A stretch of 64,000 bases of DNA from Bacteroidota bacterium (GTDB lineage: Bacteria > Bacteroidota > Bacteroidia > UKL13-3), in contig CANGVA010000002.1 in NCBI GenBank assembly GCA_947457395.1, forward strand, positions 1 to 64,000, in the 5' to 3' direction. Under the pieces are notes generated by a model. That model searched no databases. It saw nothing but the letters and a program-made list of their open reading frames with translations, and was not told where the DNA came from. This document shows positions 1 to 64,000 of this stretch, piece after piece; positions within the stretch are counted from its first letter, which is position 1, and each line of letters begins with the position of its first letter. The position numbers were made by a program, and so were the translations under genes.

Positions 1-2
1 AA

Positions 3-113
3 AACAGTACATTCGAGAACCCATTTAAAACATCTTGCGAAGAAGGAGGGCATAAATTTAATTATGCTTTCCTCTTCAAAAGAAAATTATTGGCTTGTTC
101 AACAGTGAATTGA
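3..113 (+). CDS. Possible C-terminal end of a truncated gene
   Basis: The reading frame is open from the window edge for 36 codons to a TGA stop. The residues look protein-like, with a Gly-Gly-His-Lys-Phe-Asn stretch and a Cys near the end. A second frame is also open to a stop at 106-108, so coding cannot be settled from so little. No family was recognised. If real, it converges on the minus-strand gene that follows, with about 65 bases between the two stops. Confidence 0.25.
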   Translation, partial: NSTFENPFKTSCEEGGHKFNYAFLFKRKLLACSTVN

Positions 114-178
114 GAAAAATTTACTGCTTTACATAGGAGACGTGTGTTATGCGAATAGCCTTCCTTTTTCTATCATCG

Positions 179-3100
179 TCACTTTAATATAGTTATTGTC
201 CCATGAAGTGCAAGGTTTTCCCCACATTGAGTTGTACCATTAAGTACATAAAAATAAACCCCTTCCGAAAGTTCTTGTCCATTGTTTGTAAACCCTTGCC
301 AACACAATAAAGGATTGGTAGTTTCAAAAACTGTACTACCCCACCTGTTAAAAACAATAAAATGAATATCTTTAAAGTCTGAAAGACTATTTAATGGCAA
401 ACAGTCATTTACATTGTCACCATTGGGGGTAAATACATTAGGAAAGAATCCTGAACTGTCGGTAAGTTTTACGTTTATGAATATGCTGTCGGTGAATTCG
501 CAACCCAAAGAGTCAGTAGCTGTTAAGTAATAGGTAATAGAATTTTTTGGCGTGGCAATCGGATTATTTGAGTTGGCATCAGATAAACCATCCATAGGCA
601 TCCATTTGTAAATTAAGGCACCTTTTGCATTGAGTATGGCAAATGTATTGTTACAATCAATATCATTAGATTTAGAGATTGTTAATTTTTTGGCAGACTT
701 TTGAATATTAATTGTAATTAAACTATCGCAACCACTGCTATTTAATAATGTATCAATAAAAGTACCGCTCGACCTGTAGATAAACTTACCACTTGGTGAG
801 ATTAAACTATCGCAAATTGCAATAGACATTTTGCTGAATGAAGATAAGTTAGTATAATTAATAGTTATAATACTATCGCAACCATTTAAGGTTGTAAGCG
901 TATCTGTATATTTTCCTGTAATTCCAACTTTTAATTTACCACTTGGTAATAACAAACTATCACACTGTTCAAAGTTTAAAGTATCTATTGTTGCAGTTCG
1001 TGTAAAGTTTATTTTAATTATGCTGTCGCAAAAGAATTGATTAACTAATGTGTCGGTGTAAATTCCTGATTGAGACAAAACAAACTTACCACTTGGACTA
1101 ATAATTTCACTACAAAACAACGTATCAATTATACTTTGGCTTGAACCCAAAATTAAACGAATGGTTAACAGGCTGTCGCCTCCGAAGCTATTTGGAATAG
1201 TGTCTAGATAGGTGCCTGAATTGATAATCAACTCGTTTCTGCTAAAATATTTTATTGGATTACAATTAAAGGTGTCAATACTATTTTTTGTACTTAATAC
1301 TTTTAAATTAATAGTAATTATGCTGTCGCATCCCAAGCTAGATATTAATGTATCACGATAAATGCCACTATTATCCCAAGTGTATTTGCCGCTTGGCGAA
1401 ACTAAATTATATTTAACGGTAGTGTCAACTGTGAGTTTGTTGGGTTTAATTGTTAAATTTAATTTTATAATACTATCACAACCCAAAGCATTTGGTATAG
1501 TGTCAAAATAAGTGCCGGTAGTATCCCACAGATACTTGCCGCTAAAAGAAGTTAAACTTATACAAACAGTAGAGTCTAATTCACTTTTAGATTGTAATAG
1601 CTTAACATTAAAAAACACAATACTATCGCATCCCAAACTATTGGTAAGTGTATCAGTATAAGTACCTGTACTGTCCCAAATGTATTTACCGCTTGGCGAA
1701 AGTAACATTGTGCATACTCCAGTATCTTTTTTAAAAAAAGGCTCAGAAACTAGTACAAAGCCATCAGTTAAAGGAATGCCCCATACATTAGTCTCAATGA
1801 TTGCTTTAAATTTTTTACAGGGTAGTGCAATACTATCGGTAAATGCTCCGGATATATAAGTGAGGCCTTTGCTATCTGTTAATGGAGACCCCATATTGAA
1901 TGAACTTAGGATAATTGAATATGAAGAATAAAGATTATTGATTGCAAATGCTTGAGCGGAAACAACTGTATTCGAATTATCAATACAAGCAATAATGGGA
2001 TTGCCATTGTAAATGGAAGGAATAAAGGGTTTCATTTTGACATCATTTACATCTGCGATCCCTATTAATTGAAGTTGACTGGTTACATAATTATAATTCA
2101 AAGATAGTATTGTTTTTAGTGGGTCAGTTCCGGTAATAAAATCATCCCAAATAATATTACCGTTTACATCTAATTTACATAAATAAGCTCCAGTGTTGAT
2201 GTTTAAATAGGATGGGTTGAAATAAAAATTGTATAAAGAAGGATTATAAGGAGAACTAAATGCCAAAACATGATTTATAGTATCATAATCAAAGCGGTTA
2301 ATTTGCCAATAGGTAGGAAATATTTCCCTTGATATTTTTTTTACCCAGATGATACTATCTAGTCCATTGAGTTTGAACAATAAATAATGAAAACCGATAT
2401 TTAAAGGCTGAAGATTTCCCTTTTGCAATGTATCTGGCTTGGTTATCCTGAATCTGAATATGCAATATGTGTTAATTCCATCTGTAATAGTGTTAATTAC
2501 TTTAATATCAAAATTAGAGGTATCCGCATGTTGGTGTAAAAACAGGTTTTTTAAAGGCTCTTTTACGGCTAATAGGTTTCCGGAAGAATTAAACTTTACT
2601 AAAACATATTTGGTATTTACAAGGTGTAAATTCTTTTGATTATTATTATTTATAATTGCTAAAGTATCAAAAACCAAAGATGAATCTCTTGAATTGTTGG
2701 GAAAGAAAACAGATATTTCATCTGAATTATTTATAGAAAAATGTTCAAAAAGAAGAGAACCATTATGTGTTTTTGGATTTTCACGGGCAATTGTGTTAGC
2801 CCAAACAAATTGGCCGTTTGTATCCAGTTTACATAACAGTATTGCCCTATTTTGACTTGCTTTTGATGACTTATAAAAAGGCGAAGCTATTGTTTTAAAA
2901 AAAACACCTTTAGCATCAACCAGGTTTATGGAATCAAATTGTCCAAAATAATAACAAAAGATTACTTCATTTGTGGAGGTAAATTTTATATCAAAATTAG
3001 TGATTGTGCTCCCAATACCAAAACTAGGTAATCTTATATAATATAAGTATCTACCTTTATTATCAAATTTGATAATGGCCATATTAATTTGAGAAAAATC

Positions 3101-3310
3101 TCTGTAAATAGTAACAGAATGACCATTGCTATCTATTTTAAATTCATCTAAGTAAGTAATAACCTGATATCTGTTACCCACTTTATCTATATGGCATTGA
3201 GGTGCCCACTGTGAACCACTATCACTGTATATCCATCCATCTTGGATGGTTTGGGCCTGTAGCTTATTGATAAAGCAACAAAGACTTAAAAAAAGCAATA
3301 GAAATCTCAT
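179..3310 (-). CDS. Secreted repeat protein with T9SS type B (gliding motility-associated) C-terminal domain
   Basis: This is a 1043-residue exported surface protein. It starts with a signal peptide (about residues 1-20, ending in LQAQ). Residues ~20-520 resemble the beta-propeller-like N-terminal half of large Bacteroidetes surface proteins, with several 'KLDTNGQFVW'-type strands. Residues ~531-873 are seven tandem units of about 49 residues, each built around SPSGK, a short aromatic strand, G-x-Y-x-DTL and GCDSI. A PKD/Ig-like stretch follows, and the last ~90 residues form a CHU_C-type domain (FTPNGD, NRWG, GVYFY), the T9SS type B sorting signal. The role is probably adhesive or structural, but no catalytic motif is visible. 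It lies 145 bases behind the next minus-strand cargo gene and may be co-transcribed with it. Confidence 0.93.
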   Translation of the reverse strand: MRFLLLFLSLCCFINKLQAQTIQDGWIYSDSGSQWAPQCHIDKVGNRYQVITYLDEFKIDSNGHSVTIYRDFSQINMAIIKFDNKGRYLYYIRLPSFGIGSTITNFDIKFTSTNEVIFCYYFGQFDSINLVDAKGVFFKTIASPFYKSSKASQNRAILLCKLDTNGQFVWANTIARENPKTHNGSLLFEHFSINNSDEISVFFPNNSRDSSLVFDTLAIINNNNQKNLHLVNTKYVLVKFNSSGNLLAVKEPLKNLFLHQHADTSNFDIKVINTITDGINTYCIFRFRITKPDTLQKGNLQPLNIGFHYLLFKLNGLDSIIWVKKISREIFPTYWQINRFDYDTINHVLAFSSPYNPSLYNFYFNPSYLNINTGAYLCKLDVNGNIIWDDFITGTDPLKTILSLNYNYVTSQLQLIGIADVNDVKMKPFIPSIYNGNPIIACIDNSNTVVSAQAFAINNLYSSYSIILSSFNMGSPLTDSKGLTYISGAFTDSIALPCKKFKAIIETNVWGIPLTDGFVLVSEPFFKKDTGVCTMLLSPSGKYIWDSTGTYTDTLTNSLGCDSIVFFNVKLLQSKSELDSTVCISLTSFSGKYLWDTTGTYFDTIPNALGCDSIIKLNLTIKPNKLTVDTTVKYNLVSPSGKYTWDNSGIYRDTLISSLGCDSIITINLKVLSTKNSIDTFNCNPIKYFSRNELIINSGTYLDTIPNSFGGDSLLTIRLILGSSQSIIDTLFCSEIISPSGKFVLSQSGIYTDTLVNQFFCDSIIKINFTRTATIDTLNFEQCDSLLLPSGKLKVGITGKYTDTLTTLNGCDSIITINYTNLSSFSKMSIAICDSLISPSGKFIYRSSGTFIDTLLNSSGCDSLITINIQKSAKKLTISKSNDIDCNNTFAILNAKGALIYKWMPMDGLSDANSNNPIATPKNSITYYLTATDSLGCEFTDSIFINVKLTDSSGFFPNVFTPNGDNVNDCLPLNSLSDFKDIHFIVFNRWGSTVFETTNPLLCWQGFTNNGQELSEGVYFYVLNGTTQCGENLALHGTITILK
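690..1717 (-). repeat. Seven tandem ~147-bp coding repeats (about 49 residues each)
   Basis: The units lie inside the type B surface protein and can be aligned by the recurring SPSGK and GCDSI positions. Unit 4 is degenerate: the SGK is replaced by FSRNEL and the Cys of CDS by Gly. The others keep both landmarks apart from unit 3, which lacks the opening Cys. DNA divergence between units is substantial, so this is an old protein repeat rather than a recent tandem duplication. Confidence 0.85.
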
Positions 3311-3318
3311 AATTATGG

Positions 3319-3348
3319 AATAAGAAGGGGCTTTAGCCCCTCCTTATT
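3319..3348 (-). terminator. Weak stem-loop between two cargo genes
   Basis: AATAAG-a-AGGGGC and GCCCCT-c-CTTATT pair around a TTTA loop with one mismatch. It lies just after the stop of the upstream minus-strand gene. The following tract is not a clean T-run, so termination may be partial. Confidence 0.45.
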
Positions 3349-3355
3349 ATAATAT

Positions 3356-4459
3356 TTATTGCTTAACCACTTTTAAAGATTTAACAATATTATTTTCAAA
3401 ATGCACCTGTACAAAATAAACCCCTTCTTTAAGTTCAGATGTGTTTAATTCTCCATTTTCAATTTTGGTTGAATTTAATACCTTTTTGCCTCTCATATCA
3501 TAAACAACTAATTTTAGAATTGGTTTGTTACTTGATATTTGTATGAAATTGTTAAAAGGTATTGGACTTGCAGTTAGTTGTATTTTTTCAACATTATTGC
3601 TTAAATCTGTTTTAACTGAAGTAAGTGGGCTTGGTGGTGGTGGTGCAACAAATCTCGGACAAGTTAGTTCGCAGGGTTCCTGTGAAACAAGGGTGCCCGT
3701 AACGGTTCCCCCTCCTGGAATTTGTGCCTCAAGCTTATTCGGATAACTGTTATAGTCAGGCATTGGCTGGTTCTCGCAATTACCTCCATCGCCATCGTAA
3801 GAAATTGGCATCCATTTGCTAATAGTTTCTCCATTACTAAGTGTTATAACCTGCCAATTGTAAGTTACTTTACAACATACATCATTGCATGGTATTGCTT
3901 GGGTTACAGTTGAACTTGATGAGACATAGAAAGTGTCAACCTTCCCCAAATCATCTGGAGCACCAACAAAAAATGAGCCATCCGGAAAACTAAGCTGAAC
4001 CAAAGAATAGCATGCTCCTTTGAAGTAAACTTCGTAATTACCTTGTGATGGATTTCCAGGTTGTTGTCCTATTAAATTATTTATTGCATCAGTAGCAGCT
4101 TGTTTTAAGTCTGCCGCTGTCATTGGGTTTGGTATGGTACAAGTAGGATCTGTAGGACATGGTGGATTGAAAGAATTGTACCAGTTCCGACTATCCACAA
4201 CAACATAGTCTTCAATAATAATTGAAGTAACACCATTGCAAATGCGAATGCGGTAACCTATCATGACAAAAACTGATGGACCTTTCTCGGGAGGAGGTCC
4301 CGGACATGTTGCATCGCAAAGAGATATTGTTTCCCAAATAACAGGTCCTGGTGGGCATGGGTCGTTACACAAATGAGGCTGAGCATTTGCTTTAAAAAGA
4401 ACACTCACTAATATCAGTAACAGTGTCAGAAAAATTGATTTTTTTATTAATGTTTTCAT
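3356..4459 (-). CDS. Secreted cysteine-rich protein with T9SS type A sorting domain
   Basis: The protein has 367 residues from the ATG that directly precedes a good signal peptide (MKTLIKKSIF..., cleavage near residue 27 after NAQ). An in-frame upstream start would add 21 residues in front of the signal peptide and is unlikely. An A-rich leader precedes the chosen ATG. The mature part carries 14 cysteines, many in C-x2-5-C pairs (CNDPC, CDATC, CPTDPTC, CNDVCC, CELTC), and proline-rich linkers. The last ~75 residues are a Por-secretion type A domain (SPIPFNN, VYDMRGKKV, LKEGVYFVQV, VVKQ). I do not recognise the central domain. The even cysteine number fits a disulfide-bonded extracellular protein. 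Confidence 0.9.
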   Translation of the reverse strand: MKTLIKKSIFLTLLLILVSVLFKANAQPHLCNDPCPPGPVIWETISLCDATCPGPPPEKGPSVFVMIGYRIRICNGVTSIIIEDYVVVDSRNWYNSFNPPCPTDPTCTIPNPMTAADLKQAATDAINNLIGQQPGNPSQGNYEVYFKGACYSLVQLSFPDGSFFVGAPDDLGKVDTFYVSSSSTVTQAIPCNDVCCKVTYNWQVITLSNGETISKWMPISYDGDGGNCENQPMPDYNSYPNKLEAQIPGGGTVTGTLVSQEPCELTCPRFVAPPPPSPLTSVKTDLSNNVEKIQLTASPIPFNNFIQISSNKPILKLVVYDMRGKKVLNSTKIENGELNTSELKEGVYFVQVHFENNIVKSLKVVKQ

Positions 4460-4835
4460 TTTTGATTTTTTTGATAAATTTAAAATTTGAGGTAGTTTGG
4501 TTTCATATTTCAGGCTTTTCAAAAGTCAAGTAAAGCCTGCATCACTGTAAACAGGGCAGGCGTCAAGGTTTAAATGTCCAACAAACGGTATTAATAAAGG
4601 CTTTATTCTTAATCCAAAATAAGAGTAAAGCATTTTTGTTAAAAGCGAATTTAATAAAAAGCAAGTACAAAAAGTCAACATAATTACGAAAAAGTAATTC
4701 GTCAAAACAGTACTTATTATTCCGTGTCGTTTCATAGGCTTTCGCATAACTAATTGACTGTAAAATATTGCCACTCCGGCTAACTGCTTTTTTAGCATCT
4801 TTGCATAGGCAAAATAAATTATTGAATTTCTTTTC
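4460..4835. other. Intergenic region between divergent genes
   Basis: This AT-rich stretch separates the cysteine-rich cargo gene (minus) from the small membrane protein gene (plus). Two minus-strand frames of ~125 codons cross it, but both run into the plus-strand gene, overlap each other and are rich in Cys, Phe and Lys with no recognisable domain, so I treat them as non-coding. No complete TTTG/TAnnTTTG promoter was found here. Confidence 0.6.
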
Positions 4836-5336
4836 ATGGAGCCTTTTAACGAAAAACAGGAAGCAAGAAACAGCAATTGGATTTGGATACTCATACCCAT
4901 TGGTGCAGCCTTGCTTTTTGCATCTTACCTCACTGAAGGAGATGCCATAGATCAATTATTATTATGGCTGCCCGGTTTAATTGTTTCAATTACTTTGGTT
5001 GTATGCATCAGGTTATTAAACCTACAAACGGAAATAAATAATAGGGGTATAAGCGTAAAATTTAGCCTGTTTATGTCAAAGCCTGATTTGTATTTATGGG
5101 AAGATATAAGCCGGGCCCACATTAATAAATATCGTCCAATTGCTGAATACGGAGGCTGGGGATATCGGCTGGGGTTATTTACGAAAAAACGAGCCTACAG
5201 TATTTCCGGCAATATGGGGTTGGAGCTTACGCTAAAAAATGGGCAAACTGTAATGATTGGAACAAAGAAAGCTGAGGAAATGCAAGCATACCTGCAATAC
5301 CTGAAATCAGCACATCAGATTGCTGCTATAAAATAG
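4836..5336 (+). CDS. Small two-helix membrane protein, PH-domain-like
   Basis: The protein has 166 residues. Two hydrophobic helices (about 16-32 and 40-62) are followed by a ~100-residue soluble part with strand-rich segments and a conserved-looking LYLWEDISRAHINKYRPIAE stretch. This layout matches small Bacteroidetes membrane proteins with a bacterial PH-like domain; the assignment is by architecture only. It stands alone between a divergent cargo gene and a convergent flavoprotein gene whose stop is only 19 bases away. Confidence 0.8.
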   Translation: MEPFNEKQEARNSNWIWILIPIGAALLFASYLTEGDAIDQLLLWLPGLIVSITLVVCIRLLNLQTEINNRGISVKFSLFMSKPDLYLWEDISRAHINKYRPIAEYGGWGYRLGLFTKKRAYSISGNMGLELTLKNGQTVMIGTKKAEEMQAYLQYLKSAHQIAAIK

Positions 5337-5355
5337 CTGTATAAATGCTGATGAA

Positions 5356-6579
5356 CTACTTTGCCGCGCCTAGGCCGGCCAGGTAACCAGTTGTCCATGC
5401 GGCCTGAAAATTAAACCCACCTGTGATTCCATCAATATCCAGAATTTCACCGGCAAAATAAATGTCTTTGCAGCGCTTGCTTTGCATGGATTTAAAATCA
5501 ACATCATCCAGCCCCACACCACCGCAGGTTACAAACTCTTCTTTAAACGGAGTTTTTCCTTTTACGTGGTAGGTATCATAAAGCAAGTTATTTACAAAGC
5601 GGTTTACATCTTCTTTAGAAATTTCGCCCCATTTCATTTTATCATTGATACCGGTTTTTTCAAACAGATAATGAAGTAAACGTTTGGGCAATACAAACGG
5701 GAACAGCACATTGATTTGCTTAGAAGGATTGGCTGCTTTTAAATTCATAAGTTCCAGGCGTGCCACTTCTTCTTTCTTTTCATTCATCCAGTTTACCTGT
5801 ACCTGAAAATCGTAATCTTTATCGGCTAAGATGCGTGCTCCGTAAGAGGATAATTTTAACACAGCAGGACCACTAAGGCCCCAATGGGTAATAAGCACCG
5901 GACCGCTGAACTCCAGCTTGGTGTCTAGTATTTTAACTTTTGAAGGGTTAACCGAAATACCTTGTAATTGAGCCAGTTCTTCATCCTGAATATTAAAAGT
6001 AAATAAAGAAGGCACAGGCTCAATAATTTGGTGGCCGAGTTCTTTTATCCAGTTCATGCCTTCCGCTTTAGGACTGCCGCCACATGCAATTATCAATTTA
6101 TCACATTCCATCTTCTCACCGGTACCCAGCTTCAAATCAAAACCACCGTGAAAGCGCGAAATAACCTGTTTTATCTCGGTTTGTTCTTTAATTTCTATTT
6201 TGAGTTTTTTAGCCTCTTTAAGCAGGCATTTAATAATGGTTTCAGAGTTATCTGTGGTAGGAAACATGCGGCCATCGTCCTCCGTTTTTAATTTCACACC
6301 TCTTTCTTCAAACCACTTAATGGTATCGGTAGTCATAAACCTGCTAAAAGCACTTTTTAGTTGCTTCTCTCCTCGGGGATACGACATGGATAACTGCTTT
6401 AAATCAAAACAGGAATGGGTAACATTACAGCGTCCGCCACCGGAAACAGCCACTTTGCTGAGGAGTTTATTGGTTTTTTCAAGAATAATAACCTCCGTAT
6501 CCTTATTTGCCTGCGCACAGGTAATGGCAGCAAAAAAACCTGCTGCACCTCCTCCTGCTACAACTACCTTTCTTTTCAA
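5356..6579 (-). CDS. NAD(P)/FAD-dependent oxidoreductase, BaiN/HI0933 family
   Basis: This 407-residue flavoprotein has an N-terminal Rossmann dinucleotide motif (VVVAGGGAAGFFAA, residues 5-18) and the family hallmark GGGRCNVTH (47-55). A C-terminal FAD-binding segment carries GEILDIDGITGGFNFQAAW. These three features define the HI0933-like family (TIGR00275), whose members include BaiN-like bile-acid reductases; the substrate here is unknown. Length is normal for the family. It faces the preceding plus-strand gene and is separated by ~70 bases from the second FAD oxidoreductase upstream, so the two may be co-transcribed. Confidence 0.95.
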   Translation of the reverse strand: MKRKVVVAGGGAAGFFAAITCAQANKDTEVIILEKTNKLLSKVAVSGGGRCNVTHSCFDLKQLSMSYPRGEKQLKSAFSRFMTTDTIKWFEERGVKLKTEDDGRMFPTTDNSETIIKCLLKEAKKLKIEIKEQTEIKQVISRFHGGFDLKLGTGEKMECDKLIIACGGSPKAEGMNWIKELGHQIIEPVPSLFTFNIQDEELAQLQGISVNPSKVKILDTKLEFSGPVLITHWGLSGPAVLKLSSYGARILADKDYDFQVQVNWMNEKKEEVARLELMNLKAANPSKQINVLFPFVLPKRLLHYLFEKTGINDKMKWGEISKEDVNRFVNNLLYDTYHVKGKTPFKEEFVTCGGVGLDDVDFKSMQSKRCKDIYFAGEILDIDGITGGFNFQAAWTTGYLAGLGAAK

Positions 6580-6650
6580 AATGAGCTAGAATTTTAAGTT
6601 AAGCGACCAAAAAAAGTCGGTGCAAAAGTAGCAATAATTTCAGAATTGCC

Positions 6651-7898
6651 TCAATCGTTCAGCAGCAGTTTAACGTAGAATAGCGGATTGCGCAGTTTTG
6701 CTCGTAAATCCAGGTCTTCAAACATGCAACTGATTGTTTCCCTGAGGGCTTTATTCTTATTGGCTTTATTTACCACAAAGTTAAACAGCCATGGGTATTT
6801 GCATAGCTTTTGCATGGTGTGGCTTAGCTTCAGCTCATCCCATTGTCTATCATAAAATGCTATATCATAGCGATTTAGAAATGCCTCATCAAAGCGATTG
6901 GCCGCAATAGCCTCTTTAATTACCGATGCCGCCATCATACCACTATACAAGGCATTGCCAATGCCCTCTCCGGTAAAAGGATCAATCAATGAACCGGCAT
7001 CGCCTACCAGCAGGTATCCGTTGCCTGAAAGTCTGCGTTTTTTTGAACCCAATGGCAGGCCCCAACCCTGTATCTTGCCCTGCAACGTAGCATGTTTAAA
7101 ACGATCCTTAATTTTCGGATTATTGGCAATGGCTCTTAGCATGTCTTCTTTCAGGTTTACCTTCTTTTTGCTAACCGTGGCACTCAGCATGCCTGCACCC
7201 ACGTTGGCTTCTCCGTTAGGAAGCGGAAAAATCCAGAAATAACCGGGCAGTAATTCTTCTAAAAAATGCAGTTCAATAAAGTTTTGCGGATGCATGCCCT
7301 CTACCCCTTTGTAATATGCCCTGATACCTGCGCAATAGTGGTTATTCTCCTTTTTAATACCCGCCAGTTTTTTGGCTACAATAGAACGATCACCTTCGGC
7401 ACCAATAAGCAACTGTATGTCGGATATGGTTTCAGTTTTTCCGTTTTGAATATAGGTTATACTGGAAGACCCCTGACTTTGATTAATTTCTGTTACTTCT
7501 GCACCCTCTAAAACGTTGGCATATGCACGGTTAATGAGTTTAAACAGCTCATGGTCAAAATGCATTCTTTTGGCAATAAAACCCGGAGGATGGGTTTCCT
7601 TGCTCATATCCGATTTAAAGGGTATATCAATATGTTTTCCGTTAGGGGCAACAAATTTTACACCCCAGCTGTCAATGAATTCATTTGTTTTGGCAGCAAA
7701 GTGATGCACAATCTTCGGATCAAGTTCATTTAGCACGTATACGGTTTTTCCACTCAGGGCATCACCACAAACCTTATCTCGCGGAAATGTTTGTTTTTCT
7801 ATAATGGTATGTGGAATGCCGTATTTGGCAAGAAAAAGAGAAGTGGCACAACCACCCGGACCAGCACCAATGATAACTATTTGATGAGATGAATTCAT
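6651..7898 (-). CDS. Geranylgeranyl reductase-family FAD oxidoreductase
   Basis: The protein has 415 residues from the ATG immediately before the Rossmann fold; an in-frame upstream start would add 12 residues with no conserved content. Motifs in order are IVIIGAGPGGCATS (FAD), RDKVCGDALSG, GYFWIFPLPNGEANVGAGM (the PxxYxWxFP-like signature of geranylgeranyl reductases) and GDAGSLIDPFTGEGIGNALYSG (FAD ribityl contact). The family reduces isoprenoid chains or related lipids; a role in quinone or carotenoid side-chain reduction is inference. It is the first gene of a possible two-gene unit with the BaiN-like flavoprotein and is divergent from the MscS gene. Confidence 0.92.
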   Translation of the reverse strand: MNSSHQIVIIGAGPGGCATSLFLAKYGIPHTIIEKQTFPRDKVCGDALSGKTVYVLNELDPKIVHHFAAKTNEFIDSWGVKFVAPNGKHIDIPFKSDMSKETHPPGFIAKRMHFDHELFKLINRAYANVLEGAEVTEINQSQGSSSITYIQNGKTETISDIQLLIGAEGDRSIVAKKLAGIKKENNHYCAGIRAYYKGVEGMHPQNFIELHFLEELLPGYFWIFPLPNGEANVGAGMLSATVSKKKVNLKEDMLRAIANNPKIKDRFKHATLQGKIQGWGLPLGSKKRRLSGNGYLLVGDAGSLIDPFTGEGIGNALYSGMMAASVIKEAIAANRFDEAFLNRYDIAFYDRQWDELKLSHTMQKLCKYPWLFNFVVNKANKNKALRETISCMFEDLDLRAKLRNPLFYVKLLLND

Positions 7899-8024
7899 TT
7901 GTAATTTGTTGCAATGATAATAGGCAAAGGTCAAATATTGCTATACCTGCACTGAATCTATTGAAAAAATATAGTTGTGCTTATAGCTGCTGATATTATT
8001 TTTTGATATGCTTACATTTGTTGC

Positions 8025-9113
8025 ATGGAACAAGCCGTATGGTTAGAAACGGATTTTTTTGGTAATTCCCTTAAAGATTATGCCTGGTGTATTGGCATTT
8101 TATTGCTGGGTATTTTGCTAAAGCGCTTGGGTGCCACATTTTTAAGCAAGCAATCGTTTCGCATTTTCAAGCAGTTTTCAAAAAACCAGTTTTCTGAGGT
8201 ATTTGTAGAGTTGCTGCGCAAGCCCATAGAACAGCTGCTATTATTACTTATTCTATATTTTGCCTTTGAACGGCTTACCTTTCCAATTAGCTGGAATTTG
8301 GCTCCTGATAGCCAATATGGTCTACGCTGGTTTATAGATTCGTTTTATGGCGTGGCTTTGTTTGTGGTGATAGCCAAAATACTGCTGAAAGCTACTGATT
8401 TTTTTGCTTATGTATTACAAAACAGGGAAGAATCACCGGTTTCTATTGAACTGTCTAATTTTTTGAAAGAACTTATAAAAGTAGTGCTGGTGGTATTATG
8501 TGTATTTGCAGGACTGCGTTTTGTGTTTGATGTAAATATTACAGCACTAGTGGCATCTCTTGGTATTGGCGGTTTGGCAGTTGCACTTGCTGCTCAAGAC
8601 ACACTGGCCAATTTACTTGGCTCATTTGTAATCTATCTGGATAAGCCCTTTAAAGCCGGTGATTTGATTGAAGCTGATGGCATATCCGGGCGCATTGAAC
8701 ATGTTGGCTTTCGCACCACCAGGATACGCACGCTGGAGAAAAGCCTGATTACTGTACCTAATAAAAAGCTGATTGATACAGCACTCAATAATATTACTTT
8801 AAGTGATGCAAGACGTGTACGCTTTAATGTAGGTCTTACTTACAACAGCAAGCCCGAGCAGATTACAAGTATCATTGACGACATAAAATCTGTTATTGCT
8901 GCCCACCCTAAAACCGGGGAAGATTATGTGGTGCGTTTTGTTGATTTTGATAGCAGCTCCCTTAATATTCTGGTCATTTATTTTGTGCAAAGTAATGAGT
9001 ATGAGGTAATGGTTGATGTTAAAGAGCAAATTAACCTAAGCATTATGAAAATAGTTGAAAAGCATGGCTGTTCCTTTGCTTTTCCTACACAAACCATTCA
9101 CTTGCAACAATAA
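8025..9113 (+). CDS. MscS-family mechanosensitive ion channel
   Basis: The 362-residue inner-membrane protein has four or five predicted helices. The last (about 175-200) is the Gly/Ala-rich pore helix followed by the MscS signature (LASLGIGGLAVALAAQDTL then LGSFVIYLDKPFKAGD), and the cytoplasmic beta/alpha-beta domain continues with VGFRTTRIRTLEKSLITVPNKK. The family opens on membrane tension and releases osmolytes. It is slightly longer than E. coli MscS because of extra N-terminal helices. A TAnnTTTG box (8013-8020) sits just before the start but lacks a -33 partner. Confidence 0.95.
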   Translation: MEQAVWLETDFFGNSLKDYAWCIGILLLGILLKRLGATFLSKQSFRIFKQFSKNQFSEVFVELLRKPIEQLLLLLILYFAFERLTFPISWNLAPDSQYGLRWFIDSFYGVALFVVIAKILLKATDFFAYVLQNREESPVSIELSNFLKELIKVVLVVLCVFAGLRFVFDVNITALVASLGIGGLAVALAAQDTLANLLGSFVIYLDKPFKAGDLIEADGISGRIEHVGFRTTRIRTLEKSLITVPNKKLIDTALNNITLSDARRVRFNVGLTYNSKPEQITSIIDDIKSVIAAHPKTGEDYVVRFVDFDSSSLNILVIYFVQSNEYEVMVDVKEQINLSIMKIVEKHGCSFAFPTQTIHLQQ

Positions 9114-9182
9114 TGTGGCTTGCTGCCAAAACAAGATTAGACATTTAATAACTCTGCTTCTGTATTTTCTTTCGTATGCCAT

Positions 9183-9213
9183 TCTGTCAATGGCTTGATT
9201 TTTGGTAAATTTG
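9183..9213 (+). promoter_or_regulatory. Bacteroidetes-type promoter for the gene at 9233
   Basis: TCTG (9183-9186, one mismatch to TTTG) is followed by 19 bases and an exact TAnnTTTG box, TAAATTTG (9206-9213). The predicted transcription start is about 6 bases downstream, giving a leader of roughly 14 bases. Confidence 0.5.
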
Positions 9214-9232
9214 TCCATATTGATTTAAATTG

Positions 9233-9733
9233 ATGAACCAACTGATTGAGTTACCCGACAATGCACGTGTGTGGTTGTATGCTGCAAACAGGCTTTTAAC
9301 CAAAGCCGAGCAGGAACAAATAATGAATGAGGCCGCAGCGTTTATAACAGGCTGGACCTCACATGAGCATAAGATGGATGCTGCATTTGATATTTTACAT
9401 AATGTGTTCCCGGTTCTGGCGCTTAATGAAGATACCCATGCCGCAAGTGGTTGCGGCATAGATAAGTCAGTTGCATTTTTTAAAAAACTGGAACAAACAT
9501 TCGGGCTTCAATTATTTAACCGTTTGCAAATAGAATTAATAACCCCGAAGGGTCTTTTTATTACAGATAAATCCGGGGTGGCAGACATGCTTGCCTCCGG
9601 ACAAATTACAACACAAACCATTAGCTTTAACAAACAAATTACCCTACTAAAAGAATTGAGAAATAGTTTTGAAATACCCTTGTATAAAGCTTGGTTCTAT
9701 CCGGCATTGGCTGCAGGAAATCCTGCCGCTTAA
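9233..9733 (+). CDS. Conserved Bacteroidetes protein of unknown function (often labelled 'ABC transporter ATPase')
   Basis: The protein has 166 residues from the ATG; a TTG one codon upstream is also open. It begins MNQLIELPDNARVWLYAANR and contains GWTSHEHKMDAAFDIL and GCGIDKSVAFFKKLEQ, features I associate with a family found throughout Bacteroidetes. No Walker A or ABC signature is visible, so the transporter label often used for this family is not supported by the sequence. It is a soluble protein lying 70 bases before ftsH, a position consistent with a shared transcript. Confidence 0.85.
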   Translation: MNQLIELPDNARVWLYAANRLLTKAEQEQIMNEAAAFITGWTSHEHKMDAAFDILHNVFPVLALNEDTHAASGCGIDKSVAFFKKLEQTFGLQLFNRLQIELITPKGLFITDKSGVADMLASGQITTQTISFNKQITLLKELRNSFEIPLYKAWFYPALAAGNPAA

Positions 9734-9803
9734 TGGCGTGTTTGCCATTAAAACAATTTGTTGCTATTCTTGCTTAATATTTTACCGCTTTTAATTACAA
9801 TAC

Positions 9804-11927
9804 ATGTCAGATAACAAAGAGAAGGGCCCTATGCCTGCAAACGATAAAAGAAGTCAAAAACCAAAAATGCCACAGGTTCCTAAATTCAATTTCTACTGGA
9901 TTTACGGAATCATTTTCGCCATATTCATTGGTCTGCAGTTTATGCCAAAAGATGTGGCACTAAAGACTTCTTGGTTTAAGGTAGAGAGCGAAATGATTAT
10001 GACCAATGATGTAGAAAAAATCATTGTGGTAAATAAAGAACGTGCTGAAATTTATTTGAAAAAGGAATCACTCAAAAACGATAAATTCAAGGATCTTCAA
10101 AAACGCGGACTTTTTGGTGATGAGGTAGGCCCTCATTACTATTTTGAAATTGGCGATGTAAATCAGTTTTCAACTGATTTAAACAATGCACGTCAGTCAT
10201 ATGAAAAAGCCAATCCCGGTCAAACCTTGCAAATACCGGTTGAGTATGTTACCCAGCATAATTATTTTGGCGACATCATTGGCTGGCTTTTGCCATTTGC
10301 TTTGCTAATCGGATTGTGGTTATTTATTTTTCGTAGAATGGGCGGAGGACCTGGAGGCGGAGGACAGATTTTTAATATTGGCAAATCAAAGGCGCAGTTA
10401 TTTGATAAAGAAGCATCGGTTAAAGTTACTTTTAAAGATGTTGCCGGCTTGGATGAAGCCAAAGTTGAAGTAATGGAGATTGTTGACTTTTTAAAGAACC
10501 CGAAAAAATACACCAATCTAGGTGGTAAAATTCCTAAAGGAGCATTGCTGGTAGGCCCTCCAGGTACAGGAAAAACCTTACTTGCAAAAGCAGTTGCAGG
10601 TGAAGCCGGGGTTCCTTTCTTCTCCCTTTCTGGATCTGACTTTGTTGAGATGTTTGTAGGTGTTGGTGCATCAAGGGTAAGAGACTTATTCCGACAGGCA
10701 AAGGAAAAAGCACCGTGCATTATTTTTATTGATGAAATTGATGCAGTTGGTCGTGCACGCGGGCGCTCACTGATGCAAGGTGGAAACGATGAAAGAGAAA
10801 ACACGCTTAATCAACTACTCACAGAGATGGATGGTTTTGCAACAGATTTGGGTGTAATCATATTGGCGGCAACCAACAGACCTGATATACTGGACCCCGC
10901 ATTGCTGCGTCCGGGAAGATTTGACAGGCAAATTTCTATTGATAAGCCGGATTTAAAAGGTCGTGAAGAAATTTTTAAAGTACATTTAAAACCACTTAAA
11001 CTCAATACGGATGTTAATCCGGCAAGGTTGGCAACACAAACAGCAGGTTTTGCAGGTGCCGAGATTGCCAATGTATGCAATGAAGCTGCTCTTATAGCAG
11101 CACGTAAATCGAAAGATAAAATTGAAATGCAGGATTTTCAGGATGCCATAGATCGGGTGATTGGAGGTCTTGAAAAGAAAAACAAAATCATTTCTCCTGA
11201 AGAAAAAGAAATCATAGCCTACCATGAAAGCGGACACGCCATTGTTGGCTGGTTCTTGGAGGGTGTTGACCCGCTGGTAAAAGTTTCTATCGTACCTCGC
11301 GGAGTAGCAGCTTTGGGTTATGCGCAGTATTTGCCAAAAGACCAATACCTGTACACTACTGAGCAAATGCAAAATATGATGTGCATGACGCTTGGCGGAC
11401 GCGTAGCAGAGGATATTACTTTCGGCCGTATTTCAACCGGTGCACAAAATGATTTGGAGCGCATAACCAAAATGGCCTATGCCATGGTAACCATATATGG
11501 TATGAATCCTAAAGTTGGTAATGTTTCATTCTACGACCCACAAAATGAGTACGGATTTACCAAACCCTACTCTGATAAAACGGCTGAAATGATTGATATT
11601 GAAGTGCGCAACCTGATAGATACCTGTTATACCCGAACCAAAAAATTATTGCTTGAGAAAAAAGATCAGCTGGAAAACCTTTCACAGATTTTACTCAAGA
11701 GGGAAATTTTGTTTCAGCATGACCTGGAAGAAATTTTAGGCAAGCGCCCATTTGATGCCAAGCAGGAAGAAACAGTCTCACTTGTTGAAACAGAAAACAC
11801 TGCTTCACCTGTTGTAGAAGAGGAACCTAAAACACAGGAGCCTGAACAGGAAACACCAACGCCACCTCAGGAAACAGAACCTGTTAAAGAAGAACCGCCC
11901 AAGAGCACAAACCCAACTTTATTTTAA
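9804..11927 (+). CDS. ftsH: ATP-dependent zinc metalloprotease FtsH
   Basis: The 707-residue membrane protease degrades misfolded membrane proteins and regulatory substrates. Two transmembrane helices (about 29-47 and 153-177) flank a periplasmic domain, and a Gly-rich linker (GGGPGGGG) follows. The AAA+ module has Walker A GPPGTGKT (251-258), Walker B FIDEID and the second region of homology ([21 protein letters not shown]). The protease site is HESGH (H474, E475, H478). After the family core the C-terminus adds ~55 residues rich in Glu, Pro and Thr, probably disordered. A strong intrinsic terminator follows directly. Confidence 0.98.
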
Positions 11928-11937
11928 CTATCCCCAC

Positions 11938-11966
11938 AAAGCCGACCTAACGGGTCGGCTTTTTTT
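11938..11966 (+). terminator. Intrinsic terminator after ftsH
   Basis: AAAGCCGACC and GGTCGGCTTT pair around a TAACG loop, followed by a run of T. The stem starts 10 bases after the ftsH stop codon. Confidence 0.9.
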
Positions 11967-12040
11967 AGCTTATTGCTACTAGGCAGTTGGACAATTGCAG
12001 TGTTTTTTAAAAGCCGAAGTTTTTTATACCTTGCAGACTG

Positions 12041-12691
12041 GTGGAACAAACTACTTCAAAAGAAAAAATACTTAAGAAAGTTAGGGCAGCGCTTATTTTT
12101 AAATCAAAAAGCAAATATGCCAATATTGATTTGGAGTCGAATGTATATGAGCAGCCCCCTGTTGGAGAGTCGATTCTTGAAACTTTTGCAAGAAATTTCA
12201 CCGAAACGCAAGGCCAGTTTGTTGTTTGTGATAATAAATTTGACTGCGTAGATAAGCTGCTTACCTTAATTGAACGCAAAAAGCTAAAAAACATTTATTG
12301 CTTAGAAAATCAACTGCAGGAAATGCTAGCCGATAGCGGTATTGCATACCTACACCAAAAAGAGCAACTACCAAAAGCAATGGTAGGAATAACAACATGC
12401 GAAACACTGGTTGCAAGAACTGGCAGCGTATTGATTAGTTCAGCAAAAAACTCTCGTGTGCTCACTGTTTATCCGCCTACGCACATAGTCATAGCTTATG
12501 CATCACAGGTAGTGATGGAAATTAAAGATAGCCTGCAGATACTTAAAAACAGATATGGCAGAAATATGCCATCTATGATTTCATTCATTACGGGGCCTTC
12601 ACGCACAAGCGATATTGAGCGGAAACTGGTAACAGGTGCACACGGCCCAAAAGAATTGTTTGTGTTTTTAATTAATGATTTAAAACAATAA
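12041..12691 (+). CDS. LUD-domain protein (LutC/YkgG-like)
   Basis: The 216-residue soluble protein uses a GTG start. The C-terminal half carries the LUD landmarks: GITTCETLVARTGSVL, then RVLTVYPPTHIVIA and a TGPSRTSDIERKLVTGAHGPKEL tail that matches the family's conserved TGPSxTADIE...GxHGP motif. In LutABC systems this domain takes part in lactate oxidation, but the LutA and LutB partners are absent here. An ftsH-LUD order is, as far as I recall, common in Bacteroidetes, and its function there is not established. It sits beyond the ftsH terminator and 17 bases ahead of lpxH. Confidence 0.92.
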   Translation: MEQTTSKEKILKKVRAALIFKSKSKYANIDLESNVYEQPPVGESILETFARNFTETQGQFVVCDNKFDCVDKLLTLIERKKLKNIYCLENQLQEMLADSGIAYLHQKEQLPKAMVGITTCETLVARTGSVLISSAKNSRVLTVYPPTHIVIAYASQVVMEIKDSLQILKNRYGRNMPSMISFITGPSRTSDIERKLVTGAHGPKELFVFLINDLKQ

Positions 12692-12708
12692 CAGATTCAC
12701 GTACGACA

Positions 12709-13455
12709 TTGACTTCTAAAAAAACATATTTCGCTTCAGATTTTCATTTAGGTATACCGGATGAAGAAAGCAGCAGGCAAAGAGAACAACTCATCATTAA
12801 ATGGCTTAATGAAATTAAGCATGATTGTGCAGAGTTATTTATTGTTGGCGATATTTTTGACTTTTGGTTTGAGTACAAAACAGTGGTGCCAAAGGGGTTT
12901 GTAAGATTACAGGCTAAGTTTGCCGAGTTTACCGATGCAGGCATACCGGTGCATTTTTTTCATGGCAACCATGATCTGTGGCAGTTTGGTTATTTTGATA
13001 AAGAACTGGGCGTGCAGGTGCATGCAAAACCCATAACCAGAACTATTAATGGTAAAAAATTTTATATAGGGCATGGTGATGGGCTTGGGCCTGAACAACG
13101 CAGATTTAAAACCATTCTCTGGATATACAGAAACCGTTTTTTTCAGAAAATTTTTTCAATGTTGCATCCCAACATAGGTATTGGAATTGCCAACTGGCTA
13201 TCACATCAAAGCAAACTAAAAACGTTTGATGGCAATTTTACTTTTTATGAAGAGAAAGAGCATCTGATCAGATATTGCCGCAGCATCTTGAAAGAAGAAT
13301 CGTTCCACTATTTTATTTTTGGACACAGACACCTGCCCATGGAATACAAACTAACGGAGCAAAGCCGATATATCAATCTGGGCGATTGGATTGGGTTTAA
13401 TTCATATGCGGTTTTCAATGGTGAAACATTGATTCTGAAAACTTTTGAAGCATGA
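12709..13455 (+). CDS. lpxH: UDP-2,3-diacylglucosamine diphosphatase (LpxH-type phosphoesterase)
   Basis: The 248-residue calcineurin-like phosphoesterase cleaves UDP-2,3-diacylglucosamine to lipid X in lipid A synthesis at the inner membrane. Metal-binding motifs appear in order: DFHLG near the start, GDIFDFWFEY, GNHDLW, GHGDG and a C-terminal FGHRHLP. The start is a TTG, since no ATG or GTG lies before the essential DxH motif and the upstream frame has nothing conserved. The stop overlaps the next gene by four bases (ATGA). Confidence 0.93.
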   Translation: MTSKKTYFASDFHLGIPDEESSRQREQLIIKWLNEIKHDCAELFIVGDIFDFWFEYKTVVPKGFVRLQAKFAEFTDAGIPVHFFHGNHDLWQFGYFDKELGVQVHAKPITRTINGKKFYIGHGDGLGPEQRRFKTILWIYRNRFFQKIFSMLHPNIGIGIANWLSHQSKLKTFDGNFTFYEEKEHLIRYCRSILKEESFHYFIFGHRHLPMEYKLTEQSRYINLGDWIGFNSYAVFNGETLILKTFEA

Positions 13456-14282
13456 TGATGAAGACTTGCAGAATTGGTTTGTATACATTTTTTATATTTT
13501 TTGCATCACTTGCGTCTGCCCAAACAGAGCCTACAGATAGCTTATCTGTATTCAGGCTTGTCAGGTATATTGAAAAAGCGGCCAAGGACATACATACCGA
13601 CAGACTTGGAAATTTATATGTAGTTACCAAAACCAATCAATTATATAAGTACAGTCCGGAAGGTATACTGCTGAGCACTCTCAATTACAAATACATTGGC
13701 AATATCTCACATATTGATGCAACCAACCCACTTGAAATATATGTGTTTTACAAGGAGCTTAACTTGGTAGTTTTTTTGGATAACAACTTGGCATACCGAG
13801 GTGAGATGAAACTTGAACGCTACCAGGTAACACAGGCATCAGCAATTGCGCGCTCATTTGATAATGGTATATGGGCATTTGACCTTGCCGATTTACAATT
13901 AAAACGCATGGATAAAAATGGAGAAAACCTCCAGGCCAGCGGCAATATCAGGCAATTCGTAAAACAAAAGCAACTCTTGCCTACCTATGTATTTGATGAT
14001 AATAATCGGGTTTTTCTGGTTGACTCCTCTACCGGCATTATGGTATTTGATGTATTTGCACAATACCTGAAAACCATTCCTATCAGGGGAAATGAGGAGG
14101 TAAAAGTAATTGGTGATGAACTGTATTACAAACAGCAGCAAAACATATTTAAGTATCACCTCAAAACATTTACTACTGCAGGTTTCAGACTGCCCCCCGG
14201 AGAAACTATTTTAGATTTGAGCATTGAAAAAGGCAGGTTGTATATTTTATTGCCTGGCAAAATCGGTATTTATTCTTTTTAG
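13452..14282 (+). CDS. Secreted or periplasmic beta-propeller-like protein
   Basis: The 276-residue protein has a signal peptide (about 1-22, ending ASA before QTEP). The rest is a series of short strand pairs with LGNLYVVTKTNQLYKYSPEG and NNRVFLVDSSTGIMVFD, typical of an NHL- or WD-like propeller. No C-terminal sorting domain is present, so it probably stays in the periplasm or on the membrane. Translational coupling with lpxH through the ATGA overlap suggests an envelope-related job. No specific function can be assigned. Confidence 0.85.
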   Translation: MMMKTCRIGLYTFFIFFASLASAQTEPTDSLSVFRLVRYIEKAAKDIHTDRLGNLYVVTKTNQLYKYSPEGILLSTLNYKYIGNISHIDATNPLEIYVFYKELNLVVFLDNNLAYRGEMKLERYQVTQASAIARSFDNGIWAFDLADLQLKRMDKNGENLQASGNIRQFVKQKQLLPTYVFDDNNRVFLVDSSTGIMVFDVFAQYLKTIPIRGNEEVKVIGDELYYKQQQNIFKYHLKTFTTAGFRLPPGETILDLSIEKGRLYILLPGKIGIYSF

Positions 14283-14298
14283 CCTCGTGCTTCTTTGC

Positions 14299-14306
14299 TA
14301 TTTTTG
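14299..14306 (+). promoter_or_regulatory. Possible -7 box upstream of prfA
   Basis: TATTTTTG matches TAnnTTTG exactly. At the expected -33 distance (18 bases) there is TTTT rather than TTTG, so only half of the promoter is convincing. It lies between the stop of the propeller gene and the prfA start. Confidence 0.35.
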
Positions 14307-14328
14307 ACGCGCCCAAATACCATCTCAG

Positions 14329-15402
14329 ATGCTGGATAAACTAGAAGCCATAAAACAACGTTTTGATCAGGTAGGTGAAATGCTTACACAACCAGACGCA
14401 CTTGCCGATATGAAGCGTTTTACACAACTTAATCGTGAGTACAAGGACCTACAAAAGATTGTAGATAAATACCTTATTTATAAAAACCTGTTGGAGAATA
14501 TAGCCAATGCCCGCGAGCTGCTGAATACCGAGAAAGACGCTGAAATGAAGGAAATGGCAAAAACTGAAGTAGAAGAACTGGAACCACAAGTAGCTCCAAT
14601 GGAAGAGGAAATAAGGCTTATGCTGATACCAAAAGACCCGGAAGATAGCAAGAATGCAATTATGGAAATACGAGCAGGAACCGGAGGTGATGAGGCAAGC
14701 CTATTTGCAGGCGACCTTTTTCGTATGTATAGCCGTTACTGCGAAAAACGCGGTTGGAAAACAGCAGTGATTGATTTTACAGAAGGTACAGCAGGTGGTT
14801 ATAAGGAAGTGGTGATGGAAGTAACCGGAGAAGAAGCCTATGGTATTTTAAAATATGAGAGTGGTGTGCACCGTGTACAACGCGTACCCGATACTGAAAC
14901 GCAGGGACGTGTTCATACTTCAGCCGCATCGGTAGTAGTATTACCCGAGGCCGAAGACCTGGATTTTGAGCTGAACCCTGCAGATATTGAGATGCAAACT
15001 GCACGCTCAGGCGGTGCAGGCGGACAAAATGTAAACAAAGTAGAATCTAAGGTAATGCTAACCCATAAGCCAACTGGTATTGTGGTGGTTTGCCAGGTAG
15101 AGCGCACCCAGAACGGTAACCGCGAAAGAGCGATGCAAATGCTCCGATCAAAGCTCTATGAAATGGAGGTACAGAAAAGACAGGAAGAGGTTACCAAAAA
15201 ACGTAAAACCATGGTGTCAACCGGTGATCGTTCTGCAAAAATCAGAACTTATAATTATCCGCAAGGTCGTGTAACAGATCACCGCATTGGACATACTGTA
15301 TACAATTTACCTGAGGTGCTGAATGGTGAGATTCAGGAGTTCCTGGATCAGTTGCAAATTGCTGAAAATGCAGAAAAGTTAAAAGAGGGCATTACCTCTT
15401 AA
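14329..15402 (+). CDS. prfA: Peptide chain release factor 1
   Basis: The 357-residue protein terminates translation at UAA and UAG. It has the GGQ peptidyl-hydrolysis motif in [16 protein letters not shown] and the domain 2 recognition segment [20 protein letters not shown], where the stop-reading PxT is PDT. The C-terminal [14 protein letters not shown] segment and the length are standard for RF1. It is convergent with the SRPBCC gene, with only three bases between the stops. Confidence 0.98.
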
Positions 15403-15405
15403 CCC

Positions 15406-15804
15406 TTACCTGTTCAAATAAAAAGCCAACGGTTCCCAGTAATATTCATACCAGCCGCGCTCAATGCTATCCGCAAGGACTTCTGGCACACTTGTATGAA
15501 AGAAATTAAGTTCACAGCCCTCAGCAGTATCTCGCAAAATAAATGCAGCCTCTGATTCATGTGTAGCGGGCCACTGCTCTTCAACAGCTCTCCATGTTTG
15601 AACAATTTTCTTTCCGCGCTCCAATACCACATTCGTTCCTACAGCATATCCATCGTACAAACTGAAATCGGATCCTTCCCTATCTGAAATAACTGCCTTT
15701 GCTCCGGTAAAGGAACTGTGTATGCGTTCATCCATGAGGCAGCAATAAACATCCAGCGCTGTGGTTTGGAAGGTGATGATTTGGTGTATGTCGCGGGTTT
15801 TCAT
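15406..15804 (-). CDS. SRPBCC (START-like/AHSA1) domain protein
   Basis: This 132-residue single-domain protein fits the Aha1-type helix-grip fold: an N-terminal strand and helix (ITFQTTALDVYCCLMD), the conserved FTGAKAVISDREGSDFSLYDGYAVGTN segment, a VQTWRAVEEQWPA strand pair and a C-terminal long helix (GWYEYYWEPLAFYL). Members bind hydrophobic ligands or act as cochaperones; the ligand here is unknown. It is transcribed towards prfA. Confidence 0.85.
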   Translation of the reverse strand: MKTRDIHQIITFQTTALDVYCCLMDERIHSSFTGAKAVISDREGSDFSLYDGYAVGTNVVLERGKKIVQTWRAVEEQWPATHESEAAFILRDTAEGCELNFFHTSVPEVLADSIERGWYEYYWEPLAFYLNR

Positions 15805-15833
15805 TGAAATAACTTTATAAAGATATAAAAATA

Positions 15834-15867
15834 AGTGCGCCCCGCCAATGTATTGGCGGGGCGCACT
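15834..15867 (-). terminator. Long perfect hairpin after the giant surface gene
   Basis: The 16-base arms AGTGCGCCCCGCCAAT and ATTGGCGGGGCGCACT are perfectly complementary with only two bases between them. On the minus strand the stem begins 22 bases after the giant gene's stop and is followed by TTATTTTTAT, so it should terminate that transcript. It also lies upstream of the SRPBCC gene. Confidence 0.85.
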
Positions 15868-15889
15868 ATTTGGTTATGATGAGTGTGGC

Positions 15890-18800
15890 TTAGTTCCCTG
15901 TTTTTACCAGTTTCACTCTACTTACGCTTCCGTTAATGCTGGTATTCATAAAGTATACGCCATCTTTCAACGTATCAATACCGTCAACGGTTAATACCTG
16001 TAATCCTTTGTTCACTTCATGCGCTCCGGTATAAACTGCACGTCCCTGCAAATCGGTAATGCTAATTTGCATAGTACCTGTTTCAGGGCTTACAACCTGA
16101 ACATTTACCTGTTGAGTGAAAGGATTTGGATAAACGCTAACGTTTACGTTTGCAACCAGTTTACTGATATTAACTGCAACAGGACCGTAGAAGGTATGTT
16201 TGCCATCAAAATCTACTTGTTTCAAACGATAGTATATAACCTGAGCAGTTGGGTTCAGTGCAGCTTTCTCATCTACAAAATTGTAGTTGCTTTCGCTATT
16301 TGTAAATCCAACACCATCAACCTTACCTGCCAGTTCAAAATCAGCACCGTTAAATGAGCGCTCAACTTCAAAGTGGCTGTTGTTGAATTCTGATGCAGTG
16401 CTCCAGTTTACAATCACATCTTCACCTGCTTTGTTTGCAATCAGTTTTGTTAACTGAACAGGTAAAGTTGAGTTTGCTAAGTTATCACCAACTGCAAATG
16501 CAGTTGGAGTTGTAGACAACGTTAAACCACTGCGAATTAGTGTAAAAGGATTACTTCCGGTTGCAGCTACATAAGCAGCTGGTGCCATCCATGATGCTGG
16601 AGTATTTCTGTAGAAAGATACTCCACTGTTATTACGATTAAAGCTACCAACTTCATCTGAAGCATTCCATGTTAAAGAAAGGGTAGCATTAGAACCGCCT
16701 GCAACAGCTTCTGCAACAACCCATGTACGATCAACCATGCTTGTAGTTAAGTTGCCTCCACTGGTTCCATTGGCTAATACACCATCAAATACCCTTACAG
16801 ATATAATGTCAGTAACCGAAGTGGCATTCAACTGAACTTGCGCAGGAGTATAGGAAGTAATTGAGCCTACAGGATAGAGAATATTGGTTGCATTGTTTTG
16901 AACCGTTCTTCTTAAAGAACCCGCTCCATTAGTAACAACATATGAACTTGAACCAACACCCGTTAACACACCGGCTGAGCCTATAGTTAGGTTATTGGCA
17001 CCTAATCTGATTCTTCCGCTTGTAAATATGATACGGGTATTTACCGTTAAGTTGGCTGAAAGCAACAAGTCTCCGGTTGAGGTATTAACAATTAAAGAGT
17101 CAATTGCACTGGCAAGGTTGCCTGCTTGTTGATTACCTGAACCATTATACTCAAGCACCGTGCCATTAGCTATTGTTCTGGTGCCATTCACCTGAATATT
17201 ACCAATAATACCGGATGATGATACGCCATCAGCAGAACCAATAACCAAACGACTATTGTTTTGCGCAGTAAAGTTTCCAGTACCTGTTAAGATTTCGGTT
17301 CCGAATGTCATTCTTCCGCCTGATTGTACCACTGTATTACCAAGCGCTGTTAAAGTTCCACTTAATATAGCATTTCCTGTTGAGGTAACGGTTATATTAT
17401 TATATGTGCCAGAAACAGCTGTAGTAGTAGAAACAACCAAATCTGAAATAACGGTGAAATTACCGGAACTGCTGGTAGTGCCCGCAGGTGTTGTTACAGA
17501 AACAGTACCGGTTGTAGTACCAGTTGCAACAACCGCATTAATCTGGGTTGAACTAATTACAGTAAACGAGGAGGCTGCTGTACCATTAAAACTCACCGCA
17601 GTTGCACCTGTGAGGTTTGTACCATTAATTGTAACAGTTGTTCCAACACCACCTGAAGATGGGCTTATTGTAGTAATGGTAGGCAATGCAAGAACTGTGA
17701 AATTAGTTGCACTGGTACCGGTTCCCGATCCGTTCACTACGGTTATAACTCCTGTTGTAGCAGCGGCCGGCACGGTTACAGAAATTTCAGTAACTGAATT
17801 AACGGTGTAAGAAGCCGTTATGCCATTAAATCTTACTGCAGTAATAGCATTAAAGTTATTACCGGTTATTGTTACGGTAGTTCCTACTGCTCCGCTGGCC
17901 GGGGTAAACGAGGTAATTGAAGGTGCAGGTAATACAGTAAATGAAGAAGCGCTTGTAGCTGTACCGGCAGGGTTCGTAACCGTTACAGTACCAGTTGTTG
18001 TGCCGCTTGCAACCACGGCTGTGATAGATGTGCTGCTTACAATTACAAAAGAAGAAACATTGGTACCATTTACACGTACCTGTGTTGCTGAACTAAAGTT
18101 ACTTCCGGTAATTGTAATGGTGGTGCCTATGGTACCTGATGAAGGATTAAATGAAGTGATAGTTGGTGGCTGAATCACCGTTACTATAGCAGTGCTGGTT
18201 CCGGTACCAAAACTATTGGTAACACTCACAACACCTGTTGTAGCGCCTGCAGGAACTGTAGTAGCAATAGTAGTATCATTAACAATTGTATAGGAAGCTT
18301 GATTTACTCCATTAAAGAACTGTGTGGTGGTGGTACCTGTAAAATTACGACCGAAAATTCTGATTGAATCACCAACAGAAACTGTTGAAGGAACAAAACG
18401 ATTCACTACAGGAGGTGCATTCGATTCAGTAGCTGTAAAGAACATATTTGCCAATGAAGTGCTTAGGCCTGTTGTAGTTACTGTATTGTTAATCTGATTA
18501 ACATTAGAAACAGGATTGGTTACCCAAACAGGAGAAGAAATTGTGCTTCCTGTGGTTGAAGTAGATACCCTTAAGTTGGCGGCACTGCTTACTGCTCCCA
18601 AAAGTGCAGGATCATAATTCAATACCACTCCATAGTTATACGGTGTAGTACCTCCTGATACATCTAACCTCAGGTATTGATTTGCATTGCTTCCTGAAGG
18701 CTGATTAGCAGCTGTTATACCTGTGAAATTGAGCATTGTTGCACTTGTAGGTGCTGATGCCCCCCAATTAATGGTAGCTACAGGACGCGCTGCAAAAGTA

Positions 18801-21800
18801 TAGCTTACAGTCGTGTTTGCAGCAGGCAATCCTGATGCAACTGCTGCAGGTGGTGTGGCAGTTGGCACTGTGGCTAGCTGCGTACTACCTATAGTTATAC
18901 CAAAACCGGCAGTTGTGCCGCGGCTATTGCCGGCAAAGTCAGTATTTAAGTTATTAACTTGTGCACCTGCAATACCTTTACCAAATACATACCAGCTTTC
19001 GCTTGCTGTGGTTGAAGTATTTAAATTACCTGTAGCAGCATTTGGGAAGAGATTGGCCAAATTTAATTGTCCGGCTCCTGTACCTGCCTGCATGTAATAG
19101 CTCCAAGCGTCAGAACCAGAGTTGGTACTCCAATTGCTTAAATTGTTTGAACCCAATCCCCACTGTCCAACAGTTCCGGAATTAGTGGTAACAAATAAAT
19201 TGTATTGACTTGAGTTTGAAGTCCAAGAGAAGTTACTAGGTGCGGGCGTTTGATTAGCTATGGCAAAATGCACACCGGTACCGCCAGCCCTGTTGTTAGC
19301 GAAAATGTTGTTTCTTATGTTCAGATACGTGTTCAACTCACTAGCTGAGTTATTGCCGCGTAGGAATGCATAACTGTTTTGATTTCCTATGGCTGTACCA
19401 GTTATCATTACAGAGTTGTTTATTGCGTTTAGCGTATAAACTGTTGAACTCATGTTTAACCAAATACCAATCAACTGGGTATTGAGAGAAGAACCTGTTC
19501 CTAAAGCTATCTGATTATTGGTTATAAATGAATTGATTGAGCCACTTGTAATATTTATTGCTGATACACTTGGTGTAGGCAATAAACTGGTAGAGGTAGA
19601 AGCATTCGTTAAGTCATAAATTCTGTTTGCATCAATGATAATACCTTGACCACCAGATAGCATAATACCTGTAACGTTTGGCGTTACGGCAGAACTTGTA
19701 TTTAATGAACGTAAACCAAAAATGGTATTGTTTCTAATAACCGGTATAGTTGCTGAGCCAACAGCAACATTTATACCCATAACCGAACCGCTGCTAAATG
19801 TATTTAAAATATTGGTTGAATTGCTGGTCAGATTGCTGATGGTGTTATTAAAACAATTTGGAATTGAACCATTGGCAAGTTGAATACCACGAACAATCAT
19901 AGTTGATTGTGTATTGGGTATGTGCATATTGCGAATGGTATTGTTGGCCACGTTATAACTTGGAATAAAGTTAAGAGGCACAGATGCATTTATCCCTGTA
20001 AGTGTGCCGGTGCCGAGCAACTGAATGCTATTTGTTAAAGTACTTCCAATAGTGTTACCGCTAATTGAAGATACTGCGCCATTGGTTGCCTGTATAGCAG
20101 AGAAGTTTGCAGTTAAGCCTGAGGTTCCAATAACCAAACCTGCCAAGGTATTATTTTCAATTACACAATTATTTTGGCCCTGGTAAGTAATACCGGTGTG
20201 TGAGGTGGCATTAGCATATATAATGCTATTATTATTTGTAAGGCTACCAACAGTATTGTTGGTGATAGAAATATTGCCATTATCACTGATAATTGCATTA
20301 AACTGTGAACTGCCCGGGCTGCTAAAGTTTAAATTTGCAACAGTATTGTTAGAAACATTGGTAGTAGCACCTGTACCAACCGCTGCACGTATACCTAAAA
20401 ATGCTGTTGTGAAACTGGTACTGCTCCATGCTGCTCCACCGCAATTTGCTGCCGAGCCACCAATAAAGTTTCCTGAAATATTATTTCCGCTTGAATTGTT
20501 ATTGGTGAAGAAATTGATGCCTACAAATTGGGTTGCCGTTGGTAAGGTAACACCTAAATTATTATACATGCTATTACCCGTAATAACATATCCATTACCA
20601 TTTAGGTTGGCAACCGCTATGCCTGAGTTGGCAAAATTTAAAATTTCATTGGAAGCAAATACATTTCCTGCATTAAGTGCAACAGAAGAACCATTACTAT
20701 AAATGCCGAAGTTAGGTATACCTGCTGGCAATGCAAGGGTTGAGTTGTTTCGAATAATACATCCTGTTATACTGTCTTGTGAAGTTCCGGTTGTACCGCT
20801 TGTTACCAATAAGGATACAACACCAGCAGCGGCTGAGGTGTTTCCGCCTTCGATAATCAGGTTATTCAACCGTGCCCCCTGAGCTCCGTTGCTTAATAGA
20901 ATGGTTGAGGCCGTTGTATTGTTGTTGCGAATTAACAATCTTCTTAAGGTTGATAAGCCATTGGCAGGCACACCTGATATTTTTACATTATTTGCTCCGT
21001 TGATATTAATCAATGCATTGGCTGCATTTCCTTCTACCAAGAACGTAGATGTAGTGCCTGAATCTGGTCTAATAGTAAGGGCAAAGGTTCCTGCACCTGG
21101 ACCATCTTGTGAAAGCGTATTTAATGATACCGCACCCGTTTCATTTAACAAGTCTGAGGTAATATGAGCAAACACATTTCCTCCCATGGTACGGCTATTC
21201 ATAAACTCAAAGAAACCACCTGCTCCTGTGAGTGAGGTATAGGTTGAAGTGGCACCAACTAGGAAAACCGTATTTGCCGGAATGATAGGCAAGAAATTAT
21301 ATCTGTTTGGATTGGTTGGATAGGTGGTAATGGTATTTACGTTGGTGGCTATGGCGTATGGTGAGTTAGACACGACATTACCTGCCAAATCCTGCGCAAT
21401 TACAAAATACCTGATGGTATCATTAACAGTTAATGTACCCATCACAGAATAGTCAATACCAAAGTTAAATGTAGCGTTGGTAGCCGATCCGGTAAAACTA
21501 GTTGGACCAGTACTGAACCAATTTGTGAGATCTTTGGTGTAATATACACGTGGCGCATTTGCACCTGCAGTGTGTATACCATTATTATCAGTGATGTTTA
21601 CTCCAGAGAATGTTCTAACACCAGAGAATGTACCGCTATTAATAAGTGGGGTAAATGTAATAACCGGAGGAAAAACATCCGGTATTTGGTTAAAGTTACC
21701 TGCATGGGCTCCTATATCTGAAGAAGTAAGACCCGAGCGACTATTACCATAAAAATCTGTTGCAACAGCTACAGATGCGTCACCACTGCGCTCAATTGGC

Positions 21801-24800
21801 GTAGAGCCTTGCACATCTAGTATTACTCCTGCATAAGGTCCTGAAGCAGCTGCTACAAAATTAGGATTACCTGAACCACTTGCCCTATCTAAACCTGTTG
21901 ATGCCTGCCAGCTTCCGGTCGTTCCTCCCAATAAAGCAAAGTCGGCACTGGTACCTCCTGCAAATCCTCCCGTTCCGGTAACGTTAAATAAATTAAAGTT
22001 ACTATTAATATTCAAGGTTGTTGCCAGTTTTACGGCATAATTCTTACCGGTTGCATTTGTGCCATTGTTTGCACGGTTTGCAAAGATGTTATTCCTAATG
22101 TCAATTACATTTACAAAGCCAGTAATATCAGCAATATTTCCGCCAATTTCAATTGCTGCAGTATTGGCTGCACCTGATTGTGGCTCACCACCTATCAATA
22201 TGGTATTGTGGTAGTAGTTGTTAGCTGTAGTATTGGTATTCCTTTGCAAAATACCAACAGTTGCTCTTGCACTGGTATCTGCTGTTCCTGAAGAGTCTAT
22301 ACCTAAGCGAATCATGTTATTGGCAAAGGTAGAACGACCAAAATTGTTCATAACACCAACAATGATAGGAACATTAGGTGCCTGTGCATTAGAGCTCAAA
22401 CTGTGAACGAGGTTTCTTGAAACGCTGGCTACATTTCCATTAAATGAATTTGAGCCCTGATAGTAAATACCTATGATAGAGCCTGCAGTATTGGCTGTGA
22501 GTCTTAAGTTTCTAACTATATTGTTATCGGTAGACTGGTTTGGAGATTGGGTATAATTAACAATTCCAATCAATGCAGCATCTTGACCCTGATTGATGGT
22601 GTTGCTGGATGAATACAGGTTCTGTACAATATTATTTTGAACCATATACTGTTGCGTAGTTGAGTTGTATGTATTTTGAATACCAATCAACTGCGTGCCG
22701 GAAGCAGAACCAGGTGTTGAAACAAAACTATCAATTACGTTATTATTTGTGTTATGGATACCGGCACCCCAACCTGTATTGGCTATTCCTGTTAAAGCAT
22801 TATAAGGCCCAAAACCACCAGACCAACTGATATTATTTGTCAATGTTGATGCGGTAAAGAAACCAGCCAATGTATTGTTATTTACGCTATTAACACCTGC
22901 TGTAGTAAAAATACCAATTGTTTGATGTGCTGATGTGCTGCGAACTTGTAAGTTACGTATGTTGTTATTTAAAATAAACTGGTTGTTGCTCGAAGACTGC
23001 ATCATAATTCCAATTAGTGCAGCACTAGTATATGTGCTGGTATTGGTGGTTGATGTTAGAATAAGGTTACGAATCAGATTATTATTTACGTTGGAAACAT
23101 TTGAAGATCCGTTCGAAATTAAAATACCTGTAATTGCAGCAGTGGTGCTGGTACCATAGTTGAAAATATTCACCACCGTATCATTGGTAATGGTAGTATT
23201 ACCTGATGTTGCAGAATGGATACCTTGTAAACGGCTGTTTGAAGCGGCTGTAAAAATAATTGATGTAGCAGAATCGTTAAAGTTTCCTACACGATTACCG
23301 TTTATGGTATACACAGCTGCTGAGCCCGTGGCAAAAATACCTGTCATACCGCTAAAACCTGTTATGCGAACATTGCTTACAACGTTATTATTAACTAACG
23401 TACCGGCACCAGAACCCGCAGAAATATTCATTGCCACAAACTGGCTACTGCTTATCAAATTAGTACCACCTGTAAATGGAGCTGTACCACCAATCCAGTT
23501 TCCGGAAACATTATTGTTCTCAGATGTTAATCCTGGTGTAAATGAAATGCCATTAAAACCGGTTGTCATTCCTGCAGGTAAAGCATTAAAATAAACATGG
23601 TTGCTAGTAATTGTAAAATTGTTACCTGATGAGTTACCTATCACATTGATTGCGGAATTAGTACAGTTATACAAGAAGTTTCCTGTTATGCGGAAATTGG
23701 CATTCAACCTTGGAGACGTGCCATTAATATATATTCCATTAGCTGGCAAGCTTGAGGTTAATGAAGTTTGATCCTGACGGAAATGACATCCCTGCACCAA
23801 CACATTGCTTACACCGCTCGTAGCCGGTAACGTAGTAGGCTGAACAAAGAAAGTTCCGCTTGCAGTTGATGAAACACGGCTTTCAAAAATTACATTAACA
23901 AATGTATCGTTAATGCCTCCGTTAATAAAAGAGATTGCAGGAGTGGAAATTGAAGAAGAACGAATAATCAAATTTGTATCTCCGGGAGCACCAATTGGAG
24001 ACCAACCAAGCATTCTGAAACCATTCACATTATTTAACTGAATAATGCCATTTGCGTTCGCAGTTGATGTAGAAATAATTCTTTGCGCATTCACATCCGG
24101 TCTGATGGTTACGGTATAGCCACCTGCCCCGGCTTCATTCCATCTGTTCAATGAGAAGTTTAGCGGCTCAGTAATATTTGATGTAATCAGCGCTTCTGTA
24201 TTTGCTCCTACTATTCCATTGTTTATTGCCTCAAATAATCCACCGGGGCCGGTTAACGTAGGATAGATTTGTCCGGTACCTACTAAAATAGAAGTAGGCA
24301 ATGGATCTAGAACCCTATATGCACTTGGCTGGGCAGGATAAGTGGTGATGGATGCAACCCCTGTTGCAGATGCAAACATAGGGCTTGAGTTAAAGTTCGC
24401 ACCTAATGAATCTTCTGCACCTACAAAGTAGTAAACGGAGTCGCCTGAGGTTAATCCGCCTAAATTGGCAGGGTTAATATTAAATGTCCAAGAACCATTA
24501 AATCTGTTACCGGATGTTAGGATACCGGTTGTATCAAACCATGTACCTGCAGCATTCTTCTTGAAATAAATTCTTGGGCGTTTATTGCCTTGTAAAGGAA
24601 GTCCACCACCATCAATAATGGTAGCGGAAAGGGTGCGTAACCCAGGATTAGATGTATTTATAAGAGGCGTGTAAGTAATGATTGGCGCATTCACATCGCT
24701 GAGAATACTGTCGCGACCTGAGAATGCTCCAATATCAGCTGGCGACAAGGTATCTCTTAGATTGCCATTAAAGTCAAGCGATAACACAGATGCAATTGAA

Positions 24801-27800
24801 GGATCTCCGCCACGCTCTGCATTATTTGGCGAAGGAAGACCCATATTAACAGACTGAAAATCCCCTGTTGCATTGCTAAAGTTCAGTGTGGCAACACCTG
24901 AAGCTCCATCTCTTAATACACCGGCCTCCCAATCCGAAAGTGTGGTGTAATTTGTTGCCAGCAACCTTCCTGTAAAATTGGTCGCACTGGTGCTAATATC
25001 ATATATATTATTATCTATAGTGTGATTGAGCATGTTAGCCCCACTATTTCTAATTGCAAAATGTTGTCCCGTACCACCGGCATTTGCTGCACGGTTTGCG
25101 AAAATATTGTTCCTGATATCGGTAAATCCCGGAATGGTAATATTGCCGGAAATATCAATAGCAACTACCTGACCAGACCCGGTTGTAGGTTGAGTTTCTA
25201 CGTAAACAGTATTATGTAATATTCTGTTTTGTATTTGTCCGCTTGAATTTAGGTGAATGCCACGTAGGTTAACCGGACGCGTGAGCGCTAAACCAGCAGT
25301 GTCACGCCCCAAACGAATAACATTATTGGTTGTGTTTGTATTTCCGCCACTGATTTGAATACCGGTCATGGTAGCCAAACCCGTTCCGGTATTATCCATA
25401 TTAAAGCTATGTATAAAATTACCGTTTACGGCAATATTGGTATTACCAACAATTGTGGTTGAGCCTGAATAAATAATTCCAAAAACACCTGGTGAACTTG
25501 TACCGGTAGCGTAAGAAACCAAAGAATGAATAGTGTTATTAGATACAGTTTGATTGGTAGCAAAAGATTGGTTATTGATACCAACAATTCCTGTTGCCGA
25601 AGTAGTAAGTGAACGCAGATTTCTTATTGTATTGCCACGAACCACTGAACCGGCACCGCTTGAAAATACAATACCATTTATTTGAGAAGAGTTGGCACTT
25701 AATGCATTGTCAAAGTTTGAAATAGTATTATTGGCAACAATTTGCGGATTGAATGCCGACCAGTTTATGCCATTTATACAAGCACTTGTGCTGGTTGATG
25801 CACTGCTGCTGCGCAAGCTAAAATTACGGATGATGTTATTGCTAACGTTTACTGATCCTGAAGTCATTACAATACCGTTTATGGAATAGCCGATATTGGT
25901 TTGGCGAAGCAGGAAACTATCCAAAACATTGTTGCGCACAAAATTATTGTTGTTACCGGTTAAAGCGCCAATACCTAAGATATTAGATGAATTGTTTATT
26001 GTATTGGCACCGTTGGATTGACTATAAAGCTGCTTAATAATATTATTCTCGGCAACATTGGTACCACCCGAAAGAATAATTCCTGCCATACGTGCACCGC
26101 CTGCAGTACCAGCAGGAAGCTCTGTGCCAACAGGACCATAATAAATTGCGCAGGAATCGGATGGGTCGTTTCCGCCAATGGTATTGTTATTTACAAATTG
26201 GTTTGGACTAAAACTTTGCATAACAATACCATTCCATGCACAAGCAGTAGTAGAACCGGTATTGGTAGAACGAGTGCTCATGGCACGTATGAGGTTACCA
26301 TTTACATTGGAAACATTGTTGCTACCTGATTGCACCACAATACCCCTAACGGCAGTAATCGTAGAGTTTCCTGCGTTATTGATATTGGATAATATATTGT
26401 TTTCAATGGTAACGTTATTTCCTGTACCTGACAAAATACTGGTAAACAAGCCATTGATATTAGCAAATACGCTATTGGTATCTGTTAAATGGCCAATGGT
26501 ATTATTGGTTACGGTTGCAACACCTGGATTTAGAACTGATATACCAACATGGTTATTGGTATTTGCAATGTTCATTAATCTCAAGCTACGAATGGTATTA
26601 TTGGTAATGGTATTGCCTGTAACCGGGCCTCCACTGGCTCTAATGCCTATAAATGAGATGGAGCTGGTAATTACCCAGCGGCTACCTGCAGTTATAGGAG
26701 CCTGCGATGCATTGCCGCCTATAAAATTGCCACTAATAATATTGTTATTGGAATTTGAATTGGTGCTTGGGTTAAAATCTATACAGATAATTGGATTGAG
26801 TGAAGTTGTAAATGCCGTATCATAGAAGCTATTGCCTCTGATACGCCAATTACTGCCATTACCTGCATTAATCGGGGTAACGAAAATTGCGTTTTGTGTA
26901 AATCCGTTAAAATCATTGGAGTCTATCGTATTGTTGTTGTTTTGGAAAATGGATGACTGTCCGTCAGAAACAATTGCCTTGGTGTATTGCAAACCACCAG
27001 AACGGGCAAAATAGTTATTTACGATAGAGATACTGTCATTACCGGTGGCTAAACCAACATTGGTACCACCTATATATACAGCTCCAAAAACGGGTTGGGT
27101 TGCGGTATTGGTGTTATTATTTGCTGATCTTATAATGGTGCTGCGTATGGTAGTTCCAACAGCATCGTTAATGCAACGTATAACAGTTGCTGTGGTTAGG
27201 TTACTTTGGTTCTCTATAGTTAGCTCTCTGGTTTGTGGGCTGGCGCTAGGGCTGCCATCAAATCTTACATATTTTGCTCCATTTAAGATAAAAATTGATG
27301 TGGCATTATTTCCAATAATTGACGGATTGGCACCAACAGCCGGTCTAATTGTTAACGTGTTAATTGATGACATGCCATTATAAGCACCAATCGTTATTGG
27401 GAAAACTTCACCGGTAGCAGTTGAGTAAACCGGGTCAATTAATTGTAAGGTTATTGGGCTCGATGCTCCCCTGCTGTTCAAATCAGCTACTGCAAGTGTA
27501 ATTGAACTGTAATCACCTGCAGCACCAACAGTATATATACCCGACATTGGAGGAATAATAGTACGACCTGCTCCCGGAGGGGTTGTAGGAGATGGGGTAT
27601 ATGCGCTTCCCCCCACAGTTAAACCTGTGCAAGCTGCATTAATTACTCCTGTTGAAACCGCACTGCTCACGTCATAAGCCAGCCAGAAATAGTTGGTATC
27701 TGATGGGTTAAATGATCCTGTTAAAGTACGCACACTATTAAAGCTAAAAGAGCCTGAAGGGTTGGCTACTGTTGAGCCAAACTGATTGGTTTGTGCATAA

Positions 27801-28657
27801 ACAGGAGAGTTACCTGTATAGTATAAACGTGCATTGCTAATGGCATTTGCAGGTGTGGTTCCTGTGGTGTTAAAATTAAATGCTGTTGCATTTAATGGAT
27901 TCGTAAAACCATTTGATGCTACTTTAACGCATAGCATTTCCTGATTAGTTGAGCCAATGCCCACACCACCAGTATTTGATTGCGTGATGGCGGTGCTGCT
28001 ATAAGTCATTGGAGCAACACCCGCAACTGAAATTTCGTCAATATAGATATTGTTATACCAATCTGTAGTTGTTCTAAAGAAGAGGAATAAATTAGGATTC
28101 AGCGCTGGGTTATTGGTTAAAGAAGATGGAATGATAAAAGTATACAAGTACCAACCTGCTGTGGTTACTACCGGATACCTCGTCATGTTTGCATATACAC
28201 TATCAATCAAAATTGAATTACCTTGGTTGTTGCTGTTTCCTGCAAACAATGAAACACGGGCTTCAGTAGTGAATGTAGAATTGTTATGCCTCAATACCCT
28301 AAAAGTCACCGCTACACCATTGCCAGGATTTAAAGAGGCAACAGGAATGGCAGGGGAAGCAAGAACAGCATTACCTGGTACATTCTGATTCCAAGAGTCA
28401 TATTGAGCCATACCAGCGCCTGCAAAAGGGCCTCCGGTGTATGGAGCAGCGCTTGATGCAAGTGTGGCCCTTGTCCATTGCATTGTGCCTGCCTGTGCGG
28501 TTGATGTCCAACCTGTGCCCAATGGTGCGGCTACAGTATCAAAATTGTTTTGCACAAGAATCTGCGCTCTTGCGGGCAAGATTGCCAGAAAGGTAGAAAA
28601 AATCAGCCCTAAGAGAGCTGGGATTTTTCTCAATGAAAAGTTGTAAACGTGTTTCAT
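15890..28657 (-). CDS. Giant secreted surface protein: three beta-helix modules, four IPT/TIG domains, T9SS type A sorting domain
   Basis: The protein has 4255 residues. Order of parts: signal peptide (1-31); jelly-roll/choice-of-anchor-like domain (~32-215); a domain like the N-terminal part of BNR-repeat neuraminidases (~216-370); then three large Asn/Ser/Thr-rich modules starting near 371, 1452 and 2456, each a long series of short NNTI/NNxI turns typical of right-handed parallel beta-helices and ending in a conserved RNNIFAN segment. Linkers near 1320-1450 and 2322-2452 are homologous (PPVITFTPLIN type). Four IPT/TIG domains follow (~3412-3739), then a further beta-rich region, and a type A sorting domain (~4170-4255, VYPNPFTQ...LVKTGN). 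The role is probably adhesion or polysaccharide contact, inferred from the folds; no catalytic site is evident. The gene is intact with no frameshift seen. Confidence 0.95.
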   Translation of the reverse strand: MKHVYNFSLRKIPALLGLIFSTFLAILPARAQILVQNNFDTVAAPLGTGWTSTAQAGTMQWTRATLASSAAPYTGGPFAGAGMAQYDSWNQNVPGNAVLASPAIPVASLNPGNGVAVTFRVLRHNNSTFTTEARVSLFAGNSNNQGNSILIDSVYANMTRYPVVTTAGWYLYTFIIPSSLTNNPALNPNLFLFFRTTTDWYNNIYIDEISVAGVAPMTYSSTAITQSNTGGVGIGSTNQEMLCVKVASNGFTNPLNATAFNFNTTGTTPANAISNARLYYTGNSPVYAQTNQFGSTVANPSGSFSFNSVRTLTGSFNPSDTNYFWLAYDVSSAVSTGVINAACTGLTVGGSAYTPSPTTPPGAGRTIIPPMSGIYTVGAAGDYSSITLAVADLNSRGASSPITLQLIDPVYSTATGEVFPITIGAYNGMSSINTLTIRPAVGANPSIIGNNATSIFILNGAKYVRFDGSPSASPQTRELTIENQSNLTTATVIRCINDAVGTTIRSTIIRSANNNTNTATQPVFGAVYIGGTNVGLATGNDSISIVNNYFARSGGLQYTKAIVSDGQSSIFQNNNNTIDSNDFNGFTQNAIFVTPINAGNGSNWRIRGNSFYDTAFTTSLNPIICIDFNPSTNSNSNNNIISGNFIGGNASQAPITAGSRWVITSSISFIGIRASGGPVTGNTITNNTIRSLRLMNIANTNNHVGISVLNPGVATVTNNTIGHLTDTNSVFANINGLFTSILSGTGNNVTIENNILSNINNAGNSTITAVRGIVVQSGSNNVSNVNGNLIRAMSTRSTNTGSTTACAWNGIVMQSFSPNQFVNNNTIGGNDPSDSCAIYYGPVGTELPAGTAGGARMAGIILSGGTNVAENNIIKQLYSQSNGANTINNSSNILGIGALTGNNNNFVRNNVLDSFLLRQTNIGYSINGIVMTSGSVNVSNNIIRNFSLRSSSASTSTSACINGINWSAFNPQIVANNTISNFDNALSANSSQINGIVFSSGAGSVVRGNTIRNLRSLTTSATGIVGINNQSFATNQTVSNNTIHSLVSYATGTSSPGVFGIIYSGSTTIVGNTNIAVNGNFIHSFNMDNTGTGLATMTGIQISGGNTNTTNNVIRLGRDTAGLALTRPVNLRGIHLNSSGQIQNRILHNTVYVETQPTTGSGQVVAIDISGNITIPGFTDIRNNIFANRAANAGGTGQHFAIRNSGANMLNHTIDNNIYDISTSATNFTGRLLATNYTTLSDWEAGVLRDGASGVATLNFSNATGDFQSVNMGLPSPNNAERGGDPSIASVLSLDFNGNLRDTLSPADIGAFSGRDSILSDVNAPIITYTPLINTSNPGLRTLSATIIDGGGLPLQGNKRPRIYFKKNAAGTWFDTTGILTSGNRFNGSWTFNINPANLGGLTSGDSVYYFVGAEDSLGANFNSSPMFASATGVASITTYPAQPSAYRVLDPLPTSILVGTGQIYPTLTGPGGLFEAINNGIVGANTEALITSNITEPLNFSLNRWNEAGAGGYTVTIRPDVNAQRIISTSTANANGIIQLNNVNGFRMLGWSPIGAPGDTNLIIRSSSISTPAISFINGGINDTFVNVIFESRVSSTASGTFFVQPTTLPATSGVSNVLVQGCHFRQDQTSLTSSLPANGIYINGTSPRLNANFRITGNFLYNCTNSAINVIGNSSGNNFTITSNHVYFNALPAGMTTGFNGISFTPGLTSENNNVSGNWIGGTAPFTGGTNLISSSQFVAMNISAGSGAGTLVNNNVVSNVRITGFSGMTGIFATGSAAVYTINGNRVGNFNDSATSIIFTAASNSRLQGIHSATSGNTTITNDTVVNIFNYGTSTTAAITGILISNGSSNVSNVNNNLIRNLILTSTTNTSTYTSAALIGIMMQSSSNNQFILNNNIRNLQVRSTSAHQTIGIFTTAGVNSVNNNTLAGFFTASTLTNNISWSGGFGPYNALTGIANTGWGAGIHNTNNNVIDSFVSTPGSASGTQLIGIQNTYNSTTQQYMVQNNIVQNLYSSSNTINQGQDAALIGIVNYTQSPNQSTDNNIVRNLRLTANTAGSIIGIYYQGSNSFNGNVASVSRNLVHSLSSNAQAPNVPIIVGVMNNFGRSTFANNMIRLGIDSSGTADTSARATVGILQRNTNTTANNYYHNTILIGGEPQSGAANTAAIEIGGNIADITGFVNVIDIRNNIFANRANNGTNATGKNYAVKLATTLNINSNFNLFNVTGTGGFAGGTSADFALLGGTTGSWQASTGLDRASGSGNPNFVAAASGPYAGVILDVQGSTPIERSGDASVAVATDFYGNSRSGLTSSDIGAHAGNFNQIPDVFPPVITFTPLINSGTFSGVRTFSGVNITDNNGIHTAGANAPRVYYTKDLTNWFSTGPTSFTGSATNATFNFGIDYSVMGTLTVNDTIRYFVIAQDLAGNVVSNSPYAIATNVNTITTYPTNPNRYNFLPIIPANTVFLVGATSTYTSLTGAGGFFEFMNSRTMGGNVFAHITSDLLNETGAVSLNTLSQDGPGAGTFALTIRPDSGTTSTFLVEGNAANALININGANNVKISGVPANGLSTLRRLLIRNNNTTASTILLSNGAQGARLNNLIIEGGNTSAAAGVVSLLVTSGTTGTSQDSITGCIIRNNSTLALPAGIPNFGIYSNGSSVALNAGNVFASNEILNFANSGIAVANLNGNGYVITGNSMYNNLGVTLPTATQFVGINFFTNNNSSGNNISGNFIGGSAANCGGAAWSSTSFTTAFLGIRAAVGTGATTNVSNNTVANLNFSSPGSSQFNAIISDNGNISITNNTVGSLTNNNSIIYANATSHTGITYQGQNNCVIENNTLAGLVIGTSGLTANFSAIQATNGAVSSISGNTIGSTLTNSIQLLGTGTLTGINASVPLNFIPSYNVANNTIRNMHIPNTQSTMIVRGIQLANGSIPNCFNNTISNLTSNSTNILNTFSSGSVMGINVAVGSATIPVIRNNTIFGLRSLNTSSAVTPNVTGIMLSGGQGIIIDANRIYDLTNASTSTSLLPTPSVSAINITSGSINSFITNNQIALGTGSSLNTQLIGIWLNMSSTVYTLNAINNSVMITGTAIGNQNSYAFLRGNNSASELNTYLNIRNNIFANNRAGGTGVHFAIANQTPAPSNFSWTSNSSQYNLFVTTNSGTVGQWGLGSNNLSNWSTNSGSDAWSYYMQAGTGAGQLNLANLFPNAATGNLNTSTTASESWYVFGKGIAGAQVNNLNTDFAGNSRGTTAGFGITIGSTQLATVPTATPPAAVASGLPAANTTVSYTFAARPVATINWGASAPTSATMLNFTGITAANQPSGSNANQYLRLDVSGGTTPYNYGVVLNYDPALLGAVSSAANLRVSTSTTGSTISSPVWVTNPVSNVNQINNTVTTTGLSTSLANMFFTATESNAPPVVNRFVPSTVSVGDSIRIFGRNFTGTTTTQFFNGVNQASYTIVNDTTIATTVPAGATTGVVSVTNSFGTGTSTAIVTVIQPPTITSFNPSSGTIGTTITITGSNFSSATQVRVNGTNVSSFVIVSSTSITAVVASGTTTGTVTVTNPAGTATSASSFTVLPAPSITSFTPASGAVGTTVTITGNNFNAITAVRFNGITASYTVNSVTEISVTVPAAATTGVITVVNGSGTGTSATNFTVLALPTITTISPSSGGVGTTVTINGTNLTGATAVSFNGTAASSFTVISSTQINAVVATGTTTGTVSVTTPAGTTSSSGNFTVISDLVVSTTTAVSGTYNNITVTSTGNAILSGTLTALGNTVVQSGGRMTFGTEILTGTGNFTAQNNSRLVIGSADGVSSSGIIGNIQVNGTRTIANGTVLEYNGSGNQQAGNLASAIDSLIVNTSTGDLLLSANLTVNTRIIFTSGRIRLGANNLTIGSAGVLTGVGSSSYVVTNGAGSLRRTVQNNATNILYPVGSITSYTPAQVQLNATSVTDIISVRVFDGVLANGTSGGNLTTSMVDRTWVVAEAVAGGSNATLSLTWNASDEVGSFNRNNSGVSFYRNTPASWMAPAAYVAATGSNPFTLIRSGLTLSTTPTAFAVGDNLANSTLPVQLTKLIANKAGEDVIVNWSTASEFNNSHFEVERSFNGADFELAGKVDGVGFTNSESNYNFVDEKAALNPTAQVIYYRLKQVDFDGKHTFYGPVAVNISKLVANVNVSVYPNPFTQQVNVQVVSPETGTMQISITDLQGRAVYTGAHEVNKGLQVLTVDGIDTLKDGVYFMNTSINGSVSRVKLVKTGN

Positions 28658-28856
28658 AATTATAATTGTTGTGTTATTTTATTGAATGAAATAGAGTTCA
28701 ATCTTGCGATTTCACAATTGAAATGCAATAGGAATTATTAAAATATTATTTATTAGTTTATAAAGTACTGTTTATCAGTATTAAATTAATTTTAAAAATG
28801 CCTGTTTAAGGATATTTTAAGTTTTCATCGCCTTTACATTTTTTTTGAGGCACCAT
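28658..28856. other. AT-rich leader region of the giant gene
   Basis: About 200 bases precede the giant gene on the minus strand. No exact TAnnTTTG box was found. It is AT-rich and ends at the terminator of the upstream endonuclease gene. Confidence 0.5.
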
Positions 28857-28891
28857 AAAAAAAGCCGCCCCGAACTTTCTGGGCGGCTTTT
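28857..28891 (-). terminator. Intrinsic terminator after the endonuclease gene
   Basis: AAAAGCCGCCC and GGGCGGCTTTT form an 11-base stem with a ten-base loop. On the minus strand it is followed by a run of T, just behind the endonuclease stop codon. Confidence 0.9.
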
Positions 28892-28908
28892 AAAATAATA
28901 TGATACAA

Positions 28909-31383
28909 TTAGTGGTTTAATATGCGTTTGTGTACCATCCCTTTTTCAGTTTGTATGTGCAAGAAAAAGAGTCCTTTTTCACCTAATGAAACTTCTATGG
29001 TCTTCGCATGCGGGGCTGTTGCATAAATAAGTTTTCCGGCTACATCATATACGCTGAGTTTTTGCACCACATCATCTGAGGTAATATACACCAAACCATT
29101 TGCAGGATTTGGATAAACCAAAACATGCGCCTGTGCCTGCAACTCATCAAAACCAATGGTAGCTTTTATAGCAAAATAACCGTTGCTGGTATCGGCACGA
29201 TTGTTGGCGGTACTGCTTATTCTTATTTTGGCAGAATCGGTAAAGAGGTTTGCCGGTACATTCCAGTTATAAGGGCTTTGTGAAGCTGCTACTGCTTTGG
29301 CTACCAAACTATGCAGCGTATCTTTAATAAGTAATTCTATTTTAACCGAATCAATATTGCTTGATGTCCAGGATATGCTGGTAACAGAGCCAGGGGCAAT
29401 TATTTCCCCTCCGTTGGGTGCGGTAAGCACAAGGCTTGTAGGCTGAGGAATATAGGTAAGGTTAGTAAAATTAATCCAATTAACCCATATAGGGTTATCA
29501 ATAAACGGATTACGGTTTTTTTGAATGGACGCAATATATTCATTGCGCGCAATCTCCAGCGCACTTGGCGGGTCCTGATTATGCCATTGCAATAATACCG
29601 CAATATCCTGATTGGCAGGCAGTCGCCAGGCATAACTTCTGTCGCCTTCATACCTCAGTAGCATATAAAATAATGCACGCGCCACATCGCCTTTTTGATC
29701 ATCCTTTGGTTCATATACGGTTTTTCCTCCTGCATCCGTTCCGAGTTTACCCACTCCCGTTGGCGAAGTATACGTTGCATTTGCAACCACACCAAACGGG
29801 TTATTGCTTCTCTTGGAATTGGCATTTAGCTGATGTGCAGGGAACAAATTATGCAAATCATTATACTCTAATACTTCTCTTCCGTTTATTTCAGGCCAGC
29901 CACCACCCAGTACCGGGTTCAGAGGCATCCAGCTTTGTGCAAAGGTGTGTTCACGTGTTAGCGTGCCGCTATTTGTTCCATTCCACCAAATAAATGGCTC
30001 ATCATAAACATGCTTTATTCCTGTATACACACAATCAACCACTTTTTTACCGGCCGTTGTATCTCTTGTCAGATAGTTATTTACAAGTGTTGGCGCATAA
30101 TTACTGTAGAAAATAGTGTCGTGCGGGCTCTTAAGTCTGTTACTTAAATCGGTTACAAAAGTGCTGCTGTTAGGATTGATTGCAGCATAATATGTTCCGG
30201 GTGCTCCGTTACCTGTTGTAACCGAAGCAGATGCAGCACTCCCAATATTATAGTTTTCAAATCCATCCGGACCATTAAATGCCAGCGCAACAAAAGTGTA
30301 GGTAGTATTTGCCAGTATATAATTAGGTTTAATCAGGGCTGAGTCGTTGCCTATATAAGCCACCTGTGCTTCGCCAATATAATCGCCCCTACGATAAGTT
30401 ATACCATCTACAGGCCTTTCAATTAAAGAGGCTGCAGGCTTGCGCAGCAACATGTATTTTTCAGCCCCTGTGGCACGCGGAAAACTCACATTCATGGTAT
30501 GCGTAAGCAAATTAGAAATATTGACACGCGCAACCTGATTGGCTGGCTCGGTGGCAAGGTTGCCGCCAATGGCATACATATTTAACACAAATGGATTTTT
30601 TTCGGGGTCGGTATTGTAAATATTCAGTGTTGCAAATCTTGAACCTGCCGCACCAGCATTAAAATTAACGACAAAACTATCCAGTCCATTATTTGCAGGG
30701 GCAATGCTATCAACCAACTGCACACTAAAGTCTGCGGCATGCGGGCCTGTTAACACAATACTATCTATTTTTAGTGATTGTAATACACCTGCATTTTGCA
30801 CAATAAACTTTTGCATTGCGGCATTACCAAAAACAAAATTGCCTCCGTTAACAAGTTTATTGCCACTATTAAATAGCACTATGCTTTGAGGGGGAGGTGG
30901 CGGTAAACTAATCATTACACTATCTAGCTGCACATTGCTACCTAATTGCTTACTGGTATAAAAAAAACGCACATAGCGTGAGCCGGCTAGTAAGTTATCC
31001 TGATTTCGAGTTAAAGAAGTATTCATGGAAGTAAAGTTCCTTACCGTGGTCCAGTTGGCACCATCAACAGACTCTTGAACGGTAAAAGACCCTGTAAACG
31101 GTGGGTTTGGAGCGATGCCTGTTCCTCTGATATAGTAGGATATTGTGCCGGGTTTTTCAGCAAACTGGATTTGTAAAAATTCTCCTCCCTGATCAAGCCT
31201 TAAAGAAATATTATCACCAACACCTGTAGCATATGTTAAATTACCTGTGCCCAGACTATAGGACCAACCTGCTGGCGGATTGGCTACTCCGGGAGTAGAA
31301 AAATTCCATGCAGTAGGCAGCACTGCCTGTGTAAAAGCCCAGATTGGAGAGAGGAACAAACCAATAAATAATAATTTCTTCAT
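28909..31383 (-). CDS. Secreted endonuclease I (EndA/NucM family) with T9SS type A sorting domain
   Basis: The 824-residue protein has a signal peptide (1-19) and a ~150-residue N-terminal beta-sandwich of choice-of-anchor type. An Ig/fibronectin-like stretch follows, then an endonuclease I domain (~400-650) with LTREHTFAQSWMP (near 474), the DLHNLFPAH and NSKRSNNPFG motifs of the family, which cuts DNA and RNA non-specifically using a metal ion. A further Ig-like domain and a type A sorting domain (VYPNPANGLVYI...ILNH) close the protein. It is likely exported to the cell surface or medium for nutrient DNA digestion, though that role is inference. It is not obviously co-transcribed with the giant gene because a terminator separates them. 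Confidence 0.94.
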   Translation of the reverse strand: MKKLLFIGLFLSPIWAFTQAVLPTAWNFSTPGVANPPAGWSYSLGTGNLTYATGVGDNISLRLDQGGEFLQIQFAEKPGTISYYIRGTGIAPNPPFTGSFTVQESVDGANWTTVRNFTSMNTSLTRNQDNLLAGSRYVRFFYTSKQLGSNVQLDSVMISLPPPPPQSIVLFNSGNKLVNGGNFVFGNAAMQKFIVQNAGVLQSLKIDSIVLTGPHAADFSVQLVDSIAPANNGLDSFVVNFNAGAAGSRFATLNIYNTDPEKNPFVLNMYAIGGNLATEPANQVARVNISNLLTHTMNVSFPRATGAEKYMLLRKPAASLIERPVDGITYRRGDYIGEAQVAYIGNDSALIKPNYILANTTYTFVALAFNGPDGFENYNIGSAASASVTTGNGAPGTYYAAINPNSSTFVTDLSNRLKSPHDTIFYSNYAPTLVNNYLTRDTTAGKKVVDCVYTGIKHVYDEPFIWWNGTNSGTLTREHTFAQSWMPLNPVLGGGWPEINGREVLEYNDLHNLFPAHQLNANSKRSNNPFGVVANATYTSPTGVGKLGTDAGGKTVYEPKDDQKGDVARALFYMLLRYEGDRSYAWRLPANQDIAVLLQWHNQDPPSALEIARNEYIASIQKNRNPFIDNPIWVNWINFTNLTYIPQPTSLVLTAPNGGEIIAPGSVTSISWTSSNIDSVKIELLIKDTLHSLVAKAVAASQSPYNWNVPANLFTDSAKIRISSTANNRADTSNGYFAIKATIGFDELQAQAHVLVYPNPANGLVYITSDDVVQKLSVYDVAGKLIYATAPHAKTIEVSLGEKGLFFLHIQTEKGMVHKRILNH

Positions 31384-31536
31384 AGCTGCTGATTATTAAA
31401 TGCGTGGCAAGATATACTATTTAAAATAATGGCATAATTGTTAAATTAAAATTGTGGTAAACTTTATTACCGTATTTATTGGTATTAATAGCAAATTAGT
31501 ACCAAATTTGTTTCCTCAATTTCAATACCCCATCAC

Positions 31537-33777
31537 GTGACTAAACAAGTATCTAGTAAGCAACTGGCCACCGTTGAACAAGCGCAACAACTGGGATTAA
31601 GGCCCGAAGAATTTGATAAAATAAAAGAAATTTTAGGGCGCACTCCCAACTTTACTGAGCTGAGCGTGTACTCTGTGATGTGGAGTGAACATTGCTCATA
31701 CAAAAACAGTATTGTGTGGTTAAAAACCCTGCCGCGCGAAGGCAAAAACATGTTGGCCAAAGCAGGTGAAGAAAACGCAGGATTAATTGATATCGGAGAT
31801 GGTTTGGCATGCGCATTCAAAATAGAAAGCCATAACCACCCAAGTGCGCTGGAGCCTTATCAGGGTGCAGCAACAGGTGTGGGTGGCATTAACCGCGATA
31901 TTTTCTCCATGGGTGCACGCCCCATTGCACAACTAAACAGCTTGCGCTTTGGCGATATAAAAAATGAGCGCACCAAGTGGCTGGTTAGGGGTGTGGTGAA
32001 AGGAATTGGAAACTATGGCAATGCATTTGGCATTCCAACCGTTGGTGGTGAAGTTTATTTTGATGATTGCTACCAAATAAATCCGTTGGTAAATGCCATG
32101 AGTGTGGGCATAGCTAAAGTTGGAAAAACAGTTAGTGCAATTGCTGAAGGCATAGGTAATGCCGTTTACATCTATGGCTCATCTACAGGTAAAGATGGTA
32201 TTCATGGTGCAGCCTTTGCATCAAAAGATATTACCGAAGATTCAGCAAAAGATTTGCCTTCGGTGCAAGTAGGCGATCCGTTTTGGGAGAAACTTATTTT
32301 GGAAGCCACTATGGAGTTGATTGAAACCGGGGGTGTAGTAGGTATGCAGGATATGGGGGCAGCAGGTATTACCTGCTCTACCAGTGAAATGAGCGCCAAA
32401 AGCGGAACCGGCATGAAGGTATGGCTAGACAAAGTACCAATGCGCCAAGCTGATATGAAAGACTGGGAAATTCTTTTATCCGAATCGCAGGAAAGAATGT
32501 TGGTAATTGTGAAGAAAGGTTTTGAAAAACAATTTGAACAGATTTTTCAAAAATGGGATTTAACCTATGCACAAATTGGTGAAGTTACTGATACAGGTAG
32601 GGTGCAATATTACATGAACAACGAACTTGTAGCAAATATACCCGGAGAAAGTTTGGTATTGGGCGGTGGTGCACCGGTTTATCATCGTGAATATACCGAG
32701 CCGAAGTACTTTGCTGAGATTGCTCAATTCAACATCAATCAGATTAAAGACTGCGATCTAATTAGTGCAATTGCCATTGCAAAACGTTTGGCTGCGCATC
32801 CGAATATTGCCAGTAAACGCTGGGTATACAATCAGTATGATTCAATGGTGGGTACCATCAATCAAACCACCAATGCACCAAGTGATGCCGGTGTGGTTAA
32901 AGTTAAAGGAACCGATAAATCCATTGCCATGACCACTGATTGCAACAGCCGCTATGTGCATGCCAATCCGTTTGTGGGCGGAATGATTGCAGTTAGTGAA
33001 GCAGCTAGAAACCTGGTGTGCAGCGGGGCAGAACCTGCAGCAGTTACCAACTGTTTAAACTTTGGCAACCCATACAATACGGAGGTATACTATCAGTTTG
33101 TGCACGCAATTAAAGGAATGGGTGAAGCGTGCAAAAAATTTGATACACCGGTAACCGGTGGCAATGTTAGCTTTTACAACCAAAGTAGCGACAATGATGC
33201 AGTATTCCCAACACCAACCATTGGTATGGTTGGACTCATCAGAGGTGGTAAAAAACACATGACGCTTGATTTTAAAGAAGCTGGTGATGTTATTTACCTG
33301 ATTGGCTCTTCACGCAATGATATAGCATCATCTCAGTACCTGGTTGCAGAACATGGAGTAAACCTCTCTCCTGCTCCTTACTTTAATCTGGATGAAGAAT
33401 ATCAGGTGCAACAAGTAACTGCCAAACTCATAGAAAAAAATCTTCTTTGCTCAGCGCATGATTGCAGCGAAGGTGGTTTGTTTATAAACCTGCTGGAAAG
33501 TGCAATGGTGCGCAACCTTGGTTTTGATATTCATAAAACAAATGCCAACCTAAGAAACGATGCATATCTTTTTGGCGAAGCGCAAGGACGTATCGTTGTT
33601 TCTTTGAATCCAAGTAATGCCAATGCTGTTGAATCATTGCTGAGCGAAGCAGGTGTGGCATTTGAAAAATTAGGGGCCATAACATCAGGAGAAATTGCGG
33701 TTAACGGGCAGCAGTTCGGAGACACAACCGACTATGCCGGCATATACAATACATCATTAGAAAACCAATTAAACTAA
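31537..33777 (+). CDS. purL: Phosphoribosylformylglycinamidine synthase subunit PurL
   Basis: The 746-residue enzyme is the small-type ATP-dependent FGAM synthase, fourth step of purine synthesis, and works with PurQ and PurS in other genomes; neither is in this window. It starts at GTG. Landmarks are [11 protein letters not shown] (N-terminal), [25 protein letters not shown] and [11 protein letters not shown]. Length is normal. The SET-domain gene follows after 26 bases and may share the transcript. Confidence 0.97.
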
Positions 33778-33803
33778 GCACAGAGGGAAAGAGCAAAGCA
33801 AGC

Positions 33804-34199
33804 ATGTTATACGTTAAGAAATCAAAAATACCCAAGTCAGGTAAGGGTTTATTTACCACACACGATATTAAGAAAGGTGAAGTTGTATGTGAGTATGAAG
33901 GAGAAAAATTAACCTGGAAAGAATGCCTTGCAAGGAACAATGCACAAAAAGGCAAAGGCGGATATTATTTTTATATCAACTCAAAAAATTGTGTGGATGC
34001 GCAGTATACCTTATGGGCACTTGCACGCTATGCCAATGATGCAGCAGGATTTAGCCGTGTACCGGGCGTTCGCAACAATTCTAAATACGAGGTAATAAAA
34101 GGAAAACCATATATTATGGCCACCAGAAATATAAAAGCCGGATCAGAAATTTTAGTTGCTTACGGCAAAGAGTACTGGGAAGCAATGGCGGAAGATTAA
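33804..34199 (+). CDS. Small SET-domain protein, putative protein-lysine methyltransferase
   Basis: The 131-residue protein is almost only a SET domain. It has GKGLFTTHDIKKGEVVCEYEG (the GxG S-adenosylmethionine segment, 13-17), RYANDA (75-80) followed by RNNSKYE, and AxRNIKAGSEILVAYGKEYW near the end. The usual RFxNHSCxPN catalytic knot is therefore changed to RYAND...NNSKY, so activity is plausible but not shown. The natural substrate in bacteria is unknown. It sits right after purL and converges on hepT, whose stop is seven bases away and shares a small AAGAGT/ACTCTT stem. Confidence 0.88.
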   Translation: MLYVKKSKIPKSGKGLFTTHDIKKGEVVCEYEGEKLTWKECLARNNAQKGKGGYYFYINSKNCVDAQYTLWALARYANDAAGFSRVPGVRNNSKYEVIKGKPYIMATRNIKAGSEILVAYGKEYWEAMAED

Positions 34200-34206
34200 A
34201 AAGAGT

Positions 34207-34554
34207 TTAACTCTTCATATTATCATAAATAGTTTTGATTCCTAATGCTAAAGCATCTAAATCATGTTCAATAATGTTCCACACAATGCTCAGGTCAATT
34301 CCCATATAGTCGTGAACTATTCTATTCCTAAAGCCACGAATATGAAACCAATTAATCTTAGTGTGCTTATCTCTGAACTCCTCCGGTAACCTGTTTGCTG
34401 CTTCACCAATTATTTCAAAATTTCTTATAACCGCATCAACGGTTTTAGAATCCCTTTGAAAACTAAGAAAGGTATGGTTATTGGAATAGGCTTTAATCTT
34501 ATCAATGGAAGTTAAAATATCTAATAAAAGCAACTGAGGTTCCCGCCTAGACAT
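34207..34554 (-). CDS. hepT: HepT-type toxin (DUF86 HEPN RNase)
   Basis: The 115-residue helical protein carries the HEPN catalytic pattern R-x4-H-x-Y (R76, H81, Y83). In the HepT/MntA type VII toxin-antitoxin system it is an RNase whose tyrosine is AMPylated by MntA. Its start overlaps the end of mntA by eight bases, a standard arrangement for the pair. It converges with the SET gene. Confidence 0.92.
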   Translation of the reverse strand: MSRREPQLLLLDILTSIDKIKAYSNNHTFLSFQRDSKTVDAVIRNFEIIGEAANRLPEEFRDKHTKINWFHIRGFRNRIVHDYMGIDLSIVWNIIEHDLDALALGIKTIYDNMKS

Positions 34555-34837
34555 AATTTAACTCCTTCTCAATTTCTTTCATATAATTTGGCTTAATGCC
34601 ATTTTTTGATACCAAATCAACCCTTAAATTAAGAAGCCTCTCTAAATCATTTGCCAAATCAATAAAGGCTATACCAATTGGCTTATTAAAATCAACCAAT
34701 ATATCAACATCGCTTTCGTCTGTCTGCTGACCACGTCCATAACTGCCAAATATGGCTATAGTGCGCACACCATACTTATTTCCCAACTCTGTTTTATTGT
34801 TTTGAAGCGTTTCTTTGATTTGTGCCAAAGTTATCAT
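34547..34837 (-). CDS. mntA: MntA-type nucleotidyltransferase antitoxin
   Basis: The 96-residue minimal nucleotidyltransferase has the G-S-x10-D-x-D motif (G31, S32, D43, D45) and a third acidic residue in the LRVDLV strand. In characterised pairs it transfers AMP to the partner HepT and silences it. I chose the ATG at MITLAQ; an in-frame start five residues earlier is possible. A TAnnTTTG box (34842-34849) lies directly upstream but would give an almost leaderless transcript. Confidence 0.92.
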   Translation of the reverse strand: MITLAQIKETLQNNKTELGNKYGVRTIAIFGSYGRGQQTDESDVDILVDFNKPIGIAFIDLANDLERLLNLRVDLVSKNGIKPNYMKEIEKELNYV

Positions 34838-34983
34838 TACACAAATATACAAAGGCTGTTATATTTTGCTAATGTGTTATTGAATAAGAGTATAGATTGG
34901 TTTTTATAGTATTTCAACTACTTAAATAGTTTACAAATTTAAACCTGATGCTATGCCCTCAAAAAAATACGTATATTTTACGA

Positions 34984-36441
34984 TTATTTATTTCTTCTCT
35001 CTACCATAAATACTACACCGGCAAATAAGAATAGCAGCAACCCGTTTAACATAAATTGTGTGGTGAACGATGCGGTATTTGCTTTCAGTAAAACTGCAGC
35101 AGCATAAATCATAAGTGCTAATATTATATAACCCATCAGCTTTATGGTGTGGTAAGGAATGGGGTAATATTTTAATCCCATGAAATAGCAAATCAATGTC
35201 ATGCTCACATAACAAATCAATGTAGCCCAAGCTGCACCGGTATATCCCATCATGGGCACCAAAATAAAGTTGGCGGCAATGGTAATACCTGCACCTATCA
35301 GTGAAATCATGGCACCCTTATTGGTTTGATCAGATAATTTATACCAAACAGAAAGGTTATAGTAAATGCCTAGAAACATATTGGCAATAAGCAATACCGG
35401 CACCACATGCAATCCCTCCCAAAAATTACTGTCGAGAAAATATTTACATACGTCCATAAACAGGGTAACACCTAAAAACAACCCTAAGCAAACCAGTACA
35501 AAGTAATCCATGACCTGCGCATATACCGTTCGCTTATCATCTGTTTTGGCATGACTAAAGAAAAACGGTTCTGCCGCATACCGAAACGCCTGAATAAACA
35601 ACGTCATTAAAATGCTGAGTTTATAATTGGCTCCATAAATACCATTGGCAGCAAGACCTTCCTCCGGTGTAGCATAAAAGTAAGCAATAATGGTGCGGTC
35701 CAATGTTTCATTTATCATGCCCGCAAAACCAACCACCATCAATGGCAATGCATATGCAAGCATCTGCCGCCACAACAGCACATCAAACTTACCCGTTATC
35801 ATGGCTTTAAACTCAGGTAATAGCAAGGGAATAGTTATACAGCTTGCTACCAAATTGGAAATAAAAATCATTCCTACATTTACACTTCCGTTAAAAAAAG
35901 GAAGCAGCACCTGATGGTGCTGATGCACATACGGACACAACAAGAGAAAGTACAGGTTAAGCAGAATATTGGTAAAAATATTGATGTTCTTAATCAGCGC
36001 AAAGCGCAGCGGTTTGTTGTGGTGACGCAGATAGGCAAATGGCAGTGCGCTGATAGCATCCAATGCAATAATGAGTGTAAAATAAATAACATACTCCGGG
36101 TGTTGTGGTAACCGAATGAGTGATGCAACAGGTGAGGCAAAAAGAGAAAATACGACCACAAAAAAAGATGAACTCATGAGCAAAGAGCGCAGGCCTGTGG
36201 CATATACATCCTCCGGGCGTTCATGCTTGGTTGAAAATCTGAAAAAAGCAGTTTCCATTCCATAAGTAAGCAACACATTGAAAAAGGTTACATAGGAATA
36301 CATGAGTGTATTTACCCCATATTCAGCAGTTGAGAAAAGGGCTGTATGCAGCGGTACCAGAAGGTAGTTAACAAAGCGGCCTACAATTTGGCTAAGGCCA
36401 TAAACCGCTGTCTGAGAAGCTAACTTTTTTAATGCGCTCAA
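34984..36441 (-). CDS. Polysaccharide flippase (Wzx/MATE-like, polysaccharide biosynthesis protein)
   Basis: The 485-residue inner-membrane protein has about 12-14 hydrophobic helices. Its N-terminal YGLSQIVGRFVNYLLVPLHT stretch is typical of lipid-linked oligosaccharide flippases of the MVF/MOP superfamily. The start is TTG because no ATG precedes the first helix in frame. No glycosyltransferase genes are nearby, so it is an isolated flippase; the exported sugar is unknown. It is divergent from the TPR gene. Confidence 0.9.
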   Translation of the reverse strand: MSALKKLASQTAVYGLSQIVGRFVNYLLVPLHTALFSTAEYGVNTLMYSYVTFFNVLLTYGMETAFFRFSTKHERPEDVYATGLRSLLMSSSFFVVVFSLFASPVASLIRLPQHPEYVIYFTLIIALDAISALPFAYLRHHNKPLRFALIKNINIFTNILLNLYFLLLCPYVHQHHQVLLPFFNGSVNVGMIFISNLVASCITIPLLLPEFKAMITGKFDVLLWRQMLAYALPLMVVGFAGMINETLDRTIIAYFYATPEEGLAANGIYGANYKLSILMTLFIQAFRYAAEPFFFSHAKTDDKRTVYAQVMDYFVLVCLGLFLGVTLFMDVCKYFLDSNFWEGLHVVPVLLIANMFLGIYYNLSVWYKLSDQTNKGAMISLIGAGITIAANFILVPMMGYTGAAWATLICYVSMTLICYFMGLKYYPIPYHTIKLMGYIILALMIYAAAVLLKANTASFTTQFMLNGLLLFLFAGVVFMVERRNK

Positions 36442-36544
36442 TAAATGTTTTATTGCTAATTAACGATTCAAATTACATAAAATTATTTCACTGAAATTTC
36501 GTTGCTTATACACAACATCAGCTGCTTTGTCTATTTTCGCAACA

Positions 36545-38362
36545 ATGTTAAAACAACCGATCATTCTATTATGCTTCCTGTGCCTTGGCCTAACTGTATT
36601 TGCGCAGCAAAAAGACGAGCAACTGGCTGCACAATATTTTGCCAATAATGAGTTTGATAAAGCCGCTGATTTATATGAAAAGCTGCTGAATAAAACAGGT
36701 CAATCTGGATATTATTACGAAAATCTGTTGTTGTGTTATTTTAAACTAAACCGTTTTGATGATGCCGAAAAAATGGTGAAGAAACAAGTGCGCAGAAACG
36801 AAGACAATGCCTACTACCCCGTTGATCTGGGTTATGTATACAAAAAGGCCGGACAAGCAGATAAAGCCAAAAAACACTGGGACGAAGTGATTAGTAAACT
36901 AAAACCGGGAGAAATGTACATCACCGAAACAGCCAATGCTTTTCAGAAAAGAGGAGAAACTGATCTGGCCATTGGAACCTATTTGCGCGGCAGGAAAATA
37001 AATGGCAACAGCATTTCATTATTTGCCATTCCGCTTGCACAATTATATGGCGAGAAAAAAGAAACGAGGCTGATGTGTGAAGAATATCTCAATGCATTAC
37101 AAAACAACCCGTCATTGATAGAAGATGTAGAAGGATACCTGCAGCTATTTATTGAGAACAATGCCGATTATCAGATACTGAAAACCGCATTGATTAAAAA
37201 GAGTAAGGACTTTCCGGGTAATGAAGTGTATAACGAAATGCTTATCTGGCTCTATGTGCAACGTAAAGATTTTGACAATGCATTTATACATGCAAAGGCA
37301 ATAGATAAGCGCTATAAAGAAGAGGGTCGCAGACTTATTGATTTAGGATACCTGGCTTCAGCCAATGAAAAATTTGATGCAGCCGCTTCTATATTTTCTT
37401 ATGTTGCCACTGCATACGGAAATACCAAACCTTATTACCTGAATGCACGCACCGGTATGCTGGATGCCAAAAGCAAAAAAATCTTCTTCACGGGAAAATA
37501 TTCTGCTGATGAATTAAACGTGTTGGAGACTGATTACTTAAACTTTATACAGGAGTTTGGCAAAACCTATTTTACGGCATCTGCCATGCGCGAGTTGGCC
37601 AGGCTTAGGGTTTATCACCTTAAAAATTATGATTCCGGTATTGCTTTGTTTAAAGAAATTATTGAATTGCCGCGTTTGGATAATAAGTTTAAAGCTGAGT
37701 GCAAACTGGAGCTGGGTGATATCTATGTTTTGAAAGGAGAAGAGTGGGATGGCATGCTGCTTTACGGACAAGTTGATAAAGATTTTTTAGAAGACCCATT
37801 GGGGCAGGAAGCCAAATTCAGAAATGCACGTTTATCTTATTACCTGGGTGAGTTTGAATGGGCACGTGCCCAACTGGATGTGCTCAAAACAGCTACCACC
37901 CAACTTATTGCCAACAACGCACTGGAGCTTTCGCTGCTCATACAGGACAATACGCTAGATAGCATTGAAGAACCGCTAAAACTTTTTGCAAAAGCAGATT
38001 TATATTACTTCCAAAACCAAACGCAAGCTGCAATCAAATTGCTGGATAGTATACAACAACTATATCCGCGTCATGCGCTGGATGATGATATTCTGTTTAA
38101 ACGCGCACAGATTTTCTTAAAAGAAAAAAACTATGCGCAGGCGCTACGCTACCTGGAACAACTACTCAAAGAACATGGCTCAGGAATACTTGGCGACAAT
38201 GCATTGTATACAATGGCTATAATCTCTGAAATAAACCCTGGAGATAAAGAAAAAGCGAAAAAACTATACGAACAATTTATTGAGACTTATCCCGGTAGTT
38301 TTTTCATAACAGAAGTACGCAAGCGCTACCGTGTTTTGCGTGGAGATAACTTAATTGAATAA
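36545..38362 (+). CDS. Secreted tetratricopeptide-repeat protein
   Basis: The 605-residue protein starts at the ATG before a signal peptide (MLKQPIILLCFLCLG..., cleavage near FAQ); a TTG six codons upstream is unlikely. The remainder is helical with repeated TPR-type units (YFANNEFDKAADLYEKLL, GYVYKKAGQADKAKKHW, DNAFIHAKAIDK and others), including a C-terminal group FKRAQIFLKEKNYAQALRYLEQLLKEH. It probably acts as a scaffold in the periplasm. It is followed after two bases by the DUF4286 gene. Confidence 0.9.
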   Translation: MLKQPIILLCFLCLGLTVFAQQKDEQLAAQYFANNEFDKAADLYEKLLNKTGQSGYYYENLLLCYFKLNRFDDAEKMVKKQVRRNEDNAYYPVDLGYVYKKAGQADKAKKHWDEVISKLKPGEMYITETANAFQKRGETDLAIGTYLRGRKINGNSISLFAIPLAQLYGEKKETRLMCEEYLNALQNNPSLIEDVEGYLQLFIENNADYQILKTALIKKSKDFPGNEVYNEMLIWLYVQRKDFDNAFIHAKAIDKRYKEEGRRLIDLGYLASANEKFDAAASIFSYVATAYGNTKPYYLNARTGMLDAKSKKIFFTGKYSADELNVLETDYLNFIQEFGKTYFTASAMRELARLRVYHLKNYDSGIALFKEIIELPRLDNKFKAECKLELGDIYVLKGEEWDGMLLYGQVDKDFLEDPLGQEAKFRNARLSYYLGEFEWARAQLDVLKTATTQLIANNALELSLLIQDNTLDSIEEPLKLFAKADLYYFQNQTQAAIKLLDSIQQLYPRHALDDDILFKRAQIFLKEKNYAQALRYLEQLLKEHGSGILGDNALYTMAIISEINPGDKEKAKKLYEQFIETYPGSFFITEVRKRYRVLRGDNLIE

Positions 38363-38364
38363 AT

Positions 38365-38673
38365 ATGATTATTTACAACGTAACTATTAATGTAGAAGAT
38401 GATGTGCATGAGCAATGGCTCAGCTGGATGAAGCAAACACATTTGCCGGAGGTGATGCACACCGGTTTTTTTACCGAATATAAAATGGCAAAGTTGCTTA
38501 CCAGGCAACCCGATGAAACAGGTACAACCTATGTTATACAATACACGGCAAAATCCATGAACGATTATGAATCCTACCAACGTGATTGCGCTCCTGCCCT
38601 GCAAGCTGAAACCAGAAAACTGTTTGACGGAAAATTTGTAGCATTCAGAAGTTTAATGGAGGTGGTTGATTAG
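38365..38673 (+). CDS. DUF4286 family protein
   Basis: The 102-residue protein matches DUF4286 in length and content: MIIYNVTINVEDDVHEQWLSW, THLPEVMHTGFFTEY and YVIQYTAKS segments, a ferredoxin-like fold. Function is unknown. The start lies two bases after the TPR stop, so the pair is probably translated from one message. A bidirectional terminator follows. Confidence 0.9.
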   Translation: MIIYNVTINVEDDVHEQWLSWMKQTHLPEVMHTGFFTEYKMAKLLTRQPDETGTTYVIQYTAKSMNDYESYQRDCAPALQAETRKLFDGKFVAFRSLMEVVD

Positions 38674-38742
38674 GGATTAGAAGATTGAACGATTAGTTTC
38701 TAAAAGACAATATAAAGCAACCAGCATTGATTAAGTAATAAA

Positions 38743-38771
38743 AAAACCCGAACCATACTGATTCGGGTTTT
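38743..38771. terminator. Bidirectional terminator between convergent genes
   Basis: AAAACCCGAA and TTCGGGTTTT form a ten-base stem around a nine-base loop. The plus-strand DUF4286 gene and the minus-strand gap gene converge here, and both sides carry the A/T tracts needed to work in either direction. Confidence 0.88.
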
Positions 38772-38793
38772 CCGCTTATAGCTGTAAATTTCC

Positions 38794-39807
<1,014 letters not shown>

Positions 39808-39830
39808 TTAGTTTTTTTTATAAGCGGGTG

Positions 39831-39861
39831 CAAAGTTACCCTACCAAATTTTTTAAACAAA
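39831..39861 (-). promoter_or_regulatory. Promoter of gap
   Basis: Read on the minus strand, TTTG (at 39858-39861) is followed by 19 bases and the exact box TAACTTTG (at 39831-39838). This fits the Bacteroidetes primary sigma consensus and predicts a leader of about 35 bases. Confidence 0.75.
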
Positions 39862-39865
39862 TCTT

Positions 39866-39895
39866 TTTGGAAATTAAAAAAGAGACCTATTTTTG
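39866..39895 (+). promoter_or_regulatory. Promoter of tRNA-Glu
   Basis: TTTG (39866-39869), an 18-base spacer and the exact box TATTTTTG (39888-39895) sit about 12 bases before the tRNA. It lies back to back with the gap promoter, with four bases between the two. Confidence 0.75.
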
Positions 39896-39907
39896 CAGCC
39901 CTTTAAT

Positions 39908-39979
39908 GGCCCGTTCGTCTATCGGTTAGGACATCAGGTTTTCATCCTGGAAAGAGGGGTTCGATTCCCCTACGGGCTA
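39908..39979 (+). tRNA. tRNA-Glu (anticodon TTC)
   Basis: The 72-base sequence folds into a cloverleaf. The seven-base acceptor GGCCCGT pairs with ACGGGCT (first pair G-T), the anticodon arm TCAGG/CCTGG presents TTC at 41-43 of 399xx (39941-39943), and the T arm is GAGGGG-TTCGATT-CCCCTA-like. The discriminator is A and CCA is not encoded (next bases CAA). A terminator follows, and its 3' end recurs downstream. Confidence 0.97.
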
Positions 39980-40044
39980 CAAAAAGTAAATTCCTAGCTT
40001 CACCTTATGGTGAGGCTTTTTTTATGCAGTAAACTTTAACCAAT
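39969..40044 (+). repeat. 76-bp direct repeat, copy 1 (tRNA-Glu 3' end plus terminator)
   Basis: The unit begins at CCTACGGGCTAC, the last bases of tRNA-Glu, and runs through the terminator to TTTAACCAAT. It is identical over 76 bases to the copy at 40148-40223. Outside these bases the two flanks differ. Confidence 0.95.
39996..40023 (+). terminator. Terminator after tRNA-Glu
   Basis: AGCTTCACC and GGTGAGGCT pair (one G-T) around TTAT and are followed by seven T. An identical copy lies 179 bases further on. Confidence 0.88.
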
Positions 40045-40114
40045 ATTCAAGGCTTAGTGCTTTTTTTAGCCCTAGGGGAATAACTGCCCCACGGTCTGGC
40101 TCCTCGCTAAAATG

Positions 40115-40158
40115 ATTCCCCGAATCATTTTTATAACGCTCGGCCCTCCTACGGGCTA
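40115..40158 (+). repeat. 44-bp direct repeat, copy 1 (overlaps the 76-bp repeat)
   Basis: The unit ATTCCCCGAATCATTTTTAT... ends in CTCCTACGGGCTA and is identical to 40356-40399, an offset of 241 bases. In this copy the left side also forms a perfect hairpin, AATGATTC-CCC-GAATCATT (40111-40129). Confidence 0.93.
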
Positions 40159-40223
40159 CAAAAAGTAAATTCCTAGCTTCACCTTATGGTGAGGCTTTTT
40201 TTATGCAGTAAACTTTAACCAAT
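40148..40223 (+). repeat. 76-bp direct repeat, copy 2
   Basis: This copy repeats the tRNA-Glu acceptor end and its terminator, but the rest of the tRNA is missing upstream, so it cannot give a functional tRNA. Only the acceptor-stem 3' strand is present. Confidence 0.95.
40175..40202 (+). terminator. Duplicated copy of the tRNA-Glu terminator
   Basis: It is identical to the hairpin and T-run directly after tRNA-Glu. It would act as a second stop for read-through transcripts from the tRNA promoter. Confidence 0.75.
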
Positions 40224-40254
40224 CACAAACTTTATACTTTTTGTAGCCCACAGG

Positions 40255-40355
40255 CTGTGCGCAAAGCGCACAGGTTTACGCTTGCGTAAACAGAATTGAA
40301 GTTTATCCCGATCTAGAGATGCCGCGAAAAATGAGCGTGCAGCTCTTTATCGGGA
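40255..40355. other. Cluster of three inverted repeats (structured non-coding DNA or RNA)
   Basis: CTGTGCGC-AAA-GCGCACAG (40255-40273) and GTTTACGC-TT-GCGTAAAC (40274-40291) are adjacent perfect eight-base hairpins. A longer one follows: TCCCGAT-AGAG-TGC against GCA-CTCT-ATCGGGA (40306-40355), interrupted by paired mismatches. Just before them, 40237-40249 is an inverted copy of GGGCTACAAAAAG from the tRNA end. No open reading frame explains the conservation of pairing. Confidence 0.75.
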
Positions 40356-40399
40356 ATTCCCCGAATCATTTTTATAACGCTCGGCCCTCCTACGGGCTA
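40356..40399 (+). repeat. 44-bp direct repeat, copy 2
   Basis: The second copy again ends in the tRNA-derived CCTACGGGCTA, after which the sequence diverges (AACAAAC). The remaining ~165 bases up to the next gene are AT-rich with no gene or clear signal. Confidence 0.93.
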
Positions 40400-40565
40400 A
40401 ACAAACATTTTTACAAAGCCTTGTAAATAAAGAGTCTAGATGGCTTTTTTTGTTTTCTGACTGACAGCGGGTTTACAGAGATCATAATATCTGCCTTTTA
40501 TAGCTCTAAATCTTTGCTTACAAAAATATAATTCAGCCTTACTAGTATTAAACAATTAGCTAGAA

Positions 40566-41039
40566 TTAGTTAAAGGTAATTACGAGTGGCCAAATCATTC
40601 GCAACATTACTGGCTTGCCATTTTGTTTAGCAGGTTTCCATCCAGGCATAATTTTAACAATACGAATTGCTTCTTCTTCAAGACCCCATCCAAGTTTCTT
40701 CACAATTTCTATATCAGAAATATTGCCATCTTTATTGACCACAAACTGCAAAACAACACGGCCTTCAATTCCATTTTCACGAGCCATTGGGGGGTATTGT
40801 ATATTCTTACGTAAAAAGGCCATCATGGCTTCCTGTCCTCCCGGAAATTCAGGCATCTCTTCTGCAAAGGTTAAAATATCAGGCTCTTGCTGATTCAATT
40901 TGTTCATTGAACTGTCAACTATGTCCTCATCGCTTCTATAAGAGGCATTACCTGTATTTTGAGGCACATTCTGTCCAAATAGCGCTGATGTATAAATCAG
41001 AAAACAAACTAACATAAATATTAAATGTTGCGCTTTCAT
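40566..41039 (-). CDS. Energy transducer TonB-family C-terminal domain protein
   Basis: The 157-residue protein starts at the ATG before its hydrophobic N-terminus (MKAQHLIFMLVCFLIY); an in-frame upstream start adds 12 residues. The C-terminal ~90 residues are a TonB_C domain: EFPGGQEAMMAFLRKNIQYP, GRVVLQFVVNKDGNISDIEIVKKLG and MPGWKPAKQNGKPV. It lacks the long Pro-rich spanner of true TonB, so it may be a periplasmic or secreted relative rather than an energy transducer. Confidence 0.9.
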   Translation of the reverse strand: MKAQHLIFMLVCFLIYTSALFGQNVPQNTGNASYRSDEDIVDSSMNKLNQQEPDILTFAEEMPEFPGGQEAMMAFLRKNIQYPPMARENGIEGRVVLQFVVNKDGNISDIEIVKKLGWGLEEEAIRIVKIMPGWKPAKQNGKPVMLRMIWPLVITFN

Positions 41040-41072
41040 AGTGTATAATAACAAGTACGTTGGATAATATAA

Positions 41073-41080
41073 CAAATATA
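41073..41080 (-). promoter_or_regulatory. Possible -7 box of the TonB-C gene
   Basis: On the minus strand TATATTTG matches TAnnTTTG exactly and would give a leader of about 28 bases. No TTTG is found at the -33 position. Confidence 0.35.
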
Positions 41081-41262
41081 GTAACTCTTCTTCATCGTTG
41101 AATTATAATTACACTAGCCAATTTCACAGTTAAGTAATCTATAAAAGTAAGAATTAACAGCGCTAAAGGCCAAAGGCTAAGAGCAAGTAGCAGCATAAAA
41201 AATGAAATGAAGAATATAGAAGCCTTGAAACCCTTATGTGAGCATAATAAAGGTACAACCAC

Positions 41263-41982
41263 TCAATCATACAACTCAAACTTAATATGCTCCTTGCCGT
41301 AGCCCATGTTACTCAGTCGCTCACGGGCTTCTTTAAGCATGGCACTCCAGCCGCATAAATAAAAATATGCAGGTCTGTGGTCGCTGAAAATTTCTTCGTA
41401 TACCTCATGTACATATCCGTGTTTTCCCTGCCAGGTTGCCGCTTCTTCTCTGGACAGCACCGGAATAAACCTGAACTCCGGAAACTGTTTTTCCAGCGCT
41501 TCCATCTCCTGTTTGTATAAGATATCCGCTACTTTTCTGTTGCCAAAAATCATATATATGTTTTTATGCGGAATATGATTATTGAGTACATGCAGCAGCA
41601 TGCTGCGCAAAGGAGCAATACCTGTTCCCGTGGCTATAAAACACAGGTCGTGCTCGATGTGCTCAGGCAAGATAAATTTACCGATGGGCCCTGCAACCGG
41701 CACAGTGCTGCCAACGGTATAATTGTCCCACATAAAGGGGGTGCCTTGCCCGGGTGGGTTTAATACAATAATCAGTTCAAACGTATTGTCATCTGAAGGT
41801 GCAGATGCAATAGAGTAGCTGCGGTAGGAGATTTTTGAATCAATGGGCAGGTTAAGCATCACAAACTGCCCCGGTTTGAAATGGAATTTTTCCATATGTG
41901 GTACCCTAAAGAAAAACCGCTTTACAGCAGGGCTCTCTTCCTTTATATCTATAATCCGGGCATCATAAAACTGCTGTTTCAT
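41263..41982 (-). CDS. Ferredoxin--NADP reductase-like FAD oxidoreductase
   Basis: The 239-residue protein has an FAD-binding beta-barrel with FKPGQFVML and RSYSIAS (54-60), then an NAD(P) domain with FIATGTGIAPLRSM, IFGNRKVADILY and the C-terminal YLCGWSAMLKEARERL. This is the layout of flavodoxin/ferredoxin-NADP reductases without an iron-sulfur domain. The electron partner is not encoded nearby. Confidence 0.92.
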   Translation of the reverse strand: MKQQFYDARIIDIKEESPAVKRFFFRVPHMEKFHFKPGQFVMLNLPIDSKISYRSYSIASAPSDDNTFELIIVLNPPGQGTPFMWDNYTVGSTVPVAGPIGKFILPEHIEHDLCFIATGTGIAPLRSMLLHVLNNHIPHKNIYMIFGNRKVADILYKQEMEALEKQFPEFRFIPVLSREEAATWQGKHGYVHEVYEEIFSDHRPAYFYLCGWSAMLKEARERLSNMGYGKEHIKFELYD

Positions 41983-42084
41983 AGGGTTGTATTTTTAAAC
42001 ATGAATATGACAAAACAAAAAACTTGCTACAATTTAACTTGTTTAGGTTGCATCTGCATAACCGAAGGTACGAAATAGCTCTTG

Positions 42085-42092
42085 TATTTTTG
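42085..42092 (+). promoter_or_regulatory. Possible -7 box of the M6 protease gene
   Basis: TATTTTTG matches TAnnTTTG exactly, about 54 bases before the protease start. No TTTG is found 18-21 bases upstream, so the assignment rests on one box. Confidence 0.35.
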
Positions 42093-42145
42093 CCCTCATT
42101 TATGATTATTTGTTGCTTGAAATTCAAATACTTCTCATTAAAAAC

Positions 42146-44521
42146 ATGAAACACCAGATACTATCTCTCCTCTTCTTACTCAGTTTTACTTTTTATGCAT
42201 CCGCCCAGCGTTCGCTTTGTCCTGCTTCTCCCTACCCTATGCAGATCACACAGACCGATGGATCAGTGCTAACCATTAAAACACATGGTAACGAAGCTAT
42301 TCATCATAAAGAAACAGAAGAAGGCTATACCATTTTACCAAATGCACAGGGCATTTATGAATATGCCATATTGGATAATAAAGGTTATTTAACGCTAAGC
42401 GGTATTAAAGCTGCTAATCAAATAAGCCAAACTGCCCTACAAAAAAACCTGCCACCAAAGCACCTGCGTTTTAACAGCGTGCAGGTTAAAGCCATGGTGG
42501 ATGACTTTAATGCCATGAATGCCGAAGCCATAGAAATGGGGCGCAGGTATAAAGGCACACCAAAAGTAAATTACCCAACCATGGGCAATTTAAAGATGCT
42601 GGCCATTTGTATGCAGTTTCCGGATGAGCCTTCCATTTATCCGATTTCTGTAATCAATGATGTGCTAAACCAGCCCAACTATAATGGTACAGGCAGTTTT
42701 AAAGATTATTTTATTGCCAACTCCTACGGGCAAAGCAACCCTACTATTGATGTGGTAGGCTGGTATACCACTACCCGAAGTAAAAAACAATATGGAACCA
42801 AACTAAATGATTCAACAAATAACCCTAATTACATGCCATATGTTAAAGAATTAGTTAGTAGAGCGCTTGATTCTGCCGATTTACGGGGTAATATAGATTT
42901 CAGGCAATACGATAACGATAAAGACGGGGATATGGATGGAGTGATGATTTTTCATGCCGGTTTTGGTGCTGAACAAGGACTCTGGGATAATATCTGGTCA
43001 CATCGTTCAACCATTTCTGAAACTTTTAAAGATGGCGTTTCCATCACAGATTATTGCATTAACCCCGTAAAAAGAAGCTGGAATGGTGAGATAAGAGCCG
43101 TAGGAATAGGTGTGCTTACGCACGAGTGGGGGCATATTATGGGATTGCCTGATTTGTATGATACAAATAATAAAAATGGCCAATCGGAAGGAATTGGTGA
43201 GTGGGGCCTGATGGGCTCTTGCGGCTGGTTAAATCAGGAGCGCACACCCTGTATGCTGGAAGCTTGGTCTCGCGTGCAGTTTGGCTGGCTTGATGAAAGA
43301 ATGCTGGTGCAACCCGGCTCCTATCAATTAAAAGCAGCTATTGATACCGGTGCATGTTATCGTATCAATACCAGCCGCCTTAATGAATACTACTTGATTG
43401 AAAACAGGCAGCGCAAAGGTTTTGATGCTGCACTTAAAGGAAGAGGCCTGGCCATCTGGCACATCAATACACAAAAAACAAGTTTGTATCCGGGCAGTAA
43501 CTCCGTAAATGCCGATACCACCATGTATGGTGTTGGATTAAAGCAAGCCGATGGCAAGCAGGATTTAGAAAAAAATGTTAATCGTGGCGATGCTGGAGAC
43601 TTATATCCCGGCACAAGCAATAATGTATTTTTCAGCAATACCTCGAATCCGTCTTCGTTGCTCCACTATACGGTAGGCGGTACCAGGCAGCCGGCCAATA
43701 TTTCCATTTCAAATATTACCATGGGTGCTGATAGCATCATTCGTTTTAGGTTTGGTGCTGTAACTGCAGCAGGTTTTCAGACCAATGTTACAAGAGGCTG
43801 CGCACCACTTACGGTTGGTTTTACCAATACATCAACCGGGGCATCTTTCTTTGAATGGAAATTTGGCAACGACCCAAATCTGATAACCACGCAGGATGCA
43901 GTGTATACGTTTGATCTTCCAGGCACCTATGAAGTAAAACTTACAGTAAAAGACTCAAATAACAGCAACGCAGATGTGGTGACGTATTCCATTATTGTAG
44001 ATCCTTCTCCGGAGGCTTCGGTAAGGGTTGAGCGCGGAGACAGTAACCTAATTAATTTTGTGAACACATCCAAAGGCGCCACTTATTACTCATGGTTGTT
44101 TGGCACCAACCAAACAGATGGCCGCGAATCTCCAACTTACAAACTAACCACGCCCGGATTTTTAAAATACCGTATGATTGCATTTGCCAGCAATGGTTGC
44201 ACTGATACCGTATTTGGTGAAATAGATTTCTGGCCACTAGGCGCAGCCGATTTACAATCGGTAATGGGTAATTTATTTGCTTATCCAAATCCAACCGGCA
44301 AGGATGCAAGCATACATCTGTCATTAAAAAAGAATGAGTTTATTCTAGCAGAGGTATTCAATATGCTGGGTGAAAAAACAGGCACCGTTCACAATGGAAC
44401 ACTGGACGCAGGTGATCATTTGCTGCACGTTGCTGATGAAATAACTGCTGCCGCTGGCATCTACTATATTAAAATCAGTGCAGGTAAACAGCAATCCGTA
44501 ATAAAACTTGTTAAGCAATGA
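42146..44521 (+). CDS. Secreted M6-family metalloprotease with PKD domains and T9SS type A sorting domain
   Basis: The protein has 791 residues from the ATG before the signal peptide (MKHQILSLLFLLSFTFYASAQ); a longer in-frame start adds 12 residues. The M6 catalytic domain contains HEWGHIMGLPDLYD (H326, E327, H330), the zinc-binding HExxH with the family's GxPDxYD continuation, and the upstream YDNDKDGDMDGVMIFHAG calcium-like loop. Two PKD-like domains follow (near 545-690), then a type A sorting domain (YPNPTGKDASIHL...VIKLVKQ). It is an extracellular protease of immune-inhibitor-A-like type. Its stop overlaps comF by four bases (ATGA). Confidence 0.95.
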   Translation: MKHQILSLLFLLSFTFYASAQRSLCPASPYPMQITQTDGSVLTIKTHGNEAIHHKETEEGYTILPNAQGIYEYAILDNKGYLTLSGIKAANQISQTALQKNLPPKHLRFNSVQVKAMVDDFNAMNAEAIEMGRRYKGTPKVNYPTMGNLKMLAICMQFPDEPSIYPISVINDVLNQPNYNGTGSFKDYFIANSYGQSNPTIDVVGWYTTTRSKKQYGTKLNDSTNNPNYMPYVKELVSRALDSADLRGNIDFRQYDNDKDGDMDGVMIFHAGFGAEQGLWDNIWSHRSTISETFKDGVSITDYCINPVKRSWNGEIRAVGIGVLTHEWGHIMGLPDLYDTNNKNGQSEGIGEWGLMGSCGWLNQERTPCMLEAWSRVQFGWLDERMLVQPGSYQLKAAIDTGACYRINTSRLNEYYLIENRQRKGFDAALKGRGLAIWHINTQKTSLYPGSNSVNADTTMYGVGLKQADGKQDLEKNVNRGDAGDLYPGTSNNVFFSNTSNPSSLLHYTVGGTRQPANISISNITMGADSIIRFRFGAVTAAGFQTNVTRGCAPLTVGFTNTSTGASFFEWKFGNDPNLITTQDAVYTFDLPGTYEVKLTVKDSNNSNADVVTYSIIVDPSPEASVRVERGDSNLINFVNTSKGATYYSWLFGTNQTDGRESPTYKLTTPGFLKYRMIAFASNGCTDTVFGEIDFWPLGAADLQSVMGNLFAYPNPTGKDASIHLSLKKNEFILAEVFNMLGEKTGTVHNGTLDAGDHLLHVADEITAAAGIYYIKISAGKQQSVIKLVKQ

Positions 44522-45195
44522 TAAAGGAGTTTGCCGAACTCTTTTTCCCTAATCTGTGTATTACCTGTAACAACAACCTGCTTAAGCAAGAGGAATTCAT
44601 ATGTAGCAAATGCTTGTATGAATTGCCACAAACCGATTACCACAAATTCCCTGAAAACAATTTAGCCAAAACCTTTTGGGGTCGTGTGCCTTTAGAAGCC
44701 GTGTTTGCTCTTTTATATTTCAGAAAAGACGGGCCGGTGCAGGCGTTGATGCATTCGCTAAAATATGCGGGAGGAAAAGAGCTGGCCGTTTTCCTGGGAC
44801 AATACTATGGTCAAAAGCTAATAGATGCCGGCTTAATTTATGATGCTGTTGCAGCCATTCCGTTGCATCCGGATAAATTAAGAAAGCGTGGTTATAACCA
44901 GAGCGCATGTTTTGCGCAGGGCCTGGCCCAAAGCATGGGGATGGAAGATGTTAGCTTTGCCGTTGAAAGAGCGGTTGCCACAGAAACACAAACCAAAAAA
45001 GATAGGTTTGAGCGCTGGGCAAATGTGGGTGAAGTTTTTAGGGTAAGCAATGCAGAAGCATTAAAGCATAAAAAACTACTGGTGGTTGATGATGTAATTA
45101 CAACAGGAGCAACCATTGAGGGGCTTTGTAAAGTAATACTGGCTGAAGCACCCTGCAACATATCCGTAGGCGCCATTGCTACTCCCCAAAATTAA
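44518..45195 (+). CDS. comF: ComF family protein (phosphoribosyltransferase-like)
   Basis: The 225-residue protein has an N-terminal four-Cys zinc ribbon (CITC...CSKC) and a PRTase domain with the PRPP loop LVVDDVITTGATIEGL near the C-terminus. ComF proteins are needed for natural transformation in other bacteria, probably helping move DNA into the cytosol. The ATGA overlap with the protease gene suggests coupled translation. Its stop shares TTAA with the convergent GNAT gene. Confidence 0.94.
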   Translation: MIKEFAELFFPNLCITCNNNLLKQEEFICSKCLYELPQTDYHKFPENNLAKTFWGRVPLEAVFALLYFRKDGPVQALMHSLKYAGGKELAVFLGQYYGQKLIDAGLIYDAVAAIPLHPDKLRKRGYNQSACFAQGLAQSMGMEDVSFAVERAVATETQTKKDRFERWANVGEVFRVSNAEALKHKKLLVVDDVITTGATIEGLCKVILAEAPCNISVGAIATPQN

Positions 45196-45608
45196 GAGAG
45201 CATCATTTTTACATGCGGAATATCCGCTTCCATAAATTCATCACCTACCGGAACAAAACCGTGTTTCAGATAAAAGTTTTTAGCTGTTAACTGTGCATGC
45301 AAATAAATTTCTCTTCCATCTCTGGGCACTGATTGTAACACTTTTTTTAATATGGCAGCACCAACTCCGCTGTTTCGGTATTCCTGCAATACAGCAAAAC
45401 GCTCCAGCTTAATGCCATTTGCCGTTTCACGCCAACGTGCGGTACCTGCCGGCTTTCCATCAACCGTTGCAAGAAAATGGTGCGACTCATCTTCATACTC
45501 CCATTCAATATCCTCCGGGCAGCTTTGTTCAATTACAAAAACTTCTCTTCTAATAGCATGTGCCTCATTTAACTCAGATTGATGCTGTATTTCTTTAACG
45601 TGAATCAT
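45192..45608 (-). CDS. GNAT family N-acetyltransferase
   Basis: This 138-residue acetyl-CoA-dependent transferase resembles the ElaA/YjcF type: IRREVFVIEQSCPEDIEWEYEDE at the N-terminus, KLERFAVLQEYRNSGVGAAILKKVL for the acetyl-CoA pyrophosphate loop (RxSGVG form) and NFYLKHGFVPVGDEFMEADIPH. Substrate unknown. Confidence 0.93.
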   Translation of the reverse strand: MIHVKEIQHQSELNEAHAIRREVFVIEQSCPEDIEWEYEDESHHFLATVDGKPAGTARWRETANGIKLERFAVLQEYRNSGVGAAILKKVLQSVPRDGREIYLHAQLTAKNFYLKHGFVPVGDEFMEADIPHVKMMLS

Positions 45609-45865
45609 TGTTTTATGGTTGTTCTTGCAATATAAATTTTAAACAGTGAGAAAAGAATACTACGCTGAAAGAGAAAATAAGAGAGAGACGAGATATGAGA
45701 CAAAATTTTCTAATCTTCTAATAAAAAATCCATAATAATTAACCCGCAATAACAAATCTTTCAATCTTTTAATTTTTCAATCTTCTAACACCAACCCCAC
45801 AATAACAAATCTTTCAATCTTCTTATAAGAAAAGGATAATAACAAAACTCCAATACGTACCGTTA
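45609..45865. repeat. Degenerate AT-rich intergenic repeat region
   Basis: A 22-base sequence CAATAACAAATCTTTCAATC-TT occurs at 45747-45768 and again at 45800-45821, an offset of 53 bases. A third, weaker unit built on TCTAATCTTCTAAT lies near 45709-45723. Similar words occur in reverse orientation after the DUF4286 gene (38676-38700). No gene is present. Confidence 0.7.
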
Positions 45866-48397
45866 TTAAAACTGAATACGTAAACCCAGGTTCAGACTCC
45901 ATTTCCGTATATCATCATTATTCAGGTAGCTGATGCGGTGTATCATACCAAGCGTAAGCAAGCGAAAAATATTTTCTACGCCATAACCAACTTCAGCATA
46001 GGGCTTATTGCCAAAAGTATAAACCGGAGAAAGTGGTCTTCCCTGAGAGTCAGTTTCCGGAAGAAATTGCCTGTTTGCATCTGTTAAATGTCCGTATGCT
46101 GCTTTTACCAAAGCAAAATTACGCAGTTTCCATTTTTTAAGTAACGGTATACGATTAAAAAATAAACCTTCAAAATGCTGCACATACATAATCTGGCTGT
46201 ATTCATCGGCAACAAATTCATAAAGATTCATTAAACTAAAATTAATATCGTTATACAAAAAAGTAGCATTACCACGCGGCACTTCGAGCATGGTATAAGG
46301 TAACCGTCCTAATGTTTTACCCACTGTAATGCTATAGTCGGCATTACCCAGCACACCTGTGGTAACGTGGTGCGTGATGTTTATCTGCAGTTTATCATAA
46401 TCAAAATTACCACCCAGCAAATTTTTTATTCCCCGCGTATAGGCAAAGGTTAGTTCGGGCCAGCGAGATCTGGCAAGGCGCATACGCTGATTGTTTCGCA
46501 CCACGATATTTTCCTTATAAGCAAATCGTAACTCAGCTGTTGCAGCCGTATAATTATACTGCTCTGCAATGTTTCCGTTTAAGGCGGGTAAATCAGGGTT
46601 AGGTATATACGCAAAAACAAAATTGCCAAGTGGTTCAAAATGGCTACGTGTAAGCCCGATACGATAAGACCAGTCGCGATTGTATTGGTGCATATAGTTT
46701 AACCGGTACTCAATGGTTCGGTTAATGCGGGCGGAAGCAGCACCTAAATTAATTGCTGCAAACAAATTTGATGCACCGGTATTGCGCTGAAGTGTGTTAG
46801 AATTAAAATCCGTTATACCCAAAATATCATAATCGTTTTTATGGAAAACACTGATGGTTGACCATTTTTTTCTTGATAGGATGTAATCAGCACCTAGGCC
46901 ATATTTAAATTTTTCATCTTTTATACCATAAGCCAAATATCCATGAAGTGTCCATCTGTTTGAGAAAGCTATATTGGTTCTGAATCCTACACGAAAACGA
47001 ATACTTTCTACTTCATTATACCCTACCAAGAAAACATAAGGACCATAATCAATCTTCCCCTTGCGGTAGTATCCTTCCAATGCCAGCCTTATGATATCAA
47101 TATACGTTTTGATAATGGGAAGATTGCGCACAGAATCTATCATATGAATCATTTGCTGCTCTACCTTACTGAATGGTTCCGTGCGCACACTGTCCCAATA
47201 GCGTTCGTTATGTAAATCAATGCTATCACTTCGTTCGGTGGTTACATCAAAAAACGAGTCGGGCATTTTCTTGTTCACCTTAAAACCGCTGTTTGCCCGA
47301 TAGATTTTTGCAATGAAGCCACTGCTATTTTTACTAAGCTGTGCCACATCCACAATGATTCTTGTTTTGGCAGGCAACCAGGGACCGGCATCGGTTTGTA
47401 CCATTTCCTGCTGTATTTTTAGCCTGTCTATAAAATTCAGATTAGCCGTTGGCGAAATTTCAACATGAATTCTTTTAAGCGCAAAGGAACCATCTGCAAT
47501 CCAAATGGTACCCAGAAATCCAAGGTCTTCTTCTCTTCTTAAATTAAGTTTTATTTTATAGCATTTATGTCCATCAATATAATTTGTATCAAGAAGCGTG
47601 TAGATATAATAGGTATTGCTGCCTGTTGCAATTGGCGATATAAAGTCCTTTCCTAAAATGCGTAGCCAGTTTTGATTAAAATTAAACTGAAGCGCACCTG
47701 CGCCAAGTAAATCGGCCACATAGCCGCCCTGTTGCACTCCAAAACCTTTAATGCTACTTGCATCAATTATTTCTTTGTACACGGAAGGTGATTTTTGTGC
47801 AAAATATCGTGAATGGGTTTCACTTATAAACAAGGGTACGATATACTTACCATCTTCATTTTTTATCTGATGGGTAGTATCAAATAATGATTTGATGGGC
47901 TTCAGCATCACATTATTCTTCATCTCTTCCGAAATCTCATTCATGGAAACATCCATCTTGTTATAGCTGCGGTACTCATAAGCATCCAAGCCGGACTGGT
48001 CAAACAGCTCACGGTTTTGCTGTGCTTTTCTAATGATGCGCAAGGCTGGGTTTTCACCAGCTTTAATAACTACCTCCTTGAGTTCTGTTGTTGCCGGTTT
48101 CATCTCTATGATGAGGTGTTGTTTTTGGCCCTGCTTTAGTTTTTTATATACGGTTATATAACCAACATAACTTATTGTCAGGGTATCTACATCCAAGTTA
48201 GTTTTAATGCTGAAGTTGCCATCAAAATCGGTAGTAGTGCCAATTCGTGTTCCCTTAAAACCAATGCTCACAAATGGTAGTGGCTCAGGCCTGCCCTTTT
48301 CTAAAACTCGGCCGGTTATAATTGTTTCCTGCTGTGCCACTGCCGGCAGCGAACAAAATAGCAAGATAAAGATGTAAATTACTTTTTTTAAAGGCAT
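45866..48397 (-). CDS. DUF5686 outer-membrane protein with carboxypeptidase-regulatory-like domain
   Basis: The 843-residue protein has a signal peptide (MPLKKVIYIFILLFCSLPAVAQ). A CarboxypepD_reg-like domain follows (ITGRVLEKGRPEPLPFVSIGFKGTRIGTTTDFDGNF, ~25-110) and then the DUF5686 region, whose C-terminal half alternates aromatic strands and ends in a Phe (LGLRIQF) as outer-membrane beta-barrels do. These resemble TonB-dependent receptor relatives without a plug; function is unknown. It starts three bases after the cyclophilin gene, so the two form an operon. Confidence 0.93.
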   Translation of the reverse strand: MPLKKVIYIFILLFCSLPAVAQQETIITGRVLEKGRPEPLPFVSIGFKGTRIGTTTDFDGNFSIKTNLDVDTLTISYVGYITVYKKLKQGQKQHLIIEMKPATTELKEVVIKAGENPALRIIRKAQQNRELFDQSGLDAYEYRSYNKMDVSMNEISEEMKNNVMLKPIKSLFDTTHQIKNEDGKYIVPLFISETHSRYFAQKSPSVYKEIIDASSIKGFGVQQGGYVADLLGAGALQFNFNQNWLRILGKDFISPIATGSNTYYIYTLLDTNYIDGHKCYKIKLNLRREEDLGFLGTIWIADGSFALKRIHVEISPTANLNFIDRLKIQQEMVQTDAGPWLPAKTRIIVDVAQLSKNSSGFIAKIYRANSGFKVNKKMPDSFFDVTTERSDSIDLHNERYWDSVRTEPFSKVEQQMIHMIDSVRNLPIIKTYIDIIRLALEGYYRKGKIDYGPYVFLVGYNEVESIRFRVGFRTNIAFSNRWTLHGYLAYGIKDEKFKYGLGADYILSRKKWSTISVFHKNDYDILGITDFNSNTLQRNTGASNLFAAINLGAASARINRTIEYRLNYMHQYNRDWSYRIGLTRSHFEPLGNFVFAYIPNPDLPALNGNIAEQYNYTAATAELRFAYKENIVVRNNQRMRLARSRWPELTFAYTRGIKNLLGGNFDYDKLQINITHHVTTGVLGNADYSITVGKTLGRLPYTMLEVPRGNATFLYNDINFSLMNLYEFVADEYSQIMYVQHFEGLFFNRIPLLKKWKLRNFALVKAAYGHLTDANRQFLPETDSQGRPLSPVYTFGNKPYAEVGYGVENIFRLLTLGMIHRISYLNNDDIRKWSLNLGLRIQF

Positions 48398-48400
48398 GCA

Positions 48401-49231
48401 CTATGGAAGCAGGCGCATCTTTATCCTCACATCCCTGAGAGGCCTGTCGTTTTCATCGCGGGGTAAATTAGCGATAAAATCAACAACTTCCATACCTGAA
48501 ACTACTTCACCAAAAACTGTGTATTGCTTATCCAGGTGAGGTACGCCACCTGGTTTGATATACTGTTGTATCATTTGCGTGGTAAAATCCATCTGATAAG
48601 GCCTGAATAACTCATCTACTTGCGCTTTGAGTTTAAGTGAATATTGCACCAATCCTGCACTGTCACCGCGGAGATTATAATCCCCAAATTTATCCTTAAC
48701 TGAATCTGTAGCCATTATAACGGAGAGCAATGTCATTTTACCTGCATAGTTATACTCATTCATTACCTTGGTTAACTCTTTGGTTGACCAACGCTTGCCT
48801 GAAACGATATAAAATTGCCCGGCACTAGATGAGTAGTCAGAATCAGGGGTTCTGGCCGCTGCAAGCGCTCCGCGTTTATGGTAATACTCCGGTACAAACT
48901 CAGGCGGTATCTTATAGTCCAGATCTGTATCGCCCAGATTATCACCGGGTTTGGCTTTGCGTGAGTTGGGATCTCCGGCCTGAATCACAAATTCAGGAAT
49001 AGCACGGTGAAATAAGAGACTATCGTAATAACCCGCCCTTACCAACTGAATAAAATTATCACGATGGCGAGGTGTTTTGTTATACAATTTAATAATAATT
49101 TTACCATAAGTGGTGCTTATTTCCACCTTTTGTTCAGATGTTGCTTTGCTTTCTGATCGGCCTTGCGCAAGCACATCATTTCCGGCAATGCACAAAAAAA
49201 TAGCTATTAAAAAAGTAACCTTGCGTATCAT
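48401..49231 (-). CDS. Periplasmic cyclophilin-type peptidyl-prolyl cis-trans isomerase
   Basis: The 276-residue protein starts at the ATG before its signal peptide (MIRKVTFLIAIFLCIAG); a TTG three codons upstream is less likely. The cyclophilin core has VEISTTYGKIIIKLYN, NFIQLVRAGYYDSLLFHRAIPEFVIQAGDPN and SSAGQFYIVSG. It is split by a ~95-residue insert (about 165-240) before the last core segment YTVFGEVVSGMEVVDFIA. It folds exported proteins, and its pairing with DUF5686 suggests outer-membrane assembly, though that is inference. Confidence 0.93.
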   Translation of the reverse strand: MIRKVTFLIAIFLCIAGNDVLAQGRSESKATSEQKVEISTTYGKIIIKLYNKTPRHRDNFIQLVRAGYYDSLLFHRAIPEFVIQAGDPNSRKAKPGDNLGDTDLDYKIPPEFVPEYYHKRGALAAARTPDSDYSSSAGQFYIVSGKRWSTKELTKVMNEYNYAGKMTLLSVIMATDSVKDKFGDYNLRGDSAGLVQYSLKLKAQVDELFRPYQMDFTTQMIQQYIKPGGVPHLDKQYTVFGEVVSGMEVVDFIANLPRDENDRPLRDVRIKMRLLP

Positions 49232-49341
49232 ATGCGGCAAATTATAATAAAGTTATGAAAATTCATGGCGTTCGGGTATCATCTTTACAGGCTTTGGCAT
49301 TCGTTCAGCATGTATGATGTATTTATTGCCTGTTTGGTTGC

Positions 49342-49710
49342 TTAAAGGGTATCTAAAATTCCTTCTTCATCAAAATATTTAACAACCAACTTTTTTAACA
49401 GGCTTTCCTGCTTCAGCAAATCGGCATAGGGTAGTTTTTTCAATTCGTCATAATGAGGCCAGCCATCTTCGTCATGATGAGAAAGGCGATAATAACCATC
49501 ATAACTCAGCAGCTTGCATGTAGCCACATGCATCAAATCCATTTTCTCATCTTTGGTATAATTTCTGTTTTGGCCAAGCTCCCTTACACCTATCAAAAAA
49601 AGCAAGCCATTCATATCCGGTTTCTTATCAAATTGCTTTTTTAGCCCGAAAATGATTTTATACCATTTCATCTTGGTTTCCTCATCCAGTTCAAACAATT
49701 CTTCTTCCAT
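49342..49710 (-). CDS. Conserved hypothetical protein
   Basis: The 122-residue acidic soluble protein begins MEEELFELDEETKMKWYKIIFGLKKQFDKKPDMNG. It contains LGQNRNYTKDEKMDLMHVATCKLL and DEDGWPHYDE segments that look conserved. I do not recognise a domain; an all-helical fold is likely. It is divergent from the lamin-tail gene. Confidence 0.8.
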   Translation of the reverse strand: MEEELFELDEETKMKWYKIIFGLKKQFDKKPDMNGLLFLIGVRELGQNRNYTKDEKMDLMHVATCKLLSYDGYYRLSHHDEDGWPHYDELKKLPYADLLKQESLLKKLVVKYFDEEGILDTL

Positions 49711-49763
49711 AACAAGTTGCGAATTAACACCAACATTGTAAAACTTTGTTATATTTAAACCCG

Positions 49764-52700
49764 ATGAATAAACATTTTATTGTAATTATTTTTCTGTGTT
49801 TATTGCAATCAGCTTTCGCTCAGCTCAATGAAAGCTTTACGGATGGTGATTTTTCCTTAGGCCCTACTTGGCAGGGCGATGATTCCTTATTTCGGGTAAA
49901 CGCTTCCTTGCAACTGCAAAGTAGTGGCACTGCAGGTACTTCAAAAGATATTTATTTAGGTACCCCTTGTACCATTGCGCAAGGTGAGTGGCGATTCTGG
50001 GTAAGGTTTAATCTGAGTCCTAGTACGGCCAATTTCTGCCGATACTACCTGATGAGCGACAACCTTAACCTGAAAGGTGCATTAAATGGATACTATATAC
50101 AATTGGGGGGAATAAGTGGTAACAACGATTCACTAATGCTAATGAAGCAAAAAGGAAACATAGTTACTCAAATTATTGGTGGCAGAAGAGCTACTGTAGC
50201 CAAAGCAAATAATGTGGTAGGCATACGTGTGCTGAGAAACGCATCCGGCAACTGGCAATTGTTTAGCGATACGCTTGGAGGAAATAATTATGTTGCAGAA
50301 GGTAGCGGAACTGATAATGAATTCACATTCTCAGCTTATACCGGGTGGTTTATCAAGTTCACCTCTTCAAATATCACCAATTTCTTTTTGGATGATGTTT
50401 ATACGGGCCCTGTGATTGCAGATAATACCCCACCTGTTATTGACAGTATTGGTATAATAAATTCAAATACGCTACGCATTAAGTTCTCTGAAGCTATTGA
50501 AGTTAACTCAGTAACCGATGTTGTGAATTACACCATCAATAATGGTATTGGTAATCCTATTTCTGCAGATACCGAACCAGGAAATAACCAAGTTGCTGTG
50601 CTCTCGTTCTTTTCAACATTCACAAATAAAAGTAATTATACCATTAGCATATCCGGCATAAGAGACCAAGCAGGGAATACCATGCAGCCTACTCAACGCA
50701 ACTTTATATATTATGTACCCGCGGCTGAAGATGTGTTGATTTCTGAATGGATGGCAGATCCCTCGCCACCGGTTATTTCGCTTCCCGAGCAAGAGTTTAT
50801 TGAGTTACATAACCAAGCAGGCATTCCAATTAATCTTAAAAACTGGTCCGTATCAGATGGAGCCGCTAGTGCTATGCTGCCTGAAATTGTTATTCCTGCC
50901 GATAGTTTTATTATTCTTTGTGCAGCAGCACAGGTATCAGCATTTACTCCATATGGCCTTGTGGCGGGCATTAATGGATTTCCCTCATTAAATAATGCGG
51001 GTGATGCCATCATACTTAAATCTCCTGCAGGTAATATCATTCATCAGCTAAACTATGACCTTAGCTGGTATAATGACGCAACCAAAGTTGATGGCGGTTG
51101 GAGCATAGAATTGATTAATCGCAACAGGATCTGTTCAGGCAGGCAAAACTATACTGCGTCCATTGCTGCAAACGGTGCAACACCCGGCAAGAAAAATAGC
51201 GTATGGGAGAACACCATTGATAGCACAGCTCCACAGATAAAAAAAGTTATTTGTAAAAGCCCTAATGAAATTATTCTGGTTTTAAATGAGGGTGCAGATT
51301 TTAGTAGTATTGGCACATCTGTTATTGCAATTAATAATGGCATTAGTATAGCATCTAAAAGTAGCATTTCAATACAAAACGACAGCCTACTGTTGTTGTT
51401 AAACCCTTTACTGCAAAATAAGCAGACCTATATCATAACCATGAATGGCATAAGGGATTGCAAGCAAAATAGCTCCATCAACACTCAGGCTACATTTACT
51501 TACTTCCAGTCTGATACAGCTAAAACATATGATGTATTGCTAACCGAAATAATGGCAGATCCGGACCCGAGAATAGGTTTACCCGCTGCTGAATACGTTG
51601 AATTATATAACCGCAGCTCCAGAAATATCTCGCTGAAAAACTGGCAACTCAGAGATGCAACCGGAGTGGTATTATTGCCTGACTTGTTATTGCTGCCTGA
51701 TAGTTTTATTGTCTTATGTGCACCAAATAATGCGTCACTGTTTTCAGGAATGAGCAATGTTGTGGGCTTAAATAATTTTCCATCGTTATCTAATGACGGG
51801 GAAACAATAAGCATAAGAAATGCAGATGGCAAGGTAATACATGCCGTTAGCTATTCCTCGTTGTGGTACCGGAATAATTTGAAAAAAGATGGGGGTTGGA
51901 GCCTTGAAATGATAGACGTAAAAAATCCTTGTGGCGAAGCCGGCAACTGGCAAGCCAGTCAAAGCAACAAAGGTGGCACACCGGGTCGAAACAATAGCGT
52001 GCGTAGCAATAATCGTGATTTATTGGCTCCGGAATTAATCAGGGTTTATCCTGCAGACAGCAGCCAACTTATATTATATTTTAGTGAATCGCTCGATTCA
52101 AACACCATCTACCGTATACAACATTATCAATTTAATCCTGCACTATCCTTTACTGCACTTTCAGCGGTTGCCCCGCATTTTAAAGAGGTAAGCATCAACC
52201 TTTCATCAGCCCTGCAAAAAAATATTATTTACCGTTTAATTACCGACTCTATAGCCGACTGTGCAGGCAAACTCATTCAAACAAAAGATTATGCAGACTT
52301 TGGTTTACCTGAACCATTTGCCCCTGGTGAACTGATAATAAATGAATTGCTCTTTAACCCTAAAACCGGAGGAAGCGATTTTGTTGAACTTTATAATAAT
52401 AGCAATAAGGTAATTGATTTAAAACAATTGCGCATAGCAGATACGGATGACAGGGATAGTCTGAATAATATTTATTCAGTTGCACCTTCAGGGTATATTG
52501 TTTTACCTGAACAATATATTGTGCTAACAGAAAATCCGGATATCATTGTGTTGAATTATTTTGGGGCAGACAGGCTAAAAATGATTCAAACTAGTTTGCC
52601 ATCTCTTAATGATGATGAAGGCAATTGTGTCATAGCAGATGCTGCAGGTTTAAGATATGATCAGTTTAATTATGATGATGATTTGCACTTTGCTTTGCTG

Positions 52701-53162
52701 GATGATAAAAACGGTGTGAGTTTAGAGCGCATAGACTATAACAGACCTTCCAATGATCGTACCAACTGGTCCTCTGCTGCTGCTACATCAGGCTATGCTA
52801 CCCCTACAAAAAAAAATTCGCAATACTTACAATCAAATGCAGGTAGTGCTGTGTTATCCCTGTCTTCTGAAATATTTTCACCTGACGGAGACGGTTATCA
52901 GGATCTACTAAACATCTATGTAAAAACTCCTGCAACCGGATACACCGGAACGCTATCTGTTTATGACAATCATGGGCGTATGGTAAAACAACTGATGCGC
53001 AATGATATACTGGGCACCGAAAACACTATTAGCTGGGATGGCATCACTGACAGGAATGAAAAAGCACCTATTGGCATCTACATTATTTATCTGGAAGCAT
53101 TTAATTTAAAAGGCAATACTATCAAAGAAAAAATAACCGTAGTAGTGGGTGCAAAACTTTAA
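49764..53162 (+). CDS. Secreted lamin-tail domain surface protein
   Basis: The protein has 1132 residues from the ATG before the signal peptide (MNKHFIVIIFLCLLQSAFAQ); an in-frame TTG six codons upstream is unlikely. An N-terminal concanavalin-like domain is followed by three repeats of an SbsA-like Ig domain (TPPVIDSI, TAPQIKKV, LAPELIRV starts) and a lamin-tail domain (LISEWMADP, LLTEIMADP, LIINELLFNP starts). The C-terminus is a FlgD-like Ig domain (FSPDGDGYQDLL...SWDGITDRNEKAPIGIY), a layout of T9SS type B-like cargo. The function is probably structural or adhesive. Confidence 0.93.
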   Translation: MNKHFIVIIFLCLLQSAFAQLNESFTDGDFSLGPTWQGDDSLFRVNASLQLQSSGTAGTSKDIYLGTPCTIAQGEWRFWVRFNLSPSTANFCRYYLMSDNLNLKGALNGYYIQLGGISGNNDSLMLMKQKGNIVTQIIGGRRATVAKANNVVGIRVLRNASGNWQLFSDTLGGNNYVAEGSGTDNEFTFSAYTGWFIKFTSSNITNFFLDDVYTGPVIADNTPPVIDSIGIINSNTLRIKFSEAIEVNSVTDVVNYTINNGIGNPISADTEPGNNQVAVLSFFSTFTNKSNYTISISGIRDQAGNTMQPTQRNFIYYVPAAEDVLISEWMADPSPPVISLPEQEFIELHNQAGIPINLKNWSVSDGAASAMLPEIVIPADSFIILCAAAQVSAFTPYGLVAGINGFPSLNNAGDAIILKSPAGNIIHQLNYDLSWYNDATKVDGGWSIELINRNRICSGRQNYTASIAANGATPGKKNSVWENTIDSTAPQIKKVICKSPNEIILVLNEGADFSSIGTSVIAINNGISIASKSSISIQNDSLLLLLNPLLQNKQTYIITMNGIRDCKQNSSINTQATFTYFQSDTAKTYDVLLTEIMADPDPRIGLPAAEYVELYNRSSRNISLKNWQLRDATGVVLLPDLLLLPDSFIVLCAPNNASLFSGMSNVVGLNNFPSLSNDGETISIRNADGKVIHAVSYSSLWYRNNLKKDGGWSLEMIDVKNPCGEAGNWQASQSNKGGTPGRNNSVRSNNRDLLAPELIRVYPADSSQLILYFSESLDSNTIYRIQHYQFNPALSFTALSAVAPHFKEVSINLSSALQKNIIYRLITDSIADCAGKLIQTKDYADFGLPEPFAPGELIINELLFNPKTGGSDFVELYNNSNKVIDLKQLRIADTDDRDSLNNIYSVAPSGYIVLPEQYIVLTENPDIIVLNYFGADRLKMIQTSLPSLNDDEGNCVIADAAGLRYDQFNYDDDLHFALLDDKNGVSLERIDYNRPSNDRTNWSSAAATSGYATPTKKNSQYLQSNAGSAVLSLSSEIFSPDGDGYQDLLNIYVKTPATGYTGTLSVYDNHGRMVKQLMRNDILGTENTISWDGITDRNEKAPIGIYIIYLEAFNLKGNTIKEKITVVVGAKL

Positions 53163-53178
53163 GCGAATTCATCTTGAA

Positions 53179-53856
53179 TCAGTCCTTCTTGCCATCAATG
53201 ATAACCACAATTTCTCCCTTAGGAGGATTTGCTTCAAAATGATTAACCGCTTCTATCAAAGAGGAATTAACTGTTTGTTCAAACATTTTGGTAAGTTCTC
53301 TTGAAACAGAGACCACTCGGTCTTCACCGAAAAATTCAACCAATTGTTTAAGTGTTTTAATTAACCTGTGAGGCGCTTCATAAAGTACTATTGTTCTTTG
53401 CTCAGAGGCAAGTTCTTTTATTTTGGTTTGGCGACCCTTTTTTTCAGGTAAAAATCCTTCGAATACGAATGAATCACATGGCAAACCACTTTTAACAAGC
53501 GCAGGGACAAATGCTGTTGGGCCCGGCAAGCACTCTACATCAATGTTATTTCGTAAGCATTCCCTCACAATTAAAAATCCCGGATCTGAAATACCTGGCG
53601 TACCCGCATCACTCACCAGCCCAATTGTTTTACCTGCCTGAAGTATATTAATCACCCGCTGCAATTCTCGGTGTTCGTTGTGCTGGTGATAAGGCTGCAT
53701 TTGTTTTTCAATGTTCAAGTGCTGCAAGAGTTTAATAGTATGGCGTGTATCTTCAGCCAAAAGCAAATCAACCTCCTTTAATATGCGAATGGCTCTCAAT
53801 GTAATATCTTCGAGATTGCCAAGCGGTGTGGGAATGATGATTAGCTTACCTGTCAT
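53179..53856 (-). CDS. rsmI: 16S rRNA 2'-O-ribose C1402 methyltransferase RsmI
   Basis: The 225-residue SAM-dependent enzyme carries LIIIPTPLGNLEDITLRA at the N-terminus, AEDTRHT, GLVSDAGTPGISDPGF and LPGPTAFVPALVKSGLP, all landmarks of RsmI. It modifies C1402 of 16S rRNA. It is convergent with the lamin-tail gene, 16 bases apart. Confidence 0.96.
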   Translation of the reverse strand: MTGKLIIIPTPLGNLEDITLRAIRILKEVDLLLAEDTRHTIKLLQHLNIEKQMQPYHQHNEHRELQRVINILQAGKTIGLVSDAGTPGISDPGFLIVRECLRNNIDVECLPGPTAFVPALVKSGLPCDSFVFEGFLPEKKGRQTKIKELASEQRTIVLYEAPHRLIKTLKQLVEFFGEDRVVSVSRELTKMFEQTVNSSLIEAVNHFEANPPKGEIVVIIDGKKD

Positions 53857-54018
53857 GCCTGCAAGATAAAGAAAAGGTAGAAGGTGTTGCCAGCAAATCT
53901 AAAAACAAAGCCTAATAAAAATCAGGTGCTATTGAGAAAACTGCAAGGATATAACAACTAGTTATTCATTGTTGAAAGTCATGTTTTACCGTGGTTAACT
54001 TTTAATAATTAGTATAAA
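53857..54018. other. Short intergenic spacer
   Basis: Between rsmI and the terminator of the PKD gene there is only AT-rich sequence with no gene or exact promoter box. Confidence 0.5.
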
Positions 54019-54043
54019 AAAAGCCCGGATTAACCGGGCTTTT
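54019..54043 (-). terminator. Intrinsic terminator of the sigma operon
   Basis: AAAAGCCCGG and CCGGGCTTTT form a ten-base stem with loop ATTAA. On the minus strand it lies 17 bases after the PKD gene stop and ends in a T-run. Confidence 0.9.
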
Positions 54044-54060
54044 AATTTAGATATTAGCGT

Positions 54061-57000
54061 TTACTTAATGAGTGTAACGGTACCTGTAACTGTTACAGGA
54101 TCCTGTGCTCTAAGCTGATAATTAAATATGAAGTAGTAAACACCTGCAGGGCATTCGCCACCATCATTCATATCTTTTCCGTTCCAGGTCTTTTTACTGT
54201 CTTTGCTCTCAAAAACCTTATTACCCCAGCGGTTAAAGATTTGCAGATCATATTTATCCTCTCCCTCAATTTCAATTACAAAATTGTCATTGCTGCCATC
54301 ACCGTTAGGCGAAAACACATTCGGTATTTTAATCTTAGTTAAAAATCTGTTACTAATAATTTTACATACCGTATCTGCGCAATCAGCCGGAGGTTCGATA
54401 TGCCAAGCTTTTAAGCAGATTTTAAAGTCACCCGTATCGTTTTTGAAATCTACTTCAAAATCCATATCACTAAGGTTACCCATTTTAGGATTTGATCCAC
54501 CTTTTATTTCACCATCAACCGGCACGTAGATGCTGCCATCTGATTTATACAATGTCCACTCAAACACATCGGAATTTTGAACCGGAGTATTGGTTGTATT
54601 TTTCATCAGATATTTAGCTGAATTTGGATCTACGCGCACCGTATCAAATGCCGGTGTTGGTTTTACAACACTGATATATGATGTATCGCGCACCTCGCAA
54701 TTTCTCTCAGCACCCGCAGGTATCTGCAATGGATCGAAACCTCTTGGTATCGAATGAATCTGGAAACGTCCTACACTATCAAACCTAAAGGTCACAAAAT
54801 CAGGTGCAGCTTGATTTCTGCTCACACTATCAATAGCTGACATATCTGTATTATTGTAACGTTTGTAAACGAATCTGTTAAAGGCGTTATCAGAAGTATT
54901 TCTAAACTTAGCCTCTGTACCTACGCACACTATTGTGTCATCCGGACTCAATTCATTATTGAATTTTTTAACATAAATTTTTATTGGCTGATTATACAAC
55001 TGCCCTGTTAGCGGATCTGTTGTTGTATCTGGGAATATTGCGGGCAAACAAGTTACCGGATTAGGGAACTTAGCATCGCGACCAACTGCCAAAATTTGGA
55101 ACACACCAGAATCTTGATAAACGTGTTCAACCGTATCGCGTCTACCCAAAACGGATAGCGGGTTGCTACCCGGATCACCCCAATAAATAATTGTTTCTAC
55201 GGTTGGTGTGTCTGATGGATCCTGCATTCCAATTGAGTCGGCAAGGTTCCAGATTCTTACACGTAAAGGTGCACATCCGAGTGTATCTGACAACAACTTA
55301 AACCTTGGCCTAGGTCCTTTTATAAAAATGGTTTCATAAGCGGAATCTGCGCAACCTTGCTCTGTAACAACTTTTAGTTTTACTTTAAACTCCCCATTTG
55401 ATTTATATGGCCATGTTGCTTTGATAGGTCTAAAAATATTTTGTCCATCAGGAGTTATGGTATCGTTTTTGTCCTCGCCAAACCACCAATAGTTTAATTT
55501 TATTTTATCAAGTGTTTGGCCACCTGTTAGCAGATATGAAGAATCACCTACTGCGAATACTTCAGCACAATTGAAAACCTTCTTGGCAAGTTCCATCTTC
55601 ACCATCGGCTTAACAATGTTTACCCAGCGTACGCATGTATCCCAGAAACCTAAGCTATCGCGGGTATACATCTTCACTGCGTAGCGACCGTAATCGAGAT
55701 ATTGGTGTGTTGGGCTTACACCTTCATAAATTGGTGAGCCGTCTCCAAAATCCCAATACATGCGTTCCCTGCGAGTAGTATCAACTCGAAGCGTAATATT
55801 ATATGCATCACCTGGAGGTAGTCCGGGTAATGGCACAACAGTTCCTGTTGGATTATACCTGAACATCGGGTTAGGGAATGTTCCTTTTACTTCTGGCAGT
55901 TTGCCGTCTTCAAAGCGCCAGAAATCTGCAGTATCAATCAGGAAATTACATCCAAAACCAGGCATCAGCAGCACATCTTTTACTGCAACTGCATCATAAC
56001 CATAATTAGGGTCTGTTGTGAGTCCCAAAGGTCTGATATCTCTACTGATGGTTCTGCCCGGGCCTGGAGGGTTATTACAATTACTTTTCGCGCAATCATA
56101 TCTCCAGTACCTCACCGAGTCATCAAAGTGAATGGGCTCATTTGCGCAGAATACAGTATCCTCTACACCTCTTGAGTCTTTAATAAAGAAGGTATCAATT
56201 ACTCCAATAATTACCGGTATTGCAAAAAACTGCTGGCAATTTTGCCTGGTTACAATCAGGTGAACTATGCTATTCCACTCAGATTGATCATTACTACCCG
56301 TGGCCTCCCAACTTGACCTGACAAATTTGTGTGTAATTGGCAGGAACATCATGGATGTATCTGCTATGTAAAATGGAGGATTGACTTTGGGAGCACCGGT
56401 ACACCAATCTACCAGATCGTAATATACGTTGGTAAATAATCCCGGTGTTCTTGGTTTTAAACCATTGGTGGCACCAACACCTGAAGCACGAATCGGAAAA
56501 ACTGTTGAATCCATGAGCACACAATTGCCACCAAAACAATCAAAATTATATCTAACCCTACGGATTCCCTTTTCGTAAAATGAGTTGGTAACGCCAGACC
56601 CATTATACCAGAAAGAGTCAACTGTTTGTGTTGCATCACCCCAATCCCAAATACTATAAGCAATACTATCCATGATACTATCAAGGTATAGTACCGTAAT
56701 ATCATCACCTTTACCTCTGTAGCGGCAGGTTCCTGCCTGGAATGGTGTAATACTTGAATAGCGAGGTATTACAGGCTGCGAGGCAGGGAAAACGTCAAAT
56801 TGTGCTTCTAAGTTTAAAATACGTAGGAAGTTGTGATACCATACTGTATTGGTTTTATTATTGGCATGGTTGCAATCAAAATATTTAACATCCAGATGGG
56901 TGCCATTTGCCTGTGGAACGGTATCGCCATACGCAAAGTTATATACTACGAACTGAGGCTGATTAGGATCTACAGGGCTAGGTGGACTCTGTGGCGCAGG

Positions 57001-60000
57001 AGGTCCAGGATTAGCAGGCATACCCACTATAAACGGATCAGTAGATAACTGAAAGATAGGTGTTGTGGTGATCTGAGCTGAATTCTGAATGAAATTCGCT
57101 CTTGGCATGGTAACCGTATTCTCCTTGCAACCGCAACCTATTTGTAAACCTACTGTAATCCATCCGCCAATTGTATCTGCCGGAGGTGGGAATTGGAATG
57201 CCGAGGCAGGGCCTGCATTATATCCAAAGTGCCATACCATACTTGTTCCACGAGCATTTGTCCATGGACAACCAGGCCTAGGGGCAGCGTTAGGACATGT
57301 GTTAAAATTTGGTCTGATTAATCCCCCTGGGGTCGTTCCCCCCCTATAACCAGTCCAGGCGTCCAAATCACAAGGGGTATTGTCTTTTCTATCGGCAAGA
57401 GAGTCAATGTTTAATAAGATATGTGTTTGGCCGCAATTTGGCGTAACACCAGGATAACTGCCAATACCGGCAAGGCTTAAATCAATGCGTGCTCCCAGAC
57501 CTGTGGTTAGGTCACCGGGGCACTCTTTACCACCTTTTGCAAAACCATAAGCAGTAGCTTTTCCAAGTGCCAACTGTACAGTACCTTCACCATTACAATC
57601 AAAGTTATCAATAGATAAGCTGTCATCAACCAACAGGTTATTGGCATTAAGGCCTTTTGCCCTGTATGGATTGCCTGACTCATTATTTAACGTATCTGCC
57701 ATTTTAAGACGAACCGTTAAACAACGCTGCACCATTCTGGTAAATGTATATTTATGGAACGTCATAGTGCTTCCTGGTAACATATCTCCTGCTGCTACAG
57801 AGTAGGTTTGCCCATTTCTATTATAAGTAACAGAGTTTGGACCAGGAGTTGGAAACGCCCGCAACTGGCCTCCATTTAATATTACATAATCTCCCCTAAG
57901 ATGTGCAAAAGGATCTGGTAAATTACGAATATTGATTTGCTGGTCTACCTGAATCTGATCGGGCCAAAACTGACCCGGTTGTGGTAAGTTATCTACCCTT
58001 GCCCAAGGTTGGCCATAATAAGTACCCTGAACATTGGTGATACGGTTGTTTACCGGGTCCCAAAATTTTTGCCCACCTGACGTAGCCTCTGTTTGCCAAT
58101 CTTTGCCGGTGAGGTACCAGTTGTATACACTATCCCAGTTGGTGTAACTATGGCGAGGTAATGAATCGTGAGAGAATTTACAATTAACCTTACCGGGGAA
58201 AATTTGCCTATTATGAATGAAAAAGTGATTACTGTTTCTATCCTGCTCCAGTGCATTTAAAAACACAAAGCGTGGAGGATTAGGGGGATTTATAACCGGG
58301 AAATATCCAGGTTTAGGCTCTGAAAAAGAAGTACAACGGGGGGCATAATCATCATCAAAATCCCAGCGCATCCAAAGTTTGCGCGACTTAAATGTCATAG
58401 AAGTATTTACAAAATCAACCGTGTAATCGGGTCCGCACTGATTTTTTTGCCAAGGCTTTAACAATACAGGTGGTGGGCTCGTTTTTTCAATTCTAGCAAA
58501 CGGACCTATAACAGAAACACCATATGCTAACTTATCCATTGCGTCAAGAATTGGTGTGTATAACAACAAGGTATCGGTAACACCTCCGGTTATCGGATCA
58601 ATTATTAGATTGCTCTTAGGCATCCAAACAATTGGTTTAGAATAACGACCCTTGTATGGATAAACAGTGTCTCCACTGTGAATTAATTTTCTGTCAAAAG
58701 GTTGATAAATAAGTTGAACGAAATTTCCTCTTGGTACAATAAGTGTATCGCCCAGTTGAGTTATTGGTGTAAACTTAGATATGTAAACAACCAACCCAAA
58801 AGTGTCTCTATAGCGGTAAATGCTGTCTCCAATCTCAGGCAAAAAATATTGTTCAAAGCCTGCAGATCTTATTAACATAACAGAATCTCGTCTACCTTTT
58901 ACTCTGTCTAAGAGCATGGTATATGTAGTATCCTGAGGGTCTACCACTTGTGTTGGAGGAACACCATATGGATTTGCTCCCCAATCATTATCTGCAGGTG
59001 CAAATCCGGATGGGGTTAGAATACTATCAAATCGTGATCTGGTTACGATAGCTGAATAATATGGAATAACACCTGGGCAAACTCTTTTAATAATTAGCTT
59101 CGGAAAGAAGGTACCCATAGCAGAAAATGCATGGCAAACGCTGAATGCACTTGAGTCCTCATTTCGCATAGTTGGGTCGTTTGGATCACCAAAATCCCAC
59201 ACAAAGTCTCCTGTTCCAGGAGCAAGGAAAGTCATAGGCGTAACCTTAAAGCAAATTTCTGTGCTGCTGAAACTTTGCACGCAAACAGTATCTGCATCCT
59301 TACCAAGCGTAGAGTCTCTTTTAAATGTTGTTATATCCAAATCATATACAATGTTGTCTGGAAGTGGCTTGGATGTATTAGAGAATGTTTTCCTTAAAGA
59401 ATCCGTACAATCTGTTAAATCTGTTACTGCCAGCTTTGGATTAAATGGGCCTTTGGTAAAATAGCAATGCGTAATAGTATCATAACTAAAAGAATCGTTT
59501 TTTGTGGTATTGGCATAGAACTGACCATCACCAAAATCCCATCTGTAAGCTTTTGCCTTGTGACGAGGAGCCGCACTCAAGTTTCTGAATTTATAGCAAG
59601 AGTTAAAACATGGACCTGACAACATATTCCAATCAAAATCAATCTGGTTATTTTGATTCACTGTTACTGCTCCAGCCATTATTGTGTCTTTGCGACAACC
59701 TTTGGTGTCTACTGCTCTAAGGAACACATCAAAGGTACCGGGGAAAGTATATGAATGACATGTTACATTATTATTTTTGGTTGTATCAGAACGTGCATCA
59801 CCCCAGTTCCAAAAATATAAATCTATAGGATTGCTTGGTATCTGCGGATTCTGTATGCTATTATTAACAAAACAAATATTATTTCCCCTAAAACATTGTG
59901 TTAATGGGGTTCCGGAAGCAGGCATAGGGATTGGTAAATGATATACATCAAATGTAAAATCATTAGAAGTGACGGTTGCATTATTACTTAACTGCACAAT

Positions 60001-60282
60001 TGCTCTTGCTACATAAACACCTCCTGCAAGCGGAAGTGTTGGAAAGTCAGCAGTGAATGTGTTGGCATTTCTTTGACCAATCAAAGTTCCATTAACAAAG
60101 AAATCAAAACGTGTTGGCGTAATTCCTGCTGATACTCCTGTTACAGTGGCAACCAACTGTGCCTGCTGCCCGGCACAAATTATCGCAGGATTCACATTCA
60201 TAGTAGCTGTCTGGGCTGAGGTTTCGCGCAACTGCAAGAACATTGCAGCAAAAAGAAATAATAGGATTCTTGTATGTTTCAT
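54061..60282 (-). CDS. Giant PKD-domain surface protein with T9SS type B sorting domain
   Basis: The protein has 2073 residues from the ATG before a good signal peptide (MKHTRILLFLFAAMFLQLRETSAQ); an in-frame extension of 38 residues upstream is not credible. An Ig-like domain opens the mature part. At least six PKD-like domains follow, marked by WNWGD, WDFGDG, WDFGDP, WDWGD, WDFGDGSP and similar strands with H-x-Y partner strands. Long Cys-containing spacers lie between them. The last ~90 residues are a CHU_C-type domain (IPNVFSPNGDGSNDNF, NRWGNKVFE, CPAGVYYF, VTLIK). It is the last gene of the sigma operon and its likely main product, with a surface role in adhesion or motility by analogy. 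Confidence 0.93.
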   Translation of the reverse strand: MKHTRILLFLFAAMFLQLRETSAQTATMNVNPAIICAGQQAQLVATVTGVSAGITPTRFDFFVNGTLIGQRNANTFTADFPTLPLAGGVYVARAIVQLSNNATVTSNDFTFDVYHLPIPMPASGTPLTQCFRGNNICFVNNSIQNPQIPSNPIDLYFWNWGDARSDTTKNNNVTCHSYTFPGTFDVFLRAVDTKGCRKDTIMAGAVTVNQNNQIDFDWNMLSGPCFNSCYKFRNLSAAPRHKAKAYRWDFGDGQFYANTTKNDSFSYDTITHCYFTKGPFNPKLAVTDLTDCTDSLRKTFSNTSKPLPDNIVYDLDITTFKRDSTLGKDADTVCVQSFSSTEICFKVTPMTFLAPGTGDFVWDFGDPNDPTMRNEDSSAFSVCHAFSAMGTFFPKLIIKRVCPGVIPYYSAIVTRSRFDSILTPSGFAPADNDWGANPYGVPPTQVVDPQDTTYTMLLDRVKGRRDSVMLIRSAGFEQYFLPEIGDSIYRYRDTFGLVVYISKFTPITQLGDTLIVPRGNFVQLIYQPFDRKLIHSGDTVYPYKGRYSKPIVWMPKSNLIIDPITGGVTDTLLLYTPILDAMDKLAYGVSVIGPFARIEKTSPPPVLLKPWQKNQCGPDYTVDFVNTSMTFKSRKLWMRWDFDDDYAPRCTSFSEPKPGYFPVINPPNPPRFVFLNALEQDRNSNHFFIHNRQIFPGKVNCKFSHDSLPRHSYTNWDSVYNWYLTGKDWQTEATSGGQKFWDPVNNRITNVQGTYYGQPWARVDNLPQPGQFWPDQIQVDQQINIRNLPDPFAHLRGDYVILNGGQLRAFPTPGPNSVTYNRNGQTYSVAAGDMLPGSTMTFHKYTFTRMVQRCLTVRLKMADTLNNESGNPYRAKGLNANNLLVDDSLSIDNFDCNGEGTVQLALGKATAYGFAKGGKECPGDLTTGLGARIDLSLAGIGSYPGVTPNCGQTHILLNIDSLADRKDNTPCDLDAWTGYRGGTTPGGLIRPNFNTCPNAAPRPGCPWTNARGTSMVWHFGYNAGPASAFQFPPPADTIGGWITVGLQIGCGCKENTVTMPRANFIQNSAQITTTPIFQLSTDPFIVGMPANPGPPAPQSPPSPVDPNQPQFVVYNFAYGDTVPQANGTHLDVKYFDCNHANNKTNTVWYHNFLRILNLEAQFDVFPASQPVIPRYSSITPFQAGTCRYRGKGDDITVLYLDSIMDSIAYSIWDWGDATQTVDSFWYNGSGVTNSFYEKGIRRVRYNFDCFGGNCVLMDSTVFPIRASGVGATNGLKPRTPGLFTNVYYDLVDWCTGAPKVNPPFYIADTSMMFLPITHKFVRSSWEATGSNDQSEWNSIVHLIVTRQNCQQFFAIPVIIGVIDTFFIKDSRGVEDTVFCANEPIHFDDSVRYWRYDCAKSNCNNPPGPGRTISRDIRPLGLTTDPNYGYDAVAVKDVLLMPGFGCNFLIDTADFWRFEDGKLPEVKGTFPNPMFRYNPTGTVVPLPGLPPGDAYNITLRVDTTRRERMYWDFGDGSPIYEGVSPTHQYLDYGRYAVKMYTRDSLGFWDTCVRWVNIVKPMVKMELAKKVFNCAEVFAVGDSSYLLTGGQTLDKIKLNYWWFGEDKNDTITPDGQNIFRPIKATWPYKSNGEFKVKLKVVTEQGCADSAYETIFIKGPRPRFKLLSDTLGCAPLRVRIWNLADSIGMQDPSDTPTVETIIYWGDPGSNPLSVLGRRDTVEHVYQDSGVFQILAVGRDAKFPNPVTCLPAIFPDTTTDPLTGQLYNQPIKIYVKKFNNELSPDDTIVCVGTEAKFRNTSDNAFNRFVYKRYNNTDMSAIDSVSRNQAAPDFVTFRFDSVGRFQIHSIPRGFDPLQIPAGAERNCEVRDTSYISVVKPTPAFDTVRVDPNSAKYLMKNTTNTPVQNSDVFEWTLYKSDGSIYVPVDGEIKGGSNPKMGNLSDMDFEVDFKNDTGDFKICLKAWHIEPPADCADTVCKIISNRFLTKIKIPNVFSPNGDGSNDNFVIEIEGEDKYDLQIFNRWGNKVFESKDSKKTWNGKDMNDGGECPAGVYYFIFNYQLRAQDPVTVTGTVTLIK

Positions 60283-60400
60283 ATTCGGGTAATATACTTT
60301 TTTTACATTGTTTTCATTGCCTTTTTTACAGGCTGAAAACTTGATTTGGCATATAAACAGTTTTGCTAACATATACTTAAAATTTATAATTTTCAATTTT

Positions 60401-61351
60401 TTATCGAACCAATTTAAATTTTCCCGACTTTACATGCTCCCTTTCCAATCCTTTTAGCCTATACCTCAGGGTATAAACGTACCATCCGGCCGTGCATTCT
60501 TCTCCATTAATGCGGTTTAAACCATTCCATCTTTTTTCTTTGCTATTTGTTTCAAATACAACCTTTCCGCTAAGGTCAAGAATCATAAAATAGAACGACT
60601 CCTCATTTTCAATCTCTACCACAAACTCATCGTTGAAAGTATCCCCGTTTGGTGAGAATGACCCAGGTATACTTAGCCTTGCCTCTTCTTCATACTCCCA
60701 GGAAGACTTTTCCCGTTGATTAGCTTCTAAAGGGGTTTTGGTAGCATTATTTTCATGTTTATTGGCAATGTGTGTTCTAGAATCACTTACCTCGTCAGTA
60801 TAGGTTTGCTTATCTCTTAAATCCGCATTATTATTTATTTCCTTACGCTGCTGCGTGGCAATGTCCTGTCTTGGAGCGTCTTTATTCTCGCTTAGCTTGT
60901 TCTCATCAACCGAATTTGAAATTTGCCGACCTGATTTGGTTTTCTTTTTGCCGGTAGCGGCTCGTAAGGGTTCATTTTCAACTGCGGCAGGCAAAGGGCC
61001 TTGATCTATAACAACGGATTGCTCCATTGCAGGCATATTATTTTCTTTCCGTTCCGAAGGCCTCTCGGCAACCTTAGGTTTGGGTAATTCTTCCTTACCG
61101 ATTTGTTTATTAATTACAGCCATGTATGTGAAAACCGCTGTGGCAAAAATTGTTAAGCCTGCAACCCCTATAATTGTTTGGGTAGATGCCAAGCCACCCT
61201 TAATACCAGCCTGAAACTGACCCTGCGAAGCACCTGTATTTGCAGAAGCAAGCCCCTGCTCTATTCCATACCACACATCAGGGTTTTCCGGATTAAAATC
61301 ACGGAACTCCGTTTTTAATAACTCATCTATATTATTTGGTGTGCTATTCAT
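60401..61351 (-). CDS. Putative anti-sigma factor carrying a T9SS type B sorting domain
   Basis: The 316-residue protein has no cleavable signal peptide. Residues 1-35 (DELLKTEFRDFNPENPDVWYGIEQGL) resemble the short cytoplasmic N-terminus of Bacteroidetes anti-sigma-like proteins encoded beside ECF sigma factors. One transmembrane helix follows (about 58-80), then a Lys/Glu/Asn-rich, probably disordered linker (about 85-220). The end (about 226-316) is a CHU_C domain (PGSFSPNGDTFNDEF, KRWNG, GEECTAGWYVY, KFKLVR). Where relatives have a beta-barrel, this one has a T9SS signal. Its ATG directly abuts the sigma stop codon (TAAATG), implying coupled translation. Anti-sigma function is inferred from layout and position. 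Confidence 0.85.
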   Translation of the reverse strand: MNSTPNNIDELLKTEFRDFNPENPDVWYGIEQGLASANTGASQGQFQAGIKGGLASTQTIIGVAGLTIFATAVFTYMAVINKQIGKEELPKPKVAERPSERKENNMPAMEQSVVIDQGPLPAAVENEPLRAATGKKKTKSGRQISNSVDENKLSENKDAPRQDIATQQRKEINNNADLRDKQTYTDEVSDSRTHIANKHENNATKTPLEANQREKSSWEYEEEARLSIPGSFSPNGDTFNDEFVVEIENEESFYFMILDLSGKVVFETNSKEKRWNGLNRINGEECTAGWYVYTLRYRLKGLEREHVKSGKFKLVR

Positions 61352-61888
61352 TTAACTTCTTCGTTTAATAAGTGCCTCTTGCAGCAATACGCGGGCCCTT
61401 GATAATTGAGACTTTGAAGTACCTTCACTAATGCCAAGCATTTCAGCTATTTCAGCGTGTGAATAACCCTCTATTACATACATATTAAGAACTGTTCGAT
61501 ACCCAGGAGCCAATTTATTCAAAGCAATAAGTATCTCTTTTCTACTCATATGCTCCACCGTAAAATCATGATGAGGGTTATCAACTGCCAATTCTACATC
61601 ACTCTGGTTCATATGGCTTTTGTTTACCCGATAAAACTCAAGAGCAGTATTAACAAATATTCTCTTCATCCATCCCTCAAATGAACCACTGAAGCGATAT
61701 TGGCCTAATTTAGTAAAAACCTTTATAAAGCCATCCTGAAGAATATCTTTTGCTTCTTCGTATCCGTTGCTATATCGTAAACATATTCCAAACATGGTTC
61801 TTGCGTAATGGTCGTAGAGTTGTTTATGAGCCTTTCGGTCCCCTTTTAAACATAAGTTTATCAGTTCTTTTTCATTAAAATCACTCAC
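61352..61888 (-). CDS. ECF-type RNA polymerase sigma factor
   Basis: The 178-residue sigma-70 family protein starts at GTG. Region 2 covers LYDHYARTMFGICLRYSNGYEEAKDILQDGFIKVF and KGWM-like SGSFEGWMKRIFVNTALEFYR. Region 4 covers LNKLAPGYRTVLNMYVIEGYSHAEIAEMLGISEGTSKSQLSRAR, the -35 binding helix-turn-helix. Regions 1 and 3 are absent, as in ECF factors. It heads the operon and probably controls it and unknown other genes. Confidence 0.96.
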   Translation of the reverse strand: MSDFNEKELINLCLKGDRKAHKQLYDHYARTMFGICLRYSNGYEEAKDILQDGFIKVFTKLGQYRFSGSFEGWMKRIFVNTALEFYRVNKSHMNQSDVELAVDNPHHDFTVEHMSRKEILIALNKLAPGYRTVLNMYVIEGYSHAEIAEMLGISEGTSKSQLSRARVLLQEALIKRRS

Positions 61889-62029
61889 TTTTTTGGCAGC
61901 TTACTGTTTCAGATGTATTTGTTAAAGGGAAGGTTGCAATTTTTAAAAAATAGTTAAAACTTTCATAATTATAGCCTTGCCAAATGAAATATTCTTACCT
62001 TAGTGGCATTGCTATTTTTCACTAAAATA

Positions 62030-64000
62030 TTGATTGTAAGGTCTTATTTACTCCTGTTTTGTTTTTTAATGCTAATATTTTTGGCAAAAGGACAAACTTT
62101 AGCCAATCACCAAGATATAAAGACTGAGTTTATAGAAAATAAGGGTCAGTGGGGGCGTGAAGTGCTATTTGAACAGAGGCAAGGATATAACCTGATGCAG
62201 GTTACATCAGGAGGTCTCTCCTATATCAGCTATCACCCGGATGATATGGGAAAAATGAGCCGCGAAGGGCATGAAAGTATCAGTAACAGATTTAAACCTT
62301 ATTTGATCAGAGGCCATCGTTTAGATGTGAAATTTATGAATGCTGCGCCTAATTCGGTTATAATGGGGGCCGACCCGCTTGCACACTACTATAATTATTA
62401 TCTGGGCGGCAATTCATCAAAATGGAAGGGTGGAGTTAAAGCTTATGAAAAGGTGCAGATTAACCGACTTTACAAAGGCATTGATATGCTGTTATACGGA
62501 AGCAAACGAAATACAGTGAAATATGATTTTGTTGTAAAACCGTATGCCAATCCTAACCAAATTATCTGGCAGTATGCAGGTGCAACTAGCATAAAAAAAA
62601 TAGCCGGCCTGCTGCAAATCAATACTTCATTTCACACGTTAACTGAAGCCAGGCCATTTGCCTATCAAATCATTAACGGACAACAAGTGGCTGTTTCCTG
62701 TGAATACCGATTGATTGAAAATGACAAAGTTGGATTTGCGATTGGCGCATACAGAATTGATCTGCCGCTTGTGATTGATCCGGAATTAATTTTCTCGACC
62801 TACTCAGGTTCTACGGCAGATAATTTTGGCGCTGCTGCAACCTACGATTTTGAAGGTAATTTATACACTGCAGGTATTACCAATAGTTTTACAGGAAGTT
62901 ATCCGGTTACACCCGGTGCTTTTCAGGTGCAATTTGGCGGAGGCACCGGAAGCTGGCCACAAAGAGCTCATCCTTGTGATATCACCATAAGTAAATATAA
63001 CAATGATGGCACCCGCCTGCTCTATGCAACTTACTTAGGGGGCGATAATCAAGATTATGTGCATAGCTTGGTTACCGATAAATTCAACCACCTCGTGGTT
63101 TTGGGGTCAAGCCTTTCAAGAGATTATCCGACATCAACCAATGCATTTGATAGGGTGCATAATGACTCTTTTGATATTGTGGTAACCAAATTTAATGACA
63201 GTGGCACAGCCTTGATTGGTTCTACATTTATTGGTGGCAGTCACAGCGATGGTCTATCGCTAACCGACACGCTTTGTATGAACTATATGGATCAATTGCG
63301 TGGCGAAGTTCAGATTGATTTAAGTGGCGACATAGTGGTTGGCTCTGTTACCAACTCTTTTAATTTTCCAACAACTGCAAATGCTTTTCAAAAAAATAAA
63401 AGTGGGGTCCAGGATGGATGTTTGTTTAAGTTTGACAGCACACTTAGTGTTTTGCGATGGAGCAGTTTTATTGGCGATACACTTAATGAAACCCTCAACT
63501 CAATTGAAGTAATGCCAAACGGAGCAGTATTTGCAGTTGGAGGAACCCATAGCAGGCACACGCCTGCAAGCACTGGTGTTATTGGTAATGCATATTATGG
63601 GGGGATTTCCGATGGATGGATTGCGCGGGTAAGCCCCAACGGAGCAAATCTTGAACGTTTCATGTATTGGGGTAGTAGCGGCTATGATCAGTGCTATTTT
63701 GTTAAATCTAATACCAACGGTGATGTGTATATATACGGGCAAAATTTTGATACCATTGCCCCGACTCCGGGAGCTTACCGAACACCAAGGGGAACCATAT
63801 TTATTAGCAGTTTTAATTACGACCTGAATGTGAAAAGGTTCTCTGCACGATTGGGTAATAACCTCTCAAACAATGCGCTTTCGCCAAGTGCTTTTATGGT
63901 GGATTTGTGCGGCAACATTTATGCCTCATTGTATGGTGGCATCTCAATCAATGCACGCGCTGGTTTATCTCAAAGTTCAACTGCCAATCTTCCATTAACT
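62030..64000 (+). CDS. Large secreted SBBP/DUF7948-like protein, 3' end beyond window
   Basis: The frame is open from a TTG to the last base, 657 codons with no stop. The TTG is followed by a hydrophobic signal peptide (IVRSYLLLFCFLMLIFLAKGQ); a GTG nine codons upstream is also in frame. The N-terminal ~230 residues have the FIENKGQWGREVLF opening, the ANPNQIIWQYAGA segment and the IDPELIFSTYSG exit of the DUF7948 domain. Beta-propeller units of SBBP type follow (LLYATYLGG, ALIGSTFIGG, NHLVVLGSS). Relatives end in a type B sorting domain, which would lie outside this window. It is divergent from the sigma operon, with ~140 bases between. Confidence 0.9.
   Translation, partial: MIVRSYLLLFCFLMLIFLAKGQTLANHQDIKTEFIENKGQWGREVLFEQRQGYNLMQVTSGGLSYISYHPDDMGKMSREGHESISNRFKPYLIRGHRLDVKFMNAAPNSVIMGADPLAHYYNYYLGGNSSKWKGGVKAYEKVQINRLYKGIDMLLYGSKRNTVKYDFVVKPYANPNQIIWQYAGATSIKKIAGLLQINTSFHTLTEARPFAYQIINGQQVAVSCEYRLIENDKVGFAIGAYRIDLPLVIDPELIFSTYSGSTADNFGAAATYDFEGNLYTAGITNSFTGSYPVTPGAFQVQFGGGTGSWPQRAHPCDITISKYNNDGTRLLYATYLGGDNQDYVHSLVTDKFNHLVVLGSSLSRDYPTSTNAFDRVHNDSFDIVVTKFNDSGTALIGSTFIGGSHSDGLSLTDTLCMNYMDQLRGEVQIDLSGDIVVGSVTNSFNFPTTANAFQKNKSGVQDGCLFKFDSTLSVLRWSSFIGDTLNETLNSIEVMPNGAVFAVGGTHSRHTPASTGVIGNAYYGGISDGWIARVSPNGANLERFMYWGSSGYDQCYFVKSNTNGDVYIYGQNFDTIAPTPGAYRTPRGTIFISSFNYDLNVKRFSARLGNNLSNNALSPSAFMVDLCGNIYASLYGGISINARAGLSQSSTANLPLT

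Follow-up and report, generated by a model that had tools for sequence, protein, structure and literature searches.

A putative trans-envelope anti-sigma factor with a type B T9SS-like C-terminal domain as its outer module in Bacteroidota

The locus described here encodes an ECF sigma factor and, directly after it, a 316-residue membrane protein that we regard, by analogy with the Dma family, as a putative trans-envelope anti-sigma factor resembling Dma in its working and carrying a different outer module. That module is a CHU_C domain like the C-terminal domain (CTD) of type B substrates of the type IX secretion system (T9SS). The window, the whole stretch of DNA analysed, comprises 64,000 nucleotides (positions 1 to 64,000 of contig CANGVA010000002.1, assembly GCA_947457395.1) from a Bacteroidota bacterium. 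An earlier note on this DNA had correctly drawn the range 60401-61888 around the sigma gene and the gene for the CTD-bearing membrane protein. These two genes stand as named; the giant PKD and type B gene and the divergent DUF7948 gene, which also belong to the locus, were missing from it (Table 1).

Table 1. Features of the sigma/anti-sigma locus, with positions in the window.
Feature	Position	Strand	Basis
ECF sigma factor gene, 178 aa	61352..61888	(-)	Pfam/NCBIfam; fusion model like anti-sigma-bound ECF structures
Putative membrane anti-sigma gene, 316 aa, with CHU_C (type B T9SS-like) C-terminal domain	60401..61351	(-)	
Predicted sigma-binding segment, residues 7-41, two helices, motif ID.LLK..F..F.P..P..W	61229..61333	(-)	Conserved D9, L12, P24, W27
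Single membrane helix, residues ~60-82, N-in by the positive-inside rule	61106..61174	(-)	Hydropathy, charge bias, model
Disordered periplasmic tether, residues 83-224, rich in E/N/K/S/T/P	60680..61105	(-)	Low identity, low pLDDT
CHU_C / type B-like C-terminal domain, residues 225-316, DLSG instead of cargo RWG	60404..60679	(-)	
Giant secreted PKD protein, ~2070 aa, cargo-type CHU_C with NRWG	54061..60282	(-)	PKD and CHU_C matches; conserved neighbour
Divergent DUF7948 + PKD + CHU_C protein, 1525 aa	62003..64000, continuing past the window end to G000:C2:66580	(+)	
ECF-type promoter of the sigma operon, TTGCAACC-N16-CATC	61912..61939	(-)	Conserved upstream of sigma at related loci

The sigma gene product matches Sigma70_r2 (E=3e-12) and r4_2 (E=5e-18), and its TIGR02985 match falls below the cut-off. 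The TAA stop of the sigma gene abuts the ATG of the anti-sigma gene, and both genes lie in one frame. The next gene after the anti-sigma gene encodes the giant PKD and type B protein. This order of sigma, CTD-bearing membrane protein and CTD protein of ~2000 aa is common to the full-length relatives in the same family, and a divergent DUF7948-like ORF is often present at the related loci of that family. A PorP/SprF gene was found neither in the local operon nor adjacent to it in the window. Elsewhere in the window, positions 49746-53162 encode a 1138-aa protein with lamin-tail (LTD) domains, Big_5 and a marginal CHU_C match, and a 4255-aa open frame occupies 15890-28657 on the minus strand. 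At two loci of family f15 (L273:6474-7783 and L275:242-1569), a second sigma gene and a small membrane protein gene directly follow the sigma/CTD-anti-sigma pair, and this second pair stands before a uvrC-like gene.

The 316-aa protein is composed of a conserved cytoplasmic segment of ~35 residues, one membrane helix, a variable tether of 146 residues and the CHU_C / type B domain. The last of these matches CHU_C (PF13585) at residues 227-300 with E=4e-14 and 52.9 bits (cut-off 27) and TIGR04131, the type B model, just above its cut-off, so the protein has the C-terminal trait of T9SS type B substrates. Pairwise comparison of 24 proteins of the family gives mean identities of 39% in the N-terminal segment (residues 8-41) and 45% in the CTD, against 14% in the linker. 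Residues D9, P24, and W27 of the N-terminus and P234, D237, E267, W275, G277, G283, C286, and G289 of the CTD are invariant in the family. This pattern indicates selection on both ends, with the tether conserved in kind only. Cys286 of the CTD (window 60401-60679), invariant in 24/24 family members, is absent from some other type B CTDs. When the protein was modelled alone, pLDDT was ~97 in the CTD and mostly ~50-60 in the tether, with the helix placed at residues 66-82. In the set of 68 CTD-type relatives described below the linker measures 122-273 residues; even the shortest of these, like the 146 residues of the window protein, suffices to span the periplasm.

Relatives were collected with a profile of the N-terminus and helix only, which is blind to the CTD yet was built from CTD-bearing members. 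It matched in 155 of the 247 genomes of the class that were searched, and 89 of its best matches were taken for counting. The earlier note had proposed to count how often this architecture follows an ECF sigma gene: a sigma gene lies directly upstream in 83/89 of these best matches, a CHU_C end is present in 68/89, and the two occur together in 64/89. A Pfam check of the 68 CTD-type proteins recovered CHU_C in 67/68 and PKD in 32/68. CTD-type proteins among these 89 matches come from at least 66 of the 247 sampled class genomes and at least 16 families. The reverse search, starting from the sigma factor, gave the same picture: at 73 of the 80 best sigma-homologue loci the N-terminal profile matches a gene, nearly always the one after sigma, whatever its C-terminus. 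Another 82 relatives lack the CTD and share the same N-terminus, and 32 of them carry an outer-membrane protein (OMP) beta-barrel, which bears out the earlier proposal that a CHU_C domain stands where relatives have a barrel. In a sample of 198 genomes of the phylum, all of the matches listed fall within the same class. On the sigma tree, the sigmas paired with CTD proteins cluster, requiring 8 changes compared with 56 in shuffles; so few changes make a single origin of the CTD architecture, or a small number of origins, probable. Anti-sigma-like proteins at Chitinophagaceae-type loci (L083, L090, L107, L138, and L146) contain the PP..W..I motif in two tandem copies ahead of a helix near residue 80, and many have no C-terminal domain recognised by Pfam; they may carry another, still nameless, outer module.

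The shared frame made it possible to model the sigma factor and residues 1-95 of the anti-sigma protein as a single chain, with the stop codon read as Gly. In this fusion model the N-terminal helices (residues ~7-17 and ~27-41) reach a block pLDDT of 88-96, a value to be read with the one-residue tether and the paired rows, which favour proximity. In the protein alone, helix 1 has a pLDDT of ~81 and helix 2 of ~62. Compared with the PDB, the fusion comes closest to the sigma chains of the anti-sigma complexes SigW-RsiW, RpoE-NepR, and CnrH-CnrY (TMt 0.60-0.70). RNAP-bound ECF factors aligned by domain only (TMt 0.33-0.46, rmsd ~25), and the sigmaE-RseA and AlgU-MucA complexes matched more poorly as well (rmsd ~13-15). 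Given the biases of tether and deeper paired alignment, the fact that this model gives sigma the shape seen in anti-sigma-bound ECF factors is support, not proof. The prediction of sigma with the N-terminus had been proposed in the earlier note, with a lack of predicted binding as the adverse outcome; it gave a confident tethered model, and the adverse outcome did not occur. No PDB relative was found by sequence for the whole protein or for its N-terminus. The ECF sigma neighbour and the anti-sigma layout, both claimed at the outset, draw support from operon, conservation, topology and the tethered complex model, and the anti-sigma identity of the 316-aa product is well supported.

We then compared the CTDs of the anti-sigma proteins with those of cargo. 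The landmarks TPNGD, WDG, and G.Y of type B domains are retained in the anti-sigma CTDs. The tryptophan of the RWG motif, by alignment, is present in 42/42 non-redundant cargo type B domains and in 0/88 anti-sigma CTDs, and RWG also occurs in the aligned Aureispira grappling hook protein. Even the relaxed pattern R[WYF]G is found in 5/88 anti-sigma CTDs against 42/42 cargo domains (Fisher p=6e-29, with independence overstated because the sequences are related). In the CTD tree, the two groups lie largely apart, with 4 changes against 35 when shuffled and 11 after removal of the motif columns, both trees being poorly resolved. Copying of the CTD from the neighbouring cargo was considered and rejected: a BLAST search of the genome ranks the CTD of that cargo closest (39%), yet the match is not reciprocal and the trees keep the groups mostly apart. 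In SprB, mutation of each of five conserved CTD motifs abolished secretion, and RWG may or may not be among them (PMC12618676). The loss of the tryptophan from 88/88 CTDs makes an ordinary cargo-signal role for the domain improbable; judged by sequence, it is probably a retained sensor or docking module and no working export tag. The simplest reading of the alignment would be a domain that is recognised but retained, or one turned to another use. The earlier idea that the protein senses T9SS export needs amending in this respect.

The genome encodes SprA and three PorP/SprF proteins, two of the latter from tandem genes (G000:C21:6112-8059) that are candidate shuttles for its orphan type B cargo. 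A PorX-type PglZ protein is encoded at G000:C11, separate from the sigma locus. SprA is present in 239/247 class genomes; being nearly universal, it makes co-occurrence with T9SS uninformative, and this line of evidence was dropped. One full-length SprA frame (G141:C31:2804-9811) contains three in-frame TGA codons, a possible recoding or assembly error. A co-directional type B cargo gene lies downstream of the anti-sigma gene across its own family. Of 20 sampled loci, drawn mostly from other families, 11 have a CTD gene downstream in the same direction, followed in one by a PorP/SprF gene, and about half of the sampled loci outside the family have no adjoining CTD cargo. The frequent presence of type B cargo in its operon makes T9SS sensing by the CTD anti-sigma plausible.

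At related loci, the promoter pattern TTGCAACC-N16-C(A/G)TC is strongly conserved ahead of the sigma gene. The strict pattern has 44 matches in the whole genome compared with 16 for the reversed control. Among the 43 matches that could be placed, the sigma promoter alone is both intergenic and just upstream of a gene; one further intergenic match has no gene near it. A wide regulon was rejected on the strict pattern. With its own operon as the sole gene-proximal target, the circuit is predicted to be local, comprising the sigma factor, the anti-sigma protein and, if co-transcribed, the giant cargo.

Taken together, these results lead us to propose a trans-envelope anti-sigma factor whose CTD remains in place to sense the type B T9SS or dock with it, and in which a change in docking frees sigma for its own operon; we give this proposal an even chance. 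Two short N-terminal helices would bind and silence the ECF sigma encoded just upstream, and the membrane helix would fix the anti-sigma protein in the inner membrane. With the disordered tether, of at least ~120 residues, the Ig domain, which resembles a type B CTD, would extend as far as the outer membrane. Its docking partner there would belong to the type B pathway, be it the SprA translocon, a PorP/SprF shuttle or the co-encoded giant cargo, and the CTD would not direct export of the protein that carries it. Altered docking, caused by cargo competition or by blocked or running export, would free sigma through conformation or proteolysis, and the freed sigma would transcribe its own operon, including the giant type B surface protein, whose synthesis would thereby be matched to export capacity. 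Operon, domain layout, conservation, topology signature, predicted sigma complex, promoter and RWG loss are the parts supported by the analysis. Docking to a type B route component with release of sigma upon its change is the most likely reading, and we infer the docking partner, the sign of the signal and the release step.

The main competing explanation is an anti-sigma factor whose CHU_C-like domain has left the T9SS and become a plain Ig module for another envelope signal, such as peptidoglycan, outer-membrane state or a ligand. The complete loss of the RWG tryptophan may mean the loss of all T9SS contact. The tendency of anti-sigma CTDs to group apart from cargo (less clearly with 11 changes once the motif columns are removed), the loci with no nearby CTD cargo and the Foldseek search with the full-length model, which gave weak generic Ig-like matches to the CTD and nothing better, point the same way. 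On the other hand, every other type B landmark is retained, type B cargo is often the next gene, and a PKD module precedes the CTD in 32/68 proteins, as in cargo tails. We consider this explanation unlikely, though a serious contender. Alternatively, the T9SS translocon could deliver the CTD to the cell surface with the N-terminus still held in the inner membrane, leaving a protein that spans both membranes and senses the outside. The tether of 122-273 residues, the report that type B CTDs are probably uncleaved (PMC10202324) and the Dma precedent of spanning both membranes (PMC13088901) are consistent with such an arrangement. Against it, RWG is absent from all anti-sigma CTDs and secretion of SprB needs each of its five CTD motifs, among which RWG may or may not be counted (PMC12618676). 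We regard a surface-exposed CTD as quite improbable.

Cargo of type B has a cleaved Sec signal peptide; here, the helix at residues ~60-82 lies behind a conserved cytoplasmic segment. In the 68 CTD-type relatives, 44-89 residues precede the helix, positive charge is on its N-side in 57/68 and on the opposite side in 5/68, and no conserved signal-peptidase site was found, an AxA-like site occurring in just 19/68. The length of the N-terminus, the charge bias and the lack of a conserved cleavage site fit an uncleaved N-in anchor. The short cytoplasmic N-terminus and single membrane helix described in the earlier note are thus upheld by hydropathy, charge bias and the modelled helix, and no relatives with a cleaved signal peptide, the outcome it had named as contrary, came to light. 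Although CHU_C scores above the curated cut-offs, ordinary exported cargo with a signal peptide and a coincidental sigma neighbour is scarcely credible and was rejected on the length, conservation and charge of the N-terminus, the AxA counts, the operon context (sigma directly upstream in 83/89 relatives) and an N-terminus common to barrel-bearing anti-sigma-like proteins.

Dma is a dual membrane-spanning anti-sigma family with a C-terminal outer-membrane beta-barrel (PMC13088901). The protein shares with Dma the N-terminal anti-sigma segment, the single membrane helix, the long disordered tether and a gene adjoining an ECF sigma gene (PMC13088901), and relatives matched by the same N-terminal profile carry OMP beta-barrels. 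It differs in its outer module: the window protein has no barrel, and a CHU_C type B-like domain, often accompanied by a PKD module, takes its place; a cognate sigma of group ECF21 is a further Dma trait. Like type B substrates such as SprB, the protein has CHU_C/TIGR04131 with TPNGD, WDG, and G.Y, and such cargo often adjoins it (PMC9143113, PMC12618676). Unlike them, it has an uncleaved anchor with a conserved cytoplasmic segment, has lost RWG, and in the window has no adjacent PorP/SprF gene. Lacking the barrel, the CTD protein falls outside Dma; with its anchor retained and RWG gone, it is no normal type B substrate either. In P. gingivalis, PorA-PorXY-SigP also links a CTD-bearing protein to ECF sigma activity, with PorA a surface protein thought to act via the PorY kinase and PorX (PMC7712824). 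The earlier note took this pathway as the closest analogy, which did not hold: in the present locus, CTD and putative anti-sigma form a single protein, the PorX-type PglZ is encoded separately, and Dma is closer. The F. psychrophilum SM6 regulon, in which T9SS genes and an ECF sigma/anti-sigma pair are co-transcribed from ECF-type promoters (PMC9723704), is a precedent for sigma-T9SS coupling, whereas the predicted regulon here is its own operon only. As in CnrY and NepR (PDB 4cxf, 5uxx), a short helical segment is predicted to hold sigma compact; unlike these, the protein showed no sequence relationship to any solved structure.

Among open-licence papers, we found no published description of an anti-sigma factor with a T9SS CTD. 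To our knowledge, how the state of type IX secretion is sensed in Bacteroidota is largely open outside P. gingivalis. The protein joins a putative anti-sigma domain to a secretion-signal-like domain, a combination common in the class (at least 66 of 247 genomes, at least 16 families). The missing RWG offers a specific molecular entry point for separating what export requires of a type B signal from what recognition requires. As a tentative view, to which we give somewhat less than even weight, these widespread anti-sigmas would use an export-incompetent imitation of a type B signal as bait, reading T9SS load directly and adjusting the expression of giant type B surface proteins with no separate sensor kinase. 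More broadly, our findings suggest that anti-sigmas of Bacteroidota are modular, with one sigma-binding segment and exchangeable outer modules, including barrels, CTDs and others.
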